DNA from: Clostridia bacterium | Lineage (GTDB): Bacteria > Bacillota > Clostridia > Christensenellales > Aristaeellaceae | Reading direction: 5' to 3' | Assembly: GCA_017433405.1 (NCBI GenBank) | Contig: JAFRHH010000039.1 | Location: 1-52,194 of the forward strand | Length of the DNA stretch: 52,194 nucleotides | Shown here: piece by piece, positions 1 through 52,194 of the stretch | Numbering within the stretch: the first letter of the stretch is position 1 | Layout: each line of letters opens with the position of its first letter | The notes under the pieces: model-generated | The model's input: the letters and a program-made list of their open reading frames with translations, nothing else | Database searches by the model: none | Told to the model about the DNA's origin: nothing | Program-made: the position numbers and the translations under genes

Positions 1-243
1 GATCCACTTCGCGGCCTCGGCGGCGCTCTTCGCGTTTTCCTTCATGGCGATGGCGGCGCCCGGTTCATAGGCCCACTTCACGTTTTCGAAGCAGATGGGC
101 TGGGTGCTCTCCACGATGCTGTAGGCATCCACGCCCTTCCCGTTGGTGAAAGCCTTTACTTCGTCAAAATTCTTGAATCCGTACTTGTCCAGGACGGGCT
201 GCAGCTGCGGCATGCGTCCTTCATAATTTTCAAACAAAGCCAT
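1..243 (-). CDS. GGGtGRT-family protein (partial, C-terminus outside window)
   Basis: Only the first 81 codons of this leftward gene are present; it runs off the left edge. The N-terminus MALFENYEGRMPQLQPVL and the segment ICFENVKWAYEPGAAIAM (residues 50-67) match the GGGtGRT protein family as I know it, a roughly 330-residue cytoplasmic protein of unknown biochemical role. In Clostridia and other anaerobes it is commonly encoded next to a NifU-like iron-sulfur scaffold, and that is the arrangement here: the scaffold gene lies 15 bases upstream in the same direction. The ATG at 243 is preceded by AAGGAGGGG at good spacing, so the start is well supported. A role connected with iron-sulfur cluster assembly is inferred from the pairing only. 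Confidence 0.85.
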   Translation of the reverse strand, partial: MALFENYEGRMPQLQPVLDKYGFKNFDEVKAFTNGKGVDAYSIVESTQPICFENVKWAYEPGAAIAMKENAKSAAEAAKWI

Positions 244-258
244 TTGCTGCCCCTCCTT

Positions 259-960
259 TTATTCTTTCCGCGGGTCAATCCACTTGACCGCGCCGGCTTC
301 TGCCTTGAACCGACCGTAGGTGCCCAGATTCTTGTCGTAGGCTTCCTGGGCGGACAGGCCCTTCTTGATATCATCCATCATCTTGCCCAGGCTCAGGAAC
401 TGATAGCCGCAGACCTGATCATCCTTGTCCAGCGCCATCTTGATCACGTAGCCCTCGGTCATTTCCAGATACCGGGTTCCTTTGGCGCGGGTTCCGTACA
501 TGGTGCCCACCATGGAGCGCAGGCCCTTGCCCAGGTCCTCCAGGCCGGCGCCGACCCGCAAGCCGTCGTCCGAGAAGGCGGACTGGGTCCGGCCGTACAC
601 GATCTGCAGGAACAGCTCGCGCATCGCCGTATTGATCGCGTCGCACACCAGGTCGGTGTTCAGCGCTTCGAGAATCGTCTTACCGGGCAGGATTTCGCTG
701 GCCATGGCGGCGGAATGGGTCATCCCGGAGCAGCCGATAGTCTCCACCAGCGCTTCCTCGATGACGCCGTTTTTCACGTTCAGGCTCAGCTTGCAGGTGC
801 CCTGCTGCGGTGCGCACCAGCCGATACCGTGAGTATAGCCGGAAATATCCTTGATTTCCTTCGCCTGGATCCACTTGCCTTCCTCAGGGATCGGAGCGGG
901 GCCATGGTTCGGTCCTTTTGCAACACAAACCATGTCTTCAACTTCCTTCGTGTATTGCAT
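259..960 (-). CDS. NifU-like iron-sulfur cluster assembly scaffold
   Basis: A 233-residue cytoplasmic protein related to the NifU/IscU scaffold fold, of the variant that is paired with GGGtGRT proteins. Cysteines at residues 49, 56, 77 (GCSGMTHS) and 106 are candidates for binding the nascent cluster. The segment after about residue 110 is longer than in classical IscU (about 130 residues). The ATG at 960 follows an AGGAGGG ribosome binding site. It is the first gene of a two-gene leftward unit whose second gene is the GGGtGRT protein. No cysteine desulfurase is visible in the window. The family assignment is confident; the identity of recipient proteins is unknown. Confidence 0.85.
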   Translation of the reverse strand: MQYTKEVEDMVCVAKGPNHGPAPIPEEGKWIQAKEIKDISGYTHGIGWCAPQQGTCKLSLNVKNGVIEEALVETIGCSGMTHSAAMASEILPGKTILEALNTDLVCDAINTAMRELFLQIVYGRTQSAFSDDGLRVGAGLEDLGKGLRSMVGTMYGTRAKGTRYLEMTEGYVIKMALDKDDQVCGYQFLSLGKMMDDIKKGLSAQEAYDKNLGTYGRFKAEAGAVKWIDPRKE

Positions 961-1068
961 GTGACAAAATCCCTCCTGTTCACATCATTGTGTTTTGCCA
1001 ACCATTTCACTATAGCATAATCCGCGAGGACTCCGCAACTGTTTTTTCGAATAATTTCCAACTGCTGA

Positions 1069-1236
1069 TTATGGGTTCGATGATTCTTTTTCACCCGATT
1101 CCCGCAGGAGCGGGGCGTATCTCTTTTCCCGTTCCTTCAGATAATCCTTCAGCACACCCCGATCCCTGCAGATTCGGATCGTCTCCGCCGCGGCTTCCCT
1201 GGTCCGGCCATGCCCGGCCCTGAGCACCGGCTCCAC
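1069..1236 (-). pseudogene. Remnant of an Rpn-type nuclease C-terminus
   Basis: Directly after the stop of the last antiporter gene, an open frame of 55 codons reads GRTREAAAETIRICRDRGVL and then KDYLKEREKRY. This helical tail resembles the C-terminal end of Rpn/PD-(D/E)XK transposase-like nucleases, in which 'RICRDRGVLKDYL' type endings recur. There is no ribosome binding site and no N-terminal nuclease domain, so I read it as a 3' fragment left by deletion rather than a working gene. An intact Rpn relative lies at about 32.4-33.3 kb, but its own tail is different. The rest of the interval 961-1240 carries only the promoter-proximal region of the scaffold gene. Confidence 0.35.
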
Positions 1237-1240
1237 TGAC

Positions 1241-3448
1241 TTACCGGCTCAGGAGATAGATGCAGACGGCCAGCAGGCCGATGCCCAGCAGCAGCAGGCC
1301 GAAAGACAGGGAGCGGGCGATCAGGCCCATGACCCGGTCCGCCTCCTGGCGTTCCACATCGAGGCGGTATTCATAGTCCGTCGGCATCGGATGTTTCCGG
1401 AGAATCGTCCGATTCAGGCCCCGGGCCAGGGCGTCCAGCGCCCTTCCCAGACGCCAGGTCAGCCGGTTGCCCACAGGGGGCCGTTCCGGCGCCCTTTTCA
1501 CGGAAAGAACGGTCATCCGGCTCAGCCGGATCAGTCCGTCCGTCAGGCTGTTCAGCAGGCGGCAGGCCCCCGTGCAGACCGCCGGAATCCAGACCCGAAC
1601 CGGCCGGCTCTCCGCCAGGCCATCCAGGCCGCGCATGAGCCCCGTTGCCGCGGCCGGAATCCAGACCCGGACCGGCCGGCTTTCCGCCAGGCCGTCCAGC
1701 AGGCGGAACAGCCGGACCACGGGATCGCAGACCAGGCGGCGAACCGCTCCGGAGCGGATCCAGGCTTCCAGGTCCAGCCAGGCGGGCCAGCGGTTCACGT
1801 ACTCCCGGACGCCCTCCCGCTTCCTCATCAGAAGGGGACGGATCACGCCCCCGTACAGCGCCGCGCCGATGGCCAGGGATTTCGCCGCCCCCAGGAGGTT
1901 TTCCCCGGAGAACCAGGCCACCGGATGAGCAGGCGCCCCGCCGTTCATGAACCCCTGGCCGAGATCGGCGATCCGGCTCATCCCGAGATCCGGGAAGAAC
2001 CCCAGCAGCGGCAGCGCCAGAGCGGATCCCCCCCGGGCCAGGGCGGAAAGGGGCGTCAGATACCCCTTTCGCATCCCGTCGAATTCCGGCTGCCGGGTCG
2101 GATGCTTTTCCCGGAACAGCGCGACATACAGCTTCAGCATATAGGAGAAGGTCATGCCGCCGGTGATCACGAAGATCCACTCCACCGCGGAATAGGCCCC
2201 CGTCGGCAGCCCCTCGGCCCGGAGATGCGCTACATATTCCAGGATGCTTTCATGCAGCAGGGACTTGCTGAGATACCCGTTCCACAGGGGGACGCCGGAG
2301 ATGCCCAGGGCGCCCATCAGGAACGCGAAACGCAGAAGCGGCTTTCCGCGGCCGAAGCCCCGGATCTCGTTCAGATTCAGCCGGTGCAGATTCATATACA
2401 CCGTACCGGCCGCCATGAACAGCGTCAGCTTGATCAGGCTGTGGTTCACCATATGCAGGACGGTTCCCCGGACCGCCAGGGCGTTATGAGCGCCCAGCAG
2501 GGCCTGCATGCTGATGCCCACCAGGATAAAGCCGATCTGGCTCATGGAGGAGCAGGCCAGCGTCCGCTTCAGATCCACCGAAAACATCGCCAGCAAGGCC
2601 CCGAGGAACATCGTGATCACCCCGGGCACCAGCAGGATTCTTCCCCAGCCCGGCCGATTCAGAAACAGATTGCAGCTGACAGCCAGAACGCCGAAGATGC
2701 CTACCTTCGTCAGGACGCCGGACAGGAGGGCGCTGGCGGGAGCCGGCGCCACGGGGTGGGCCTTCGGCAGCCAGACGTGCAGTGGAAACATGCCCGCCTT
2801 CGCCGCGAAGCCCACCGTCACGAGGATTCCGGGAAGGAAAAGCTCCTCCGCCGGAAGGGTCTCCCCGGCGGTCCGCAGGGCGGAGAAGGTCAGGCTGCCC
2901 AGCCGGTGATAAAGCATGAACAGACCCATCAGCGTCACCATGCCCCCGATGACCGCGATGGCCAGATAGGTTTCCGCCGCCTTCATGGCCTTCTGCGTCT
3001 CCTCCTGGGCCACCCAGGTATAGCTGGTAAAGGACATCACTTCAAAGAAGACGAAGGCCGTATACAGATCGTCCGACAGGAAGACCCCGGCCACCGCCGA
3101 CAGGGTCATCAGGTTAAAGAAGACATAGCGCCCGCGGTTCTCCGCGTGGGCAAAATACTGCACGGAAAAGAAGCCGGTCATCATCCACATGTAGGCGGCG
3201 ATCAGCAGATACAGGGCGCGAAAGCCGTCCAGCCGGAAGCGCAGCCCCAGGCCGGCGACGCCCTCCCAGGCAAAGGCGAGCTCCCGGCCGGAAGCCGCCG
3301 CGACGAGGGCCGGAAGGGCCAGCAGGCATTCCGCCGTCAGGAAGGAGCAGGCCAGGATTCGCCGGGCCTTCGCCCGGCCCCGGGCCCCCAGCGTCAGAAA
3401 AGCGCCCGCCAGCGGCCATAGCACCAGCAGCGGAAGCAGCCTGTTCAC
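1241..3448 (-). CDS. MrpD/NuoM-like proton-translocating antiporter subunit with long C-terminal extension
   Basis: A 735-residue polytopic membrane protein of the NuoL/M/N-MrpA/D family. The first 500 or so residues hold the antiporter core: FFEVMSFTSYTW with the conserved TM5 glutamate, AAKAGMFPLHVWLPKAH with the TM7 lysine, and SALLSGVLTKVG with the TM8 lysine. Residues beyond about 510 form an unusual hydrophilic extension containing a tandem 24-residue repeat around 583-630 and a final membrane helix. The start is GTG at 3448, preceded by AAGGAGGGG. It is the last gene of the ten-gene operon, and a 93-base spacer with a CCTCAG...CTGAGG inverted repeat separates it from the gene before. 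It probably acts as an additional ion-pumping subunit of the membrane complex; the substrate ion is not evident. Confidence 0.85.
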   Translation of the reverse strand: MNRLLPLLVLWPLAGAFLTLGARGRAKARRILACSFLTAECLLALPALVAAASGRELAFAWEGVAGLGLRFRLDGFRALYLLIAAYMWMMTGFFSVQYFAHAENRGRYVFFNLMTLSAVAGVFLSDDLYTAFVFFEVMSFTSYTWVAQEETQKAMKAAETYLAIAVIGGMVTLMGLFMLYHRLGSLTFSALRTAGETLPAEELFLPGILVTVGFAAKAGMFPLHVWLPKAHPVAPAPASALLSGVLTKVGIFGVLAVSCNLFLNRPGWGRILLVPGVITMFLGALLAMFSVDLKRTLACSSMSQIGFILVGISMQALLGAHNALAVRGTVLHMVNHSLIKLTLFMAAGTVYMNLHRLNLNEIRGFGRGKPLLRFAFLMGALGISGVPLWNGYLSKSLLHESILEYVAHLRAEGLPTGAYSAVEWIFVITGGMTFSYMLKLYVALFREKHPTRQPEFDGMRKGYLTPLSALARGGSALALPLLGFFPDLGMSRIADLGQGFMNGGAPAHPVAWFSGENLLGAAKSLAIGAALYGGVIRPLLMRKREGVREYVNRWPAWLDLEAWIRSGAVRRLVCDPVVRLFRLLDGLAESRPVRVWIPAAATGLMRGLDGLAESRPVRVWIPAVCTGACRLLNSLTDGLIRLSRMTVLSVKRAPERPPVGNRLTWRLGRALDALARGLNRTILRKHPMPTDYEYRLDVERQEADRVMGLIARSLSFGLLLLGIGLLAVCIYLLSR

Positions 3449-3541
3449 CGGTTAACCCCTCCTTTCCGGGCAGATTTTATCACGCAGCCACCCTCAGCGA
3501 CACGCTGCGGCGACTGAGGACCTTTCCGCATAGACCTCCTC

Positions 3542-5011
3542 TTACAGCAGCTTCGAGGCGAATTCAGAAAAGATCCGGGTGACCTCCGCCCCCGCCAGCC
3601 CCAGCAGCACCACCGGGCAGAGGATCAGGAACATGGGCAGCAGCATCCGCCAGGAGGGATCCAGCCGCCCCGGGCTGGGAAGCCGCTCCGCCTCCTCCGG
3701 GGGCAGAAAGAAAGCCGGAATCACAACCCCCAGGCCATAGACCGCCGTCAGCACCGTCGAAATCAGCAGGGCGACGAAGCCGGCCATGCCCATGGGAAGG
3801 CCGGAGGAGACCGCCGCCTCCAGCAGGTTCCACTTCGACTGAAAGCCCACCAGCGGCGGAACGCCCATCAGGGACAGGGCGGCCAGGGTAAAGGCCGCGA
3901 AGGTCCAGGGCATTCGCTTTCCCAGCCCCCGGGTCTCCTGAACCGTCTCCCGGCCCGTCCGCACCAGCACCGCCCCGGCAGCGTAAAACAGCACGATCTT
4001 GGTCAGGCTGTGGGCCCAGATATGGGTCAGGGCCGCCGTCAGCCCCTCCGGGGTCATCAGCGCGATGCCGAAGAGGATATAGGACAGATTGGACACCGTG
4101 GACCAGGCCAGGCGCCGCTTGAGATGCTTTTCCCGGAAAGCCGTCACGGAGCCGAACAGCACCGTAAAGGCCGCCAGCCCCAGGACCGCCGCCTGGACCC
4201 AGGAGCCCCTCAGCCAGGCGGTGCCGCAGGTATAACAGGTCAGCCGCAGGCAGGCGAAGGCCCCGGCGTTGACCACCGCCACCGCGTGGAGCAGGGCCGT
4301 CACCGGTGTCGGCGCCACGGAGGCCGCCGGCAGCCAGGCATGGAGGGGAAACATGGCGGCCTTCACGGAAAAGCCAACGAAGGCCGCCAGAAACGCCCAG
4401 CGATACAGCTCCTCCGCCCCGTGCTCCGGCGTCACCGATCCGCCCGGAACAAAGGCGGGCATCGTTCCCCCGCCGGTCAGCAGGACGATCCCGATCAGCG
4501 CGACCGTCGCCCCCGTCAGGGAGTAGACCAGATACCGCCGTCCCGCCCGGATCGAAGCCGCGTCCCGCTTATGCGTCACCAGCGGAAGGGTAAAGAGCGT
4601 CACGCCCTCGAAAAACAGATAGAGGGAAAAGAGGTTGGCCGCCATAGCCACGCCCAGAACCGCGAAAAAGCTCAGCGTGTACCAGGCAAAGAAGCTCCGC
4701 TGCCTCGTTTCGTGCTCCATGTAGTCAAAGGCATACAGCACCGCCGGCGGCCAGAGGACGGCCAGCAGCGCCATAAAGATTCTTCCCGTCCCGTCGATCC
4801 GCAGGGCCAGCTCCAGGGTCGGGGTAAAGGAAAGCACCCGCAGCGTTCCCTCCGGAGGAAAGGCGCACAGGAGCCCCGCCAGGGCGGAGACCGCCAGCGT
4901 CACCCCGCCCACAAAAACCCGCATCGATTTCCCGCTCCGAAAGCGGAGGAGCGGGAGCAGCAGCCCGCCCGCCAGGGGCAGAAGCAGCGCACAGATCATC
5001 AGCGCTCTCAT
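3542..5011 (-). CDS. NuoL-like proton-translocating antiporter subunit
   Basis: A 489-residue membrane protein of the complex I/Mrp antiporter family. LYLFFEGVTLFTLPLVTH carries the TM5 glutamate and VKAAMFPLHAWLPAA carries the TM7 lysine. The following ALLHAVAVVNAGAF is of the NuoL type (compare ALIHAATMVTAG in NuoL), unlike the SGVxTK motif of its two MrpD-like neighbours. A longer frame extends upstream, but the ATG at 5011 overlaps the stop of the preceding gene as ATGA and begins with a normal membrane-insertion sequence (MRALMICALLLPLAGG), so translational coupling from that gene is likely. It stands in the position taken by the hydrogenase genes in archaeal Mbh clusters. It could equally be called a generic complex I subunit 5-like protein. 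Confidence 0.85.
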   Translation of the reverse strand: MRALMICALLLPLAGGLLLPLLRFRSGKSMRVFVGGVTLAVSALAGLLCAFPPEGTLRVLSFTPTLELALRIDGTGRIFMALLAVLWPPAVLYAFDYMEHETRQRSFFAWYTLSFFAVLGVAMAANLFSLYLFFEGVTLFTLPLVTHKRDAASIRAGRRYLVYSLTGATVALIGIVLLTGGGTMPAFVPGGSVTPEHGAEELYRWAFLAAFVGFSVKAAMFPLHAWLPAASVAPTPVTALLHAVAVVNAGAFACLRLTCYTCGTAWLRGSWVQAAVLGLAAFTVLFGSVTAFREKHLKRRLAWSTVSNLSYILFGIALMTPEGLTAALTHIWAHSLTKIVLFYAAGAVLVRTGRETVQETRGLGKRMPWTFAAFTLAALSLMGVPPLVGFQSKWNLLEAAVSSGLPMGMAGFVALLISTVLTAVYGLGVVIPAFFLPPEEAERLPSPGRLDPSWRMLLPMFLILCPVVLLGLAGAEVTRIFSEFASKLL

Positions 5012-6510
5012 CCGGCGCCCCCCGCAAGAGCCGCGGCCAGCGCATGGGTCCAGTCCGTCAGCGCCGTCGGGAACAGGCCCAGTCCCAGGCAGAAAAGGGT
5101 GAGCAGCAGAATCGGCCCCCACATGACCGGGGAGGGCTCCGCGGGCGCAAACGATTCGTGGGTCTTATCCTCTCCCGGGAAGAAACCCCGGATCGAAATC
5201 GACAGGAGATACCCCGCCGTCAGCACCGCGCTGAGCAGCAGCAGCGCAGGCCCCGTCCAGTTCCAGGCGGAAGCCATGGAAAGCCCGCCCTGGGCCAGAT
5301 ACCACTTGCTGATAAATCCGCAGGTCGGCGGGATGCCTACCAGGCCCATGGATACCACGGTATGGCAGAGCATGGTCCGCGGCATCCGCTTCCCGATTCC
5401 CGTCAACTCTGAAACCAGGGTCTTTCCGGTTTTAAAGATGATCGCGCCCGCGATCATGAACAGCGCGTTTTTAATGATGGAATGAAAAACCATATGCAGA
5501 AGGGCGCCGGAGAGGCCGGTGGCGTTCAGGGTGAACAGGCCGAAGAGCACGTAGCTGACCTGGCTGACCGAGGAGTAGGCCAGGCGCTTTTTCAGGACAT
5601 TTTCCTTAAAGGCCAGGAGGGAGCCCATCGTCACAGTCAGCAGGGAGAGGATCAGGAGCGCGGTCTGGACCCAGGTGCCCACCAGCACCCCGGGGCCGGA
5701 CAGCCCGTAGATCACCCGCAGGATCCCCAGGGCACCCGCCTTGGTAATGACCCCGGACAGCACCGCGCTCGCCGGCGCGGGCGCGACCGGATGTGCCGTC
5801 GGCAGCCAGCCGTGGAGCGGAAACATGCCGGCCTTGACGGAGAAGCCCAGGATCATGACAAACAGCGCCGCCAGCAGGGCGGGCTCATGACCCGCCGTCT
5901 TTGCGGGATCCAGTGCCCCGCCCGGGGTAAAGACCAGCGTCCGCGTATAGCGGGAGATCAGAAAGACGCCCGCCAGCGCCAGAGACGCGCCCAGGACCGA
6001 GTAAATCAGATACTTGATGCCGGCCGCCACCGCCTCCCGGGTCTGGGTATGGGTGACCAGCGGCAGGGAGAGCAGCGTCATCGCCTCGTAGAACATATAA
6101 TAGGCGATGATCCCGCCGGAGAGCGCCAGCCCCTCCAGGGCGAAGAGCGTCAGCAGCCAGAAGGCATAGAAGCGCTTTTCATGCTGCTCATGGCGCATGT
6201 ATTCAAAGGAATACACCCCGACGCACAGAAACATGCCCGCGGCCAGGATGGCGAAGAGCCGTCCGGCGCCGTCCAGCCGCAGCAGCACCGGAAGATCCGC
6301 CCCGATTCGGAAAAGCGTCAGCGACGAATCGGGGCGGGCCGCCGTCAGGATCACCGCAGCCGCCTCGAGCACCAGGGCCGACAGCACAAAGATCCTTCTC
6401 CGCCGCGGGGTATCCAGCGCCCGGATTCCGCCGACGCACAGCCCGCCGGCCAGCGGCACCAGGAGCGGCACCAGGAGCAGCCAGTCCGCTTCGTTCATTA
6501 CGCCTGTCAT
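5008..6510 (-). CDS. MrpD-like proton antiporter subunit (extra copy)
   Basis: A 500-residue polytopic membrane protein. The family signatures are clear: MFYEAMTLLSLPLVTH (TM5 glutamate), VKAGMFPLHGWLPTAHPV (TM7 lysine) and SAVLSGVITKAGALG (TM8 lysine). The ATG at 6510 has GGGAG eight bases upstream. It follows the canonical mrpD-like gene after 17 bases and overlaps the next gene by four bases, so it is cotranscribed. The presence of several pumps of one family in one operon suggests a complex with more ion-translocating modules than standard Mrp, which has two (MrpA and MrpD). The direction of transport and whether sodium or protons are moved cannot be told from sequence. Confidence 0.85.
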   Translation of the reverse strand: MTGVMNEADWLLLVPLLVPLAGGLCVGGIRALDTPRRRRIFVLSALVLEAAAVILTAARPDSSLTLFRIGADLPVLLRLDGAGRLFAILAAGMFLCVGVYSFEYMRHEQHEKRFYAFWLLTLFALEGLALSGGIIAYYMFYEAMTLLSLPLVTHTQTREAVAAGIKYLIYSVLGASLALAGVFLISRYTRTLVFTPGGALDPAKTAGHEPALLAALFVMILGFSVKAGMFPLHGWLPTAHPVAPAPASAVLSGVITKAGALGILRVIYGLSGPGVLVGTWVQTALLILSLLTVTMGSLLAFKENVLKKRLAYSSVSQVSYVLFGLFTLNATGLSGALLHMVFHSIIKNALFMIAGAIIFKTGKTLVSELTGIGKRMPRTMLCHTVVSMGLVGIPPTCGFISKWYLAQGGLSMASAWNWTGPALLLLSAVLTAGYLLSISIRGFFPGEDKTHESFAPAEPSPVMWGPILLLTLFCLGLGLFPTALTDWTHALAAALAGGAG

Positions 6511-6527
6511 GTCTTGATCTCCCTTCT

Positions 6528-8024
6528 TTAACCAAACGTTTCCAGGCCCCGCCGGAGCAGCTGAAGCACCGGATCGGATGTCACGCCCATCAGCCCCGTC
6601 GCCCCCGCGAGAAAGGCGCAGGAGACCAGAAAGCCCGCGCCGCCGTGCCAGCGCGGCTCCCCGGGAATCTCATCCCCCCGGGCCCGGAAAAGGGTAATCA
6701 CCGTCCGGCCGAAATAGACGGCGTTCATCAGCGTGCCTGCCACCAGCACGAAAAACAGGATCAGCATCCTTCCTCCGCCGACGGCCGCGGCCGCCTGGGC
6801 ATAGGTCAGCTTCACGATAAAACCCGCCGTAAAGGGGATTCCGATCAGGCTGAAGGCCCCCAGGATAAAGGCGGACGCCGCGGCGGGATGGCGGTAATAG
6901 CTGCCCCGCAGATCCCGGAAGGCGTGATGGCCTCCGGAAGCGTCGCAAAGCCCACCCGCGGCCAGAAACAGCAGGGCCTTCACCACCGTATGGGCCATCA
7001 GCTGGAAGACCGCCGCCAGCATTCCCTCCCCGGTTCCCAGTCCCATGGCCATATAGATATACCCGATCTGGGCCACCGAGGAGTAGGCGATCATCCTTCC
7101 GATCTCCACCTGGCGGATCGCCAGCAGGGAGCCCACCACCGCCCCGACGGCGCCGAAGGCGAACAGCACGTCCGCCGCCCCGGTCGCCAGAAGCACCTCC
7201 GGTGAAAATACGCGATAATAAAGCTTCAGAAGCAGCACGATGTATCCCTTGCTGACCAGGCTGGAGAGAATCGCGCTCGAGGAGGGGGTCGAGAAGGAAT
7301 AGGCATCCGGCACCCAGGTATGGAAGGGAAACAGCGCCGACTTGATTCCCAGGGCGATCGTCGTCAGCGCGACCACCACCGTCAGCGGCTGGCGATACTG
7401 CCCGCCGGCCGCCAGGGCCGCGATCCGCTCCCGGGCGGGGCTCATCAGCAGATGCCCCGTCAGGCCGTAAAGCAGGGACAGGGCCAGCAGGAACAGGCCG
7501 GAGCCGATCAGGTTCATGATCATATACCGGGTGGCCGCCGTCAGCGCCCGGCCGGTATTCCGGGCCGCGATCAGCGCGCAGGCCGCGATGGTCATGATCT
7601 CCAGAAAGACGTAGCCGGTAAAGATATCATTGGTAAACACCTGGGCCATCAGGGCGCTCAGGGTCAGGCTGCACATAATGAAATACAGATTTCGCCGGTC
7701 CGGCAGGATGTCCCGCTCGATGGCCCTTATCCCCCCCAGCACGGAGCAGAACATGACCGCCGCGAAGCAGAAGGCCAGCGCCGCCTCCAGCTTTCCGGCG
7801 CGGATTTCATTGCCCCAGGGGGCGGGAAAATGCCCCATGCTGTAGGTATAGCTACCTTCAAACCCGGCCATGCAGACCAGAAACGCGGCGGACACGGCCG
7901 CCTCCAGCCCCATGATCGTCAGCGCTGCGCGGCGCGCCGCGTCTTTTTTCAGCAGGAGCATCCCGGAGGAGGCCGCCAGCGGCAGCAGGATCAGAAGGAA
8001 GGGAAGATTCTGCCAGAGCGCCAT
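6528..8024 (-). CDS. mrpD: Mrp antiporter subunit D (MbhH-like)
   Basis: A 498-residue membrane protein in the MrpD position directly after the MrpC gene. It contains GYVFLEIMTIAACALIAAR (TM5 glutamate), IKSALFPFHTWVPDAYSF (TM7 lysine) and SAILSSLVSKGYIVLLLK (TM8 lysine). The WVPDAYSFSTPSSSA segment is typical of the MrpD/MbhH branch rather than NuoM. The start ATG shares its first base with the stop codon of mrpC (TGATG), implying coupled translation. By homology it is one of the ion-conducting subunits of a multi-subunit sodium/proton antiporter in the cytoplasmic membrane. Confidence 0.88.
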   Translation of the reverse strand: MALWQNLPFLLILLPLAASSGMLLLKKDAARRAALTIMGLEAAVSAAFLVCMAGFEGSYTYSMGHFPAPWGNEIRAGKLEAALAFCFAAVMFCSVLGGIRAIERDILPDRRNLYFIMCSLTLSALMAQVFTNDIFTGYVFLEIMTIAACALIAARNTGRALTAATRYMIMNLIGSGLFLLALSLLYGLTGHLLMSPARERIAALAAGGQYRQPLTVVVALTTIALGIKSALFPFHTWVPDAYSFSTPSSSAILSSLVSKGYIVLLLKLYYRVFSPEVLLATGAADVLFAFGAVGAVVGSLLAIRQVEIGRMIAYSSVAQIGYIYMAMGLGTGEGMLAAVFQLMAHTVVKALLFLAAGGLCDASGGHHAFRDLRGSYYRHPAAASAFILGAFSLIGIPFTAGFIVKLTYAQAAAAVGGGRMLILFFVLVAGTLMNAVYFGRTVITLFRARGDEIPGEPRWHGGAGFLVSCAFLAGATGLMGVTSDPVLQLLRRGLETFG

Positions 8025-8395
8025 CAGCCCTCCTCCCTTCTGGCCTGACGGGTTATCTCATCGATATCCAGGGTATGATACCGGCGGTAAAGCCGGATCG
8101 TCAGCGCCAGCATCAGCGCCGTCACGCTGACCGAGACGACGATCCCCGTCAGCACCAGACCCGCCGGGATCGGATTCACATACGCTTCCGCCCGGGTTAT
8201 CCCCTCCTTCAGGATCGGCGCCCGCTTTCCCGCGATATAGCCCTTGGCCGCCAGAAAAAGATAGATCGCGCTGTCGGTCATGGAAAAGCCGATCACCTTT
8301 TTCAGCAGGTTCCGATGCAAAAGGAGGGTGGTAAAGCCGATGCCGAACAGAATGACCGCGCAGGCCTCCTCATAGTTCTGAATCAAAAGATTCAT
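8024..8395 (-). CDS. mrpC: Mrp antiporter subunit C (NuoK/MbhG-like)
   Basis: A small membrane protein of 123 residues with three predicted helices, related to NuoK and MbhG. The core GIGFTTLLLHRNLLKKVIGF and PIPAGLVLTGIVVSVSVTAL are typical; the second carries the helix-breaking proline/glycine pattern of MrpC TM3. An upstream in-frame GTG would add 14 residues, but ATG 8395 lies four bases after the stop of mrpB with AAGGAG upstream and starts MNLLIQNYEE, as expected. NuoK-type subunits bridge adjacent antiporter subunits in the membrane arm. The C-terminal 25 residues are charged and cytoplasmic. Confidence 0.88.
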   Translation of the reverse strand: MNLLIQNYEEACAVILFGIGFTTLLLHRNLLKKVIGFSMTDSAIYLFLAAKGYIAGKRAPILKEGITRAEAYVNPIPAGLVLTGIVVSVSVTALMLALTIRLYRRYHTLDIDEITRQARREEG

Positions 8396-8399
8396 CGGA

Positions 8400-9404
8400 C
8401 TACAGATCTCCTTTCCGGAAAAGGGTATAAAAGGCATAGAGGACGAAGGCGACCACCAGGCCGACGGCCACGTTCAGAAAGGGAATCAGCCCGGCGGAAA
8501 AGAGGGCCCCCGCCGTTCCCGGCCCGATGCCGCTCTCCAGCCCGTTGGCTCCGCAGAAGAAGGACCAGGCCTTGGAGAGGGCGTAAAACCCCAGGGCGCA
8601 GGCCGTCGCGATCCGGAAGGAGCGAATCGTCAGGAACCGCTCCGCCGCGGCAAAGCCATAGGCGTTCAGATACAGGATCAGCCCGGCGCCGATGGCGGCG
8701 CCTCCTGAAAAGCCGCCGCCTGGCCCCAGATGGCCGTTCAGCAGCACATAGACTCCGAACAGCAGAATCACGGGCACCAGAAAGCCCGCGCCCCGCTGCA
8801 GAATGATATCATGCTTCGGCTCCCAGACCCGGTCATTGGCTTCCGCCATCATCCGCTCCCGAAGATCCCCCGTCTCCGGCAGCCTCAGCAGAATCAGCAC
8901 CGCGCAGCAGGCAATAAAAAGCACATGGGACTCTCCCAGGGTATCAAAGGCGCGGTAATCCAGGATCATCCCGGCGACGAAGTTCAGCGCGCCGGTTTCC
9001 GCCGGGCCCTCTTCGATATACCGGGCCGACACCTCGTTATGGATCGGGTTTTCGCCGTGGCCGAAGGGGGGCAGATTGGAAACCGTGGTCAGGAGCACCG
9101 CGATCACCGCCAGGCAGATCACCGCCGCCAGCGCGGCATAGACCGTCCTGGCGATCCGCTCCCCATGGGTATGGCTCCAGGAATGCGCCTGGTCCAGGAG
9201 CCCCCGCTCATGGCGCGCGATCTCCTCCAGACGCTTCAGCTCCGCCGCCTCCATGCGCGCGGCCTCTTCTTCCGTCCGCTCTCTCCCCGCCCGGGCGGGC
9301 GGATCCTGAAGCTCCTCCAGGATCCGGTCGTCCAGCGGGTTTTCCGCCGCTGTAAAGGCCCGCTTCCGCCTGCCTCCGGGACGGTTATCAGTCCGCTCTG
9401 TCAT
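8400..9404 (-). CDS. mrpB: MbhE-MrpB fusion subunit with charged N-terminal region
   Basis: A 334-residue protein made of three parts. Residues 1 to about 85 are hydrophilic and rich in Glu/Arg (RTEEEAARMEAAELKRLEEI), probably helical and cytoplasmic. About 86-160 resemble MbhE, the last part of long MrpA, with LPPFGHGENPIHNEVSARYI and ETGALNFVAGMILDYRAFDT. About 165-334 are MrpB/MnhB (LLNGHLGPGGGFSGGAAIGA). In Mbh clusters the MbhE and MbhF parts are separate genes; here they are one chain. ATG 9404 is preferred over 9422 because GAGGAAGG lies eight bases upstream. The frame overlaps the MbhD gene by 17 bases. The N-terminal extension has no counterpart known to me. Confidence 0.85.
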   Translation of the reverse strand: MTERTDNRPGGRRKRAFTAAENPLDDRILEELQDPPARAGRERTEEEAARMEAAELKRLEEIARHERGLLDQAHSWSHTHGERIARTVYAALAAVICLAVIAVLLTTVSNLPPFGHGENPIHNEVSARYIEEGPAETGALNFVAGMILDYRAFDTLGESHVLFIACCAVLILLRLPETGDLRERMMAEANDRVWEPKHDIILQRGAGFLVPVILLFGVYVLLNGHLGPGGGFSGGAAIGAGLILYLNAYGFAAAERFLTIRSFRIATACALGFYALSKAWSFFCGANGLESGIGPGTAGALFSAGLIPFLNVAVGLVVAFVLYAFYTLFRKGDL

Positions 9405-9651
9405 GATTTCTGCCTTCCTCAATCGCGTGAATCTTTTTCAGGGTCACAAACAGGAGCAGGCTGGTCACACCGGCGCCCACCGCCGCCTCGGTGATCGCCA
9501 GGTCCGGCGCCTCCAGCAGAATCCAGATCACCGCCATCGCCAGGCTCTGGGTCATGAAGATAATCAGGCTGGTCAGCAGGTCCCGGGTCAGGCTCACCGC
9601 CACCGCGCAGACCAGCACGAAGACCAGCAGCAGAACGTTCAGTATCTCCAT
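9388..9651 (-). CDS. MbhD/DUF4040-like antiporter subunit
   Basis: An 87-residue protein with about three helices corresponding to the MbhD domain, which in classical Mrp is embedded in the C-terminal part of MrpA. The core SLIIFMTQSLAMAVIWILLE followed by APDLAITEAAVGAGVTSLLL is the signature of this family, with the conserved APD and EAAVG acidic residues. It begins with ATG at 9651, whose first base is also the last base of the mrpG stop. A standalone MbhD gene in this position is the Mbh-type rather than the Bacillus Mrp-type arrangement. Confidence 0.88.
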   Translation of the reverse strand: MEILNVLLLVFVLVCAVAVSLTRDLLTSLIIFMTQSLAMAVIWILLEAPDLAITEAAVGAGVTSLLLFVTLKKIHAIEEGRNHDRAD

Positions 9652-10001
9652 CAGAGATCCACCTCCCGCCGGGTTTCCTCATCCAGCGCGACCCGCATCT
9701 CTTTTTCCCTTTCCGGATTGGTCGCGATCTCCAGCCGGGCGGTCAGATGGGAGGCGATCGGGCCCGAAATCCACCAGAGCAGCCCGATCAGCGCCAGCTT
9801 CAGCGCCAGCGGATCCAGCCCGGCGCGCAGCATCAGCCCCAGCAGGATCAGCCCCAGGCCCATCGTATCCCCCAGGGCGGCGGCGTGCATCCGGTTCATC
9901 ACATAGCGGAAGCGCCAGACCCCGACCACGGAGGAGATGACAAAAAACAGGCCGCCCGTCATCAGCAGCGCCGACAGGCCGAAACGAATCCACTCACCCA
10001 C
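9651..10001 (-). CDS. mrpG: Mrp antiporter subunit G (MbhC-like)
   Basis: A 116-residue membrane protein with three helices. GVWRFRYVMNRMHAAALGDT is the MrpG signature (the 'R.HAa...dT.G' region), followed by GLGLILLGLML. The tail after about residue 90 is charged. The start is GTG at 10001 after GGGGGAGG, overlapping the end of mrpF by eight bases. MrpE, F and G form the small-subunit edge of Mrp and Mbh complexes. The family assignment is secure; no enzymatic activity is expected. Confidence 0.88.
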   Translation of the reverse strand: MGEWIRFGLSALLMTGGLFFVISSVVGVWRFRYVMNRMHAAALGDTMGLGLILLGLMLRAGLDPLALKLALIGLLWWISGPIASHLTARLEIATNPEREKEMRVALDEETRREVDL

Positions 10002-10311
10002 GGGCGTCCTCCCCCTTTCCGGTTTTTTTCCGCTCCCGGTGAATTCCGAGATAGATCTTGGTCAGAAGCACCACCGCCAGGGCGGAAAGCATGGCGTAAA
10101 CCAGCGCCACGTCCGCCAGATAGGCCTCCCGCTTCATAACCGCGAGGACCGCCACGATCAGCACCGTCTGGGTTCCCGCCATGCTGACCGCCAGGATCCG
10201 GTCGGCCACCCGGGGCCCCCGGATGCATCGAAACAGGCTTGAAAACAGGGAAAGCCCCAGCACGATCAGCGCCCCGCGAAACAGCCCTTCCCAGGCAGCT
10301 TCAGTTCCCAC
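9994..10311 (-). CDS. mrpF: Mrp antiporter subunit F (MbhB-like)
   Basis: A 105-residue protein with three helices. RCIRGPRVADRILAVSMAGT is the typical MrpF segment (RGP..aDRi.a....), with ADVALVYAMLSALAVVLLTK after it. The start is taken as GTG 10311, inside the last codons of mrpE. This placement is supported by the GGAGGAGGGG ribosome binding region, which forms part of a hairpin-plus-AGAGGAG element (10325-10347) shared with three other genes in this window. The C-terminus is a short basic cytoplasmic tail. Confidence 0.87.
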   Translation of the reverse strand: MGTEAAWEGLFRGALIVLGLSLFSSLFRCIRGPRVADRILAVSMAGTQTVLIVAVLAVMKREAYLADVALVYAMLSALAVVLLTKIYLGIHRERKKTGKGEDARG

Positions 10312-10792
10312 GGTTCTTCCCCTCCTCCTCTGTGAACGGCAGTTCTGTCTCCATTTCCAGGATTCTTCCCTCAAGCGCTTTCGGGGGAAGCTCCGCCATT
10401 TTTTCGTCCAGGCAGTGGACCAGGAACAGATCCTCCTGGACATGAACGGTCACGGTTCCCGGCGTCAGCGTAATGGAATCCGCCAGGATCGCCCGTCCGA
10501 ATTCCGAACGGATCCCCGTCCGGAACGCCGCCAGCACCGGCCTGTTTTCTCCGCCCCAGACGAAGCGGAGCACCCGGAGGGAGGAGCGAAAAACCTCGCC
10601 CGCCAGATGGAAAAGAAAGGCCGCGGCCTTCCCCGCCTTCCGGATCCATCGCAGCTCCCGCCGGGGAGACAGGCCGACGGCCCGGCAGGTAAAGGCATAG
10701 ATCAGCGCGCTGACGGCCAGCCCCGTCAGCGCGATCTCCGCCGTCCAGCGCCCGTTCAGAATGATCCACATGCCGAACAGAATGAGGAACAC
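10301..10792 (-). CDS. mrpE: Mrp antiporter subunit E (MbhA-like), first gene of the operon
   Basis: A 163-residue protein of the MrpE/MbhA family: two N-terminal membrane helices (from MFLILFGMWIILNGRWTAEI) and a soluble domain with the typical SITLTPGTVTVHVQEDLFLV motif. The start is GTG at 10792, nine bases after GGAGG; no better ATG is available. It lies 93 bases downstream of prs, in the same direction. No convincing -35/-10 pair was found in the 93-base gap, so the operon may have a weak promoter or be read through from prs. Its last codons contain the ribosome binding region of mrpF. Confidence 0.85.
   Translation of the reverse strand: MFLILFGMWIILNGRWTAEIALTGLAVSALIYAFTCRAVGLSPRRELRWIRKAGKAAAFLFHLAGEVFRSSLRVLRFVWGGENRPVLAAFRTGIRSEFGRAILADSITLTPGTVTVHVQEDLFLVHCLDEKMAELPPKALEGRILEMETELPFTEEEGKNRGN
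10325..10347 (-). promoter_or_regulatory. Hairpin-RBS element, copy 1 (before mrpF)
   Basis: Read on the minus strand: a degenerate copy of the 16-base hairpin (GTTCAC arm intact, the GTGAAC arm reduced to two-thirds match) followed directly by AGAGGAG. It lies inside the end of the mrpE coding region, 13 bases before the mrpF GTG. The other three copies are at 15107, 19697 and 29384. Confidence 0.6.
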
Positions 10793-10885
10793 GATCTCCC
10801 GCCTCCATTTCCATGCAGGGTATTCATCCGAAAAAGCGCGGCAGATCAGCGGTCATTATCCGGTTATCAGAGAACGGATCCTGCT

Positions 10886-12103
10886 TTACGCGAGACGGAT
10901 CCCCGCCTCCGTCTGCTCTGCCGTATATCGTTTCAGCAGGCCGTGAATACGGTCATAGGGGTTCAGCAGCTTGGACAGGCTCCGGTCATGATTCAGCGTC
11001 GCGATAATATAGGAAATATACTTGCTCATATCCGCTTCAATAAACCATTCCGCGTTGGCCAGCTCCGGATTCCGATAGGTCAGGTTCGTCGAGATCACCC
11101 GGTCGATAATCCCCTCCCGGTACGCCTGATGGAAGGCTTCCAGCCCGTTGGTAAACAGGGCGAAGGTACATCCGGCAAAAATCCGGTTCGCCTTGCGCTT
11201 TTTCAGCTCTCTCGCCAGATCGATCATGCTGTCCCCGCTGGAAATCATATCATCCGCCACGAAGACGTCCTTGCCTTCCACGCTGTCCCCCAGATACTCG
11301 TGGGCCACGATCGGGTTCCGCCCGTTCACGATCCGGGTATAGTCCCGCCGCTTATAGAACAGGCCCATATCCAGCCCGAGGACGGAGGCGTAGAAAATAT
11401 TCCGGTCGATAGCCCCTTCGTCCGGCGAGACGATCATCATATGTTCCTTATCAATCTGCAGGGTTTTATCCCTTTTCAGCAGCGCCTTAAAGATCTGATA
11501 GCTGGGCATGACGCTTTCAAACCCGGTAGTCGGAATCGCGTTCTGCACCCGGGGATCGTGGGCGTCGAAGGTGACGATGTTGCTGACGCCCATGGCCTCG
11601 AGCTCCTGCAGCGCGAGGGCGCAGTCCAGGCTTTCCCGGCTCGAGCGGCGGTGCTGCCGGGCCTCGTAGAGCATCGGCATAATCACCGTCAGCCGCTTGG
11701 CTTTTCCGCCCATGGCGGCAATGATTCTTTTCAGGTTCGCGAAATGCTCGTCGGGGGTCAGCGGTACTTCCCGCCCGTAAAGCTCGTAGGTCACATTATA
11801 GGCGCCCGGATCGCACAGGATATACATATCGTAGCCCCGGATGCTTTCCTTCAGCATTCCCTTGGCCTCCCCGTTGGAGAAGCGGGGGCAGGAAACCTTC
11901 ACCAGAAAATCTTCCCGTTCAAAGCCGGGCGTCGTCCGCATGTCCCCCGGCATGGACTCTTCCGTATGATCCCGCCATTTCTTCAGCCAGGCGTTCACCT
12001 TTTCGCCGATTTCCTCCGTCCCCGGCATGGCAATCAGCCCCAGGGGCCCCATTGGATAGGTTAAAAAGGACTCAGTGTTCCAGGTGCTGGTAAAATCAGT
12101 CAT
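10886..12103 (-). CDS. prs: Ribose-phosphate pyrophosphokinase (PRPP synthetase)
   Basis: A 405-residue cytoplasmic enzyme that transfers pyrophosphate from ATP to ribose 5-phosphate, giving PRPP for nucleotide, histidine and tryptophan synthesis. The PRPP-binding loop is seen as DVFVADDMISSGDSMIDLA, and the ATP/ribose region as MLYEARQHRRSSRESLD. It is longer than the 310-330 residues of Bacillus/E. coli Prs, with a different N-terminus (MTDFTSTWNTESFL) and C-terminal helix; long forms of this kind are known in Clostridia. ATG 12103 is preceded by AGGAGG. A TATAAT box at 12147-12152 (minus strand) is a probable promoter. The downstream Mrp operon may receive read-through. Confidence 0.92.
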   Translation of the reverse strand: MTDFTSTWNTESFLTYPMGPLGLIAMPGTEEIGEKVNAWLKKWRDHTEESMPGDMRTTPGFEREDFLVKVSCPRFSNGEAKGMLKESIRGYDMYILCDPGAYNVTYELYGREVPLTPDEHFANLKRIIAAMGGKAKRLTVIMPMLYEARQHRRSSRESLDCALALQELEAMGVSNIVTFDAHDPRVQNAIPTTGFESVMPSYQIFKALLKRDKTLQIDKEHMMIVSPDEGAIDRNIFYASVLGLDMGLFYKRRDYTRIVNGRNPIVAHEYLGDSVEGKDVFVADDMISSGDSMIDLARELKKRKANRIFAGCTFALFTNGLEAFHQAYREGIIDRVISTNLTYRNPELANAEWFIEADMSKYISYIIATLNHDRSLSKLLNPYDRIHGLLKRYTAEQTEAGIRLA

Positions 12104-12146
12104 AACCCAACCTCCTGTTCCTTCACGGCGCCAAAGAGACAGGCAT

Positions 12147-12175
12147 ATTATACTATTTTTTCTTTTCCTTGAGAA
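12147..12175 (-). promoter_or_regulatory. Probable prs promoter
   Basis: On the minus strand TATAAT (12147-12152) lies 17 bases after a weak -35 (TTCTCA, 12170-12175). The region around it is A/T-rich and lies in the 126-base gap between the LRR gene and prs. The -10 match is perfect and the -35 poor, so the exact boundary is uncertain. Confidence 0.45.
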
Positions 12176-12229
12176 GTGAGGATCTGGTCGTTTTCGCCCC
12201 TTTTTATACCATATTTTGCCTACCTTTAA

Positions 12230-14113
12230 CTATTCCAGATAGCTGAACTCGAAGGCGTTTTCCATGCAGTATTTTTCCGCCGCGCTCCCCTGCTCGGCGA
12301 TCCAGATCACCAGCTCCAGCGCCTGGGAGGGCAGGGCGTTGTAGCCGATATTGACCAGGGAGGCCGGCAGCACCGCGCTCCGCAGCTCCGGAATATCGTT
12401 GAAGGCATATTTATGCAGGTTCTTCAGCCCCTCGGGCAGCACGAGATCCCGCAGCATCACGCAGCCCTCAAAGGCGGATTCTGCGATGCTCCTCAGGGTA
12501 CCCGGAAAATGAATCTCTCCCAGGGAGGTGCAGCCCTTAAAGGCCGAGGCGCCGATCTTCTGCAGCTTCATCGGCAGCCGGATCTCCGTCAGGGCCGCGC
12601 AGTATCGGAACATCCGGTCGGGAATCTCCGTCAGGCTCTCCGGAAGCTCCACCGTCTGAAGCGCGGAGCAGCCGTTAAAAATTCCCATTCCCGTTTCCTG
12701 CGTCCCGGCGGGAAGCCGGACGCCGGTCAGCGCGGTACAGTTGTTGAAGGCGTAGCTGCCAATCGCCCGCAGGGACTGGGGCAGAACCAGCTCCGCCAGG
12801 GCGCAGCATCCGTCGAAGGCGTTGCTGTCGATCCGTTCGATCCCTTCCGTCAGGATCACATCCTTCAGGCTGTCGCAGCGGCTGAAGGCGCTGGCGGAAA
12901 TTTTCTTCACCCCGGCGGGCACGCTGATCCGCTCCAGGCTGACGCAGCTTTCGAAGGCCCAGATGCCAATCTCCTCCAGGCTTTCCGGCAGGAGGATCTC
13001 CTCCAGGGTCACATGATCGCTGAAGGCGAAATCCGAAATCCGCGTGATTCCCTCCGGCAGCTCCACCCGGCGCAGGGAGGTCTCCCGGCCGGAAACGCCG
13101 CTGCTTTCAAAGGCGCTGACCCCGATGACCCGGACGTCCTCCGGCACCCGGTATTCCCGGGCCTCCCTCGCCCGGGGATAGCAGACCAGCCTGTTCTCCG
13201 TCCGGTCAAAGAGCACCCCGTCCCGAACCTCCAGCGACGGATGGGTTTCACTCACCCGGATGGCAGCCAGGTTCCCGCATCCCACGAAGGGATTTCCCGC
13301 CAGGGTCGTCAGCGTATCCGGCAGCTCCACCTCCGTCAGGGCGGCGCAGTCGGCGAAGGCCTTGTTTCCCAGGGTCGTCAGGCTCGCCGGGAAGGTGACC
13401 TCCTTCAGTCCGGTGCAGCGGGCAAAGGCGCTGTCCCCGATGGTTTCCAGTCCTTCCGGCAGCACCAGATGCTCCAGCTCGCCGCTGTAGGCGAAGGCGC
13501 TCCTGCCGATCACCCGGATCCCGGCGGGAACGGTATAGGTCCCCCCCTCCGTCCTGTGGAGGAAGGTGATCAGCTTCCGCTCCGCGCGGTTGATCAGACT
13601 GCCGCCCTCCACGGCGAAAACCGGATGCTCCGGATCGATCGTCACCTCCGTCAGGTTGTCGCACATGGCGAAGGGATTGTCCCCCAGCTCCTTCAGGGAG
13701 GCAGGCAGATCGATCCTCCTCAGCCCCTTGCAGCTGGAGAAGGCCCGGCTCCCGATGCTTTCGAGGGTCGACGGCAGCGTCACCGACGCAATGGCGTCGC
13801 AGGCGCTGAAGGCCTTGCTGCCGATGGACCGGATCCCCTCCGGAATCACGACGCTGACGATCCGCTGCTTCTGAACGAAGACATTTTCCGCGATCGCCGT
13901 CACGGGATAGCCGTCCACCGTCGCCGGAATCTCCAGGGCGATGGTCTCGCTCCGGGTCTGGTCGCTGTACTCCACGATCCGCGCAGTCTGATCCTCCTGA
14001 ACCTCGTACAGAAAGGAGCCCGCCCGGCGGGTCTCCGCGCCCGCGGCCGAAAGAGCCAGCCAAACCAACAGCAAACACCAGAACACACCCACCGCTTTTC
14101 GACTTATCCGCAT
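12230..14113 (-). CDS. Secreted BspA-like leucine-rich repeat protein
   Basis: A 627-residue protein with a Sec signal peptide (MRISRKAVGVFWCLLLVWLA, cleavage probably after AAGA) followed by about 20 repeats of about 23 residues of the LRR_5/BspA type. Examples are LPEGLETIGDSAFARCTGLK and LPASLKELGDNPFAMCDNLT. Such proteins are common in gut Firmicutes and are thought to mediate binding to host or substrate. No LPXTG or other anchor is seen at the C-terminus (...FEFSYLE). The frame is open to 14224, but ATG 14113 is chosen because the signal peptide begins there. A promoter with TTGTGA and TATGAT lies upstream. The ligand is unknown. Confidence 0.88.
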   Translation of the reverse strand: MRISRKAVGVFWCLLLVWLALSAAGAETRRAGSFLYEVQEDQTARIVEYSDQTRSETIALEIPATVDGYPVTAIAENVFVQKQRIVSVVIPEGIRSIGSKAFSACDAIASVTLPSTLESIGSRAFSSCKGLRRIDLPASLKELGDNPFAMCDNLTEVTIDPEHPVFAVEGGSLINRAERKLITFLHRTEGGTYTVPAGIRVIGRSAFAYSGELEHLVLPEGLETIGDSAFARCTGLKEVTFPASLTTLGNKAFADCAALTEVELPDTLTTLAGNPFVGCGNLAAIRVSETHPSLEVRDGVLFDRTENRLVCYPRAREAREYRVPEDVRVIGVSAFESSGVSGRETSLRRVELPEGITRISDFAFSDHVTLEEILLPESLEEIGIWAFESCVSLERISVPAGVKKISASAFSRCDSLKDVILTEGIERIDSNAFDGCCALAELVLPQSLRAIGSYAFNNCTALTGVRLPAGTQETGMGIFNGCSALQTVELPESLTEIPDRMFRYCAALTEIRLPMKLQKIGASAFKGCTSLGEIHFPGTLRSIAESAFEGCVMLRDLVLPEGLKNLHKYAFNDIPELRSAVLPASLVNIGYNALPSQALELVIWIAEQGSAAEKYCMENAFEFSYLE

Positions 14114-14179
14114 ATTAAACGCCCCCGTCCGGTCATGATCGGCATTCAGGCAGCCGTTATCTCCTTTTCGATCCGTTAT

Positions 14180-14208
14180 ATCATAGCGCATTTTTTCAAA
14201 TTTCACAA
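14180..14208 (-). promoter_or_regulatory. Promoter of the LRR-protein gene
   Basis: Minus strand: TTGTGA (14203-14208), 17-base spacer, TATGAT (14180-14185). It lies 66 bases before the chosen ATG at 14113 and is divergent from the deformylase promoter. Confidence 0.55.
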
Positions 14209-14295
14209 GAAGGAAGTCCGACATCGTTCCGGATGTCCGCCGGTTTTTGATGTCCGATTCCCTCAGAACCTCTGATGTTCATGGAGATTCCGCCC

Positions 14296-14324
14296 TTGAA
14301 CTCGCCCGCGAAAAAGGCTATAAT
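14296..14324 (+). promoter_or_regulatory. Promoter of the deformylase gene
   Basis: TTGAAC (14296-14301), 17-base spacer, TATAAT (14319-14324): a near-consensus sigma-A promoter. It lies 42 bases before the ATG at 14367, which has CGGAGG upstream. Confidence 0.75.
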
Positions 14325-14366
14325 CAAATATGAATCATATGGGACGCGGTTCCCGGAGGCGCAGCG

Positions 14367-14777
14367 ATGGTCAGAGAGATTGTTCACGATCCGATTCTAT
14401 TATCCAAGAAGTCAGCGCCCGCGACGGCGGCGGATCTTCCCGTCGCCCAGGATCTTCTCGATACCCTGCGGGCCCACCTCGACCACTGCGTCGGCCTGGC
14501 CGCCAATATGATCGGGGAGCGGAAGCGCATCATCGCCGTCTGCAGCGGTCCGCTGATCATCGTCATGCTGAACCCCCGGATTCTCCGGAGCGCCGAGGAA
14601 TATGAAACGGAGGAGGGCTGTCTTTCCCTGGAAGGGAAGCGCAAAACCCGCCGATACCGGACCATTTCCGTCAGCTGGCAGGATTCCTCCATGAAATCCC
14701 ATACGGATATCCTGAACGGCTTCGTCGCCCAGATCGTTCAGCACGAGGTAGATCACTGCAACGGCGTTCTGATATAG
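14367..14777 (+). CDS. def: Peptide deformylase, short variant with Gln-to-Met change in motif 1
   Basis: A 136-residue cytoplasmic metalloenzyme of the family that removes the formyl group from the N-terminal methionine of new proteins. The three family motifs are present: VGLAANMIG (42-50), EGCLS (83-87) and HEVDH (126-130). Cys85, His126 and His130 are the expected metal ligands and Glu127 the catalytic acid/base. Motif 1 normally ends in Gln (GxGxAAxQ; Gln50 in E. coli Def), which helps hold the transition state; here Met48 takes its place. The protein is also shorter than typical Def (about 150-190). This could be a second or specialised deformylase; I recall similar short sequences in Clostridia but cannot check. 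Confidence 0.82.
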   Translation: MVREIVHDPILLSKKSAPATAADLPVAQDLLDTLRAHLDHCVGLAANMIGERKRIIAVCSGPLIIVMLNPRILRSAEEYETEEGCLSLEGKRKTRRYRTISVSWQDSSMKSHTDILNGFVAQIVQHEVDHCNGVLI

Positions 14778-14781
14778 GGGC

Positions 14782-14845
14782 TTGACAAACAGATGACGGA
14801 AGAGTATCATTCGATTAAACAATTGTTTAATTGTTTAATCGAATG
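14782..14845 (+). promoter_or_regulatory. Promoter and ArsR-type operator of the metal-efflux genes
   Basis: TTGACA (14782-14787), 17-base spacer, TATCAT (14805-14810). Starting inside the -10 box is a perfect inverted repeat at 14808-14845: arms CATTCGATTAAACAATT and its complement around a GTTT centre. Such a 17-4-17 palindrome over the transcription start is the classical layout for an ArsR/SmtB repressor. A partial version of the core (AATTGTT...AACAATT) recurs before the arsR gene at 17107. Confidence 0.85.
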
Positions 14846-14861
14846 ACAGGAGGGAAATCCA

Positions 14862-15080
14862 GTGAAAAAGACCTATCGAATCGAAGTGGACTGCGCCAAC
14901 TGCGCCAACAGGATGGAAGCCGCCGCCGGGAAGGTTCCGGGAATCCGGAGCGCCAGCGTTAATTTCATGACGCAGAAGATGAACGTAGAGTTCGAGGAAG
15001 GCGCCGATCCCTCCGCCGTCATGAAGCAGGTAGCCGCCGCCTGCAAAAAGGTCGAGGACGACTGCGTCGTCTATCTGTAA
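14862..15080 (+). CDS. Free-standing heavy-metal-associated (HMA) domain protein
   Basis: A 72-residue soluble protein with the ferredoxin-like HMA fold pattern: MKKTYRIEVDCANCANRME at the start gives the CxxC metal-binding pair Cys11/Cys14, followed by beta/alpha elements up to CVVYL. It begins with GTG at 14862 after AGGAGG. HMA domains bind Cu, Zn or Cd and pass the ion to P1B ATPases. Here the ATPase encoded 58 bases downstream has no N-terminal HMA domain of its own, so this gene probably supplies it as a separate chain. The CANC variant fits Zn/Cd rather than Cu (usually CxxC within GMTCxxC), but this is inference. Confidence 0.85.
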   Translation: MKKTYRIEVDCANCANRMEAAAGKVPGIRSASVNFMTQKMNVEFEEGADPSAVMKQVAAACKKVEDDCVVYL

Positions 15081-15106
15081 CCGTCATCCGTCGCGGAATG
15101 GCAGAC

Positions 15107-15129
15107 GTGAACTGACGTTCACAGAGGAG
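15107..15129 (+). promoter_or_regulatory. Hairpin-RBS element, copy 2 (before the metal ATPase)
   Basis: Perfect 16-base inverted repeat GTGAACTGACGTTCAC (15107-15122) immediately followed by AGAGGAG (15123-15129). The ATPase ATG follows after nine bases. The AGAGGAG is the only good ribosome binding site for this gene, so the hairpin sits where it could control initiation. Confidence 0.75.
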
Positions 15130-15138
15130 AAAACAGCC

Positions 15139-17019
15139 ATGTCCAGAAAGCAAAAGATCATGCTCTGCCGGATTCTGACGGCCGGGGGGCTTCTGATCCT
15201 TCTTCATTTTATCCCTGCGGAGGGGCTTCTTCGTTTCTTCCTCTATCTGATTCCCTACGGCATCATCGGCTGGGATATTCTGAAAAAAGCCGGGAAGGGC
15301 ATCCTGCGGGGGCAGGTGCTGGATGAAAACCTGCTGATGGCCGTGGCTACCCTCGGGGCCCTGGTCATCGGACTGACGAAGACCGGCGACTACACGGAGG
15401 CCGTCGCCGTCATGCTCTTCTATCAGATCGGGGAATTATTCCAGAGCTACGCCGTCGGAAAGAGCCGGCGGAATATCGCGGCGCTGATGGACATCCGGCC
15501 CGACTACGCCAACGTCGAACTGGACGGGAAGCCCGTCCGGACCGATCCCGACGAGGTCCCCGTGGGCAGCGTGCTGCTGCTGCAGCCCGGGGAGAAGGTT
15601 CCCATCGACGGCGTGGTGCTGGAGGGCCGTTCCAGCGTCGATACCAGCGCCCTGACCGGGGAAAGCGTCCCGCGGGAGGTTCAGCCCGGGGATGAAATCA
15701 TCAGCGGCTGTATCAACATGTCCGGCGTTCTCCGGATGCGGACCACCCGGGAATTCGGGGATTCCACCGCTTCCCGGATCCTGGATCTCGTCGAGAACGC
15801 CTCCTCCCGGAAGTCCCGGTCCGAGAACTTCATCTCCCGCTTCGCCCGCTGGTATACCCCCGCCGTCGTCATCGGCGCGTGCCTGCTGGGCCTCCTGCCG
15901 CCGCTTGTCTCCCTGGCCCTGGGCCGGGCGTCCGAATGGGCGGAATGGGGGTACCGGGCCCTGACCTTCCTGGTGATCAGCTGCCCCTGCGCGCTGGTCG
16001 TCAGCATTCCCCTCAGCTTCTTCGCCGGCCTCGGCGGCGCCGGCCGGGCCGGGGTGCTGATCAAAGGTTCCAACTATCTGGAAGCCCTGTCCAAGGCCGA
16101 GGCCGTCGTCTTCGACAAGACGGGCACCCTGACCCGGGGCGTCTTCGAGGTCGCCGGCATTCATCACAGCACGCTGGAGGATCAGCGGCTGCTCGAAATC
16201 GCCGCCCACGCGGAATGCGCCTCCTCCCACCCGATCGCCGTCAGCATCCGCAGGGCCTGGGGAAAGGAGATCGACCGCGGCCGGGTTACGGAGATCGAGG
16301 AAATCGGCGGCAACGGGATCCTCGCGCGGGTCGACGGCCGCAGGATCGCGGCGGGCAACGAGCGGCTGATGACGCAGCAGGGCATCTCCTTCATCCCCTG
16401 TCACCACACGGGCACCATCGTTCATCTCGCCGTGGACGGACAGTACGCCGGGCATATCGTCATCGATGATACCCTCAAGCCCGAATCCGCCGGGGCCGTC
16501 ACGGCCCTCAGGAAGGCGGGGGTCCGGCGGATCGTCATGCTGACCGGAGACCGCCGGGCCGCCGCGGAGCGGGTCGCCTCCCAGCTGGGCATCGAGGAGA
16601 TTCACAGCGATCTTCTGCCCCAGGATAAGGTGGCCAAGGTGGAAGAGCTGCTCGGTCAGAAGAGCCCGAAGGGGGTTCTGGTCTTCGTCGGGGACGGCAT
16701 CAACGACGCGCCGGTGCTGACCCGGGCCGATGTGGGCATCGCCATGGGCGCCCTGGGTTCCGACGCCGCCATCGAAGCCGCGGATGTGGTGCTGATGGAC
16801 GACAACCCGATGCAGATCGCCAAGGCGGTCCGGATCGCCCGGAAGTGCCTGGCCATCGTGTATGAAAACATCGTTTTCGCCATCGGGGTCAAGGCGGTCT
16901 GCCTGATCCTCGGGGCGGCGGGCGTCGCCAATATGTGGCTGGCGATCTTCGCGGACGTGGGCGTCATGATTCTGGCGGTTCTCAACGCCATCCGGGCCCT
17001 GTTTGTCAGTAAGCTGTAA
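15139..17019 (+). CDS. P1B-type heavy-metal-translocating ATPase (Zn/Cd/Pb class likely)
   Basis: A 626-residue membrane ATPase that exports metal ions using ATP. In order: helices near the N-terminus, actuator motif TGES, the metal-binding transmembrane CPC (282-284, ISCPCALVVSIPLSF), phosphorylation site DKTGT beginning at Asp326, the P1B-specific HP at His364 (SSHPIA) and GDGINDAP from about 518. CPC followed by ALVVSIPLSFF is usual in the ZntA/CadA (Zn, Cd, Pb) class. There is no HMA domain in the chain; the preceding small gene provides one. The start ATG follows AGAGGAG, which belongs to the hairpin-RBS element. It is flanked downstream by a long inverted repeat and the ArsR gene, so expression is probably metal-induced. 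Confidence 0.92.
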   Translation: MSRKQKIMLCRILTAGGLLILLHFIPAEGLLRFFLYLIPYGIIGWDILKKAGKGILRGQVLDENLLMAVATLGALVIGLTKTGDYTEAVAVMLFYQIGELFQSYAVGKSRRNIAALMDIRPDYANVELDGKPVRTDPDEVPVGSVLLLQPGEKVPIDGVVLEGRSSVDTSALTGESVPREVQPGDEIISGCINMSGVLRMRTTREFGDSTASRILDLVENASSRKSRSENFISRFARWYTPAVVIGACLLGLLPPLVSLALGRASEWAEWGYRALTFLVISCPCALVVSIPLSFFAGLGGAGRAGVLIKGSNYLEALSKAEAVVFDKTGTLTRGVFEVAGIHHSTLEDQRLLEIAAHAECASSHPIAVSIRRAWGKEIDRGRVTEIEEIGGNGILARVDGRRIAAGNERLMTQQGISFIPCHHTGTIVHLAVDGQYAGHIVIDDTLKPESAGAVTALRKAGVRRIVMLTGDRRAAAERVASQLGIEEIHSDLLPQDKVAKVEELLGQKSPKGVLVFVGDGINDAPVLTRADVGIAMGALGSDAAIEAADVVLMDDNPMQIAKAVRIARKCLAIVYENIVFAIGVKAVCLILGAAGVANMWLAIFADVGVMILAVLNAIRALFVSKL

Positions 17020-17032
17020 CTGTTTCAGGCTG

Positions 17033-17074
17033 CGGAACGCGGGGACAGTCCGTGTGAACAGTCCCCGTGTTCCG
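17033..17074. repeat. 42-base inverted repeat after the metal ATPase (terminator-like)
   Basis: Arms CGGAACGCGGGGACAGT and ACAGTCCCCGTGTTCCG pair at 15 of 17 positions around an eight-base loop, starting 14 bases after the ATPase stop. No T-run follows, so it is not a classical intrinsic terminator. It resembles the dispersed GGGGAC...GTCCCC repeats I know from clostridial genomes. It could attenuate read-through into arsR. Confidence 0.7.
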
Positions 17075-17106
17075 ATCCCCGTGAACGTATATGCCACGGA
17101 TAAGAC

Positions 17107-17125
17107 AATTGTTTGACCAACAATT
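17107..17125 (+). promoter_or_regulatory. Probable ArsR operator before arsR
   Basis: Inverted repeat AATTGTT-N5-AACAATT just upstream of the arsR gene. The same AACAATT/AATTGTT core occurs in the large palindrome at 14808-14845, suggesting that one repressor binds both and controls its own expression. Confidence 0.6.
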
Positions 17126-17158
17126 TCGTTTGTGAGTCATAGAAAGGAGTGCTCCGCC

Positions 17159-17518
17159 TTGTCAGCGCCCCGCCTTCCCCATGAGCACCATCTGCACCCC
17201 GGGCATCTCTTTGACCACATGCCCGCCACGGAGGCCTTCTCCGCGACGGCGGAGCTGATGAAGCTGCTGAGCGATCCCACCCGTCTGCGGCTCTTCTGGA
17301 TCCTCTGTCACTGCGAGGAATGCCCGGCCAACCTTTCCGCCCTGCTGAGCATGTCCGGCCCGGCCCTCTCCCATCACCTGAAGCTTCTCCGCTCCGGGGG
17401 CCTGATTCAAAGCCGCCGGGAGGGCAAAGAGGTGTATTACCGGGCCGCGGACACCCCCTGTGTCCGGGCCCTGCATCCGATGATCGAGGAGATCGCCGAG
17501 CTCTCCTGCCTGGCGTAA
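17159..17518 (+). CDS. ArsR/SmtB-family metal-responsive repressor
   Basis: A 119-residue winged-helix protein. LMKLLSDPTRLRLFWILCHC leads into the recognition helices LSALLSMSGPALSHHLKLLR and a wing (REGKEVYYRA). Metal ligands are suggested by HCEEC near the DNA-binding region and by the His-rich N-terminus (HEHHLHPGHLFDH), as in Zn/Cd/Pb-sensing members. A GTG at 17132 would give 9 more residues, but TTG 17159 sits nine bases after AAAGGAG and is preferred. It lies in the same direction as the HMA and ATPase genes and has a matching operator in front of both units. Release of DNA on metal binding is the known family mechanism. Confidence 0.88.
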   Translation: MSAPRLPHEHHLHPGHLFDHMPATEAFSATAELMKLLSDPTRLRLFWILCHCEECPANLSALLSMSGPALSHHLKLLRSGGLIQSRREGKEVYYRAADTPCVRALHPMIEEIAELSCLA

Positions 17519-17538
17519 ACCGGGCTCCGCGCTTCAAT

Positions 17539-18165
17539 TCAGGGCTGGCGCTCAGGAACCCCGGCTCTGCTGTAAAGGCAGCCGCAGTAATTCTGGCGGT
17601 AGAGACCGTATTCCGCGGAAAGCCGCAGGGACCGGAGATATCCGTTTTTCTTCTTGAAATCCGCCATCAGGTACCGGACGCCCGCCTCCCGGCCGGCTTC
17701 CTCCCCGATCTGGTTGATCCGTTCCGCGTCCTTGTGGGGAGAGACGGAAAGCGTCGTCGTAAAATATTCAAATCCGTGTTCCCGGGCCTGCCTTGCCGTT
17801 TCCCTCAGCCGAAGCGCGAAGCAGGCCCGGCATCGCTCCCCGCCCTCCGGGCAGTCCGCCATCCCCTCCGCGAAAGCGGCAAAGGCTTCATGATCATAAG
17901 CGCAGGGCAGAAATCCCGTCTCCCAGGGAAGCTCCGAAAGCAGGCGCCGCTGCTCCGCCAGCCGGTGGGCGTATTCCTCCGCCGGCTCGATATTGGGATT
18001 ATAATACAGCACCGTCACCTGAAAATGATCCTTCAGCCGCTCCAGCACCGCGCTGGAGCAGGGGCCGCAGCAGCTGTGGAGAAGCAGGGCCGGCCGCCGC
18101 CCGTTCAGTCTGGCGATTTCTTCTTCCATTTCCACCTGGTAATTTCGCTTCATTCGAGGAATCAT
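17539..18165 (-). CDS. queH: Epoxyqueuosine reductase QueH
   Basis: A 208-residue protein of the former DUF208 family, which reduces epoxyqueuosine to queuosine in tRNA wobble position 34 (a non-homologous replacement of QueG). It shows the family cysteines: LLHSCCGPCSSAVLERL near the N-terminus, CRACFALRL in the middle, and NYCGCLYSR near the end, expected to bind a 4Fe-4S cluster and an extra iron. The start is ATG 18165 or ATG 18153 (MKRNYQVEM); the Shine-Dalgarno AAAGGAA fits neither perfectly. It is convergent with arsR and separated from ybaK by about 67 bases. No other queuosine gene is in the window. Confidence 0.9.
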   Translation of the reverse strand: MIPRMKRNYQVEMEEEIARLNGRRPALLLHSCCGPCSSAVLERLKDHFQVTVLYYNPNIEPAEEYAHRLAEQRRLLSELPWETGFLPCAYDHEAFAAFAEGMADCPEGGERCRACFALRLRETARQAREHGFEYFTTTLSVSPHKDAERINQIGEEAGREAGVRYLMADFKKKNGYLRSLRLSAEYGLYRQNYCGCLYSRAGVPERQP

Positions 18166-18232
18166 TTCCTTTCCGGTCCGCCGTTCCCCGCCCAGGCCGC
18201 TTCAGCCGGGGCCGCGATCGTTCGGCCTTTCT

Positions 18233-18703
18233 CTAAACGAGATCCGCGTAACGCAGCCCGGTCAGCCCGCGCAGATCCGCCGGCGAAAGCTCCACCTGGC
18301 AGCCGACCTTGCCCCCGCTGACATAGACCCGGTCGAAATCCTCCGCCGTCCGATGCATGAAGGTCGGATAGGCTTTCTTCATTCCGACCGGCGAACAGCC
18401 GCCGTGAACATAGCCCGTCAGCCGCAGCAGATCCTTCTGGGGAATCATGGCGACGGATTTCTCCCCGACGGCCGCGGCCGCCTTTTTCAGATTCAGTTCT
18501 TCACTGACGGGAACGATGAACACATAATACTTCCCCGGACTTCCCTCCGTAACGAGGGTCTTAAAGACCTGTTCGCCGTCCTCCCCCTGGAGGGCGGCGA
18601 TCTCCCCGCCGCTCAGATGGGGATCCGGGGTGTAGAAATGCGCCCGATAATCGATTTTGCGGCTGTCCAGCACCCGCATGACATTGGTTTTTTCCGTTCT
18701 CAT
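18233..18703 (-). CDS. ybaK: Cys-tRNA(Pro)/Cys-tRNA(Cys) deacylase YbaK
   Basis: A 156-residue cytoplasmic trans-editing enzyme that hydrolyses mischarged Cys-tRNA(Pro). The family pattern is clear: KTNVMRVLDSRKIDYRAHFY, QVFKTLVTEG (with the conserved lysine of the active site), KKAAAAVGEKSVAMIP and GYVHGGCSPVGMKKAYPTF. ATG 18703 is used; the frame extends to a GTG at 18712, but GGGAG lies eight bases before 18703. It sits between queH and GH5, all leftward. The linkage of two tRNA-quality genes (queH, ybaK) may be coincidental. Confidence 0.93.
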   Translation of the reverse strand: MRTEKTNVMRVLDSRKIDYRAHFYTPDPHLSGGEIAALQGEDGEQVFKTLVTEGSPGKYYVFIVPVSEELNLKKAAAAVGEKSVAMIPQKDLLRLTGYVHGGCSPVGMKKAYPTFMHRTAEDFDRVYVSGGKVGCQVELSPADLRGLTGLRYADLV

Positions 18704-18724
18704 TGCCGGCACTCCCGCGCAACA

Positions 18725-19678
18725 TCACAGATACCGGATCAGCTCGTCCCGAACCCCGTCCAGCCGGGCGTCGGACAGGCCGAAATCCATCTCCTTATAG
18801 CTCCAGGCGCACCGGGAGATGCCATGGCGCTCGAAGGCGTCATGGATCATCCGGAACCACTTCACCGTATCCTCGGGCTTCGCCCGGTCAATAACCCCGT
18901 ATTCCCCGCAGTACAGCTCGGTTCCGTTCTTTTCCGCCGCCTCGATCGCCGGGCGGAACAGTTCGTCAAAATAGTTCTCCGGGATCTCCGCCTCCTCGAA
19001 GGTGAGACGGGCCGACTGATCCAGCCAGCTGACCCAGTGCGCCCCCTGATGGGTGAAGGCGATAGGCTCATAGCAGTGGAAATTGTAGATCACGTTCGCG
19101 TCCGCCGGCGGGTTCAGCGCCGGCACCGCGTGGGCGCTGTTGTTGTGGTAGCCGCCGATCAGGATCAGATGATCCGGGGCAATGGCCCGGATCCGTCGGA
19201 CGCAGGTATCCGCCACGCGGTTCCAGGTGTCCATGAACCCCTCATCCGTCACCTCGTTGAGCAGCTCGAAGGCGATATGCTCCGGCTTCCCGCCGCACCG
19301 GGAGGCCAGCTGCTCCCACAGCCGGTAAAACCGCTCCTGGGCCGCTCCGTCATGGAAAAAGCCCGTTTCCCGCTCCCCGGCGTCGAAGGAGAAGCCGGCG
19401 GTCTTATGCAGATCCAGCACCAGGTTCAGCCCGGCCTCCCCACACCATTCCGCGGCCCGGTTGATCCGTTCGAAGCCCTCCGCCAGGTAGGCCGTTCCAT
19501 CCTCATTCTCCAGCACGTTATAGTCAATGGGAAGCCGTACATGATCCATCCCCCAGGAGGCGATCTTCGCGATATCCTTTTTCTGGATAAAGCCATTCAG
19601 CCGCTCCGGGGAATAATCGCACTGGCTCATCCATCCCCCCAGGTTTACCCCGCGTGTAAAGGACCGTCCTCTCAGCAT
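18725..19678 (-). CDS. Glycoside hydrolase family 5 enzyme, probably intracellular
   Basis: A 317-residue single-domain (beta/alpha)8 GH5 enzyme without signal peptide or binding module, so it probably acts in the cytoplasm on imported oligosaccharides. It starts with RGVNLGGWMSQ, has MDHVRLPIDYN, the acid/base glutamate in FELLNEVTD (Glu142), the HCYEP motif and the nucleophile in LYCGEYGV (Glu259). Specificity (cellodextrins, xyloglucan or mannan fragments) cannot be told. The hairpin-RBS element copy 3 plus a second AGAGGAGG precede the ATG at 19678. The GH3 beta-glucosidase encoded 93 bases upstream in the same direction could finish the degradation. Confidence 0.88.
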   Translation of the reverse strand: MLRGRSFTRGVNLGGWMSQCDYSPERLNGFIQKKDIAKIASWGMDHVRLPIDYNVLENEDGTAYLAEGFERINRAAEWCGEAGLNLVLDLHKTAGFSFDAGERETGFFHDGAAQERFYRLWEQLASRCGGKPEHIAFELLNEVTDEGFMDTWNRVADTCVRRIRAIAPDHLILIGGYHNNSAHAVPALNPPADANVIYNFHCYEPIAFTHQGAHWVSWLDQSARLTFEEAEIPENYFDELFRPAIEAAEKNGTELYCGEYGVIDRAKPEDTVKWFRMIHDAFERHGISRCAWSYKEMDFGLSDARLDGVRDELIRYL

Positions 19679-19696
19679 GCTTATTTCCTCCTCTGT

Positions 19697-19719
19697 CTCC
19701 TCTGTGAACGACAGTTCAC
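19697..19719 (-). promoter_or_regulatory. Hairpin-RBS element, copy 3 (before GH5)
   Basis: Minus strand: perfect inverted repeat GTGAACTGTCGTTCAC (19704-19719) followed at once by AGAGGAG (19697-19703). A second AGAGGAGG follows just downstream before the GH5 ATG, so here the element adds to an existing ribosome binding site. Confidence 0.72.
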
Positions 19720-19771
19720 GTCTCCCAGTCCCAGTCCGGCTGACGGCTCCGCGGCCGTTCCCGCCTTCCGC

Positions 19772-21943
19772 TCAGTCCTTTTTCAGCTCAAAGCGCCGGG
19801 TCAGCATCAGATGATCCGCCCATCCGACGGACAGCTCGAACCGGCCGGGCTCCGAAACCTCCCTGCAGTCAAAATCATAGAACCGGAGCTGCTTTTCCGT
19901 GACGGTAAAGCAAACCTTCGCCGTCTCCCCCGGGGCCAGAGCCACCTTCCGGTAATCGATCAGCTGCTGCACCGGGCGGACCACGGAAGCCACCGGATCC
20001 CGCAGATACAGCTGCACGGCTTCCTTCCCGGCGCGTTTTCCGGTATTGGTCAGGGTTACCGTGGCCTGAAGCGCGTCCTCCCGGCCGATGGTCTCCCGGT
20101 CCAGGGTCAGATCCTCGTACCGGAAGGAGGTATAGCTCAGGCCGTAGCCGAAGGAATACAGCGGCAGGTTCGGCGTATCCAGATAGCAGCTCGTAAAGGG
20201 AAAGGCCCTGGAATCCGGCTGGGGCTTGGGCCGCCCGGTATTCACTCGGTTATACGGCATCGGATACTGACCCGTTCTCCGGGGCAGGCCCACCGACAGC
20301 TTTCCGCAGGGATTGGCCTCCCCGAAGAGCAGCCGCGCCACGGCGTTACCCGCCTCCGTTCCCGGATACCACATCTCCAGGATCGCCGGCGCCATCTCCT
20401 CCAGCTCCGTCAGCACCAGCGGCCGTCCGTTGAACAGCACCACCGCCGTGTTCGGATTGGCCGCCAGCACCCTGCGGGCCAGCGCCAGCTGCGGCCGGCT
20501 CAGGGTGACCTCCGCCCGGCTGCGGCCCTCGCCGCTGTCCCCCTCTTCCTCGCCCAGGGTCAGGATCACCGCGTCCGCCCCGGCGGCGGCCGCCGCCGCC
20601 CTTTCGATTCCGCTCTCATCCACAGCACCGATCTCCGCGCCGCAGCCCCTCTCGATCATCAGCTCCGCCTCCGGCAGAAGCGCCCTCAGCCCCTCGGGAA
20701 GTGTTACGGTATCCTTCCAGGCCCCGGGGCGGCTCCAGAAGCCGTCCAGATGCTTTTCCTCCGCGAAGGGACCGATCAGAGCAATCCGCCGGACCGTCTT
20801 CGGGAAGGGAAGGATACCCTCGTTCTTCAGAAGAACCGCGGTTTCCTCCGCCGCCCTGCGGGCGATGTCCCGATGAGCCGGGCACAGATAAAGTTCCTTT
20901 TCCAGCGCCTCGTCCGCCCCATGATAGGGATTTTCGAAAAGCCCCAGCTCATTTTTCAGCTCCAGCACCCGCATGACCGCCTCGTCCAGGTCCTTCTCCG
21001 GAATCGTGCCCTCCCGTACCAGCGCCGGCAGATACTGATAATACGCGTTCCGCACCATATCGATATCGCAGCCGGCCTCCATGGCCAGCCGGACGGCTTC
21101 CTTCGGATTCTCCGCCACGCCGTGGGTCACCAGCTCGCCGACAGCGTTATAATCGCTGATCACGACGCCCCGGAAGCCCCATTCCTCCCGCAGCACCTTC
21201 CGCATCAGCCACCGGTTCGCCACGCAGGGAATTCCGTTCAGGGAGTTGAAGGCCGGCATGATCAGCCGCGCGCCGGCATCGAGGCAGGCCTTATAGGCAG
21301 GCAGGTAGGTCTCCCGCAGCTGCCTCTCCGACATCTCCACCGTATTGTAGTCCCGGCCCGCTTCCGGCGCGCCGTAGGCCGCATAATGCTTGACGCAGCA
21401 GGCCACGTTTTCCGGCCGGGAAAGATCCTCCCCCTGGGTCGCCTTTACCAGCGCGGCGCCCATCCGGCTGTTGATCAGCGGCTCCTCGGAGCACGTTTCC
21501 AGGATTCTCCCCCAGCGCCCGTCCCGGGCGGTATCCACCATGGGATTAAAGGTCACGTGAACCCCGCAGGCGGCGGACTCCTTCCGGGCCATATCGGCAC
21601 ATTCCGTCATCAGATCGTCATCGAAGGAGCCGCCCATCGCCAGGGGAATCGGATAGGTGGTCCTCAGCCCGTGAATCACGTCCAGCATCAGCAGGAGCGG
21701 AATCTTCTTCGGATCCGCCGCCAGATGCATATCCTGCAGCGCCCGGGCCTGGGCCGCGTCCTCAAAGGTCAGCACGCTGCCCATGACCCGGCAGAGATCC
21801 TCCGCCGGCAGCGCTTCCCCCTCCGGACCTGTGATATCCAGGGTATTCTCGATAAACTGTCCGGCGTTGCACTGAACCAGCTGCCCCACCTTCTCCTCCA
21901 GCGTCATGCTTTCCAGCAGTTCCTTCAGCTTTTTCTCCGTCAC
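19772..21943 (-). CDS. Glycoside hydrolase family 3 beta-glucosidase-like enzyme
   Basis: A 723-residue enzyme of the BglX type without signal peptide. It has an N-terminal barrel with MLDVIHGLRTTYPIPLAMGG, CCVKHYAAYGAPEAGRDYN and the nucleophile in RGVVISDYNAV (Asp264). The alpha/beta sandwich follows, then a C-terminal fibronectin III-like domain (about 610-720, TLTNTGKRAGKEAVQLYLRD). GH3 enzymes of this layout remove terminal beta-glucose or beta-xylose from oligosaccharides. It is encoded directly upstream of the GH5 gene, with the hairpin-RBS element in the 93-base gap, suggesting a two-gene unit for intracellular breakdown of beta-glucans. No transporter or regulator for them is in the window. 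Confidence 0.92.
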   Translation of the reverse strand: MTEKKLKELLESMTLEEKVGQLVQCNAGQFIENTLDITGPEGEALPAEDLCRVMGSVLTFEDAAQARALQDMHLAADPKKIPLLLMLDVIHGLRTTYPIPLAMGGSFDDDLMTECADMARKESAACGVHVTFNPMVDTARDGRWGRILETCSEEPLINSRMGAALVKATQGEDLSRPENVACCVKHYAAYGAPEAGRDYNTVEMSERQLRETYLPAYKACLDAGARLIMPAFNSLNGIPCVANRWLMRKVLREEWGFRGVVISDYNAVGELVTHGVAENPKEAVRLAMEAGCDIDMVRNAYYQYLPALVREGTIPEKDLDEAVMRVLELKNELGLFENPYHGADEALEKELYLCPAHRDIARRAAEETAVLLKNEGILPFPKTVRRIALIGPFAEEKHLDGFWSRPGAWKDTVTLPEGLRALLPEAELMIERGCGAEIGAVDESGIERAAAAAAGADAVILTLGEEEGDSGEGRSRAEVTLSRPQLALARRVLAANPNTAVVLFNGRPLVLTELEEMAPAILEMWYPGTEAGNAVARLLFGEANPCGKLSVGLPRRTGQYPMPYNRVNTGRPKPQPDSRAFPFTSCYLDTPNLPLYSFGYGLSYTSFRYEDLTLDRETIGREDALQATVTLTNTGKRAGKEAVQLYLRDPVASVVRPVQQLIDYRKVALAPGETAKVCFTVTEKQLRFYDFDCREVSEPGRFELSVGWADHLMLTRRFELKKD

Positions 21944-22119
21944 GGTCCGTCCCCCTCGAAGTCTGATTCTGTTTTTACCATCCTATCACAGAAACCCGAT
22001 ATTGACAAATCCTCTCCCGCGCGCCTCGGACCGCCCAGGGGCATCGCCCGCCCCTCCCCTTTTCCCTTTCGTCATGGTATACTGGAAAAAGATCATGTAT
22101 GCGATGGAGGTGTCCTGTC

Positions 22120-22764
22120 ATGGCGCAAATGAATCTCCCCGCCGAATGGCTCCCCTGCCTGGATGCGCTTCAGCGGATTACCAGGCAGCGGGCGGACCGG
22201 GTGCTGGTCACGATCGATGGCCCCTGCGCGACAGGAAAAACGACCCTGGCCGGAAAGCTGGCGGACATCTTCGGCGCCGCCCTGGTACATACGGACGATT
22301 ATGTCATTCCTCACGCCCGGAAAACCGCGGAAAGGCTGGCCATTCCCGGCGGCAACTGCGACGCTGACCGCCTGGTCAGGGAGGTGGTCGCCCCCTGGAA
22401 GCAGGGCCGCGCCGTGTTCTACCGCATCTATGACTTTCGGAACGACCGGCTTTTGCCGGAAGAAAAGCTGCCGGACAGCCGGATCCTGATCCTGGAAGGC
22501 AGCTACTGCAACCTGCCGGCCATCCGGTCGTACGCGGATCTCCGGATCTTTGTAACCGCTTCCCCGGCCATCCGGCTGGAGCGGCTGAAAAAGCGGGAAT
22601 CGCCCCGGTCCCTACAGATGTTTTTCGACCGCTGGATTCCCCTGGAGGACCGGTATTTCGAGGCCTTCGGGCTCCCGGATCCGGGCTGTATTGTGCTCGG
22701 TGAAGAAATCTGCGGATCCCTTCCGGCGGATGATCCCCGCGCCGGCGTAGAACGAAGCATGTGA
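22120..22764 (+). CDS. Uridine kinase-like P-loop kinase
   Basis: A 214-residue cytoplasmic P-loop protein. The Walker A is DGPCATGKTT (about 33-42), followed by HTDDYVIP, a substrate-binding aspartate motif of uridine/pantothenate-kinase-like enzymes, and ILILEGSYCNLPAIRSYADL, similar to the corresponding strand of uridine kinase. RLERLKKRE is the likely lid. ATG 22120 is preferred over 22099 because GGAGG lies nine bases before it. It is convergent with the MocR regulator gene and only 13 bases apart. The true substrate is uncertain; nucleosides or other small hydroxyl compounds are possible. Confidence 0.75.
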   Translation: MAQMNLPAEWLPCLDALQRITRQRADRVLVTIDGPCATGKTTLAGKLADIFGAALVHTDDYVIPHARKTAERLAIPGGNCDADRLVREVVAPWKQGRAVFYRIYDFRNDRLLPEEKLPDSRILILEGSYCNLPAIRSYADLRIFVTASPAIRLERLKKRESPRSLQMFFDRWIPLEDRYFEAFGLPDPGCIVLGEEICGSLPADDPRAGVERSM

Positions 22765-22777
22765 TGGTTTATGAGCG

Positions 22778-23830
22778 TTATCCCCTGACGGCCCGGACCT
22801 TTCTGCGCACCCTGCGGAGATGGCGCACGAATTCCCCGGAGCGCAGAAGCTCCGCGAGCAGCAGCTGCTCCGTTACTGGCACGGAGCAGGAGTAGAACCC
22901 CGCCCGCTCCTCATAGGCGGAAAGCAGGGAGGGCGGCAGCACCATATAGCCCACGCGCAGCGCCGGAGAAATGGTGCGGGTAAAGGTGTTAACATGAATC
23001 ACCCGCTCCGGGGAAAGCGCATACAGCGTGTCCTCCGGTTTGGAGGAGGCGGACAGCTCCGAATCAAAATCATCCTCCACCAGGAACCCTCCCCGCTGTT
23101 CCGCCCAGGAGACGTATTCCCGGCGCTTCGAGGCCCCGGCGGTGATACCGGTAGGCCAGCTGTGGAAGGGCGTCACATGCAGCACGGAGGCGTCCGTCCC
23201 GGCCAGCGCGCCGCTGCGGATGCCGTCCGGGCCCATCGGCAGCAGGCAGCAGGACGCCCCGGCGCTTTCGTACACCAGCCGGATCGTCTCATAGGAGGGA
23301 TCCTCCAGGGCGTACACCTGATCCCGCCCCAGCACGCGGACAATGATGCTGTACAGATATTCGGCGCCGGACCCGATGACGATCTGCGTGGGCGACACGG
23401 GCATACCCCGCCGGGCCGCCAGGTAGGCCGCCAGAGCTTCCCGCAGCGGCACGCAGCCCTTATTCGGGGATTTTTTCATCACCTGATCCCCCCGGAGGGT
23501 CAGCACGCTTCGCATGGCCCGTGAATACACCTCGAAGGGCAGGGTGCTGTTCACCTCCCCTTCCCTGGGAAAGGCGTCCGGAATACCGGGCATCGGTGGC
23601 AGAGAAAGGCTTCCCCGCTCGTGGTACGCCACATAGAAGCCGCTGCGCTCCCTCGCCTCCAGCCAGCCCTCGTCGCAGAGAATTTCATACGCGTGCTGCA
23701 CGGTGATAACGGAAACCCCCGCTTCCCGCGCGGCTGCGCGCTTGGAAGGCAGCCGCTCCCCAAAGGTGTAGGTTCCGTCCAGAATCTGGGCTTTCAGGCC
23801 CCGGTACAGCCGTAAATACGCCGCCTCCAT
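22778..23830 (-). CDS. MocR/PdxR-type regulator, PLP lysine replaced and C-terminus short
   Basis: A 350-residue fusion of a GntR winged helix (residues 1-70, GERLPSKRAAAREAGVSVIT) and an aminotransferase fold I domain. MocR proteins use PLP as effector; PdxR members control PLP synthesis or salvage. Here the motif that normally reads TFSKxLxPxxRxGY is TFTRTISPALRVGY: codon CGC at 22976-22978 gives Arg285 where the Schiff-base lysine is expected. The chain also ends after HLRRVRRKVRAVRG, about 80-90 residues before the usual end. It is divergent from yggS-pdxY, which fits control of PLP salvage. It may bind a vitamer non-covalently, or be degenerating. No obvious frameshift was found downstream. 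Confidence 0.82.
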   Translation of the reverse strand: MEAAYLRLYRGLKAQILDGTYTFGERLPSKRAAAREAGVSVITVQHAYEILCDEGWLEARERSGFYVAYHERGSLSLPPMPGIPDAFPREGEVNSTLPFEVYSRAMRSVLTLRGDQVMKKSPNKGCVPLREALAAYLAARRGMPVSPTQIVIGSGAEYLYSIIVRVLGRDQVYALEDPSYETIRLVYESAGASCCLLPMGPDGIRSGALAGTDASVLHVTPFHSWPTGITAGASKRREYVSWAEQRGGFLVEDDFDSELSASSKPEDTLYALSPERVIHVNTFTRTISPALRVGYMVLPPSLLSAYEERAGFYSCSVPVTEQLLLAELLRSGEFVRHLRRVRRKVRAVRG

Positions 23831-23993
23831 CAGCCGTCCGCTCCTTTCACTAAAGCCGGAAAGGGTTCCGGTTCCGGGGAGCAGCGCCCCGAAATCCGCA
23901 GCCGTCAGCGCCTGTGCCTGCCGCTTTGGCCGGGCCCCCGGTCAGCAAAACCTCGCCGGATCCGGATCCGTGACAGGCGCTGCCCATGCGACC

Positions 23994-24051
23994 ATCTGGT
24001 TATATCAGAATTTCGCAATCTGGTTATTTACAGTGATCACATTCTGATTAT
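23994..24051. promoter_or_regulatory. Three direct repeats with exact 24-base period (MocR operator candidate)
   Basis: ATCTGGTTAT at 23994-24003 and again at 24018-24027, and TTCTGATTAT (8 of 10 identical) at 24042-24051. Starts are exactly 24 bases apart. The third overlaps the -10 region of yggS. MocR regulators are known to bind direct repeats between divergent genes. The other intergenic DNA (23831-23990) shows nothing recognisable. Confidence 0.75.
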
Positions 24052-24054
24052 ACT
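24027..24054 (+). promoter_or_regulatory. Promoter of yggS-pdxY
   Basis: TTTACA (24027-24032), 16-base spacer, TATACT (24049-24054). The -35 touches the second and the -10 overlaps the third of the 24-base-period repeats, as expected for a promoter under regulator control. Confidence 0.65.
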
Positions 24055-24106
24055 ACTGTTCCGAAGCGGTGTAAACCGCCTGGTGAAAGGATGTGAACGC
24101 TGTTTC

Positions 24107-24874
24107 ATGAGCGCAGATGAATATACTCCGGCTTCGGAGATCGCGGGGCAACTGAGCCGGGTTCGGAGCCGGATCCGGGCGGCCTGCGAAAGATCCGGCC
24201 GACGGGAGGCGGAAGTCTCCCTGATCGCGGTCAGCAAGCTGAAGCCCTTTGCGGACATAGCAGAAGCCGGAGCAGCCGGCGTGGAGGACTTCGGGGAAAA
24301 CTATGTGCAGGAGTTGACAGGAAAAATCGCCGAGAACGCCGCCCTCCCGGATCCCCTGCGGATCCGCTGGCATATGATCGGGCATCTGCAGAAGAACAAG
24401 GTCAAATACCTGATCGGCCGCACGGCACTGATTCATTCGGTGGATTCCGTTCCCCTCGCCGCGCAGATTGAAAAGGAAGCGGCAAAGCAGGATCGAACGG
24501 AGCGGATTCTGTTGGAGGTCAACGTCGCCGGGGAAGAGAGCAAATGGGGCTTCTCCCCCGCTTCCGTACGGCAGGCGGCCCGGGAGGTACTGCCCTTTCC
24601 CCACGTCCGGGTACTGGGGCTTATGACCTCCGCTCCCCTGACGGACGATCCGGAGACAAACCGGCCCTATTTCCGCGCTCTGGCCTCCCTGGCCCGGGAG
24701 TTGGCGGCGGAAGGGCTGCTTGCCCCGGAGGACTCCCTCTTCCGCGTCCCGGTGCTGTCCATGGGCATGACCGGAGACTTCGAGGTAGCCGTGGAGGAAG
24801 GCGCCACCATGGTGCGGGTCGGAACCGCCATCTTCGGAAAAAGAGAACCACAGAATGGAGGAACGAAAAAATGA
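24107..24874 (+). CDS. yggS: YggS/PLPBP-family PLP homeostasis protein
   Basis: A 255-residue cytoplasmic protein with the alanine-racemase-like barrel that carries PLP and keeps its free level low. The PLP lysine is in IAVSKLKPF (Lys44). Further signatures are FGENYVQEL, RWHMIGHLQKNKVKY, HSVDSV, EVNVAGEESKWGF and the phosphate-binding SMGMTGDFEVAVEEGATMVR. The frame is open from GTG 24083; I prefer ATG 24107, although AAGGA is a little far (about 15 bases), so the start is not certain. It overlaps the kinase gene by four bases (ATGA). Together with the divergent MocR regulator these genes form a vitamin B6 module. Confidence 0.92.
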   Translation: MSADEYTPASEIAGQLSRVRSRIRAACERSGRREAEVSLIAVSKLKPFADIAEAGAAGVEDFGENYVQELTGKIAENAALPDPLRIRWHMIGHLQKNKVKYLIGRTALIHSVDSVPLAAQIEKEAAKQDRTERILLEVNVAGEESKWGFSPASVRQAAREVLPFPHVRVLGLMTSAPLTDDPETNRPYFRALASLARELAAEGLLAPEDSLFRVPVLSMGMTGDFEVAVEEGATMVRVGTAIFGKREPQNGGTKK

Positions 24875-25707
24875 AGAGAATACTGACGATTCAGGATATC
24901 TCCTGCTTTGGAAAATGCTCCCTCACGGTCGCCCTTCCCCTGCTCTCTGCCATGGGGATCGAAACCGTCATCCTGCCGACGGCCGTGCTCAGCACCCACA
25001 CGCTGTTCAAGGGCTTCACCTGCAAGGATCTCTCGGATCAGCTGAAGCCCATCACCAACCACTGGAGTCAGGAGGGCATCACCTTCGACGCCATCTATAC
25101 CGGATATCTGGGCACGGAGGAGGAAATCGACACCGTGATCGAAATCATCCGGACCTTCCGGAACCCGAACACCCTCGTGTTTGTGGATCCGGCCATGGGG
25201 GATAACGGAAAGCTGTATCCGGCCTTCAATGAACACTACGCGAAGAAAAATGCCTCCCTCTGCGCCGTGGCGGACATCACCGACCCCAACATCACCGAGG
25301 CCGCCTATCTCACCGGCCTTCCCTACCGGGAAACCTATCAGGAGGAATATGTCCGGGAGATGCTGAAGGCCCTGGCCGCCCTCGGCACCCGCGTGCCGAT
25401 CCTGACGGGCGTTTCCCTGGGAGAGGGCAGAACCGGCGCCATGGGCTATGATGCCGCGCGGGATACCTTCTTCCATTATCAGAATGACCGGATCCCGGCG
25501 GCCTACCACGGTACCGGCGACATTTTCTCCAGCGTGCTGGCTGGCGCTTTCGTGCTGGGCGCGGAGAGGACGGCAGCTCTGAAGATCGCGGCGGACTTCA
25601 CCGCGCGCACCATCGAGGAAACGCTGAAAAACCCGGAAAATCCCTGGTACGGAGTGGACTTTGAAGCCGTCATTCCCGAGCTGACAGAAGCGCTGAAGCG
25701 GCTCTGA
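24871..25707 (+). CDS. pdxY: Pyridoxal/pyridoxamine kinase (PdxY-like)
   Basis: A 278-residue ribokinase-fold kinase that phosphorylates B6 vitamers with ATP to give PLP or its relatives. Signatures: ILTIQDISCFGKCSLTVALP at the start, TAVLSTHTLFKGF, FVDPAMGDNGKLYPAF, ITDPNITEAAYLTG and the anion-hole/catalytic AYHGTGDIFSSVLAGAF. ATG 24871 is preceded by GGAGG and overlaps the yggS stop, so the two are coupled. It is the last gene of the unit and convergent with an ABC exporter operon. The preferred vitamer is unknown. Confidence 0.92.
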   Translation: MKRILTIQDISCFGKCSLTVALPLLSAMGIETVILPTAVLSTHTLFKGFTCKDLSDQLKPITNHWSQEGITFDAIYTGYLGTEEEIDTVIEIIRTFRNPNTLVFVDPAMGDNGKLYPAFNEHYAKKNASLCAVADITDPNITEAAYLTGLPYRETYQEEYVREMLKALAALGTRVPILTGVSLGEGRTGAMGYDAARDTFFHYQNDRIPAAYHGTGDIFSSVLAGAFVLGAERTAALKIAADFTARTIEETLKNPENPWYGVDFEAVIPELTEALKRL

Positions 25708-25739
25708 AGCCGGAAACATGTGCCTCGCCGTCTTTCGGA

Positions 25740-26540
25740 TCAGCTGCCCGTGGAACGATAAAACCTCATCGCTTTTGCAAACAGAAACACCATCACTGCG
25801 AAAAGCACGAAGCCGGAAACAGGGCTGATCCAGGCAACCCAGTCCGGCCAGCCGAAGATAGGCTTCCCCAGAATCCGGGACGCAGGGACATGCATGACCA
25901 GCGCAAAAGGTGCAATTACTGTGAAGAGCGTTCTGAGGGATCGGGGAAATGCATCCACCGGATACTGACATGCGCTTCGTCCGCCATAGGTCAGGGCATT
26001 GGCAATCTCCACGGATTTGACACTGTGGATGCACAGAATCGCTTCAATCAGAAAAAGGCCAAGAATCAGCCAGAAGCCGCAGAAAATGCTTTCTGCCAGC
26101 AGAAGGATGTTAGCCGCTGTCCAATCCACCCGGGACATTCGACTGCCGAGAATCAGGCTGACGGTTCCGACCGCAATGCAGGTAATCCTCCGCGGATCCA
26201 CCGCGCTGCAAAGCACCTGCGTCAGGATCCCTCTCGGCCGGATCAGCAGCGTATCCAGCTGCCCCGTACGGACCATGGAAGGAAAATTGCCGGTAATCCC
26301 TCTTCCGAAGCATTCCGTGATATAAAAGGTCACCGACATCAGACCAAAGAAAAAATACAGATCTCCCGCTGACCATTGATTGAGGTGGTCAAACCGATCC
26401 ACCAGCAGAACCACCGCCAGCATTTCCCCGCCTTCCATAATCAGCTGAGCCAGTGTCTGCAGCAGGAAGGAAAGAGGATACTGCAGCTGGCTTTTCAGAA
26501 GGATCCCCATGGATCGGAGATACAGACGCACTGTATTCAT
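25740..26540 (-). CDS. ABC-2 type exporter permease (second permease)
   Basis: A 266-residue membrane protein with six predicted helices, of the ABC-2 permease group related to DUF990 proteins: MNTVRLYLRSMGILLKSQLQ, SFLLQTLAQLIMEG, FGLMSVTFYITECFGRGITG and PVDAFPRSLRTLFTVIAPFA. It is the last gene of a three-gene leftward operon (ATPase, permease, permease). These trios are widespread in Firmicutes and usually of unknown substrate; drug, lipid or bacteriocin export are possibilities. A short fragment similar to its codons for SFLLQTLAQLI lies at about 30565-30605. Confidence 0.85.
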   Translation of the reverse strand: MNTVRLYLRSMGILLKSQLQYPLSFLLQTLAQLIMEGGEMLAVVLLVDRFDHLNQWSAGDLYFFFGLMSVTFYITECFGRGITGNFPSMVRTGQLDTLLIRPRGILTQVLCSAVDPRRITCIAVGTVSLILGSRMSRVDWTAANILLLAESIFCGFWLILGLFLIEAILCIHSVKSVEIANALTYGGRSACQYPVDAFPRSLRTLFTVIAPFALVMHVPASRILGKPIFGWPDWVAWISPVSGFVLFAVMVFLFAKAMRFYRSTGS

Positions 26541-26544
26541 TCCT

Positions 26545-27336
26545 TCAGCCTCCCTGAATAATCAGTCTGTCCTGATTTCGTCTCCAGAGCATCATGCCGG
26601 CCAGAACCAGCAGCGTTGTCCACCCGGCCTGCAGCAGAATGACTCCGGGACCCTGCGTCAGCTCGTATTCTCCGGTATACAAACGGATCGGCGCGTCCAG
26701 CATTTGGGCATAGGGCAGCAGGGTGATCACCCGCTGCCAGCTGTCCGGAAACAGGGTCAGAGGCAGAATGTTTCCGCTCAGAATCATCATCAGCAGATTC
26801 AGCATCGCCTGGAAACCTCTCGGATCCAGCGTCCGCATGGTAAGTGCCATGGAAATGTTCTCCATGGCGCAGACGCAGCAGAGGCCAAGCAGCAGCGCCG
26901 CCAGGGACAGCATCAGCGCGGGAAGGGAAGCGGGGAGCGAAATCCCCCATCCCTCCGGAAGCAGCGCCGCAAACACCAGCATCGGGAAAGCTCTCAGGAG
27001 GCTGCCCATCAGCTTCTGTGCCATAATCCGAGCATAGTAGAATCCGTACAGATAAACAGGCCGGCAAAGATCATAGGCAATTCCGCCGGTGCGAATCTTA
27101 TCCATCAGTTCGGCGTCAGAGGAAAGCAGCATCCGGAAGAATGCCTGCTGAAGCCAGACATAGGTGGTTACGTGTGACAAAGGAAGGCTCTGCGGCTTTC
27201 CCGCATACAGGGCGCGGTATACGGCAATCAGAATCAGTCCGAAAAAAACCTGGCACACAATGCCGCCCAGCACGGCCCCGCGGTATTGGGTTTCCATTCG
27301 CAGGCGCATTCGGAAGACAGAAAAAAATGCTTTCAT
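26545..27336 (-). CDS. ABC-2 type exporter permease (first permease)
   Basis: A 263-residue membrane protein with about six helices. MKAFFSVFRMRLRMETQYRG at the cytoplasmic start, GIAYDLCRPVYLYGFYYARI, and FQAMLNLLMMILSGNILPLT (often 'sG..lPl..fP' before the last helices) match ABC-2/DUF990 permeases. It overlaps the ATPase gene by four bases and is followed after four bases by the second permease, so all three are translated from one message. It probably forms a heterodimeric channel with the second permease. Confidence 0.85.
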   Translation of the reverse strand: MKAFFSVFRMRLRMETQYRGAVLGGIVCQVFFGLILIAVYRALYAGKPQSLPLSHVTTYVWLQQAFFRMLLSSDAELMDKIRTGGIAYDLCRPVYLYGFYYARIMAQKLMGSLLRAFPMLVFAALLPEGWGISLPASLPALMLSLAALLLGLCCVCAMENISMALTMRTLDPRGFQAMLNLLMMILSGNILPLTLFPDSWQRVITLLPYAQMLDAPIRLYTGEYELTQGPGVILLQAGWTTLLVLAGMMLWRRNQDRLIIQGG

Positions 27337-28298
27337 AGGCCCATCTCCCGATACATGTCCGCAATCAGATGATCGATATTCTGTGGCTGAACCGTCATTT
27401 CCCGAATCGGGCCTGCCTGCTGCAGCAAACTGAGCAGCTCTGCCGTAGGGAGTTTTTCTGGCTCATAGACGATCCTGAACCCGTCCCCCTCTTTCTGCAC
27501 TTGCACAGATTCCGGAAGATCCGGCACGATTTTGTCCCTGTCGTAGCGGATTTCCACAGTCCGCGCTTTGTCGTAATGACGCAGCAGATCCTGCAGGGAT
27601 CCATCATACAGTTTTCGGCCATGGCCAAGAACCATCACCCGGGGACACAGGGCAGCGATATCTTCCATGTCATGCGTTGTCAGGAGAATGGTTGTCCGAT
27701 GTTCCCGGTTTTCCCATTTCAGAAAATCCCGGAGCGCCAGTTTGCTGACCGCGTCCAGACCGATGGTCGGCTCGTCAAGAAACAGCATCTCCGGCTGATG
27801 CAGCAGCGATCCGCACAGCTCCGCGCGCATACGCTGCCCCAGACTCATCTGGCGAAGCGGCGTCCGCAGCAGATCGCCCAGGTTCAGCGCCTCCGCGAGC
27901 TCTCTAAGTCTTTTCTGATAGGCTGACTCCGGAATTCGGTAGATATCCTTCAGCAGGCTATAGCTGTCCAGGATGGGCACATCCCACCAAAGCTGCATCC
28001 GCTGGCCAAAAACGACACCGATGTGTTTCACATACTCTTTTCGATTCTTCCACGGAATCCGTTCTCCGACCAGAACTTCCCCTTCATCCGGCGTCAGGAT
28101 TCCTGAAAGAATTTTGACGGTCGTGGATTTGCCCGCACCGTTCGGCCCGATGTATCCAATCAGGTCTCCCTGCTCAATGTCAAAGGATACGCCCTCCAAA
28201 GCCTGGAGCATTTGCTTCTCACGAAGAAAGGATCCGGGGCCACCCTTTTTGCGAACCTGAAAACGCTTGCTTAATTGCTGTACATGAATATAACTCAT
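27333..28298 (-). CDS. ABC transporter ATP-binding protein
   Basis: A 321-residue ATPase of the exporter class. Walker A GPNGAGKSTT (51-60), signature MSLGQRMRAEL, Walker B MLFLDEPTIGLD and the switch LLTTHDMEDI are all intact. The last 80 residues form the extra C-terminal domain typical of NatA/DrrA-like exporters. ATG 28298 follows GAGGAG. The gene is first in the operon. The gap in front of it holds a perfect 24-base palindrome (28334-28357) that may be an operator; no regulator gene lies beside it. Confidence 0.92.
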   Translation of the reverse strand: MSYIHVQQLSKRFQVRKKGGPGSFLREKQMLQALEGVSFDIEQGDLIGYIGPNGAGKSTTVKILSGILTPDEGEVLVGERIPWKNRKEYVKHIGVVFGQRMQLWWDVPILDSYSLLKDIYRIPESAYQKRLRELAEALNLGDLLRTPLRQMSLGQRMRAELCGSLLHQPEMLFLDEPTIGLDAVSKLALRDFLKWENREHRTTILLTTHDMEDIAALCPRVMVLGHGRKLYDGSLQDLLRHYDKARTVEIRYDRDKIVPDLPESVQVQKEGDGFRIVYEPEKLPTAELLSLLQQAGPIREMTVQPQNIDHLIADMYREMGL

Positions 28299-28333
28299 TT
28301 GGACTCCTCAGCAATGATTCTTTTCAGTTTCTT

Positions 28334-28357
28334 AATATGCTGATGTATCAGCATATT
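28334..28357. promoter_or_regulatory. Perfect palindrome upstream of the ABC operon
   Basis: AATATGCTGA-TGTA-TCAGCATATT, ten-base arms around a four-base centre, 36 bases before the ATPase ATG on the minus strand. It is a candidate operator for a MarR/TetR-like repressor encoded elsewhere, or an RNA hairpin in the leader. No clear -35/-10 pair was identified around it. Confidence 0.6.
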
Positions 28358-28407
28358 CGACAGGAGCAGGAGGAATTCCTACAAGCGAAAGAGCTACTTC
28401 CATCCGC

Positions 28408-29376
28408 TTACCCTTCCTTCAGGACCGACCAGGCCGCGGCCAACCGTTCGGGCGTCCATTGTGCGTTCGCGGGGCTGGTGGAGGGCAGGCACTCCGCCTT
28501 TCGGCCTGTCATCGGTTCGATCAGCCGGGTATAAATCTCGTGGGACTTTTTCCCGTTGCAATAGATCCGTTCAATAGGCGCAGCCTCCAGTATGACTTGC
28601 AGATCGTTCGGGATGACACAGCGAAGGCTTGCATCGGCGGATCCGGTCACCTCGCAGAAAGCAACCGAATCCCACAGGGCCAGGTGCTTTCCCAGAATCA
28701 GCTGCTTCTTTTCGGGAATGGTTTCGGGAACCCTTTCTCCGAATACGGAGGAGATCACTTTCCAGAAGCGATTCTGGGGATGCCCATAGAAGAACAGATT
28801 CTCCCGGGATTTCACGGAGGGGAAGGAGCCCAGAATCAGCGTGCGGCTGTACTCGTCAAAAAGCGGGGGAAAAGGATGCGCGGTCACATGACTCAGATCC
28901 TTTTCCAGGCAAAGGAAATGCTGATTGTACAGGTCGCATTCGCCCACCTGATCGAAGCGGAAAAAGCCATAGGTCCGAATTGCGGGAATGTTCTCCGAAT
29001 TGACCAGCAGGTGAATGCTGCGATATCCGCGGTCCTTCAGCACCTGCATCACCCCCGCAACGATGCGTCGGCCCCATCCCTGATGCTGCCGGAGCGGATG
29101 AACCGCCAGGCGGGCAATTTCTCCCGCGGGAGCCAGGCGCGCGCTCCAGCACGGGAGCCGGTCTACCTCTTCGTCCCGCTCAATGGAAAGCGCAGCGAGA
29201 ATACAGCCGGTCTGATCCCTGATGACAAAGAGCGCATCATGAGCCAGATCCTCATCAACGTTTTCCGGGGCCGGATAGTCCGCGGTCCAGAAGCAGTATT
29301 CCCTTCCTTTCTGAAGTGTATACAGGCGCACCAGCTCTTCCCGGTCCCGCGCTGTTGCGGATTCGAACTGAAACAT
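28408..29376 (-). CDS. GNAT acetyltransferase fused to DNA-deoxyinosine glycosylase
   Basis: A 322-residue two-domain protein. Residues 1-160 are a GNAT domain: AGEIARLAVHPLRQHQGWGR contains the acetyl-CoA loop, and NIPAIRTYGFFRF is motif B. Residues 165-322 are a uracil-DNA-glycosylase-superfamily enzyme of the hypoxanthine/G-T mismatch type (DNA-deoxyinosine glycosylase): HPFPPLFDEYSRTLILGSFP, FFYGHPQNRFW, LWDSVAFCE, and STSPANA near the end. Usually the glycosylase is a stand-alone protein of about 160-170 residues. ATG 29376 follows AGAGGAG of hairpin-RBS copy 4. Expected roles are base-excision repair of deaminated adenine plus acetylation of an unknown substrate. Confidence 0.82.
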   Translation of the reverse strand: MFQFESATARDREELVRLYTLQKGREYCFWTADYPAPENVDEDLAHDALFVIRDQTGCILAALSIERDEEVDRLPCWSARLAPAGEIARLAVHPLRQHQGWGRRIVAGVMQVLKDRGYRSIHLLVNSENIPAIRTYGFFRFDQVGECDLYNQHFLCLEKDLSHVTAHPFPPLFDEYSRTLILGSFPSVKSRENLFFYGHPQNRFWKVISSVFGERVPETIPEKKQLILGKHLALWDSVAFCEVTGSADASLRCVIPNDLQVILEAAPIERIYCNGKKSHEIYTRLIEPMTGRKAECLPSTSPANAQWTPERLAAAWSVLKEG

Positions 29377-29383
29377 CTTTTTT

Positions 29384-29406
29384 CTCCTCTGTGAACGGCA
29401 GTTCAC
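29384..29406 (-). promoter_or_regulatory. Hairpin-RBS element, copy 4 (before GNAT-glycosylase)
   Basis: Minus strand: perfect inverted repeat GTGAACTGCCGTTCAC (29391-29406), then AGAGGAG (29384-29390), then seven bases to the ATG at 29376. This is the sole ribosome binding site of the gene. Confidence 0.75.
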
Positions 29407-29429
29407 ATCTGTTATTCTGTCCGGATGAC

Positions 29430-29472
29430 GATTTTGTAACCGCTCACGCTAACGCGATTCGCGGACAAAATC
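29430..29472 (-). terminator. Inverted repeat after the DUF5131 gene
   Basis: GATTTTGT plus CCGC (29430-29443) pairs with GCGG plus ACAAAATC (29461-29472), with a two-base bulge and a loop of 17 bases. It lies between the stop of DUF5131 and the next leftward gene. There is no good T-run, so terminator function is likely but not shown. Confidence 0.45.
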
Positions 29473-29480
29473 TGTCTCCT

Positions 29481-30410
29481 TCAAGGATTATTCTTCTGAA
29501 GGTTGTTCCCGCACAGGCTGTGTCTTCTCCCGGCTTCGCTCTTGCTGCATTTTCCGCAGTCGCTGCACCCGTTGCAGAGCATTTTCATGGAACACTCCTC
29601 ACAGCGCGGCCGAAAATGCGGAACATACAGTTCCTCCTCCGGAATCGGAAGGCCCCAGCTGTCCTTCAGATGGAAGACCATTTTTTTACCCTGGTAATTC
29701 ATGCCGGATCGCAGCGCCTGCCGGGTCTGCTCCCGCTTGCCCGGAATCGTATACTTCCTTCCGTCCTTAATGAACACCGTTCCTGTTTCCAGAAAGCAGA
29801 AGGTGATATCCCGTGCGACACATTCTTCCCGCAGCGCCTGTACCCAGGAAAAATCACAGCAGCGGGTTCCGCCGTAGTTTTCCCCGCCGCACGCGACCTG
29901 CTCAATCTGCCCGCTGTCCAGATAATGCCCGATCCGGATCGGCCCCAGGAGCGGCGCGCAGTTTAACCCCCTGTGCCGGAAGGGAAGCTCCAGAAGCAGC
30001 GGGATCCGTTCATCCGCGCGTTCCTGGTTTTCACAGGTGACATTGAAAAAGATGTTGTCCCATCCATCCCCCCAGTCCTCCGGGAGGCATTGACTAACCC
30101 GCTGCGGCCGCTTTGTCAGCAGATAGAAAATTACATCGCTTCGCTGACGCATGATATCCCAGGCTTCCGGCCGCCAGGGATCCGCTTCCTCCAGAAAGAA
30201 ATCGGATGTCATGCAGACGCTGATCATCTCGCCGCTCCGGATCTTATATTGCCCGGCCCTGTCTTTCGACAGGGGATAACGTGCTGCGGATGTGCGGTAA
30301 ATGCGGGAGCCGTCCTGATCCCTCATTCTGTCAAGAAAGTACATATAACAGTTCAGACAGCCTTCGCTGCAGCGCAGGCATCCGTGCCACGGGTTCCAGA
30401 TACTGTGCAT
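29481..30410 (-). CDS. DUF5131 family protein (radical-SAM-like, phage Gp37/Gp68 type)
   Basis: A 309-residue protein. The N-terminus IWNPWHGCLRCSEGCLNCYM has the spaced cysteines of the DUF5131 family, a group related to radical SAM enzymes and found in phages and mobile DNA. LLTKRPQRV and NVTCENQERADERIPLLLEL followed by GLNCAPLLGPI are further family marks. A second cysteine cluster (CEECSMKMLCNGCSDCGKC) near the C-terminus could bind another iron-sulfur cluster or zinc. The biochemical activity of the family is not known to me. It is monocistronic, and the gene to its right is a toxin. Confidence 0.8.
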   Translation of the reverse strand: MHSIWNPWHGCLRCSEGCLNCYMYFLDRMRDQDGSRIYRTSAARYPLSKDRAGQYKIRSGEMISVCMTSDFFLEEADPWRPEAWDIMRQRSDVIFYLLTKRPQRVSQCLPEDWGDGWDNIFFNVTCENQERADERIPLLLELPFRHRGLNCAPLLGPIRIGHYLDSGQIEQVACGGENYGGTRCCDFSWVQALREECVARDITFCFLETGTVFIKDGRKYTIPGKREQTRQALRSGMNYQGKKMVFHLKDSWGLPIPEEELYVPHFRPRCEECSMKMLCNGCSDCGKCSKSEAGRRHSLCGNNLQKNNP

Positions 30411-30559
30411 TTCTTCATCCTCTCAGGCTAACATTACTATACATCTTGCTTAATTCTACAAACCTCTGATCATACTCTGTGAACTTTCCGGGAAACGAAC
30501 CCGCTGCAGCTTCAGGGCAAGACCCGCGCGCAGAGCGGAAATCCCGCCGAACAGGCGAT

Positions 30560-30606
30560 AAATGATCAGCTGCGCCAGCGTCTGCAGCAGGAAGGAAGTT
30601 ACATTT
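30560..30606 (-). pseudogene. Fragment resembling the ABC permease N-terminus
   Basis: On the minus strand the frame reads SFLLQTLAQLII, matching residues SFLLQTLAQLIM of the permease encoded at 25740-26540; about 34 of 38 bases are identical at nucleotide level. No start codon, ribosome binding site or continuing homology is seen. The rest of the gap 30411-30636 shows nothing I can identify. Confidence 0.35.
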
Positions 30607-30636
30607 TTACAGCACGTTTCATATCAGACATAGTGC

Positions 30637-31044
30637 TTAAAAAGCCTGAATGCAATCCTCACTGTAATATTCAAAGTTCCGATCATGAGAAAGCAATCTA
30701 TACCCCTCCGTTTTTGCCTGAGCAATCAGCATTCTGTCAAACGGATCGTGATTCGTCAGTACTGCTTCTGGTCTTATCCTCAGACCTCGTATTTCCATAA
30801 CATGCTTTGCTTTTATATCCATCACAAGATATCCGGCTTTCTTGCAGTAATCAAGGATTTCCTTCTCATGATATGGACACAGATGAGGAGCCATTTGGTT
30901 TTTCGCGGCAATCTCCCACAGCGAAACAGTGCTGATAACAACCGTGTTATCCGGGTCTATAATCAGTGCTTTTGCTTTATCTGTGAGTTGAGGGTCATTT
31001 GTCAATGCCCAGATAATCACATGCGTATCCAGCAAAACAATCAT
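30637..31044 (-). CDS. vapC: PIN-domain toxin (VapC-like)
   Basis: A 135-residue PIN-domain ribonuclease. MIVLLDTHVIIWAL gives the first catalytic aspartate, VSLWEIAAKNQM the glutamate, and THDPFDRMLIAQ-type sequence (NHDPFDRMLIAQAK) the later aspartates. Proteins of this group cleave tRNA or rRNA when freed from their antitoxin. The start overlaps the stop of the Phd/YefM-like antitoxin gene by four bases, the usual toxin-antitoxin coupling. The active site appears complete. Confidence 0.88.
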   Translation of the reverse strand: MIVLLDTHVIIWALTNDPQLTDKAKALIIDPDNTVVISTVSLWEIAAKNQMAPHLCPYHEKEILDYCKKAGYLVMDIKAKHVMEIRGLRIRPEAVLTNHDPFDRMLIAQAKTEGYRLLSHDRNFEYYSEDCIQAF

Positions 31045-31292
31045 AAGAGCCCTCCATTGCCGGAAAAGTCATCTTCGCTGGGAATACTATTAAACTCTTC
31101 CAAGGATGTAAGATACGGAACGGCACCTTCGGCCAAACCAATGCGTCCGGCGGTCTCACATCTGTAAGGGACAATTTTCGCCACAGGTTTCCCGCCTCTG
31201 GATATAACAACAAACGGTTCTGTTCCGTTTTCTACTGATGAAACATATCTGGATAGATTTGTTTTTGCTTCAAACATGTTGACCGTTGTCAT
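31041..31292 (-). CDS. Phd/YefM-family antitoxin
   Basis: An 83-residue antitoxin. MTTVNMFEAKTNLSRYVSSV is the N-terminal DNA-binding fold of the Phd/YefM family, and FVVISRGGKPVAKIVPY its strand region. The acidic, flexible C-terminus (EEFNSIPSEDDFSGNGG) would wrap the PIN toxin. The frame could begin at 31316 with TTG, but ATG 31292 after GGGAAGAG is preferred. A strong promoter and two eight-base repeats lie directly upstream. Pairing of a Phd-type antitoxin with a PIN toxin is common. Confidence 0.87.
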   Translation of the reverse strand: MTTVNMFEAKTNLSRYVSSVENGTEPFVVISRGGKPVAKIVPYRCETAGRIGLAEGAVPYLTSLEEFNSIPSEDDFSGNGGLL

Positions 31293-31316
31293 GAGTATCT
31301 CTTCCCTTTTGCTCAA

Positions 31317-31366
31317 TTAGCTAACTTAGCCAATTTCATTTTACTGTTCTCCTTCTCAAATGTCAA
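31317..31366 (-). promoter_or_regulatory. Promoter and operator of the Phd-PIN toxin-antitoxin pair
   Basis: Minus strand: TTGACA (31361-31366), 17-base spacer, TAAAAT (31338-31343). Just downstream, TTGGCTAA (31326-31333) and TTAGCTAA (31317-31324) form near-identical, self-complementary repeats one base apart. They are likely autoregulatory binding sites of the antitoxin. Confidence 0.75.
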
Positions 31367-31556
31367 GCATGTTACGCATCATCCGCAGCAGGAACTTATG
31401 AGGCGTTCTCTGAGATCTTTTTCTCCAGAGTCCTTTTGATATAAACCATCCAAATCACCTCTCGGCCAAAATTCGATCCCATCGCATTTCAGCCGATTTT
31501 CATATGGTTGACAAGCAATTAAAAAAATATAAAATGCATTCTTCCGTCCTCGTAGA

Positions 31557-31859
31557 CTAAACATAATCAAATATACCCTGAACAGCATCTACAGTATCTA
31601 TGAGTTCATAATAGGAAAGAGCATCAATCTTTGTGAACCTTCTCCTGTTCAGATCCAAACTGCGCACCTGATCGCAATAAACATATCCGGGCGTTCGGAT
31701 ACTTTCGCATCTGATCCGGAGCGGGCCGCCGACTGTTTCCGGAAGAATCGGACAGGCCATAATCAAACCGCTTTCATTGAAAAAATTTTTACTGACAACA
31801 ACGACCGGATACTGAATCGAAGGTATTTTCAGGACATCACCCTGCTCGGCTTTCATCAT
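31557..31859 (-). CDS. mazF: MazF/PemK-family toxin
   Basis: A 100-residue endoribonuclease toxin. KAEQGDVLKIPSIQYPVVVV at the start (GDV...P.lVvs pattern), LIMACPILPETVGGPLRIRC and the later GYVYCDQVRSLDLNRRRFTK (DQ-R-iD.rR motif) are typical. The start is ATG 31859 or 31856; the first follows GAGGT by nine bases and lies one base after the antitoxin stop. The frame to 31913 would overlap the antitoxin and is not needed. The gap from here to the next gene (31293-31556) holds only a weak, unrecognised minus-strand frame. Confidence 0.87.
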   Translation of the reverse strand: MMKAEQGDVLKIPSIQYPVVVVSKNFFNESGLIMACPILPETVGGPLRIRCESIRTPGYVYCDQVRSLDLNRRRFTKIDALSYYELIDTVDAVQGIFDYV

Positions 31860-31860
31860 C

Positions 31861-32106
31861 TCACCAGACCTCATTTCCAACAGGGTCGCCTCTCCAATCC
31901 AGCTCTCCGTCAAGGTTCAGCTTTCCACCATATTCCGCTGCCCGTTCCTCCAAAGTTCTATGATGAAAGGAGCGAATTAATACTATTTTTCCTGCTTCTG
32001 CCTTGATGAGCAAATGGTCATCAGGCTCAAAGCCCGCTTCACGCAAAACAGCCTTCGGCAAACGGATTCCCTGACTGTTTCCCCAAGGCTTAAGCTGTAC
32101 TTCCAT
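31861..32106 (-). CDS. mazE: MazE/AbrB-type antitoxin
   Basis: An 81-residue antitoxin. MEVQLKPWGNSQGIRLPKAV is the swapped-hairpin DNA-binding domain of MazE (WGNSxGIRLPK), and the acidic tail (LDGELDWRGDPVGNEVW) would contact MazF. ATG 32106 is preceded by GAGGAGG at ideal spacing; the longer frame to 32178 lacks a ribosome binding site and would cover the promoter. The toxin gene follows after one base. Known MazE proteins repress their own promoter, and two matched palindromes sit on this one. Confidence 0.9.
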   Translation of the reverse strand: MEVQLKPWGNSQGIRLPKAVLREAGFEPDDHLLIKAEAGKIVLIRSFHHRTLEERAAEYGGKLNLDGELDWRGDPVGNEVW

Positions 32107-32133
32107 TTCCGAACCTCCTCGCGGCACGATTGA

Positions 32134-32178
32134 TATACTGTATATACATATTATACGGTATATAAATTTCTGCGTCAA
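32134..32178 (-). promoter_or_regulatory. mazEF promoter with paired TATAC-N-GTATA operators
   Basis: Minus strand: TTGACG (32173-32178), 17-base spacer, TATAAT (32150-32155). Two 11-base palindromes, TATACTGTATA (32134-32144) and TATACGGTATA (32152-32162), start 18 bases apart; the second covers the -10 box. Confidence 0.8.
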
Positions 32179-32253
32179 TATGCGGGAAAAGTTTCAGTAC
32201 AGCATCGAGTGCGTCTTCCAGGCGGAACAAGCGGCATAAAAAGGCCCAAAAAG

Positions 32254-32277
32254 CCGGCTTCCGAAAATGGAAGCCGG
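32254..32277 (-). terminator. Intrinsic terminator (minus strand) in the mazE-Rpn gap
   Basis: Stem CCGGCTTCC/GGAAGCCGG (32254-32262, 32269-32277) with a six-base loop. On the minus strand it is followed by CTTTTT and a second T-run. It would stop leftward transcription before mazEF. Apart from this and the Rpn promoter, the gap 32179-32467 shows nothing else. Confidence 0.65.
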
Positions 32278-32363
32278 ATATCTGTATGCTATTGTCATAT
32301 GAAAGGTTGGGACAAGCTCTGTTGAAAACTCTGTCGAAAGCTGCTTTTAAGTTCACGCGGCGA

Positions 32364-32392
32364 TTGAAAAAGATGTCTGTTTTTGCTATACT
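32364..32392 (+). promoter_or_regulatory. Promoter of the Rpn-family gene
   Basis: TTGAAA (32364-32369), 17-base spacer, TATACT (32387-32392). Transcription would start near 32399, which argues against the TTG at 32402 and for a start codon further in. Confidence 0.7.
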
Positions 32393-32467
32393 ATCTGTGG
32401 TTTGCGAGAAATCCGGAAGCTTATATCTGAAGGATTTCTCAGCGAAGAATGGAGGCAGGTGACGGCT

Positions 32468-33283
32468 TTGGCAGATGCGGATTACAGGGTGCTCAGGACG
32501 AGAGAAGAACGTCTGACTTTTGCCAGAAGCATGAACCTGTTCAGTACGCCGTTCATGCGCGTTGTCTTCAAGGATGAAAAGGCTACCCGGTATGTCCTGC
32601 GAATCCTGACCGGAAAGCCAGATCTCCAGATTCAGGAGAATCTGACAGAGTACAGGATCTCCAAATTGGACACCAAAGACGCAGTGTTGGATGTTATTGC
32701 TGTGGATGAACAAGGCGTGTTCTACCACATTGAGATCCAACTTGCCAACAGCGATGACCATATTCGCAGGGTCAGGTTCTACTCCGCCATGGTGGACAGC
32801 GAACTGCTGGAAAAAGGAACGAAGTATACGGATCTTCCGAATACCTTCATCTTTTACATCAGCATGAATGATTTCATGGGATTAGGTGAACCGATTGCAC
32901 AGGTTGAAAGCACCATAGGGAAAAAGAAGAAAACGTACGAAGACGGAAAGCATATTGTCTATGTGAATGCCGGTGTGGATGATGAGTCGGAAGTTGCGCG
33001 GCTGATGGATTATTTCAAGCTGGCAGATCCGAACGATTCCAGCCACGGAGAGCTGTCAGACAGAGTTCATCTATTGAAATGCGAAAAGGAGGGTGAAGAA
33101 CCGATGTGTGAGGTTACTCAGAGTTTTTTTGACGAAGGGAAAATTGTTGGAGCAGTTCAGATTCTTCGAAACGTCAATCATTTAGAAGATGAGGAGATTG
33201 TCGAAATAATTAAAAAAGAGTTTAATCTGAATGATTTTCAGGCGAAGACATTTGTATATCCAAGGGAAACCGCAACGGCATAA
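32468..33283 (+). CDS. Rpn-family recombination-promoting nuclease / PD-(D/E)XK transposase-like protein
   Basis: A protein of about 271 residues. MNLFSTPFMRVVFKDEKATR, the catalytic region DAVLDVIAVDEQGVFYHIEI (D...E.Q pattern as LDV-x-DEQG...HIEIQ), FYSAMVDSELLEKGTKYTDL and TFIFYISMNDFMGLG are typical of the Rpn/'PDDEXK nuclease transposase' family. These proteins promote RecA-independent exchange in E. coli and are abundant and variable in gut bacteria. The frame is open from TTG 32402, but that lies at the expected transcription start; TTG 32468 after AGGTGA, or GTG 32459, is more likely. The C-terminal 60 residues are a variable helical tail. Convergent with the secreted-protein operon. 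Confidence 0.82.
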   Translation: MADADYRVLRTREERLTFARSMNLFSTPFMRVVFKDEKATRYVLRILTGKPDLQIQENLTEYRISKLDTKDAVLDVIAVDEQGVFYHIEIQLANSDDHIRRVRFYSAMVDSELLEKGTKYTDLPNTFIFYISMNDFMGLGEPIAQVESTIGKKKKTYEDGKHIVYVNAGVDDESEVARLMDYFKLADPNDSSHGELSDRVHLLKCEKEGEEPMCEVTQSFFDEGKIVGAVQILRNVNHLEDEEIVEIIKKEFNLNDFQAKTFVYPRETATA

Positions 33284-33372
33284 AGATACAGAAGCATCTG
33301 AACAGTCCATAGAGGCGATTTGTCCATTTGACAGGTCCGCTTCGACTATACTCATATCGTTGCCCTATGTCA

Positions 33373-33400
33373 AAGGAGGAGCCCTTTCGGGCTCCTCCTT
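33373..33400. terminator. Strong hairpin between convergent genes
   Basis: AAGGAGGAGCCC (33373-33384), loop TTTC, GGGCTCCTCCTT (33389-33400): a perfect 12-base-pair stem 11 bases beyond the 33412 stop codon. T-runs are short on both sides, but the position between convergent genes makes it the likely shared terminator. Confidence 0.7.
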
Positions 33401-33411
33401 ATCGGTTCCGG

Positions 33412-33972
33412 TTATTTGTTTTCAAGCGGCGCGAACTCCACGCTGTTCAGGAACGCCAGCACTGTATTAACATCTTCATCGCTTACAGCTTCTTTTCCGC
33501 CGCCGGGAAATACATCGACCTCGATTTCATGGCTCATGTAAATGGTATAAACCGCGCCGAAGGAGCCATCTGCAGCCCTGGCAATCAGCAGCGGAATGCC
33601 CGTGTCCGTCTGGCCGTCCTCAAAAACAATCTCCCCGTCATCCAGCTCAGTGACAGCATAGAAGTCAGCTTTCAGGACTGCCATATCCTCTTCCGAAACG
33701 TCGGCCAGCGTATTCACACCTTCCCACTCGTCGTTAAAAGCCATCGTCAGCAGGAGAATCGGCTTGCCAGATTCTTTGGGAAGAATCATCGCCTTATAGG
33801 ACATGTCATTGTTTTCTACCACCGTTATCGAGTAATACCCGGGCAGTTTGGGGTATTTCACCGAAAAAGCGCCGATCATGGTCAAGGTATCCTGCTCCGC
33901 CGTTTCCGCCAGCGCGGAGAAACAGCCCAGAAGCATTATCAGGCTTAAAGCCAGTGCAAAGATTCTTTTCAC
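33412..33972 (-). CDS. Secreted protein or lipoprotein of unknown function
   Basis: A 186-residue protein with a signal sequence (MKRIFALALSLIMLLGCFSA). LLGC could be a lipobox, or signal peptidase I could cut after ALA. The mature part (VKYPKLPGYYSITVVENND, AVYTIYMSHEIEVDVFPGG) resembles small secreted domains that accompany export systems in gut Firmicutes; I do not recognise a named family. Its C-terminal pattern (VNTVLAFLNSVEF) is like the end of the 772-residue secreted protein of the same region (EAQEIISTLTF). It is the last gene of the four-gene unit driven by LytTR promoter A. Confidence 0.7.
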   Translation of the reverse strand: MKRIFALALSLIMLLGCFSALAETAEQDTLTMIGAFSVKYPKLPGYYSITVVENNDMSYKAMILPKESGKPILLLTMAFNDEWEGVNTLADVSEEDMAVLKADFYAVTELDDGEIVFEDGQTDTGIPLLIARAADGSFGAVYTIYMSHEIEVDVFPGGGKEAVSDEDVNTVLAFLNSVEFAPLENK

Positions 33973-34000
33973 AACGGTTTCCTCCTCTGTTTCAGTCTTC

Positions 34001-34582
34001 TCACCGGCTCACATAAGCCTTGTTAACAAAGCCTACCATCTCTGTTATCGGGTCTTCCACCTGATACCAGTTTCCCATTTCAGCCAGAACCCGGACCTGA
34101 CTTCCGGAAGGATAGGCTTTCTGAAGCGTTGCCTTCTTGGACGGCGCCCAGCGGACGTTTGCAACCCCCTTGCTGTTCTGTGCCGCCGTCAGGGTTACCG
34201 TATATGGTGTCACAAACCGGGCTGACTGGAAAATGCTGTTATAATCCGGCTCCGTATTTGTTGATGGTTTCGGATTGGGAGACGGTGGAACGTAAGGCCC
34301 CGGATAGGTCCGGCTGGTCAGCGCAGCCTGCACGAATCCGCCGCTGCTCACCTGGAGCCATCCTGGCACGGTCTCGCCGATCACTTCGATCGGATTTCCG
34401 TAAGGAATCCTGTCAATAATCCAGTAATCCTTGCCCGCACCCTCCCGAACGTTCAGTGCCTTCCCGTTTCCACAGTGGGAATACACCACATAAGATGCGC
34501 TGGCCGATGCCGGGAATACGAACTGAAACATCACCGTAGCCAGCATCAGAACCGTAAGCAATGATAAAATCCGCTTTTTCAT
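34001..34582 (-). CDS. Secreted protein with two SH3b domains
   Basis: A 193-residue protein with a signal peptide (MKKRILSLLTVLMLATVMFQ...ASA) and two bacterial SH3 domains. The first (about 31-95) has KALNVREGAGKDYWIIDRIP; the second (about 125-193) has GVANVRWAPSKKATLQKAYP and ends GFVNKAYVSR. They are joined by a proline-rich linker (PPSPNPKPSTNTEPDY). SH3b domains commonly bind peptidoglycan cross-bridges. No catalytic domain is attached, so it may be a wall-binding effector or adaptor. It belongs to the unit of the double-glycine SH3 peptide, which carries a third SH3 domain. Confidence 0.82.
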   Translation of the reverse strand: MKKRILSLLTVLMLATVMFQFVFPASASASYVVYSHCGNGKALNVREGAGKDYWIIDRIPYGNPIEVIGETVPGWLQVSSGGFVQAALTSRTYPGPYVPPSPNPKPSTNTEPDYNSIFQSARFVTPYTVTLTAAQNSKGVANVRWAPSKKATLQKAYPSGSQVRVLAEMGNWYQVEDPITEMVGFVNKAYVSR

Positions 34583-34637
34583 CAGGCAACCTCCTCGACA
34601 TGAAAAATCAGTATTGCGTGAATGATTTCACTCCGCC

Positions 34638-35300
34638 TCAGACACCCAGTGTCACATTCGCGATACTCAGGACAGAAGTATTCCCCTCGAGATCCCGGTA
34701 CAGGTAAACGATGACCCATGTTGTCCCCTTGTTGATCTCACTGGCCCGGCTAAGAACCGCGTAGTTGGTTCCCGCAACCACCTGAGTGCCGAGAACAGCC
34801 ACCGGCGTGTATGCAACGGTGATGGTTCCGGTCTGATAGCTGTCCATTGCCTGCCAGAACATGTTGTTGATCTCTTCGGTAACCGTCTGGTCATCCGCAA
34901 CGCTCCAGCCTCCGGCGGAAATACCGGTTTCCGGGGCTTCCGCAGTTTCGTCCTCTCCTTCCGGTTCAATGGACATGTACATTGTCAGCGTCATCCCGTT
35001 ATAATCGCCGCTGAACTGATGAACTTCTTCATTCCACTTGAGCGTTATTGTTTCACCGTCCGCTGTCAGGGCCAGGGTTTCTCCGTCAAATGTCCAGGTT
35101 CCTTTTTTGCTTTCATCCTTATCCATGATTTCGAAGGTGTTGTCCTCATAGATGAAAACGGTCTGCTCGGCAATGGCGCTGTCACCAAAGGCATAGAACA
35201 GCTTCCAGTCGCTGATCAGGAAATTGTTCTCCTCCGCCTGCACGCAGGTCAGACCAAGAAAAAGTACAAGGGCCAGCATGAGTGACAGAAGTTTACGCAT
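34638..35300 (-). CDS. Secreted protein with lipocalin-like and cystatin-like domains
   Basis: A 220-residue protein: signal peptide (MRKLLSLMLALVLFLGLTCV, cut near VQA), then a beta-rich lipocalin-like part (about 28-112, DNTFEIMDKDESKKGTWTFD), an acidic linker and a domain from about 128 with cystatin hallmarks. These are GGWSV at its start (the N-terminal glycine), TVAYTPVAVLG, the inhibitory-loop pattern QVVAG (173-177) followed by TNYAVLSRAS, and WVIVYLYRDLEGN. Cystatins inhibit papain-type cysteine proteases; whether this one does is inference. It is the second gene of the unit from promoter A, directly after the double-glycine SH3 peptide. Confidence 0.72.
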   Translation of the reverse strand: MRKLLSLMLALVLFLGLTCVQAEENNFLISDWKLFYAFGDSAIAEQTVFIYEDNTFEIMDKDESKKGTWTFDGETLALTADGETITLKWNEEVHQFSGDYNGMTLTMYMSIEPEGEDETAEAPETGISAGGWSVADDQTVTEEINNMFWQAMDSYQTGTITVAYTPVAVLGTQVVAGTNYAVLSRASEINKGTTWVIVYLYRDLEGNTSVLSIANVTLGV

Positions 35301-35334
35301 GTGAAAACCATCCTTTCATTATTAAAATCTTGTT

Positions 35335-35613
35335 TTACCGAGGCAGTCCGACAATGGAGGCGGCAACCCATCCGGTTTTGCCGTTTACCGATACTTCTAC
35401 AAAATTGCGTCCGGAAACGGGGTCATATACCACCTGATCCGTAATCGTGTCCACCTGCGTTCCGTTCGACAGGGAAGCAATCTGCGGGTTTCCTTTTCCG
35501 GGACCGCTCCGCAGCGCTGCTTTCAGTCCGGACACACCGGTGTTGACTGTGCGCCATACGCCGCCTGTGACGTTTTCCATTTCGCTCGGATTCAGTTCTT
35601 TCATTTCTTCCAT
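35335..35613 (-). CDS. SH3-domain peptide with a double-glycine (bacteriocin-type) leader
   Basis: A 92-residue protein with a bipartite structure. Residues 1-18, MEEMKELNPSEMENVTGG, form a double-glycine leader (EL.. .EME.V.GG) of the kind removed by C39 peptidase-containing ABC exporters of bacteriocins and signal peptides. Residues 19-92 look like an SH3b domain (ALRSGPGKGNPQIASLSNGT, GKTGWVAASIVGLPR). The frame extends upstream to 35730, but ATG 35613 has GGAGGAG at perfect distance and starts the leader. It is first behind LytTR promoter A, so it heads the unit. No C39 exporter is visible in the window. It may be a secreted wall-binding bacteriocin or a signal, or the leader may serve another exporter. 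Confidence 0.78.
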   Translation of the reverse strand: MEEMKELNPSEMENVTGGVWRTVNTGVSGLKAALRSGPGKGNPQIASLSNGTQVDTITDQVVYDPVSGRNFVEVSVNGKTGWVAASIVGLPR

Positions 35614-35772
35614 GGTGTTTCTCCTCCTGTTCTGTTGATTGTTCACGGTCTTCACCTGTTTGTACGCAGTACACTGATTTTTGGCAATTGCACAGGGTTT
35701 CGCTGTCCTCACAGCTTTTCTGTTCGGCATTCCCGCCGAAATCCTTTGTATTCCTTGCTTTCCCCTGCTTTT

Positions 35773-35842
35773 ATTTTAGCATAGAGAAGCGCGCGGAAGG
35801 TCATCTTCCGGGCTGAACGGTCGTTTTCCGGACCTGAGCGGT
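35773..35842 (-). promoter_or_regulatory. LytTR-type promoter A
   Basis: Minus strand: ACCGCTCAG (35834-35842), 12 bases, ACCGTTCAG (35813-35821), 34 bases, extended -10 TGCTAAAAT (TAAAAT 35773-35778). Between the repeats and the -10 lies the palindrome CGGAAG-N5-CTTCCG (35794-35810). It drives the double-glycine SH3 peptide and three following genes. Confidence 0.78.
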
Positions 35843-35849
35843 CAGCCTT

Positions 35850-36704
35850 TTATCCCAGATATATTCCGGGTCCGAAAATGAAAATCTCCACCAGAACCAG
35901 AAGGATTCCCAGGGCCAGCAGAACCCAGTTCGGCGCTGGCGGAAGCCTGTACAGAAACCGGCTCTTCTTCGGCGGGAACACATTCATCACGCCGGTGAAC
36001 ATGAAGCCCCAGAAGAACGGGATCCACATGACGTTGAAGAGGAAGCAGACACCCCAGTTCAGATATCCGTCCTTCATGGCCGGAGAAAGGCCTGAGCAGA
36101 TCATTCCGACCGTAAATCCGACAATGAGGACAACCAGGTGTAGCCGGAAGGCAACTTGAAGCCGTTCTTTCTTATTGTCCTTGTCTTCAATAAAGTAATA
36201 GGACATGTGGTTGAGGATGAAGAAAAGCGCCATGATTCCACCGCATCCGAGAACTGACAGGATAATGCGCAGCACGGCCACCAGATCCGGCACATCGCTG
36301 ATGCGATCATAGACGTTCCCCCAGTCGCCCGCGCCGAAAAGACCGCCGATCAGAAAATACCCAATGCCCTGGACGAACTGCGCGCCCATCAGCTGGGTCA
36401 GGAACAGCCGCGTCATGGGTTTCATGGTTTTTGACTTCAGCAGAATGATGAGCAGGATCATGGCGATCAGCGCGTTGATGATGGACGCGCTGCCTCCCGC
36501 GACCATGATCCGGTCAAACACGGAAAGGCTCGCCCAATCCGCCACCGTGGCATCCTCCGCTCCTGCAGAATAATACAGCAGTTTGCTCCCGTAGATCATA
36601 TCAGTCAGCAGATGCAGCAGCTCATGACCGGGGACAGTGACAAAGCAGGCGATCATGGCGGTGGCGATACAGTTTACCAGGGAAAAATCCTTTTGTTTCC
36701 TCAT
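35850..36704 (-). CDS. HEXXH-containing polytopic membrane protein (M50-like)
   Basis: A 284-residue integral membrane protein with about seven helices. The first helix contains VPGHELLHLLTDMIYGSKLL, with His27-Glu28 and His31 forming an HEXXH zinc motif inside or at the edge of the membrane, as in M50/site-2-protease-like families. A second ligand motif (NPDG-like) was not found with certainty, though GDWGNVYD is a candidate. ATG 36704 with GGTGAGG is chosen over GTG 36716. It is cotranscribed with the 51-residue two-helix protein from LytTR promoter B. It may process or protect against the secreted products of the regulon; that is inference. Confidence 0.65.
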   Translation of the reverse strand: MRKQKDFSLVNCIATAMIACFVTVPGHELLHLLTDMIYGSKLLYYSAGAEDATVADWASLSVFDRIMVAGGSASIINALIAMILLIILLKSKTMKPMTRLFLTQLMGAQFVQGIGYFLIGGLFGAGDWGNVYDRISDVPDLVAVLRIILSVLGCGGIMALFFILNHMSYYFIEDKDNKKERLQVAFRLHLVVLIVGFTVGMICSGLSPAMKDGYLNWGVCFLFNVMWIPFFWGFMFTGVMNVFPPKKSRFLYRLPPAPNWVLLALGILLVLVEIFIFGPGIYLG

Positions 36705-36768
36705 GAAAAACCTCACCTGAAACAGATCTAAAAACGCCCCCTGTCATGTCTGACAGAGAGCAGGAAGA

Positions 36769-36924
36769 TCACTTTTTGTTCACGACACTCAGTACGGCGA
36801 TGATAATCCCGCCGATCACGACAGCGATCCAACTCTTGGACCAGTCGTTCGCCAGCAGGCCCCAGACGACCATAGCGCCTACGGATATCATAGAAATAGC
36901 AGGGATCAGTTTTTTGTTGTCCAT
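36769..36924 (-). CDS. Two-helix small membrane protein
   Basis: A 51-residue protein with two predicted membrane helices: LIPAISMISVGAMVVWGLLA and, after the short loop NDWSKSW, IAVVIGGIIIAVLSVV, with lysines at both ends. ATG 36924 is preceded by AAAGGAG; the longer frame to 36999 crosses the promoter. It is the first gene behind LytTR promoter B and is followed after 64 bases by the HELLH protein. Small proteins of this shape near peptide genes are often immunity or accessory proteins, but I recognise no family. Confidence 0.72.
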   Translation of the reverse strand: MDNKKLIPAISMISVGAMVVWGLLANDWSKSWIAVVIGGIIIAVLSVVNKK

Positions 36925-36968
36925 GGAACGATTCTCCTTTCGTACAGCTTTTCCAACTGTTTGACGAC

Positions 36969-37037
36969 AATATAGCATGAAAACAGCCCGGAAGATCATC
37001 TTCCGGTCTGAACGGTCGTTTTGGGGGTTTAAACGGT
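36969..37037 (-). promoter_or_regulatory. LytTR-type promoter B
   Basis: Minus strand: ACCGTTTAA (37029-37037), 12 bases, ACCGTTCAG (37008-37016), 33 bases, extended -10 TGCTATATT (TATATT 36969-36974). The perfect 19-base palindrome CCGGAAGATCATCTTCCGG (36988-37006) fills the -35 zone. It drives the two-helix protein and the HELLH protein. Confidence 0.82.
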
Positions 37038-37083
37038 CAGTCAGTATTCCCTTTGCGTTTCCATTTTTTCAGATCTTCATTCA
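36975..37083. repeat. 109-base direct repeat, left copy
   Basis: About 93% identical to 42240-42348, without gaps by eye. It includes LytTR promoter B and, beyond it, codons reading EDLKKWKRK...TD-stop, the last 14 or so residues of a DUF3021 gene. The intact DUF3021 gene ends at the right copy, so this side is a duplicate with a gene remnant. The two copies flank the five-gene secreted cassette. Confidence 0.85.
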
Positions 37084-37123
37084 ATATTCTTTACCCCTTG
37101 CTGGATGGGTAACCCTGGATATG

Positions 37124-38776
37124 TCAGTCGTCCTTGTATTTTTCCAGTGATTTGTCGAGTTGCTTCCTAAACTCCCGCTCAATCTCGCTTTCGAAATACA
37201 GGGGATCCTTGGAAAACTGCCCGCTGGGATGGATGCCGTTTTCCAGGCTCTCGATTCCCGGATTGTTGCCGGGCACAATGATGAATCCGGTTCCCTTGAT
37301 GGATTTATATACCGTATGTTCTTCCACCCGGGTTTTGCCGCACCGTTTGCAGGTAATCGTCGTTGTTCGGACCACCGGCCTCACAATCGTTCCATTTTTC
37401 AGTTTTTGAAGGTCAAGCTGTTTTTCCTTGGTGACAGTATCGTTGTCGTGCTCTACCTTCTCAAAAATGACACCTTCGTTCCACGGTGTATCGCAGTATT
37501 TGCATCGTTTTTCCCACCATCCCATCTCGCCGCATTTGGCTTGCTGGATAACGTGCACCACAAATATATGCTGCTTATAGGTGTTTTTGGATTTCAGGGG
37601 TGTCACCCTCGTAGCGTCGCAGCGGAAGCAGTATTCATGCTTTTCCCCGTCCTCCAGGCAGGTCGGTTCCTTTCGCAGGATCTCATCCTCATACCACTCA
37701 TGTCCCAGCGGATCCGCTAAATCATAATTGCCGAATATGCCGCAGAACAGGCAGCGCTCACCATTCTTTTTGCCCGGCTCGGTACAGGTGGGCTCCACAT
37801 CCCGGCTGTCATCCCTCACATAGCTGTGATGGCGGGTATAGGACAGCCGCAGTGTCGCGCCGCACTCGCAGGTTCCGCCGATGATCACCGGATCGTTCTC
37901 ATCCTCGCATGTTCCGTTTGCAATCGTATATTCCGACCAGCTGTGGGAGGTTGCGTTGATCGTGTCCGCCGCGCCGCACCGGATGCAGGACGCCGCGTGA
38001 TCCCCCTCTTCCCGGCGGCTGACTTTTTTACTCCCGTGGGCCACCTTCAGCGGTCCGGAAAAATCATGTCCCATTGCCTGATACTGTTTCAGGGCGGGAT
38101 ATCGCTCCACCCATGTCATGGACGCTTCCAGGCTCAGATGCTCCCCGCACAGAGGACAGTCAAAGCTGACGCTGCCGTCCCGCAGGCAGGTGGGTTCCCG
38201 GTCCACCTGCAGGTTGCTGATCTCATGGGAATGGCTGACGTCCCGCTCGCCGCACACGGTGCAGGTCTGCCAGTGGCCGATGATATCGTGCTCATAGGCG
38301 CCACCGTATTTGTGATGAGCAAAACATTCCGCCGGATCTCCTTCCCTGGGCGCGGAAGTCCTCTCTTCTGTCCGGCCGCACACGCAGCTCCGCTGCAGCA
38401 CAGCGTTCCGCGTACAGGTTGCCTTGGTCACCACCGCAATCTGATTAAAAGTATGAACTTCCGGCGGAAAAAGCTTCCCGCAGTCCAGGCATTTTTCCCA
38501 GTGAAACTGCTCGGTGCCCATGCCCCAGCTCCGGTGTTCATGCTTGCATTCCGATTCTTCCGTCACGGTTTCCCCGCCGCTGCCTCTCTGCACGTCCACC
38601 AGCTGCCAGAGCTCATACCGGCCGTCCCCCAGGGGAACCACCCGGAACGTATTGCCGTTCTGGTCAGTATAGGTTTTCCCCGACCCGTCCTCCGCCCGGG
38701 CGTTGACCCCGGCGGCGATCATCAAAGTCATCGCCAAAAGCAAGAGCGGCAGGATTTTTATCCATTTTCTTCTCAT
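37124..38776 (-). CDS. Large secreted CxxC-repeat protein
   Basis: A 550-residue protein with a signal peptide (MRRKWIKILPLLLLAMTLMI...ARA) and many short zinc-ribbon-like repeats. Typical units read EPTCLEDGEKHEYCFRCDAT, EPTCTEPGKKNGERCLFCG and RSCVCGRTEERTSA, about 10 in all, with more than 30 cysteines. Such 'xxxTCTExGxxxYxCxxCG' repeats occur in large extracellular proteins of gut Firmicutes and probably form disulfide- or metal-stabilised rods. Near the N-terminus the stretch TFRVVPLGDGRYELWQLVDV matches a similar stretch in the 173-residue protein of the same operon. No anchor is seen at the highly charged C-terminus. Last gene of the unit from promoter D. Confidence 0.75.
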   Translation of the reverse strand: MRRKWIKILPLLLLAMTLMIAAGVNARAEDGSGKTYTDQNGNTFRVVPLGDGRYELWQLVDVQRGSGGETVTEESECKHEHRSWGMGTEQFHWEKCLDCGKLFPPEVHTFNQIAVVTKATCTRNAVLQRSCVCGRTEERTSAPREGDPAECFAHHKYGGAYEHDIIGHWQTCTVCGERDVSHSHEISNLQVDREPTCLRDGSVSFDCPLCGEHLSLEASMTWVERYPALKQYQAMGHDFSGPLKVAHGSKKVSRREEGDHAASCIRCGAADTINATSHSWSEYTIANGTCEDENDPVIIGGTCECGATLRLSYTRHHSYVRDDSRDVEPTCTEPGKKNGERCLFCGIFGNYDLADPLGHEWYEDEILRKEPTCLEDGEKHEYCFRCDATRVTPLKSKNTYKQHIFVVHVIQQAKCGEMGWWEKRCKYCDTPWNEGVIFEKVEHDNDTVTKEKQLDLQKLKNGTIVRPVVRTTTITCKRCGKTRVEEHTVYKSIKGTGFIIVPGNNPGIESLENGIHPSGQFSKDPLYFESEIEREFRKQLDKSLEKYKDD

Positions 38777-38789
38777 TTTCGGATCCTCC

Positions 38790-40007
38790 TCAGTAATCGG
38801 TCATGCCATCGCTCCGGGTATAATACCAGCTGACATAGCCGTTCACATCCGCCGTTCCGTCCTCGTCGGCCGCACCGCTCCGGATGATATGTGCCGGGTT
38901 GGCGCCGTCCAGGATCCGTCCCACGGCGCCTCCGGCCACGTTTGCTTCCGCGATGTTTCCTTCCGCCATACCCCCCAGCACGACGCCCAGGGCTTCTTCG
39001 TCAAAAGCGGTATCCACAACCGCCACTGAGACATTGCCGCCGACATTGGCGGTTCCGTAATATCCCATACCGCCGGCAAACACGCCGCCCAGCAGGGTGA
39101 TTTTCCCTTCCGCGTAAAAGCGGATCCGGCTACCGTGCAGTTCTACGGAAACATTCCCGCCCACGTTCGCGGTGGGATGCCCGCAGTCTTCCCCGGTGCG
39201 GAAGGCCTCCCCGCCGCCGCACACCTGGTAAACGTTCCGTCCTTCGGCGTACAGCGTCACGTCACCGTCCACGTTCGCCTGTGCCGTATATCCGGAAATG
39301 GATTCCGCCAGGCCGCCGCCCACCAGCGTATCTGTGTAGCTGATGGTCATGCCCTTCAGATTCAGGGTCACGCTGCCGCCCACGTCCGCCACCGCGTCCG
39401 CCGTTTTGGAGCTGGCCAGGCCGCCACCAACCATGTCCAGGGACCAGTTGTTGCCCGTGGACTGAATCAGCACATCCCCGGTAATGCTGCCGTTGTATCC
39501 GCCGCCGTAGACATACATCATCTGGCTTTCTTCCAGCGTGATGGACACATTGCCGATCACATCTCCTCCGTATCCGCCGCCGAACAGGAAGGATATGTTC
39601 GGAAACGCCTTCCGCACGTCCGTTCCCCGGACAGTAATGCTCACGTCCGCCGTGACATCTGCATCCAGACTGCCGCCGAATACCTTGCTGTTCCCGGATG
39701 CATACACATACCGGGTCTCCCCGTTCTCTTCCCAGCTGATGACGGATCCGGTCCCGGGTTTTTTATTCGGGGAAAACCCGTTCTGCAGGCCTTTTTGGAC
39801 TTCCTCGTCATGCACCCATCCGGCAGTATCCGCCTTCGGTTCCCAGATGGTAATCGGCGTGCCGTTGGCAAAAAAGCATTCCCGGGTGACGCTGTCGCTT
39901 TCCACAATGGGCAATACCGTCCCGGCAGGCTTGCAGGCCTCTCCTGCCGCCCATCCGCCAGTCAGCAGCCCGGCAGTCAGGAGGATCATACCGATGATTT
40001 TTTTCAC
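38790..40007 (-). CDS. Secreted glycine-rich VGGNV-repeat protein
   Basis: A 405-residue protein with a signal peptide (VKKIIGMILLTAGLLTGGWA, cut near AAGEA). The mature part has repeated units such as ANVGGNVSVELHGSRIRF, ANVGGNVSVAVVDTAFDE, VDGDVTLYAEGRNVY and VGGSVTLNLKGMTISY, alternating with VFGGS/YVYGGGYN/VGGGLA/VCGGGEA turns. This pattern suggests a beta-solenoid. The frame is open to 40181, but GTG 40007, lying 22 bases after the previous stop and just before the signal sequence, is preferred. The C-terminus ends YVSWYYTRSDGMTDY without an anchor. Fourth gene of the promoter D unit. Function unknown; adhesin or surface-layer-like roles are possible. Confidence 0.72.
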   Translation of the reverse strand: MKKIIGMILLTAGLLTGGWAAGEACKPAGTVLPIVESDSVTRECFFANGTPITIWEPKADTAGWVHDEEVQKGLQNGFSPNKKPGTGSVISWEENGETRYVYASGNSKVFGGSLDADVTADVSITVRGTDVRKAFPNISFLFGGGYGGDVIGNVSITLEESQMMYVYGGGYNGSITGDVLIQSTGNNWSLDMVGGGLASSKTADAVADVGGSVTLNLKGMTISYTDTLVGGGLAESISGYTAQANVDGDVTLYAEGRNVYQVCGGGEAFRTGEDCGHPTANVGGNVSVELHGSRIRFYAEGKITLLGGVFAGGMGYYGTANVGGNVSVAVVDTAFDEEALGVVLGGMAEGNIAEANVAGGAVGRILDGANPAHIIRSGAADEDGTADVNGYVSWYYTRSDGMTDY

Positions 40008-40029
40008 TTTTCCTTCGCTCCTTCCGCCA

Positions 40030-40551
40030 TCACCGGCCACTGCCCCGGTTATCCTGGATATAAACCTGATTGAATCCCCATTCGATGGAAGACACCGGGA
40101 TAATGCCCCGGATAAGCCTCGGAAGCCGCCTGCGGGGCTGTTTCTTTTTCCCGCCATCTTCCACCATGCCGGTTTGTTCATCGCTGCCCTTCAGCGTCCC
40201 GGTTTCCGGTTTGCTGACCGTCTTCAGTTTCGGATCTTCCGTCCCGGGTTTTGACTTTTTCCACTGGACATTGTAAGGAGTATCGCCGATGGTTGTTTTG
40301 CCATTTTCCTCTTTTTCCTGAATGCCGATCAGCTCCATCGCTTCGTCCGGACTGCCGAATATGCCGATGAACTGCCACACTTCCAGGCTGCCATCCTGCT
40401 TTTGCACCTGTTTGTAGGCGTTCCCTGCCGCGTCGTTCAGCGTCTCCTCCGGCCAGTCCTCCGCCATCGCAGCCCCCTGTCCCGCGCCGGCAATGAGCAG
40501 AAGTGCCATCAGTCCCGCTGTCAGGGTTTTTGTTCTAAAATGTCGCCTCAT
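40030..40551 (-). CDS. Small secreted protein sharing an N-terminal motif with the CxxC-repeat protein
   Basis: A 173-residue protein with a signal peptide (MRRHFRTKTLTAGLMALLLI...AMA). The mature start EDWPEETLNDAAGNAYKQVQ and KQDGSLEVWQFIGIF correspond to the YTDQNGNTFRVV...DGRYELWQLV segment of the 550-residue protein downstream, which suggests a shared small domain. The remainder is low-complexity and charged (PKLKTVSKPETGTLKGSDEQ, KKKQPRRRLPRLIRG). Middle gene of the promoter D unit, 34 bases after the preceding gene. I recognise no named family. Confidence 0.65.
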   Translation of the reverse strand: MRRHFRTKTLTAGLMALLLIAGAGQGAAMAEDWPEETLNDAAGNAYKQVQKQDGSLEVWQFIGIFGSPDEAMELIGIQEKEENGKTTIGDTPYNVQWKKSKPGTEDPKLKTVSKPETGTLKGSDEQTGMVEDGGKKKQPRRRLPRLIRGIIPVSSIEWGFNQVYIQDNRGSGR

Positions 40552-40585
40552 CCGTGTTCATCCTCCTGCCTGATTTCCACCGGAA

Positions 40586-41083
40586 TTACGCCCCCTCCGT
40601 CACATCCGCGCTTTCCATGTCCGCCGTATCCTGCTGCAGGATCGCAGCCAGCTGCTCCGCCGCTTCCACAGTGGAAATATCAGTCATCGTTTCCCCGCCG
40701 TCAAAGGAAAAGCTGACGCAGAAATCCACGCCGTCATTGCACATGTCCTTCAGCTCCGCAAACCGGCTCACCAGGAAGCCCATGATCATGACGCCATTTT
40801 CGTAGCCGGTGGTCCATGTGTAGTACCTGTTCAGCCCTTCCGCATCCGCGCCAATCAGCACGGCCTGGGTCATATCATTGTCCGGATCAAACAGGAAGAT
40901 CGCCAAGCAGATCTTTTCCGCCTGCGCGTCTTCCGCCATTTCATAAACCGCCCAGGGTTCCCCCAGCACCTGCTCATCGCAATACAATCCGTACAGATTT
41001 TCAAATCCGGTTTCAGCCCAGGCGGAAGCTTCCATGCCAAGCACGCAAATCCCGATCATCATCCACGCGATCCATTTCCTCAT
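40586..41083 (-). CDS. Secreted protein of unknown function
   Basis: A 165-residue protein with a signal peptide (MRKWIAWMMIGICVLGMEAS, cut near AWA). The mature part is acidic (GLYCDEQVLGEPWAVYEMAE, YYTWTTGYENGVMIMGFLVS, VDFCVSFSFDGGETMTDIS) and has three cysteines outside the signal peptide (in LYCDE, KICLA/MCND and DFCVS regions). No family is recognised. It is the second gene of the promoter D unit, 48 bases after the PDZ-protein gene. Confidence 0.65.
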   Translation of the reverse strand: MRKWIAWMMIGICVLGMEASAWAETGFENLYGLYCDEQVLGEPWAVYEMAEDAQAEKICLAIFLFDPDNDMTQAVLIGADAEGLNRYYTWTTGYENGVMIMGFLVSRFAELKDMCNDGVDFCVSFSFDGGETMTDISTVEAAEQLAAILQQDTADMESADVTEGA

Positions 41084-41131
41084 TGTCTGATCCTCCTTTT
41101 TCAGTGCCGACTGTTCCTGCCTGAGTTTATG

Positions 41132-41995
41132 TCAGTTTTCGGTACCTGCTTCACTTTCCGCTGTCAGGGTCAGCTCCCAAAGCTCATTGTCCCGCTGCAG
41201 CATCATCGTGACCGGATTTCCCGCCGCCAGTTCCGCGCAAGCATGGGTCAGCATATACAGCTCTTTCGAATATTCCATATCGTTTATGCGGAAGAGCAGA
41301 TCCCGGGGCATCAGCCCGATCTCATACGCAGGGGAACCTTTCTCCACATCCACGATCAACAGTCCGCCGGAAGTAAATCCGTATGCCTCCGCCAGTTCAC
41401 CGGGCACCGAAATCACCGTCATCCCAAGATGCACCTTTGCCGCCTTTGCCAGCACCACATCATCCGGAGCCTCATAGGGTTCCCCGTTTTCCGGTCCGGT
41501 TGTGTAGGCGTTCATCTGTGTGGAGTACCAGCAAAGCTGATTGTCCGGCAGTTCCAGGACTGTCCGCTCCGCAACCGCCCCGTCTTCCGCGTACACCGTC
41601 GTTTCAATTCTGTCGATTGCGATTTCCATCCTGGTGGCCGATGGATATGCGTTTCCCAGTCCAAAGGAAATCGTCGCTTCCTTTCCTGGATCAGCCGCCG
41701 CGGAAGTGTGCAGTACCCGTTCCTCCAGCAGGATTTCTTCCACGTATCCCCCGCCGATGAGCACCGGTTCTCCTTCCGGATCCAGCGGATTGATCCGGAT
41801 TTCCGCGCCAGTCACCGTCATGCTGCCGGTATTGGTCCATTTCACCGTCAGAATTCCCGTTTCCGGATCATACTTCGCATCCCGCATCAGCAACAGCCGG
41901 CCCGCCGGTGCGGTGTCATCCGCCGCCGCGGGCCAAGCGAAAGCAATGATCATCAGGCACAGCAGCACAGCCGCCAGCCCTGACAGTCTTCTCAC
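41132..41995 (-). CDS. Secreted PDZ-domain protein
   Basis: A 287-residue protein with a signal peptide (MRRLSGLAAVLLCLMIIAFA...AAA). The middle (about 28-150) looks like a beta-sandwich (YDPETGILTVKWTNTGSMTV). The C-terminal 100 residues are a PDZ domain: LGMTVISVPGELAEAYGF, GGLLIVDVEKGSPAYEIGL, RDLLFRINDMEY. There is no protease domain, so it probably tethers or presents C-termini of other secreted proteins. It is the first gene of the five-gene unit behind LytTR promoter D, in a position to act with the four secreted proteins that follow. Confidence 0.8.
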   Translation of the reverse strand: MRRLSGLAAVLLCLMIIAFAWPAAADDTAPAGRLLLMRDAKYDPETGILTVKWTNTGSMTVTGAEIRINPLDPEGEPVLIGGGYVEEILLEERVLHTSAAADPGKEATISFGLGNAYPSATRMEIAIDRIETTVYAEDGAVAERTVLELPDNQLCWYSTQMNAYTTGPENGEPYEAPDDVVLAKAAKVHLGMTVISVPGELAEAYGFTSGGLLIVDVEKGSPAYEIGLMPRDLLFRINDMEYSKELYMLTHACAELAAGNPVTMMLQRDNELWELTLTAESEAGTEN

Positions 41996-42059
41996 AATGT
42001 ACCATCCCCCTCCCGGACCTCAGTCGTCTGATGTTGTGCGTTCTCAATTGATTACGTAT

Positions 42060-42128
42060 CTTATACCACAAATCTGCCCCAAATAACCGGAATGCGGGCT
42101 AAGCGGTCGATTTGGATGTCCGGGCGGT
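42060..42128 (-). promoter_or_regulatory. LytTR-type promoter D
   Basis: Minus strand: ACCGCCCGG (42120-42128), 12 bases, ACCGCTTAG (42099-42107), 33 bases, extended -10 TGGTATAAG (TATAAG 42060-42065). No palindrome in the -35 zone, unlike A, B and C. It drives the PDZ gene and four more. Confidence 0.75.
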
Positions 42129-42233
42129 CATCCGGTTCAAATCTTCTGATTGCACGTACCAATTATTTTGGATTATTATACCTCAAGTCGTTTGCTGGCT
42201 TGGGGTTTCTCATTTGTATGGTGGCAAAGTCGG
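42129..42233. other. Gene-free stretch between LytTR promoters D and C
   Basis: About 100 bases of A/T-rich DNA. A TATAAT occurs on the minus strand at 42174-42179 without a good -35. No open frame longer than about 15 codons with a ribosome binding site is seen on either strand. Together with promoters C and D this makes up the 306-base gap 41996-42301. Confidence 0.5.
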
Positions 42234-42302
42234 GAGATAGCACGAAAACAGCCCGGAAGATCATCTTCCGGGCTGAACGGTCGTTTTTGGGGTTTAAACG
42301 GT
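42234..42302 (-). promoter_or_regulatory. LytTR-type promoter C (orphan copy)
   Basis: Minus strand: ACCGTTTAA (42294-42302, starting at the DUF3021 stop codon), 12 bases, ACCGTTCAG (42273-42281), 33 bases, TGCTATCTC (TATCTC 42234-42239). The -10 is degenerate and no gene follows before promoter D, so this is probably the relic from which the 36975 copy arose, or its duplicate. Confidence 0.65.
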
Positions 42303-42348
42303 CAGTCGGTATCCCTTTTGCGTTTCCACTTTTTCAGATCTTCATTCA
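42240..42348. repeat. 109-base direct repeat, right copy
   Basis: Matches 36975-37083 at about 93%. Here the sequence is continuous with the intact DUF3021 gene, whose last 15 codons lie inside the repeat. Confidence 0.85.
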
Positions 42349-42724
42349 TTTCACAGATCTTTCGCCTGTAGGAAAGATACTGGAAAAGCCAGATGAACAC
42401 ATATCCGACAGCCATGACAGCCACAACAATCCAGAAAACGGGTTCATCCAGCCTGAACCAGCCCATGGAAATCACCAGGAGAAAATACAGGACGAGAAGA
42501 AGCAGAAAATGAGTCGCTGTCGCTCGGGCAATGCTCCATCTTTCAATTTCATATACCACGGAGCTGCCCATCGCCACAGCGCCGTAGATCCCGCCCAGGA
42601 GAATGTGTGGAAGATCCTTTAGCGCCAGTCCATTCGATGATCCGGTCAGGATAAACACGATACCAATGAGGCAACCTAAAACAAAACCGACTATGCCCAA
42701 CAGAGCAGCCTTTTTCCACAGCAT
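42302..42724 (-). CDS. DUF3021 membrane protein, partner of the LytTR regulator
   Basis: A 140-residue protein with four predicted membrane helices (from MLWKKAALLGIVGFVLGCLI to PVFWIVVAVMAVGYVFIWLF) and a basic cytoplasmic tail (SYRRKICEMNEDLKKWKRKR). It matches DUF3021 proteins, which in Firmicutes accompany LytTR regulators lacking receiver domains. In the related HdrRM/BrsRM systems of Streptococcus mutans the membrane protein holds the regulator inactive. ATG 42724 with AGGAGGG is chosen over 42751. It follows the LytTR gene after 28 bases. Role as membrane inhibitor or sensor is inferred from those systems. Confidence 0.87.
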   Translation of the reverse strand: MLWKKAALLGIVGFVLGCLIGIVFILTGSSNGLALKDLPHILLGGIYGAVAMGSSVVYEIERWSIARATATHFLLLLVLYFLLVISMGWFRLDEPVFWIVVAVMAVGYVFIWLFQYLSYRRKICEMNEDLKKWKRKRDTD

Positions 42725-42752
42725 GGGATCATCCCTCCTTTCCCTGATCAAA

Positions 42753-43211
42753 TCAGTTCAGCGCCTGTTGAATCGCCCGCACATACCTTCGGGCCGCCCA
42801 GGTGACGCTTCCGTCATCAAAGACAATATGCACGGTTCCGGCGATGCTGAAATCGAACCGGGCTATTTTACGGATGTTGACAATCTCGAAGCGGCTGATC
42901 CGGATGAAGCGTTCCCCGTTCAGAACGGTTTCAAGCCAGGACAGGGTTTTTCGGGAATCATATGTCCCGTCGGCGGTATGGATCCTGACCTTCCGTGCTT
43001 CCACGTAGACACGGATGATATCCCGCTGGCTCAGGAGCTCCATTTCGCCGTCCTGGTATCCGGCAATCAACGGATAGCTGCTGTCCGTACATGTCTCAAC
43101 GGCGTGAACAATATCTTCCACTCTCTGTGTCTTCTGATCCGTATGGATCACAATGACCGGATCGTGGCATTGCCGATCAATCTGGATCCTGATCTCCACG
43201 GGATTCTTCAT
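42753..43211 (-). CDS. LytTR-family transcription regulator without receiver domain
   Basis: A 152-residue protein. The first 45 residues (VEIRIQIDRQCHDPVIVIHT) are an extra N-terminal part. About 50-150 is a LytTR DNA-binding domain: DIIRVYVEARKVRIHTADGT, YDSRKTLSWLETVLNGERFI, RISRFEIVNIRKIARFDFS. LytTR domains bind two 9-base direct repeats about one helical turn plus 12 bases apart; five such pairs lie within 10 kb. ATG 43211 follows GAGGTGGAG. With DUF3021 it forms a LytTR regulatory system; its own promoter has TATAAT but no repeat pair, so it is probably not strongly self-activated. I propose it controls promoters A, B, D and E. Confidence 0.88.
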   Translation of the reverse strand: MKNPVEIRIQIDRQCHDPVIVIHTDQKTQRVEDIVHAVETCTDSSYPLIAGYQDGEMELLSQRDIIRVYVEARKVRIHTADGTYDSRKTLSWLETVLNGERFIRISRFEIVNIRKIARFDFSIAGTVHIVFDDGSVTWAARRYVRAIQQALN

Positions 43212-43277
43212 GCTCCACCTCTTCTCAAGTGCAACACGTGATGCTCTGTTCCTTCGGGCAACTTCGGAAACAGCGCG

Positions 43278-43283
43278 ATTATA
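43278..43283 (-). promoter_or_regulatory. -10 box of the LytTR-DUF3021 promoter
   Basis: Minus strand TGCTATAAT (extended -10) 67 bases before the LytTR ATG. The -35 zone reads only TTCTCA. A single ACCGCTTCT half-site lies nearby but is not at the spacing of promoters A-E. Confidence 0.55.
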
Positions 43284-43335
43284 GCATGTTTTTCTGTGTA
43301 TGAGAAGCGGTTATATTATCGGATAAACGTCATTG

Positions 43336-45654
43336 TTATCTCTGAATAAAGGTCAGGGTGCTGATGATCTCCTGCGCTTCCGCCTCCGCTGTTTCACCAT
43401 CCAGCCAGAAGGCGATTTCCACATACTGATTCCCATCTTCAAAGAGATAGTTCAGGGTCGTGTACTCCTTCCCCTCATAGGTTTCCCGTGCGCGATACCA
43501 GGCCGCGTCGATCCCGTTGATCCTCTCACCGGTGACCACTTCAAAGGCGTTATATTCCGCGGCTTTCTGCTCCGCATACTCGACAAGCTTTTCCGGCCGG
43601 CCTTCCTTGGTGAACTGATAAACGTCGAAGTCAAGCAGCGTCTCGTCGCTGCGCATGTAGGCGACCATATCGTCCCTGATATCCTCCTCAGTCCTGCTTC
43701 CTTCCGCAAAGCTGTCCGGGATCGTGACGGTATAGATGGAAGTCCCCAGCCGGTATACGCGGGTTCCGGTCTTCTGCCCGATTTCAGGCCGCGGGATATA
43801 ATCTCTCTCGTTGAAGTAAAAGGATTTGCCGTCAAATACGATCCCTGTCACGGTGGCCTTCGGCATATTATCCGGCTGTTCCCCGAACACCTGGGTCATG
43901 GTCAGCTCCTCCGCGAAAGAAACCTTGTACTGGAAATCCCCGTAAATCATGAAGATATGGAGTCCGGTCTCATCGCTGTGATATCCGTTATACTCCCACC
44001 CCGCGTCCAGCAGATCCTGCCCGGTTTTGCCGATCCATTGATCCAGTTCTTCCCGGGGCATGGCCAACGTGCTCAGATCAATGATTGTCGTAATCTCACA
44101 CGGAGCGAGAATCGCGTTAATCTGTTCCGCCCGGTCCTCCGCCATGAAATCGACCGCATTCATTGCGTCACACAGCTCTTTGGAAAACGCCGCGTTTACC
44201 AGCCATTCTGTTCCGGCATACCTGAAGATCAGGGTATAGTTGTTCTCGTCCCAGGAGGCTTCCCTGGATTCAGTCTCAAGGGTTAACACGTCAGCCAGCG
44301 TTTTCCAGGCGGAAGGATCCGCCTCGACAGGCGGCTCGGTTTCCTTTGAGGCGCTTCCTGTATTCTCCTGCCCCTGCTGAGGCATCATCAGCGTGGTGAT
44401 CAGTTCGGCGACTTCCGGCGCGGCTTCAGACAGTTTCATCATCAGCGGACCGAAGCCATTCATCAGGAAATCCATAAGCAGGCCGGTAGCCGCGTCGCTT
44501 TCCCCGCTCACCATATCTTCAAGAGGCATCACGGTCTTCCCGTCCGCATCCAGGGAAAGGGTGCGAGCCCCATCTGCGGAAACCGTGACGAAAACGGAAA
44601 TCAACGGTTTGTCGGTATTCTGGAAATAAATGTCGCAGCGATATGCGGCAATCTCTCCCTCTTCCGCTGTAAAATCAATCACAAGATCCGCTTCGCTCTG
44701 CTTGTATTCCAGGCGAATGCCTCCGTTTGTAAGGATCAAACCGGCTACGACGCCATGCTCATGGTCCAGAAAAGTCATCGTGTAGTTCTTTTCATCCTTG
44801 CACAGCATGGAATACTCGTAAGTGGGATTCTCTTTTCCCGCATAGACTGCTCTTCCGGTTACATAGAACGGGATCGAATCCTTGCCGTTCTGATAATACT
44901 CCGCAGTTACCTCATCCGGAAAGTTCTTTTCATATTCATCCAGGGCTTTCCTCAGGTTTTCCGGTGTAAGCGCTTCGCCGCCGGCCTGCGGCAATCCCTG
45001 AAGAGAGGCCAGCACTGCTTCATCCCTCAGCAGATCCTCTTTCAGCCCATGGAAGGCCTCCTTCACCCTGGGAATATCGACGGTTACGGGAACCATCGAA
45101 TCAAAAGAATAACCGTCGAACTGATACTCGCCTTGAACAGATTCTCCCGGGATGGCAGATTCCGTGCAAACCTGCATAAAAGACGTGATATGGGTCGGCA
45201 GAGAGGTTGGCATGATGCTCATGGTACCCTCACCGGCTTCGCTGACAGTCGCGCCGGGCATATTGCTCATGAATGTTTCCATCATCTGGTTCAATGTGTC
45301 CTGCTTAACGGTCAGCAGATAATTGGGGAACAGCGTGCCAGCCAGCCGGACGCCCTGCTCATCGGCACCAAACCCCAGGGAAAGAACTTGATCCCCATCC
45401 AGTTCAAGGTCAATCTGTGCCCCGTCCTGCACGGAAATAACCCGCACACCCAGAATACTGATCAAGGAAAGAATGGGATCAATGAGCGATTTCTGCTCTT
45501 CCGGGATTCCGAAACCTGCCAGAATCTTCTTTACCGCCTCCTGATCAGCGGAAGCCCTTACCGTCACGGTTCCAGCTGACGCAAAGGCGCAGGTCATGAT
45601 CATCATGATCGTCAGAACGATCGCCGTCATCCTTTTCAGACTGTACTTTTTCAT
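43336..45654 (-). CDS. Large secreted protein of unknown function
   Basis: A 772-residue protein with a signal peptide (MKKYSLKRMTAIVLTIMMIM...ASA). The first 400 residues are beta-rich with repeated strand motifs (AQIDLELDGDQVLSLGFGAD, VQGEYQFDGYSFDSMVPVTV, ARTLSLDADGKTVMPLEDMV). A linker of Gln/Glu/Pro follows (about 425-450). The C-terminal part (about 640-772) includes GTSIYTVTIPDSFAEGSRTE and TTLNYLFEDGNQYVEIAFWL and ends in EIISTLTFIQR, similar in pattern to the small secreted protein at 33412-33972. No anchor or catalytic motif is recognised. It stands alone behind LytTR promoter E, with GGAGGTG before the ATG at 45654. Confidence 0.75.
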   Translation of the reverse strand: MKKYSLKRMTAIVLTIMMIMTCAFASAGTVTVRASADQEAVKKILAGFGIPEEQKSLIDPILSLISILGVRVISVQDGAQIDLELDGDQVLSLGFGADEQGVRLAGTLFPNYLLTVKQDTLNQMMETFMSNMPGATVSEAGEGTMSIMPTSLPTHITSFMQVCTESAIPGESVQGEYQFDGYSFDSMVPVTVDIPRVKEAFHGLKEDLLRDEAVLASLQGLPQAGGEALTPENLRKALDEYEKNFPDEVTAEYYQNGKDSIPFYVTGRAVYAGKENPTYEYSMLCKDEKNYTMTFLDHEHGVVAGLILTNGGIRLEYKQSEADLVIDFTAEEGEIAAYRCDIYFQNTDKPLISVFVTVSADGARTLSLDADGKTVMPLEDMVSGESDAATGLLMDFLMNGFGPLMMKLSEAAPEVAELITTLMMPQQGQENTGSASKETEPPVEADPSAWKTLADVLTLETESREASWDENNYTLIFRYAGTEWLVNAAFSKELCDAMNAVDFMAEDRAEQINAILAPCEITTIIDLSTLAMPREELDQWIGKTGQDLLDAGWEYNGYHSDETGLHIFMIYGDFQYKVSFAEELTMTQVFGEQPDNMPKATVTGIVFDGKSFYFNERDYIPRPEIGQKTGTRVYRLGTSIYTVTIPDSFAEGSRTEEDIRDDMVAYMRSDETLLDFDVYQFTKEGRPEKLVEYAEQKAAEYNAFEVVTGERINGIDAAWYRARETYEGKEYTTLNYLFEDGNQYVEIAFWLDGETAEAEAQEIISTLTFIQR

Positions 45655-45685
45655 GCCACACCTCCATATGTTATTGTTTGTCCGT

Positions 45686-45754
45686 TTTATACCATATGAG
45701 AGGCCTGACAGGATGCTTTTTCGGCTGAACGGTCATTCTGGACAGTCAAGCGGC
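45686..45754 (-). promoter_or_regulatory. LytTR-type promoter E
   Basis: Minus strand: GCCGCTTGA (45746-45754), 12 bases, ACCGTTCAG (45725-45733), 33 bases, extended -10 TGGTATAAA (TATAAA 45686-45691). The outer repeat is the least conserved. It drives the 772-residue secreted protein. Confidence 0.75.
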
Positions 45755-45904
45755 AAAAACAATATCCAATTGTCTGCTATCTGTATTCGGCCAATTCAGT
45801 GTTCAGATGCCCATTCATGTCTTTTTTTACTGATTACTGTCTTACGGACAATCGGCTTTTGCCGCCTGTTTGCTTTTCCGCCTATTTCCAGACGGGTTTA
45901 AACC

Positions 45905-45972
45905 GGACATTCGGGCATTTTCTTCGCTTTTAAAGGTCCAACCGTCCGCTGCAACCGCCCGGGTTGCAGCAT
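45905..45972. repeat. Dispersed repeat with GCTGCAACC hairpin, copy 1
   Basis: Begins GGACATTCGGGCATTTTCTT and ends in the perfect hairpin GCTGCAACC-GCCCG-GGTTGCAGC (45948-45970). A second copy is at 49933-50000. Confidence 0.78.
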
Positions 45973-46010
45973 GAACATGCCACGAGCTCCTTCTTTCGCA
46001 GACCTTTTAC

Positions 46011-46376
46011 TCATATCGTCTGATCCGGATAATCATAAAAACCGCCCTTATGGAAGTTTTCGTTTCCCAGCGGAGTGGCAGTCAGTCTGAAAATCACACA
46101 TCCGTCCGGACAGACAATCGTCTTCGTATATTTGCTTTCTCCACCCAGGTTTTCCAGATCCCCTCCGCTCCTTATGGCTTCCATCAGCGGATAAAGCATC
46201 ATCATTGTCTTCGAACAGATTCCGTATCCTTCCCTGTTGACGGGACAGCCATATGTGCAGGTGTACCGGTCACCAATTTCTTCCCCGTTCCGGCAATACC
46301 GTTCCGTATGATCCCCGTGCAGGAACCCGGTGACCTCGATTTGGAACTCGTATTCTTCATCATACCACTTTTTCAT
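46011..46376 (-). CDS. TIGR04076 family protein
   Basis: A 121-residue cytoplasmic protein matching the TIGR04076 family: WYDEEYEFQIEVTGFLHGDH, YCRNGEEIGDRYTCTYGCPV, GYGICSKTMMMLYPLMEAIR, KYTKTIVCPDGCVIFRLTAT. Five conserved cysteines suggest metal or redox chemistry, but the family has no established function that I know. It is followed by the 45905 hairpin repeat and preceded by a GNAT gene after 46 bases, both leftward. Confidence 0.88.
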   Translation of the reverse strand: MKKWYDEEYEFQIEVTGFLHGDHTERYCRNGEEIGDRYTCTYGCPVNREGYGICSKTMMMLYPLMEAIRSGGDLENLGGESKYTKTIVCPDGCVIFRLTATPLGNENFHKGGFYDYPDQTI

Positions 46377-46422
46377 ATTCCCCTCCCGTTCGTGCTGAAG
46401 TCATCAGTTCATGGCATGTCGA

Positions 46423-46881
46423 TTATGTCAGGGACATCACGTAAATCTGGCAGGGATTCGCTTTATCCCACAGCTCTTCGATGACCTCGAATTCTTTGAA
46501 TCCCAGAGAGAGATAGAAGCGGTTCGTGATATCATAGTCATCATAAACTCCCATCTTCACCGTCTTTACCTGCAGGAATAAGTAACCTTTCTCCCTGGCT
46601 GCATTCTTGGCAGCTTTGAAGAGTTCTCTGCCGATGCCCTTCCGGTGTTCCTCCTGGCGTACGCCCATGACTGCCAGTTCGACCGTTTCCCTGCCTGTTT
46701 CCTTCAGACACAGGAACCCCGCATATTTTCCTGCTTCCTTTGCCGCGAAGAAGATCCATTCCGCGCAGTCCGCGATATATTTCTCCCTGCTTTCGTCCAC
46801 CTCAAACCATTCCCGAAGCGCTTCCAGAATTTCCCTGGCAATGGTTTTCTTCAGATCAGGGTCGTAAATCTGTTCAATCAT
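46423..46881 (-). CDS. GNAT-family N-acetyltransferase
   Basis: A 152-residue acetyltransferase. ETVELAVMGVRQEEHRKGIG is the acetyl-CoA-binding motif A and NRFYLSLGFKEFEVIEELWD motif B; the N-terminal helices (LKKTIAREILEALREWFEVD) are typical of small GNATs acting on amines. The frame runs to 47040, but ATG 46881 after AAAGGAT is the natural start and avoids overlap with the antitoxin gene. The substrate is unknown. Confidence 0.85.
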   Translation of the reverse strand: MIEQIYDPDLKKTIAREILEALREWFEVDESREKYIADCAEWIFFAAKEAGKYAGFLCLKETGRETVELAVMGVRQEEHRKGIGRELFKAAKNAAREKGYLFLQVKTVKMGVYDDYDITNRFYLSLGFKEFEVIEELWDKANPCQIYVMSLT

Positions 46882-46888
46882 TTTTTTC

Positions 46889-47206
46889 TTATCCTTTTGA
46901 TGTGGCTGCTGCCTGTGATGACCCTTTGGGCTTAAATTGCACATCAAGAACCATTCCCATGCCTTCAGCCAGCCTTTGAAGCAGCTTGATGCTTGGATTT
47001 CGTGTGCCGTTTTCCAGACGGCTGATTTCCGTCTGTGCAATACCAGTTTTCTCTGCCAGCTGTTTCTGAGTCAGGTTCTGGGATGTACGTGCTTCAATCA
47101 TCGCGCGAATTACATTCATTTCCGGCTGGATTTCCTCATACGCTTTCGCAAATACAGGATCCTTCATCTTTTCTTTCTTATAATCCTTCAGATTCATTAC
47201 ACTCAC
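46889..47206 (-). CDS. higA: XRE-family antitoxin (HigA-like)
   Basis: A 105-residue helix-turn-helix protein. RTSQNLTQKQLAEKTGIAQT and EISRLENGTRNPSIKLLQRL are the HTH_3 core, preceded by an N-terminal helix region (LKDYKKEKMKDPVFAKAYEE) that in such systems contacts the toxin. The start may be GTG 47206, overlapping the toxin stop by four bases, or ATG 47197. The toxin-first order is that of higBA. The perfect palindrome in the upstream promoter is its likely binding site. Confidence 0.88.
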   Translation of the reverse strand: MSVMNLKDYKKEKMKDPVFAKAYEEIQPEMNVIRAMIEARTSQNLTQKQLAEKTGIAQTEISRLENGTRNPSIKLLQRLAEGMGMVLDVQFKPKGSSQAAATSKG

Positions 47207-47580
47207 CTGCTTCCTTTCTTGCTTGTTACTGCGGCCTGTTGTCTTCTTAAGAAATCAGCCCTGTATTTCTTTGCCAGTTCGATCTGCGCTCTGGGTGTTT
47301 TCTGCGTCTTTTTGATAAATCCATGAGTAATGACGATTCGACCTTCGACATAGAAGAAGAACAGCGCACGAGAAATGTTGGAGCCTTGAACAGCTCTCAG
47401 TTCAAATATTCCATCCTCAAGCGGAGCGGAGTATGGTTCGCGCAGCGAATACCCTTTCTCTTCCAGAATCTCCATCAGGCCAACCATTTTCGCATTCATT
47501 TTAGGCTCAAGAGAATCAAGGAATTCCTGTGTTGGAGTTCTGCCATCTTCTGTATCGTAAAACTCTACTTGAAATTGCAT
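47203..47580 (-). CDS. higB: RelE/HigB-family toxin
   Basis: A 125-residue toxin of the phage-derived Gp49/HigB group. FQVEFYDTEDGRTPTQEFLD (P..eFl..L), LREPYSAPLEDGIFELRAVQ (kpl.dGlyElR), SRALFFFYVEGRIVITHGFI and KKTQKTPRAQIELAKKYRAD (FxKKtqktP..ei..A) are complete family motifs. It is a ribosome-dependent mRNA interferase in related systems. It lies first in the unit, followed by its antitoxin gene. Confidence 0.9.
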   Translation of the reverse strand: MQFQVEFYDTEDGRTPTQEFLDSLEPKMNAKMVGLMEILEEKGYSLREPYSAPLEDGIFELRAVQGSNISRALFFFYVEGRIVITHGFIKKTQKTPRAQIELAKKYRADFLRRQQAAVTSKKGSR

Positions 47581-47623
47581 CTACTTTGCTCTTGCCTCCT
47601 GAAACGATTTCAGTTGCACTCTT

Positions 47624-47652
47624 ATTATATGAGATATATCTCAATTCTGCAA
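47624..47652 (-). promoter_or_regulatory. higBA promoter with palindromic operator
   Basis: Minus strand: TTGCAG (47647-47652), 17-base spacer, TATAAT (47624-47629). The spacer contains the perfect 14-base palindrome TGAGATATATCTCA (47630-47643), well placed for repression by the antitoxin. Confidence 0.78.
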
Positions 47653-47717
47653 GTGCTGTTTTTTATCCTTGGAAAGTTCATTTTTTCCGATATTTTTTCC
47701 ATCAAATATCAGGATAC

Positions 47718-48200
47718 TCAAAGCTGAATCATCATATATCCGCAGGTGAATGGGAAAAAGTCATACTTCTCTGTCCCGGTATGAACCGCTCCGTTCCTTT
47801 CATACCATTGGCGCAGTACAGTGTTTTCCTCTACGATGCTCAGACGCATCATTTTACATTGATACTCCCGCGCGATACCGATGGCATGCCTGAGCAGTTC
47901 CGTTCCGATTCTGTTATGCCTGTACTCAGGCAATACTGAAAGATTGCTCAATTCACATTCACCGTTCTGTTTCAGAAGCAGTGAGTAATATCCCCGGATG
48001 ATACCGCTTTCTTCATCCAGAAACATGAGCCGGTGTTCCTGATCCATATGCCATATCAGCCGATTTTCATCCGTGGCAAAAGCTACATATCTTGGCGCGT
48101 TTTCCTCCGTAAAGCCGAATTCATCCGCCACTGTCTGATGGCTGCGCCGGATCACCTGCACGCATTCAGGTATTTCTTCTTTTCGGACTTCTCTGATCAT
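47718..48200 (-). CDS. GNAT-family N-acetyltransferase
   Basis: A 160-residue acetyltransferase: MIREVRKEEIPECVQVIRRS at the start, ELSNLSVLPEYRHNRIGTEL as acetyl-CoA motif A and VLRQWYERNGAVHTGTEKYD as motif B. ATG 48200 follows GGAGAG; the longer frame to 48248 lacks a ribosome binding site. It lies 63 bases after the methyltransferase gene. Substrate unknown. Confidence 0.87.
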   Translation of the reverse strand: MIREVRKEEIPECVQVIRRSHQTVADEFGFTEENAPRYVAFATDENRLIWHMDQEHRLMFLDEESGIIRGYYSLLLKQNGECELSNLSVLPEYRHNRIGTELLRHAIGIAREYQCKMMRLSIVEENTVLRQWYERNGAVHTGTEKYDFFPFTCGYMMIQL

Positions 48201-48263
48201 TCTTTTACTCTCCTGCAAATCCCGATTGTCGATCGTAAATGAACTCAAAATTCAATGGTTCTG

Positions 48264-49013
48264 TCAGTTGCTCTTTTTGCATCTGAAGAAGATGAACTCA
48301 GGGCGGTGAATCGTCCCGCCAAACAAAGCAGGATACTGCGCCCTCATTTCATCCGATAGATGGGCTTCCTGGCATTCCTCAATCATGAATCCTGCGCCGA
48401 TCAATCCGTTGATCAGGCTGGAAACCGTTCTGTGATAACATTCATAGCCGTTGACAACCCAGTCGACTTTCCGGAGTCCTTCCTTGCAGTAGTTTCGCAG
48501 GTTTGCATACAGGCGTTCCCCGGTTTCAGTGCGGGTATATCGGTCATATACACCATCCCAGGCTGTCACGATCGGATGAGACATGCTGAAAACGAATTCA
48601 GCATCCTTCTTCATCAGGTGATGGATCTTTTGCATCAGCCCGGGAAAGTCCTCCGCATAATCAAAAACCAGGGAGCTTGTCACAAGGTCAAATGTTTCGC
48701 TGATTGTATCAATATCTTCCATGGCCATCCGCTGATAGACGATATGATCACTGCTATTATGCTCTCGGGCATACTGCAGCATTTTTTCCGAAAGATCGAT
48801 CCCCAGAACAGATTTCGCACCCATTTCAGAATACTGCCTTGCATGCTGCCCCATACCGCAGCCTATGTCCAATACTTTCTTTCCGTGAAGATCCGGAAGC
48901 ATGCCAAACAGAATCGGCGTCTCGATACAATCATTAAAATTCACGTCATTGCTCCGGCTGCTCTGAAAGTTTTCAAAAAAATCTTTGTCGTCATAGACAT
49001 TCTGCTTTGACAT
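48264..49013 (-). CDS. Class I SAM-dependent methyltransferase
   Basis: A 249-residue enzyme. Motif I is KKVLDIGCGMGQHARQYSEM, followed by SVLGIDLSEKMLQYAREHNS and MAMEDIDTISETFDLVTSSL. The C-terminal part (RKVDWVVNGYECYHRTVSSL) is typical of small-molecule methyltransferases of this Firmicutes group. The substrate cannot be predicted. The ATG at 49013 has GGGAGG upstream. Confidence 0.9.
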   Translation of the reverse strand: MSKQNVYDDKDFFENFQSSRSNDVNFNDCIETPILFGMLPDLHGKKVLDIGCGMGQHARQYSEMGAKSVLGIDLSEKMLQYAREHNSSDHIVYQRMAMEDIDTISETFDLVTSSLVFDYAEDFPGLMQKIHHLMKKDAEFVFSMSHPIVTAWDGVYDRYTRTETGERLYANLRNYCKEGLRKVDWVVNGYECYHRTVSSLINGLIGAGFMIEECQEAHLSDEMRAQYPALFGGTIHRPEFIFFRCKKSN

Positions 49014-49096
49014 GCTGCACCTCCCTTGGAACGGAAAATCAAAATTGAACTTATTCTTCGAATGTCTGTTTCAGCAGTTCATAAAAGGAATCCATG

Positions 49097-49471
49097 TTAT
49101 TCGTGGTCTCTGACCCACTGAAGCAGTTCTTCATATTTCATGCTGCCGTCTGCGACAGCAAGCCCGATATGAACCAGTTCCGCATCCGTGCAATCAAGGC
49201 GGATACCGTTCATTTCAAGGAAAATAAGCATAATATATGTACCAATTCGCTTGTTTCCATCGACAAATGCATGATTGGAAATCAGCGCGTACCCCAGCCG
49301 GGCTCCCTTTTCTTCTTTTGATGGATAGAATTCCTGACTTCCGAAGCCTGCGAACGCACTCTCAAGTGCAGAATCCAGCAATCCTTCATCCCGTACACCG
49401 ACGCTTCCGCCGGTTGCTTCTGCAAGCAGCTGGTGCAGAAGTTTCACTTTCTCTTTGGAGAATTTAATCAT
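49097..49471 (-). CDS. doc: Doc-type Fic-domain toxin
   Basis: A 124-residue protein of the death-on-curing family. The Fic motif is HAFVDGNKR (67-75), with the short Doc form; VRDEGLLDSALESAFAGFGS precedes it. Phage P1 Doc phosphorylates EF-Tu and stops translation. The active-site residues are intact. The start overlaps the antitoxin stop by four bases. Confidence 0.92.
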   Translation of the reverse strand: MIKFSKEKVKLLHQLLAEATGGSVGVRDEGLLDSALESAFAGFGSQEFYPSKEEKGARLGYALISNHAFVDGNKRIGTYIMLIFLEMNGIRLDCTDAELVHIGLAVADGSMKYEELLQWVRDHE

Positions 49472-49710
49472 TTTGCAAGTTCCTCAAAAGCAGCTTTATG
49501 TTCACGAAGAATTCGTGCTGCAACGAAATCGATCTTTTCATCTTCAGTCATTTCAATCTGGGGTTCAGTATCCAAATCAATGACCAGATACTTTGGCCTG
49601 TTGTTCTTGAATACGACAATATGCCCTTTCTTCTCAGCCAATTTAGAAACTCTGGAAAAATTCTGATTTGCTTCTGTAGCAGAAACAATGGCGCCGGTAT
49701 CGATATTCAT
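49468..49710 (-). CDS. phd: Phd-family antitoxin of Doc
   Basis: An 80-residue antitoxin. VSATEANQNFSRVSKLAEKK is the Phd/YefM N-terminal domain and HIVVFKNNRPKYLVIDL its strand part; the helical C-terminus (FVAARILREHKAAFEELAK) would occupy the Doc active-site groove. ATG 49710 follows GAGGAGG. Coupled to doc and preceded by a promoter with an inverted repeat. Confidence 0.9.
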   Translation of the reverse strand: MNIDTGAIVSATEANQNFSRVSKLAEKKGHIVVFKNNRPKYLVIDLDTEPQIEMTEDEKIDFVAARILREHKAAFEELAK

Positions 49711-49730
49711 CAGAACACCTCCTCACCCAT

Positions 49731-49767
49731 ATAATACCAAAATTATAGGCAAAATTCAACCTATTAT
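49731..49767 (-). promoter_or_regulatory. phd-doc promoter and operator
   Basis: Minus strand: TTGAAT (49754-49759), 17-base spacer, TATTAT (49731-49736). An inverted repeat ATTATAGG-N10-CCTATTAT (49742-49767, 7 of 8 pairs) overlaps the spacer and the -35, fitting Phd autorepression. Confidence 0.7.
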
Positions 49768-49932
49768 GCTGTTGGTTTCAATCGTATTATATATTGTCAG
49801 ACTGATAAATTCTGCGCTAATAAATATTTCTACCGGAAATCTGGCTGAAAGAGCAGGAACGCCAACACAGGGCCAAGAAAGAGGACGAGATCGCCGTGCT
49901 GCAACCGCTCAAGTTGCAAAGCGGAAAAAACA

Positions 49933-50000
49933 GGACATTCGGGCATTTTCTTCACTTTTATGGGTTCATCCATCCGCTGCAACCGTCCGGGTTGCAGCAT
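49933..50000. repeat. Dispersed repeat with GCTGCAACC hairpin, copy 2
   Basis: Begins GGACATTCGGGCATTTTCTT and ends in GCTGCAACC-GTCCG-GGTTGCAGC (49976-49998). A further partial hairpin (TGCAAC/GTTGCA, 49900-49918) lies just to the left, so units may be tandem here. Confidence 0.78.
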
Positions 50001-50046
50001 ACGGAGATCACGTGCCTTGCCGTTGAAAATATGCTTGTATTCACGC

Positions 50047-51222
50047 TTAAAAATCCTTCATCGTCAAAAAATCTATCAGCCTCATGTGCCTGACTGTGCT
50101 CGTAGAATAATCCATATCATCGTTCGTAATCAGTATTTTCTGCCGCGCGTTATCCAAACCATTGAATGCATTAAATTCACGCTGATATGCTTTGTCATCG
50201 ATCACACTGTGAGCAACCTGAATCAGATATTCCTTTCCTGCTTTAGCAGCGATAAAGTCAATCTCTTTACCGGCATTATCGTACATTTTTATTTGATAGT
50301 TCCGATATAGGAGCTCAAGATACACGATGTTTTCCAGATTGTGATCAATATCATACCGGTTTCCTGGACAGCGAATGGAGTTCAAGGCCACATCGCCGTT
50401 GTAGCATTTCTTGTGAAACTGCAGTTCCTGTTTTGTCTTTGTGGAATATTGTCTGATCAGCTCGGTGGCAAAAGCCTTTTCCAGGTATTCCACATATTTC
50501 ATAATTGTATGTTCAGAGCACTTTTCCTTCTGTTTGACAGCCTTATAGATGGAATTGTAGGACACAATCCTCCCATTGGATCGCAGAACGAAATCGGCTA
50601 CGGCGCGGAAAAGCGATTCTTTCCTGATTTTAAACCTGCGTATGATGTCTTTGTAGATAATCGTTTCATCAATATCTTCCAGATACCGGATCATCGCATC
50701 CCCTTCAAACTCCAGTCGTTTAGGAAATCCACCCCAAATCAGATAGTCCGAAACGGAGATTGGACGGTTTAATTCAGCAGCATATTCTACCAGTTCCTTC
50801 CAGACAAAGGGGTGAATCCGGAAGGAAACATATCTTCCGCTTAAGGCTTCCGTAAATTCAGAAGAGAGCAGTTTTGAATTCGACCCGGAAATGAACACGG
50901 AACAGTTTTCAAGCCGCAGCGTCTGGCAGATTTCCGGCCAGTTATCCACTTCCTGAATCTCATCCAGAAAAACATAACACTTCCCTTCCTTCCGATGCTC
51001 ATCCACATACCGAATCACAAGATCAGCATCAGAAAGTAAGCTTCGAATTCGTTTGCTTTCAAATTCCAGAAAGACAATATTATCTGTTTTTCCTGAAATA
51101 ATATCTGCTAATTGCCGTAATATGGTTGATTTTCCACAGCGCCGAATGCCCGTTATTACTTTGATCAGGTCGCTGTCTTCAAAAGGTTCTATCTGCGCCA
51201 GGTAGTGTTCTCTCCGAATCAT
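50047..51222 (-). CDS. AAA-type ATPase with DUF4143 domain
   Basis: A 391-residue protein of the common 'ATP-binding protein/DUF4143' group. Walker A is TGIRRCGKSTILRQLA (about 24-39), Walker B CYVFLDEIQEVDNWPEI, sensor VFISGSNSKLLSSEFTEALS, then a winged-helix part and the C-terminal DUF4143 region with a nuclease-like strand pattern (GKEIDFIAAKAGKEYLIQVA, E-x-D...x-QV). Function is unknown; the group is frequent in accessory DNA. ATG 51222 follows GGGGAGGGG. A strong inverted repeat lies in its promoter region. Confidence 0.88.
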   Translation of the reverse strand: MIRREHYLAQIEPFEDSDLIKVITGIRRCGKSTILRQLADIISGKTDNIVFLEFESKRIRSLLSDADLVIRYVDEHRKEGKCYVFLDEIQEVDNWPEICQTLRLENCSVFISGSNSKLLSSEFTEALSGRYVSFRIHPFVWKELVEYAAELNRPISVSDYLIWGGFPKRLEFEGDAMIRYLEDIDETIIYKDIIRRFKIRKESLFRAVADFVLRSNGRIVSYNSIYKAVKQKEKCSEHTIMKYVEYLEKAFATELIRQYSTKTKQELQFHKKCYNGDVALNSIRCPGNRYDIDHNLENIVYLELLYRNYQIKMYDNAGKEIDFIAAKAGKEYLIQVAHSVIDDKAYQREFNAFNGLDNARQKILITNDDMDYSTSTVRHMRLIDFLTMKDF

Positions 51223-51243
51223 TTGTGATCCCCTCCCCCGGTT

Positions 51244-51272
51244 ATTATACTGCAAACTTTATCGAGGAACAA
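51244..51272 (-). promoter_or_regulatory. Promoter of the DUF4143 ATPase
   Basis: Minus strand: TTGTTC (51267-51272), 17-base spacer, TATAAT (51244-51249), 22 bases before the ATG at 51222. A TGCAAACT half-site overlaps it. Confidence 0.6.
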
Positions 51273-51286
51273 TAATAATTTGCAAT

Positions 51287-51328
51287 ATAGTGCAAACTAT
51301 TTATCGTATACAGAAAAGTTTGCACTAT
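51287..51328. repeat. Perfect 12-base inverted repeat upstream of the ATPase
   Basis: ATAGTGCAAACT (51287-51298) and AGTTTGCACTAT (51317-51328) around an 18-base spacer. A third similar half (TACTGCAAACT) lies at the promoter -10. It looks like a multi-site operator. Confidence 0.65.
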
Positions 51329-51777
51329 TGAAAAATCGATCATCTCTCAGATTCCGGTTTAAAACAAGAAAAAGGGGCTGTCTCACTAAGAATGCCTGTC
51401 GGGTTTTACTCTGCATTGGAAATGCCTTATGGCATCATCACTTCAAAACATCTTCCGGCTTTTTGTTCGGAACCTTGGGTGTGTACACCATCAGTTCCCG
51501 TTTGACCGCCGCATTCGCCATCGGAGGGGTTTTGCGGAAAGCTTTTAGAATCAAGCCTTCCGGGAGTCGAAGTGGCTGGATTCCCCTTCGGGCCGCAGCG
51601 GATATAGTCGACACTTAAGTTGTCAAGGGTGATTTAACCTTTCAAATACAAAGTCACTAAAGTGAATAAAAAACCTTTGTCAGTATAATCCTTTTTCTGG
51701 AATAATTCTATATCATAACAAACGAAAAAAACGCATGGCGCGTGATTACACCATGCGGATTGATTATTTTCTTGTTC

Positions 51778-51900
51778 TTATCTTGTCGAGGATTCAAAAA
51801 ATATCTCTATACTATCAAAGTCTTTTCCCCAGTTTGTTTCTTCTCTGAATTCCATCTTGCCAGGTTTGAGTTCGTCATCATTATCAATTAGACACAGCAT
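51778..51900 (-). pseudogene. Short leftward frame, probably a gene remnant
   Basis: Forty codons reading MLCLIDNDDELKPGKMEFRE and ETNWGKDFDSIEIFFESSTR. The composition looks protein-like (acidic, aromatic C-terminus), but there is no ribosome binding site and an in-frame stop lies just upstream. Family not recognised. Confidence 0.3.
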
Positions 51901-51979
51901 TCTGATAAATTAGGTAGACAGTTCGTCAGCGACCGGCCTTCTTCTGGGATCTTCTAACAGCCTTCAATCCTTTGTATTT

Positions 51980-52018
51980 CAACACTTTTTCGTAGAAAAA
52001 ACTATCGGAAAAGTGTTG
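51980..52018. terminator. Hairpin before the right-edge gene
   Basis: CAACACTTTT (51980-51989) and AAAAGTGTTG (52009-52018) around 19 bases, followed on the plus strand by CTTTTTT. It may be an intrinsic terminator shielding an insertion sequence from outside transcription, or part of its end. Confidence 0.5.
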
Positions 52019-52044
52019 CTTTTTTACTCGTTTTATGATATTAT
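52016..52044 (+). promoter_or_regulatory. Promoter of the right-edge gene
   Basis: TTGCTT (52016-52021), 17-base spacer, TATTAT (52039-52044), 33 bases before the ATG. It overlaps the end of the hairpin. Confidence 0.6.
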
Positions 52045-52077
52045 TTAGGTATGCTTTAGGTGGTTGGAGGTCATGAA

Positions 52078-52194
52078 ATGGGTAAGTACGCTGTGCCGGA
52101 ATCCATCCGTCAGATGAAGCCCAAAGGAACCATGGTCAAGTGCATTTCCGGGCATTATTATGTCTATGAATATTCCACCGTAACCGGGCCGGAC
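52078..52194 (+). CDS. Probable transposase N-terminus (partial)
   Basis: The first 39 codons of a rightward gene that leaves the window: MGKYAVPESIRQMKPKGTMV then KCISGHYYVYEYSTVTGPD. This start (GTMVKxISGxYYVYEY) resembles the N-terminus of IS1634/IS4-type DDE transposases of Clostridia as I remember them. GGAGG lies before ATG 52078; a second ATG in another frame at 52073 is ignored. Without the catalytic part the family is only probable. Confidence 0.55.
   Translation, partial: MGKYAVPESIRQMKPKGTMVKCISGHYYVYEYSTVTGPD

What the first reader, a model, noticed from the sequence alone, without database searches (positions are those of the whole stretch)
35773..45754. A LytTR/DUF3021 regulatory system with five matching promoter sites over secreted-protein genes
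On the minus strand, promoters A (35773-35842), B (36969-37037), C (42234-42302), D (42060-42128) and E (45686-45754) all have two ACCGYTYAG-like 9-mers with exactly 12 bases between them. The inner repeat is 33 bases (34 in A) from an extended TGN-TATAAT-like -10. A LytTR protein and its DUF3021 membrane partner are encoded in the middle. Known LytTR sites (ComE, BlpR, AgrA) are 9-mer direct repeats about 12 bases apart, and receiver-less LytTR systems with membrane inhibitors (HdrRM, BrsRM) control bacteriocin genes. Here the proposed targets are SH3, cystatin-like, PDZ, CxxC-repeat and VGGNV-repeat secreted proteins, a set I have not seen described.
Basis: partly seen in the sequence, partly recalled or inferred. 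Interest (0 to 1): 0.92.

Follow-up and report, generated by a model that had tools for sequence, protein, structure and literature searches.

The report
LytTR switch with portable output promoters
A gut-type Clostridia bacterium carries a membrane-held gene switch of a known kind (a LytTR Regulatory System) that appears to be wired to several promoters for secreted proteins, including a probable protease inhibitor, rather than mainly to its own promoter.

Summary
The five sites are real and non-random. All have two ACCGYTYAG-like 9-mers exactly 12 bp apart and a -10 position at 33/34 bp. Of 24 genome-wide hits with up to 3 mismatches, these five alone score 4 or more of 7 for an extended -10 in register. 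Across 45 genomes of the genus, exact sites occur in 7 of 8 genomes that carry this LytTR and 0 of 37 others.

The architecture is that of LytTR Regulatory Systems (LRS; Zou 2018, PMC6193735): receiver-less LytTR, DUF3021 membrane partner, 9-12-9 repeats. So the switch is a known kind.

The wiring differs. In a sister clade the repeat sits at the lytTR promoter (10 of 10 loci). Here it is absent or weak there in 8 of 9, and lies directly after DUF3021 in 7 of 9, on the stop codon in 6. B and C are copies of one 112-nt cassette flanking a 5-kb operon; C's -10 looks decayed. Binding and inhibition are untested.

The parts
42753..43211 (-). LytTR regulator, 152 aa, no receiver domain
   Evidence: PF04397 E 1.5e-20 at residues 57-151, no other Pfam match; 8 clade orthologues at 46-82% identity in alignment A2
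42302..42724 (-). DUF3021 membrane partner, 140 aa, probable inhibitor of LytTR
   Evidence: PF11457 E 5.5e-24; inhibitor role inferred from LRS literature (PMC6193735)
43278..43283 (-). -10 (TGC-TATAAT) of the lytTR-DUF3021 pair; no strong direct repeat in register upstream
   Evidence: sequence; (score 2.6; 59 of 1000 background windows as high)
35813..35842 (-). Direct repeat A (0 mismatches)
35773..35778 (-). -10 of A (TAAAAT, 34 bp from the repeat)
37008..37037 (-). Direct repeat B (1 mismatch)
36969..36974 (-). -10 of B (TATATT, 33 bp)
42273..42302 (-). Direct repeat C (1 mismatch); its first base is the last base of the DUF3021 stop codon
42234..42239 (-). -10 position of C, TATCTC, probably decayed
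   Evidence: score 4 of 7
42099..42128 (-). Direct repeat D (2 mismatches)
42060..42065 (-). -10 of D (TATAAG, 33 bp)
45725..45754 (-). Direct repeat E (3 mismatches)
45686..45691 (-). -10 of E (TATAAA, 33 bp)
42252..42272 (-). Terminator-like hairpin between repeat C and its -10 position
   Evidence: -14.6 kcal/mol, z -3.7, 0 of 200 shuffles as good
36988..37006 (-). Terminator-like hairpin between repeat B and its -10
   Evidence: -12.5 kcal/mol, z -3.6, 1 of 200 shuffles as good
35794..35810 (-). Weaker hairpin between repeat A and its -10
   Evidence: -9.0 kcal/mol for the 35-nt stretch, z -1.5, 15 of 200 shuffles as good
42237..42348 (-). 112-nt cassette, copy at DUF3021: its last 47 nt + repeat C + hairpin
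36972..37083 (-). 112-nt cassette, second copy (94%): DUF3021 remnant + repeat B + hairpin + first half of the -10
43336..45654 (-). 772-aa protein with an apparent signal peptide behind E, upstream of lytTR
   Evidence: no Pfam match
41132..41995 (-). Secreted PDZ-like protein, first gene of the operon behind D
   Evidence: PDZ_2 E 1.8e-5, 25.3 bits, under the curated cut-off 27
40586..41083 (-). 165-aa secreted protein of the PDZ operon
   Evidence: homologues in L061, L063
40030..40551 (-). 173-aa secreted protein of the PDZ operon
   Evidence: homologues in L061, L063
38790..40007 (-). VGGNV-repeat protein; GTG start at 40007 is more likely than the ORF start 40181
   Evidence: sequence; homologues in L061, L063, L150
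37124..38776 (-). CxxC-repeat secreted protein, last gene of the PDZ operon
   Evidence: homologues in L061, L063
36769..36924 (-). 51-aa membrane protein behind B
   Evidence: homologues in L061, L062, L064, L066, L150, L152; repeat 102-133 nt ahead in B, L064, L066, L152
35850..36704 (-). 284-aa membrane protein with an HELLH motif
   Evidence: sequence; no Pfam match; no homologue in the 22 loci
35335..35613 (-). SH3_3 protein with double-glycine leader MEEMKELNPSEMENVTGG, behind A
   Evidence: SH3_3 E 1.5e-8; Bacteriocin_IIc 17.3 bits, under the cut-off 27.1; GG leader in 16 of 16 family members read
34638..35300 (-). Secreted protein: N-terminal beta domain + C-terminal cystatin-like domain
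34001..34582 (-). Secreted protein with SH3 domains, next gene after the cystatin-like gene
   Evidence: SH3_3 E 1.7e-18; no site of its own

Best explanation
This is a LytTR Regulatory System (LRS) of a distinct clade whose binding sites stand at output promoters rather than at the regulator's own promoter. Proposed mechanism: DUF3021 holds the LytTR protein inactive at the membrane (inferred from S. mutans LRS). An unknown envelope or extracellular signal relieves this. LytTR then binds the two 9-mers, two helical turns apart, and recruits RNA polymerase to mostly extended -10 promoters without a conserved -35 (site geometry shown; binding inferred). Promoters E, D, B and A then express a 772-aa secreted protein, a five-gene PDZ operon, a 51-aa membrane protein followed by a membrane protein with an HELLH motif, and a double-glycine-leader SH3 protein followed by a cystatin-like protein. 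Read-through from E over lytTR-DUF3021 may supply indirect positive feedback (inferred). The likely use is defence or competition at the cell surface (weakly supported).
For: Sites exceed chance and carry an in-register -10. In one search, 0 of 400 random 350-bp windows from eight clade II loci reach the combined score of any of A-E. Exact sites in 7 of 8 genomes with the orthologous LytTR and 0 of 37 others. Of the 62 hits with up to 1 mismatch, one search examined 35 for a -10 in register: 12 of 13 in bearing genomes and 1 of 22 in others score 4 or more (five of the 13 were added by me from stretches fetched because the hit looked good, so the first fraction is biased upward). Spacer 12 is the only enriched one of 20 tested over the window and 16 relative loci: 10 pairs with up to 1 mismatch at 12, 0 at every other spacer (the consensus came from these sites). 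Several output families recur behind such sites in relatives, also far from the locus. Geometry equals the published LRS. Clade II has the repeat at lytTR in 10 of 10 loci; in clade I, 8 of 9 score near background and one, L065, is intermediate.
Against: No binding, expression or mutant data. The repeat at lytTR that the LRS paper calls a defining feature is missing or weak here, so autoregulation is unproven. G004 carries the LytTR but has no exact site (its site at cl5 has 3 mismatches). L067 has the repeat after DUF3021 but a poor -10. One genome without the LytTR (G032) has a site with a -10 score of 5, though no gene start with a ribosome site was found within 300 nt of it. G011 has an extra cl5-like gene, an extra cystatin gene and a 51-aa gene without a site of their own. 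Most genomes are incomplete MAGs, so absence of the LytTR may be false in some. The inhibitor role of this DUF3021 and the signal are unknown.
Confidence: 0.8

Rival explanations
1. The repeats belong to another LytTR regulator of the genome, an AgrA/ComE-like response regulator on contig C60, and the local LytTR is a bystander.
For: The genome has two more LytTR proteins on C60. One looks to me like a response regulator followed by a sensor-kinase-like protein (my reading of the sequence, no domain search). A second GG-SH3 gene lies beside them.
Against: Exact sites track the clade I LytTR across 45 genomes. Sites cluster around this lytTR in relatives. On the gene's strand, no site with up to 4 mismatches and a -10 in register lies in the 3.3-kb locus L173 around the C60 GG-SH3 gene. 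The spread of the C60 regulators over the genus was not tested.
Confidence: 0.1
2. Canonical autoregulated LRS: E drives a 772-aa gene-lytTR-DUF3021 operon, so feedback is as in S. mutans and only the target list is new.
For: The 772-aa gene ends 124 nt before lytTR on the same strand. In L061b, L063 and L066 a site-driven secreted gene also precedes lytTR, and in L064 a 772-aa homologue with a weak site does.
Against: In the window lytTR has its own TATAAT without a strong repeat, and 8 of 9 clade loci score near background there. In L062 an unrelated gene precedes lytTR with no strong site within 350 bp. In L065 the 772-aa homologue is divergent.
Confidence: 0.35
3. Chance or copy artefact: repeats multiplied by local duplication without function.
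For: B and C are one duplicated cassette, and A matches that cassette at 74-75% over 73 nt.
Against: D and E are outside the cassette; sites recur at unrelated places in other genomes with conserved spacing and -10.
Confidence: 0.03

Closest known systems
LytTR Regulatory Systems (HdrRM, BrsRM and others; Zou et al. 2018, PMC6193735)
   Same: Receiver-less LytTR protein next to a small membrane protein (DUF3021 in some); 9-bp repeats 12 bp apart; about 10 bp to the -35 position and 33 to the -10, in some an extended -10; several target promoters.
   Different: No strong repeat at the regulator's own promoter; the repeat starts on the partner gene's stop codon; the -35 position is not conserved and at some sites lies inside a hairpin; the targets in the window are secreted proteins without a clear bacteriocin.
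ComE/BlpR/AgrA two-component LytTR regulators (recalled)
   Same: LytTR domain; 9-mer direct repeats about 12 bp apart.
   Different: Those have a receiver domain and a sensor kinase; the LytTR here has no receiver match and its neighbour is DUF3021.
Bacterial cystatins and stefins (Kordis and Turk 2009, PMC2784779)
   Same: N-terminal GG, QxVxG loop and fold; proposed there as inhibitors that protect bacteria from host proteases.
   Different: Here fused to an N-terminal beta domain and placed behind an LRS-type promoter; inhibition untested.
Class II bacteriocins with a double-glycine leader (Pfam PF10439)
   Same: Leader of the form xELxxxxMExVxGG; C39 exporters exist at two places in the genome.
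   Different: The mature part is an SH3 domain; the Pfam score is below the curated cut-off.

Membership tests
LytTR Regulatory System (LRS) | LytTR regulator without a receiver domain | tested here: met
   152 aa, only PF04397
LytTR Regulatory System (LRS) | Adjacent small membrane protein (DUF3021 or DUF2154 type) | tested here: met
   PF11457 E 5.5e-24, next gene
LytTR Regulatory System (LRS) | 9-12-9 direct repeats at fixed distance from the -10 | tested here: met
   At target promoters A, B, D, E
LytTR Regulatory System (LRS) | Direct repeat at the regulator operon's own promoter (positive autoregulation) | tested here: not met
   Window score 2.6, reached by 59 of 1000 background windows; 8 of 9 clade loci near background, L065 a candidate; clade II 10 of 10 positive. 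Indirect feedback from E not excluded
LytTR Regulatory System (LRS) | Membrane protein inhibits the regulator; system basally off | not testable with these tools
   needs mutants
Two-component LytTR system (ComE/BlpR/AgrA) | Receiver domain and partner histidine kinase | tested here: not met
   no receiver match in the LytTR protein; next gene is DUF3021
Cystatin | N-terminal Gly and QxVxG loop | tested here: met
   G130 G131 W132, Q173, A176, G177 invariant and V175 at 90% or more in 19 sequences
Cystatin | Cystatin fold | tested here: inconclusive
   Best profile match to a solved structure is an extracellular cystatin-like inhibitor, E 0.005; 12 of 13 matches up to E 1 are cystatin-type, none reaches 0.001. 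AlphaFold2 pLDDT 81, pTM 0.45. Foldseek best hit sialostatin L2, prob 1.00, E 2.2e-3; no hit at E 0.001; carboxylases rank 2 and 3. Favours a cystatin fold
Cystatin | Inhibits papain-like proteases | not testable with these tools
   needs assay
Class IIc bacteriocin (PF10439) | Score above the family cut-off | tested here: not met
   17.3 bits against 27.1

The most novel reading that the evidence does not exclude
A clade of LRS has given up the repeat at its own promoter and instead carries, fused to the stop codon of the inhibitor gene, a portable element (binding site, terminator of the upstream gene, -10 of the next gene). This element spreads by copying and recruits changing secreted cargo, among them a protease inhibitor and double-glycine-leader SH3 proteins, into one membrane-controlled regulon.
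Probability: 0.35. Interest if true: 0.65.

Novelty: new variant of a known kind. Interest (0 to 1): 0.5.

Why it matters
LRS are widespread, but according to the 2018 paper (PMC6193735) the only characterised examples were those of S. mutans, where known targets include bacteriocin and competence genes. Here the site sequence, spacing and cargo can be read by comparison across 45 genomes, giving a testable regulon for a DUF3021-type LRS outside streptococci. The two sister clades, one with the site at its own promoter (and, by a strict pattern, nowhere else) and one with sites at outputs, offer a natural experiment on how a self-feeding switch becomes a distributor. The hairpin-in-promoter element and its 112-nt duplication suggest how such regulons gain genes.

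Tried and rejected
Autoregulatory repeat at lytTR: searched with spacers 11-13 and a -10 in register. The window has a weak 11-spaced pair out of register. Scores for 8 of 9 clade loci are reached by 49 to 927 of 1000 background windows; L065 by 13. The background includes real sites, so its upper tail is inflated, and the matrix was trained partly on A-E and on published LRS sites. Upstream sequence was cut short by the contig end in L067 (145 nt) and L061a (268 nt).

Hairpin as a plain DUF3021 terminator: of 23 sites, 9 have a hairpin of -7.6 kcal/mol or better between repeat and -10: A, B, C, L061a, L061b, L063, L064, L066 and L152. Three of these do not directly follow DUF3021 (A, L061b, L152). 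L067 follows DUF3021 but has no hairpin, and L065 has a weak one with no same-strand gene ahead. 'Terminator of whatever gene ends just upstream' fits most but not all. RNAalifold finds little covariation (term +0.07; 2 of 6 pairs with double changes), so a conserved RNA structure is not claimed. A protein-binding palindrome was considered and not tested.

Other GG-SH3 genes of the genus as LRS targets: scanned on the gene's strand only, the 15 further loci hold no site with up to 4 mismatches and a -10 in register inside their 3-kb stretches. L161 (G004) is the second gene of an operon whose site lies just outside its stretch (L065 9483).

Mutual exclusion of clade I (8 genomes) and clade II (10 genomes): seen, too few genomes to call significant.

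A literature search for GG-leader SH3 proteins and one for bacterial or rumen cystatins listed, by title, nothing on point beyond PMC2784779.


Full report
OBSERVATION. The window search returns exactly the five sites, with 0 to 3 mismatches to ACCGYTYAG-N12-ACCGYTYAG on the minus strand, against 0.21 expected. Over the whole assembly (2.53 Mb, 92 contigs, 89% complete) there are 24 hits with up to 3 mismatches, and the reversed pattern gives 15. So the repeat alone is weak evidence for D and E. Adding the promoter settles it: the five sites score 4 to 6 (of 7) for TGN-TATAAT at 33/34 bp, the other 19 at most 3.5, although one of them scores 5.5 at 31 bp. In 400 random 350-bp windows from eight clade II loci, none reaches the combined score of any of A-E.

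FAMILY. The LytTR protein (152 aa) has only a LytTR domain and its neighbour is DUF3021. Zou et al. 2018 (PMC6193735; I saw the abstract, the outline and twelve passages) define LytTR Regulatory Systems: a LytTR regulator, a membrane inhibitor (some DUF3021), 9-bp repeats mostly 12 bp apart and mostly 10 bp before the -35. With a -35 of 6 and a spacing of 17 this gives 33 bp to the -10, as seen here.

COMPARISON. Ten other genomes carry a relative of 31-39%. Weaker matches (E 5e-9 to 7e-4) occur in both sets and elsewhere and were not studied; 27 of 45 genomes have some match. A tree of the 9 and the 10 separates them as clades I and II with full support. Exact matches to the 8-mer form of the site number 12: they fall in 7 of the 8 clade I genomes and 0 of the other 37. 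Ten of the 12 lie at the lytTR locus and two elsewhere (G024:C88, G043:C7). With up to 1 mismatch there are 62 hits, 23 in clade I genomes and 39 in others, against 16 for the reversed control. One search examined 35 of the 62 for a -10 in register: 12 of 13 in clade I genomes and 1 of 22 in others score 4 or more. The 13 include five from stretches I had fetched, four of them because the hit looked good, so the first fraction is biased upward.

Named records that match three of the relatives are MAGs from yak jejunum, goat omasum and sheep duodenum, titled 'Clostridia bacterium'.

WIRING. In clade II a repeat of the ACCACTTAT type stands directly upstream of lytTR with a -10 at 33/34 in 10 of 10 loci, two of which (G026, G038) have the same protein. 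A strict pattern written from those sites hits 9 of the 45 genomes once each, always at lytTR and nowhere else; the reversed control gives 8 hits. Looser clade II sites elsewhere were not sought. In clade I, 8 of 9 lytTR upstream regions score near background (49 to 927 of 1000 windows as high); L065 (G004) has a candidate. Instead the repeat stands directly after DUF3021 in 7 of 9 loci, and in 6 of these its first base is the last base of the DUF3021 stop codon; in L066 the reading frame runs on through it. In L061b the 51-aa gene intervenes; in L065 the site serves a divergent gene. Between repeat and -10 there is a hairpin of -7.6 kcal/mol or better at 9 of 23 sites. In the window C and B are strong (-14.6 and -12.5 kcal/mol, z below -3.5) and A is not distinguishable from shuffles (z -1.5); D and E have none.

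DUPLICATION. B and C are two copies of a 112-nt stretch, 94% identical, that includes the last 47 nt of the DUF3021 gene. In L066 the order is lytTR-DUF3021-site-51-aa gene; in L063 it is lytTR-DUF3021-site-PDZ operon. The window has both, with the PDZ operon and its own site D between the two copies and C's -10 decayed. The simplest history is insertion of the PDZ operon with duplication of the cassette (inference).

OUTPUTS. The PDZ operon stands behind a site in 3 of 3 loci that have it: window D, L061 8185(+) and L063 9160. The L061 site has a -10 with two mismatches, and in L063 no start with a ribosome site was found within 700 nt although the reading frame opens about 160 nt on. The 772-aa family has a site in the window, L061, L065 and L153 and a weak one in L064; the L061 copy at 2875-4125 has none, and the copy in G043 and weaker relatives in other genomes were not checked. 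The cystatin-like family has a site directly or at its operon's head in the window, L061, L063 (two copies), L065 and L066, but not in the second L061 copy at 4293. The 51-aa membrane protein has one directly in the window, L064, L066 and L152, in L062 at the head of its operon and a weaker one in L150; the L061 copy has none of its own. Distal sites also stand before families not seen in the window (L151, L154).

The SH3 protein behind A starts at 35613 with MEEMKELNPSEMENVTGG. All 16 family members found at E 1.2e-9 or better, in 13 of 45 genomes, have such a leader; four weaker matches were not read. C39-peptidase transporters are encoded at two other places in the genome. The cystatin reading rests on an invariant GGW and a QVVAG-type loop in 19 sequences, weak profile matches to solved structures (best E 0.005; 12 of 13 matches up to E 1 are cystatin-type, one name recalled) and fold matches (best E 2.2e-3, none at 0.001). 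Unrelated carboxylases rank second and third in the fold list.

MECHANISM. Shown: sites, spacing, -10, co-occurrence, recurring cargo. Inferred: LytTR binding, activation, restraint by DUF3021, feedback through E, function in defence. PMC2784779 (passages only) proposes that bacterial cystatins defend against host proteases. One transcriptome table (PMC11410844, one passage) shows a LytTR gene and the next-numbered DUF3021 gene falling together in another bacterium.

NOVELTY. Searches for 'LytTR Regulatory System' or DUF3021 (19 papers, all listed), BrsRM or HdrRM (25 of 33 listed) and LytTR with direct repeats, regulon or membrane inhibitor (12 of 15 listed) showed, by title and start of abstract, no paper describing a DUF3021-type LRS with such targets or with the site on the partner's stop codon. 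I opened only PMC6193735, PMC2784779 and PMC11410844, each in part. The library lacks most subscription journals. I file this as a new variant of a known kind.

Noticed in passing
window 30637-32106, 46889-47580, 49097-49710: Toxin-antitoxin type genes lie on both sides of the locus: PIN, MazE/PemK, Gp49-HTH and Phd-Fic pairs (the Phd match is just under its cut-off).
   Followed up: partly
window 35850-36704 (-): Multi-spanning membrane protein with an HELLH (HExxH) motif and no Pfam match; possible membrane metallopeptidase (motif reading is mine).
   Followed up: partly
L173 (G000:C60:21757-22029) and L026, L027: A second double-glycine-leader SH3 gene lies beside two LytTR genes and a kinase-like gene, suggesting that this peptide family is tied to LytTR signalling more widely.
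   Followed up: partly
L065 3928-4140 (-): A 70-aa double-glycine-leader peptide resembling class II bacteriocins (PF10439 24.9 bits, cut-off 27.1) about 5.5 kb from the lytTR gene of G004; no site found near it.
   Followed up: partly
L109-L137: Relatives of the cystatin-like protein occur in 36 of 45 genomes of the genus, by my count of the rows 34 of them through the C-terminal cystatin-like part; PMC2784779 called the bacterial distribution extremely limited.
   Followed up: partly
window 32468-33283 (+): PD-(D/E)XK nuclease family transposase gene next to the locus (PF12784 E 1.6e-9).
   Followed up: no
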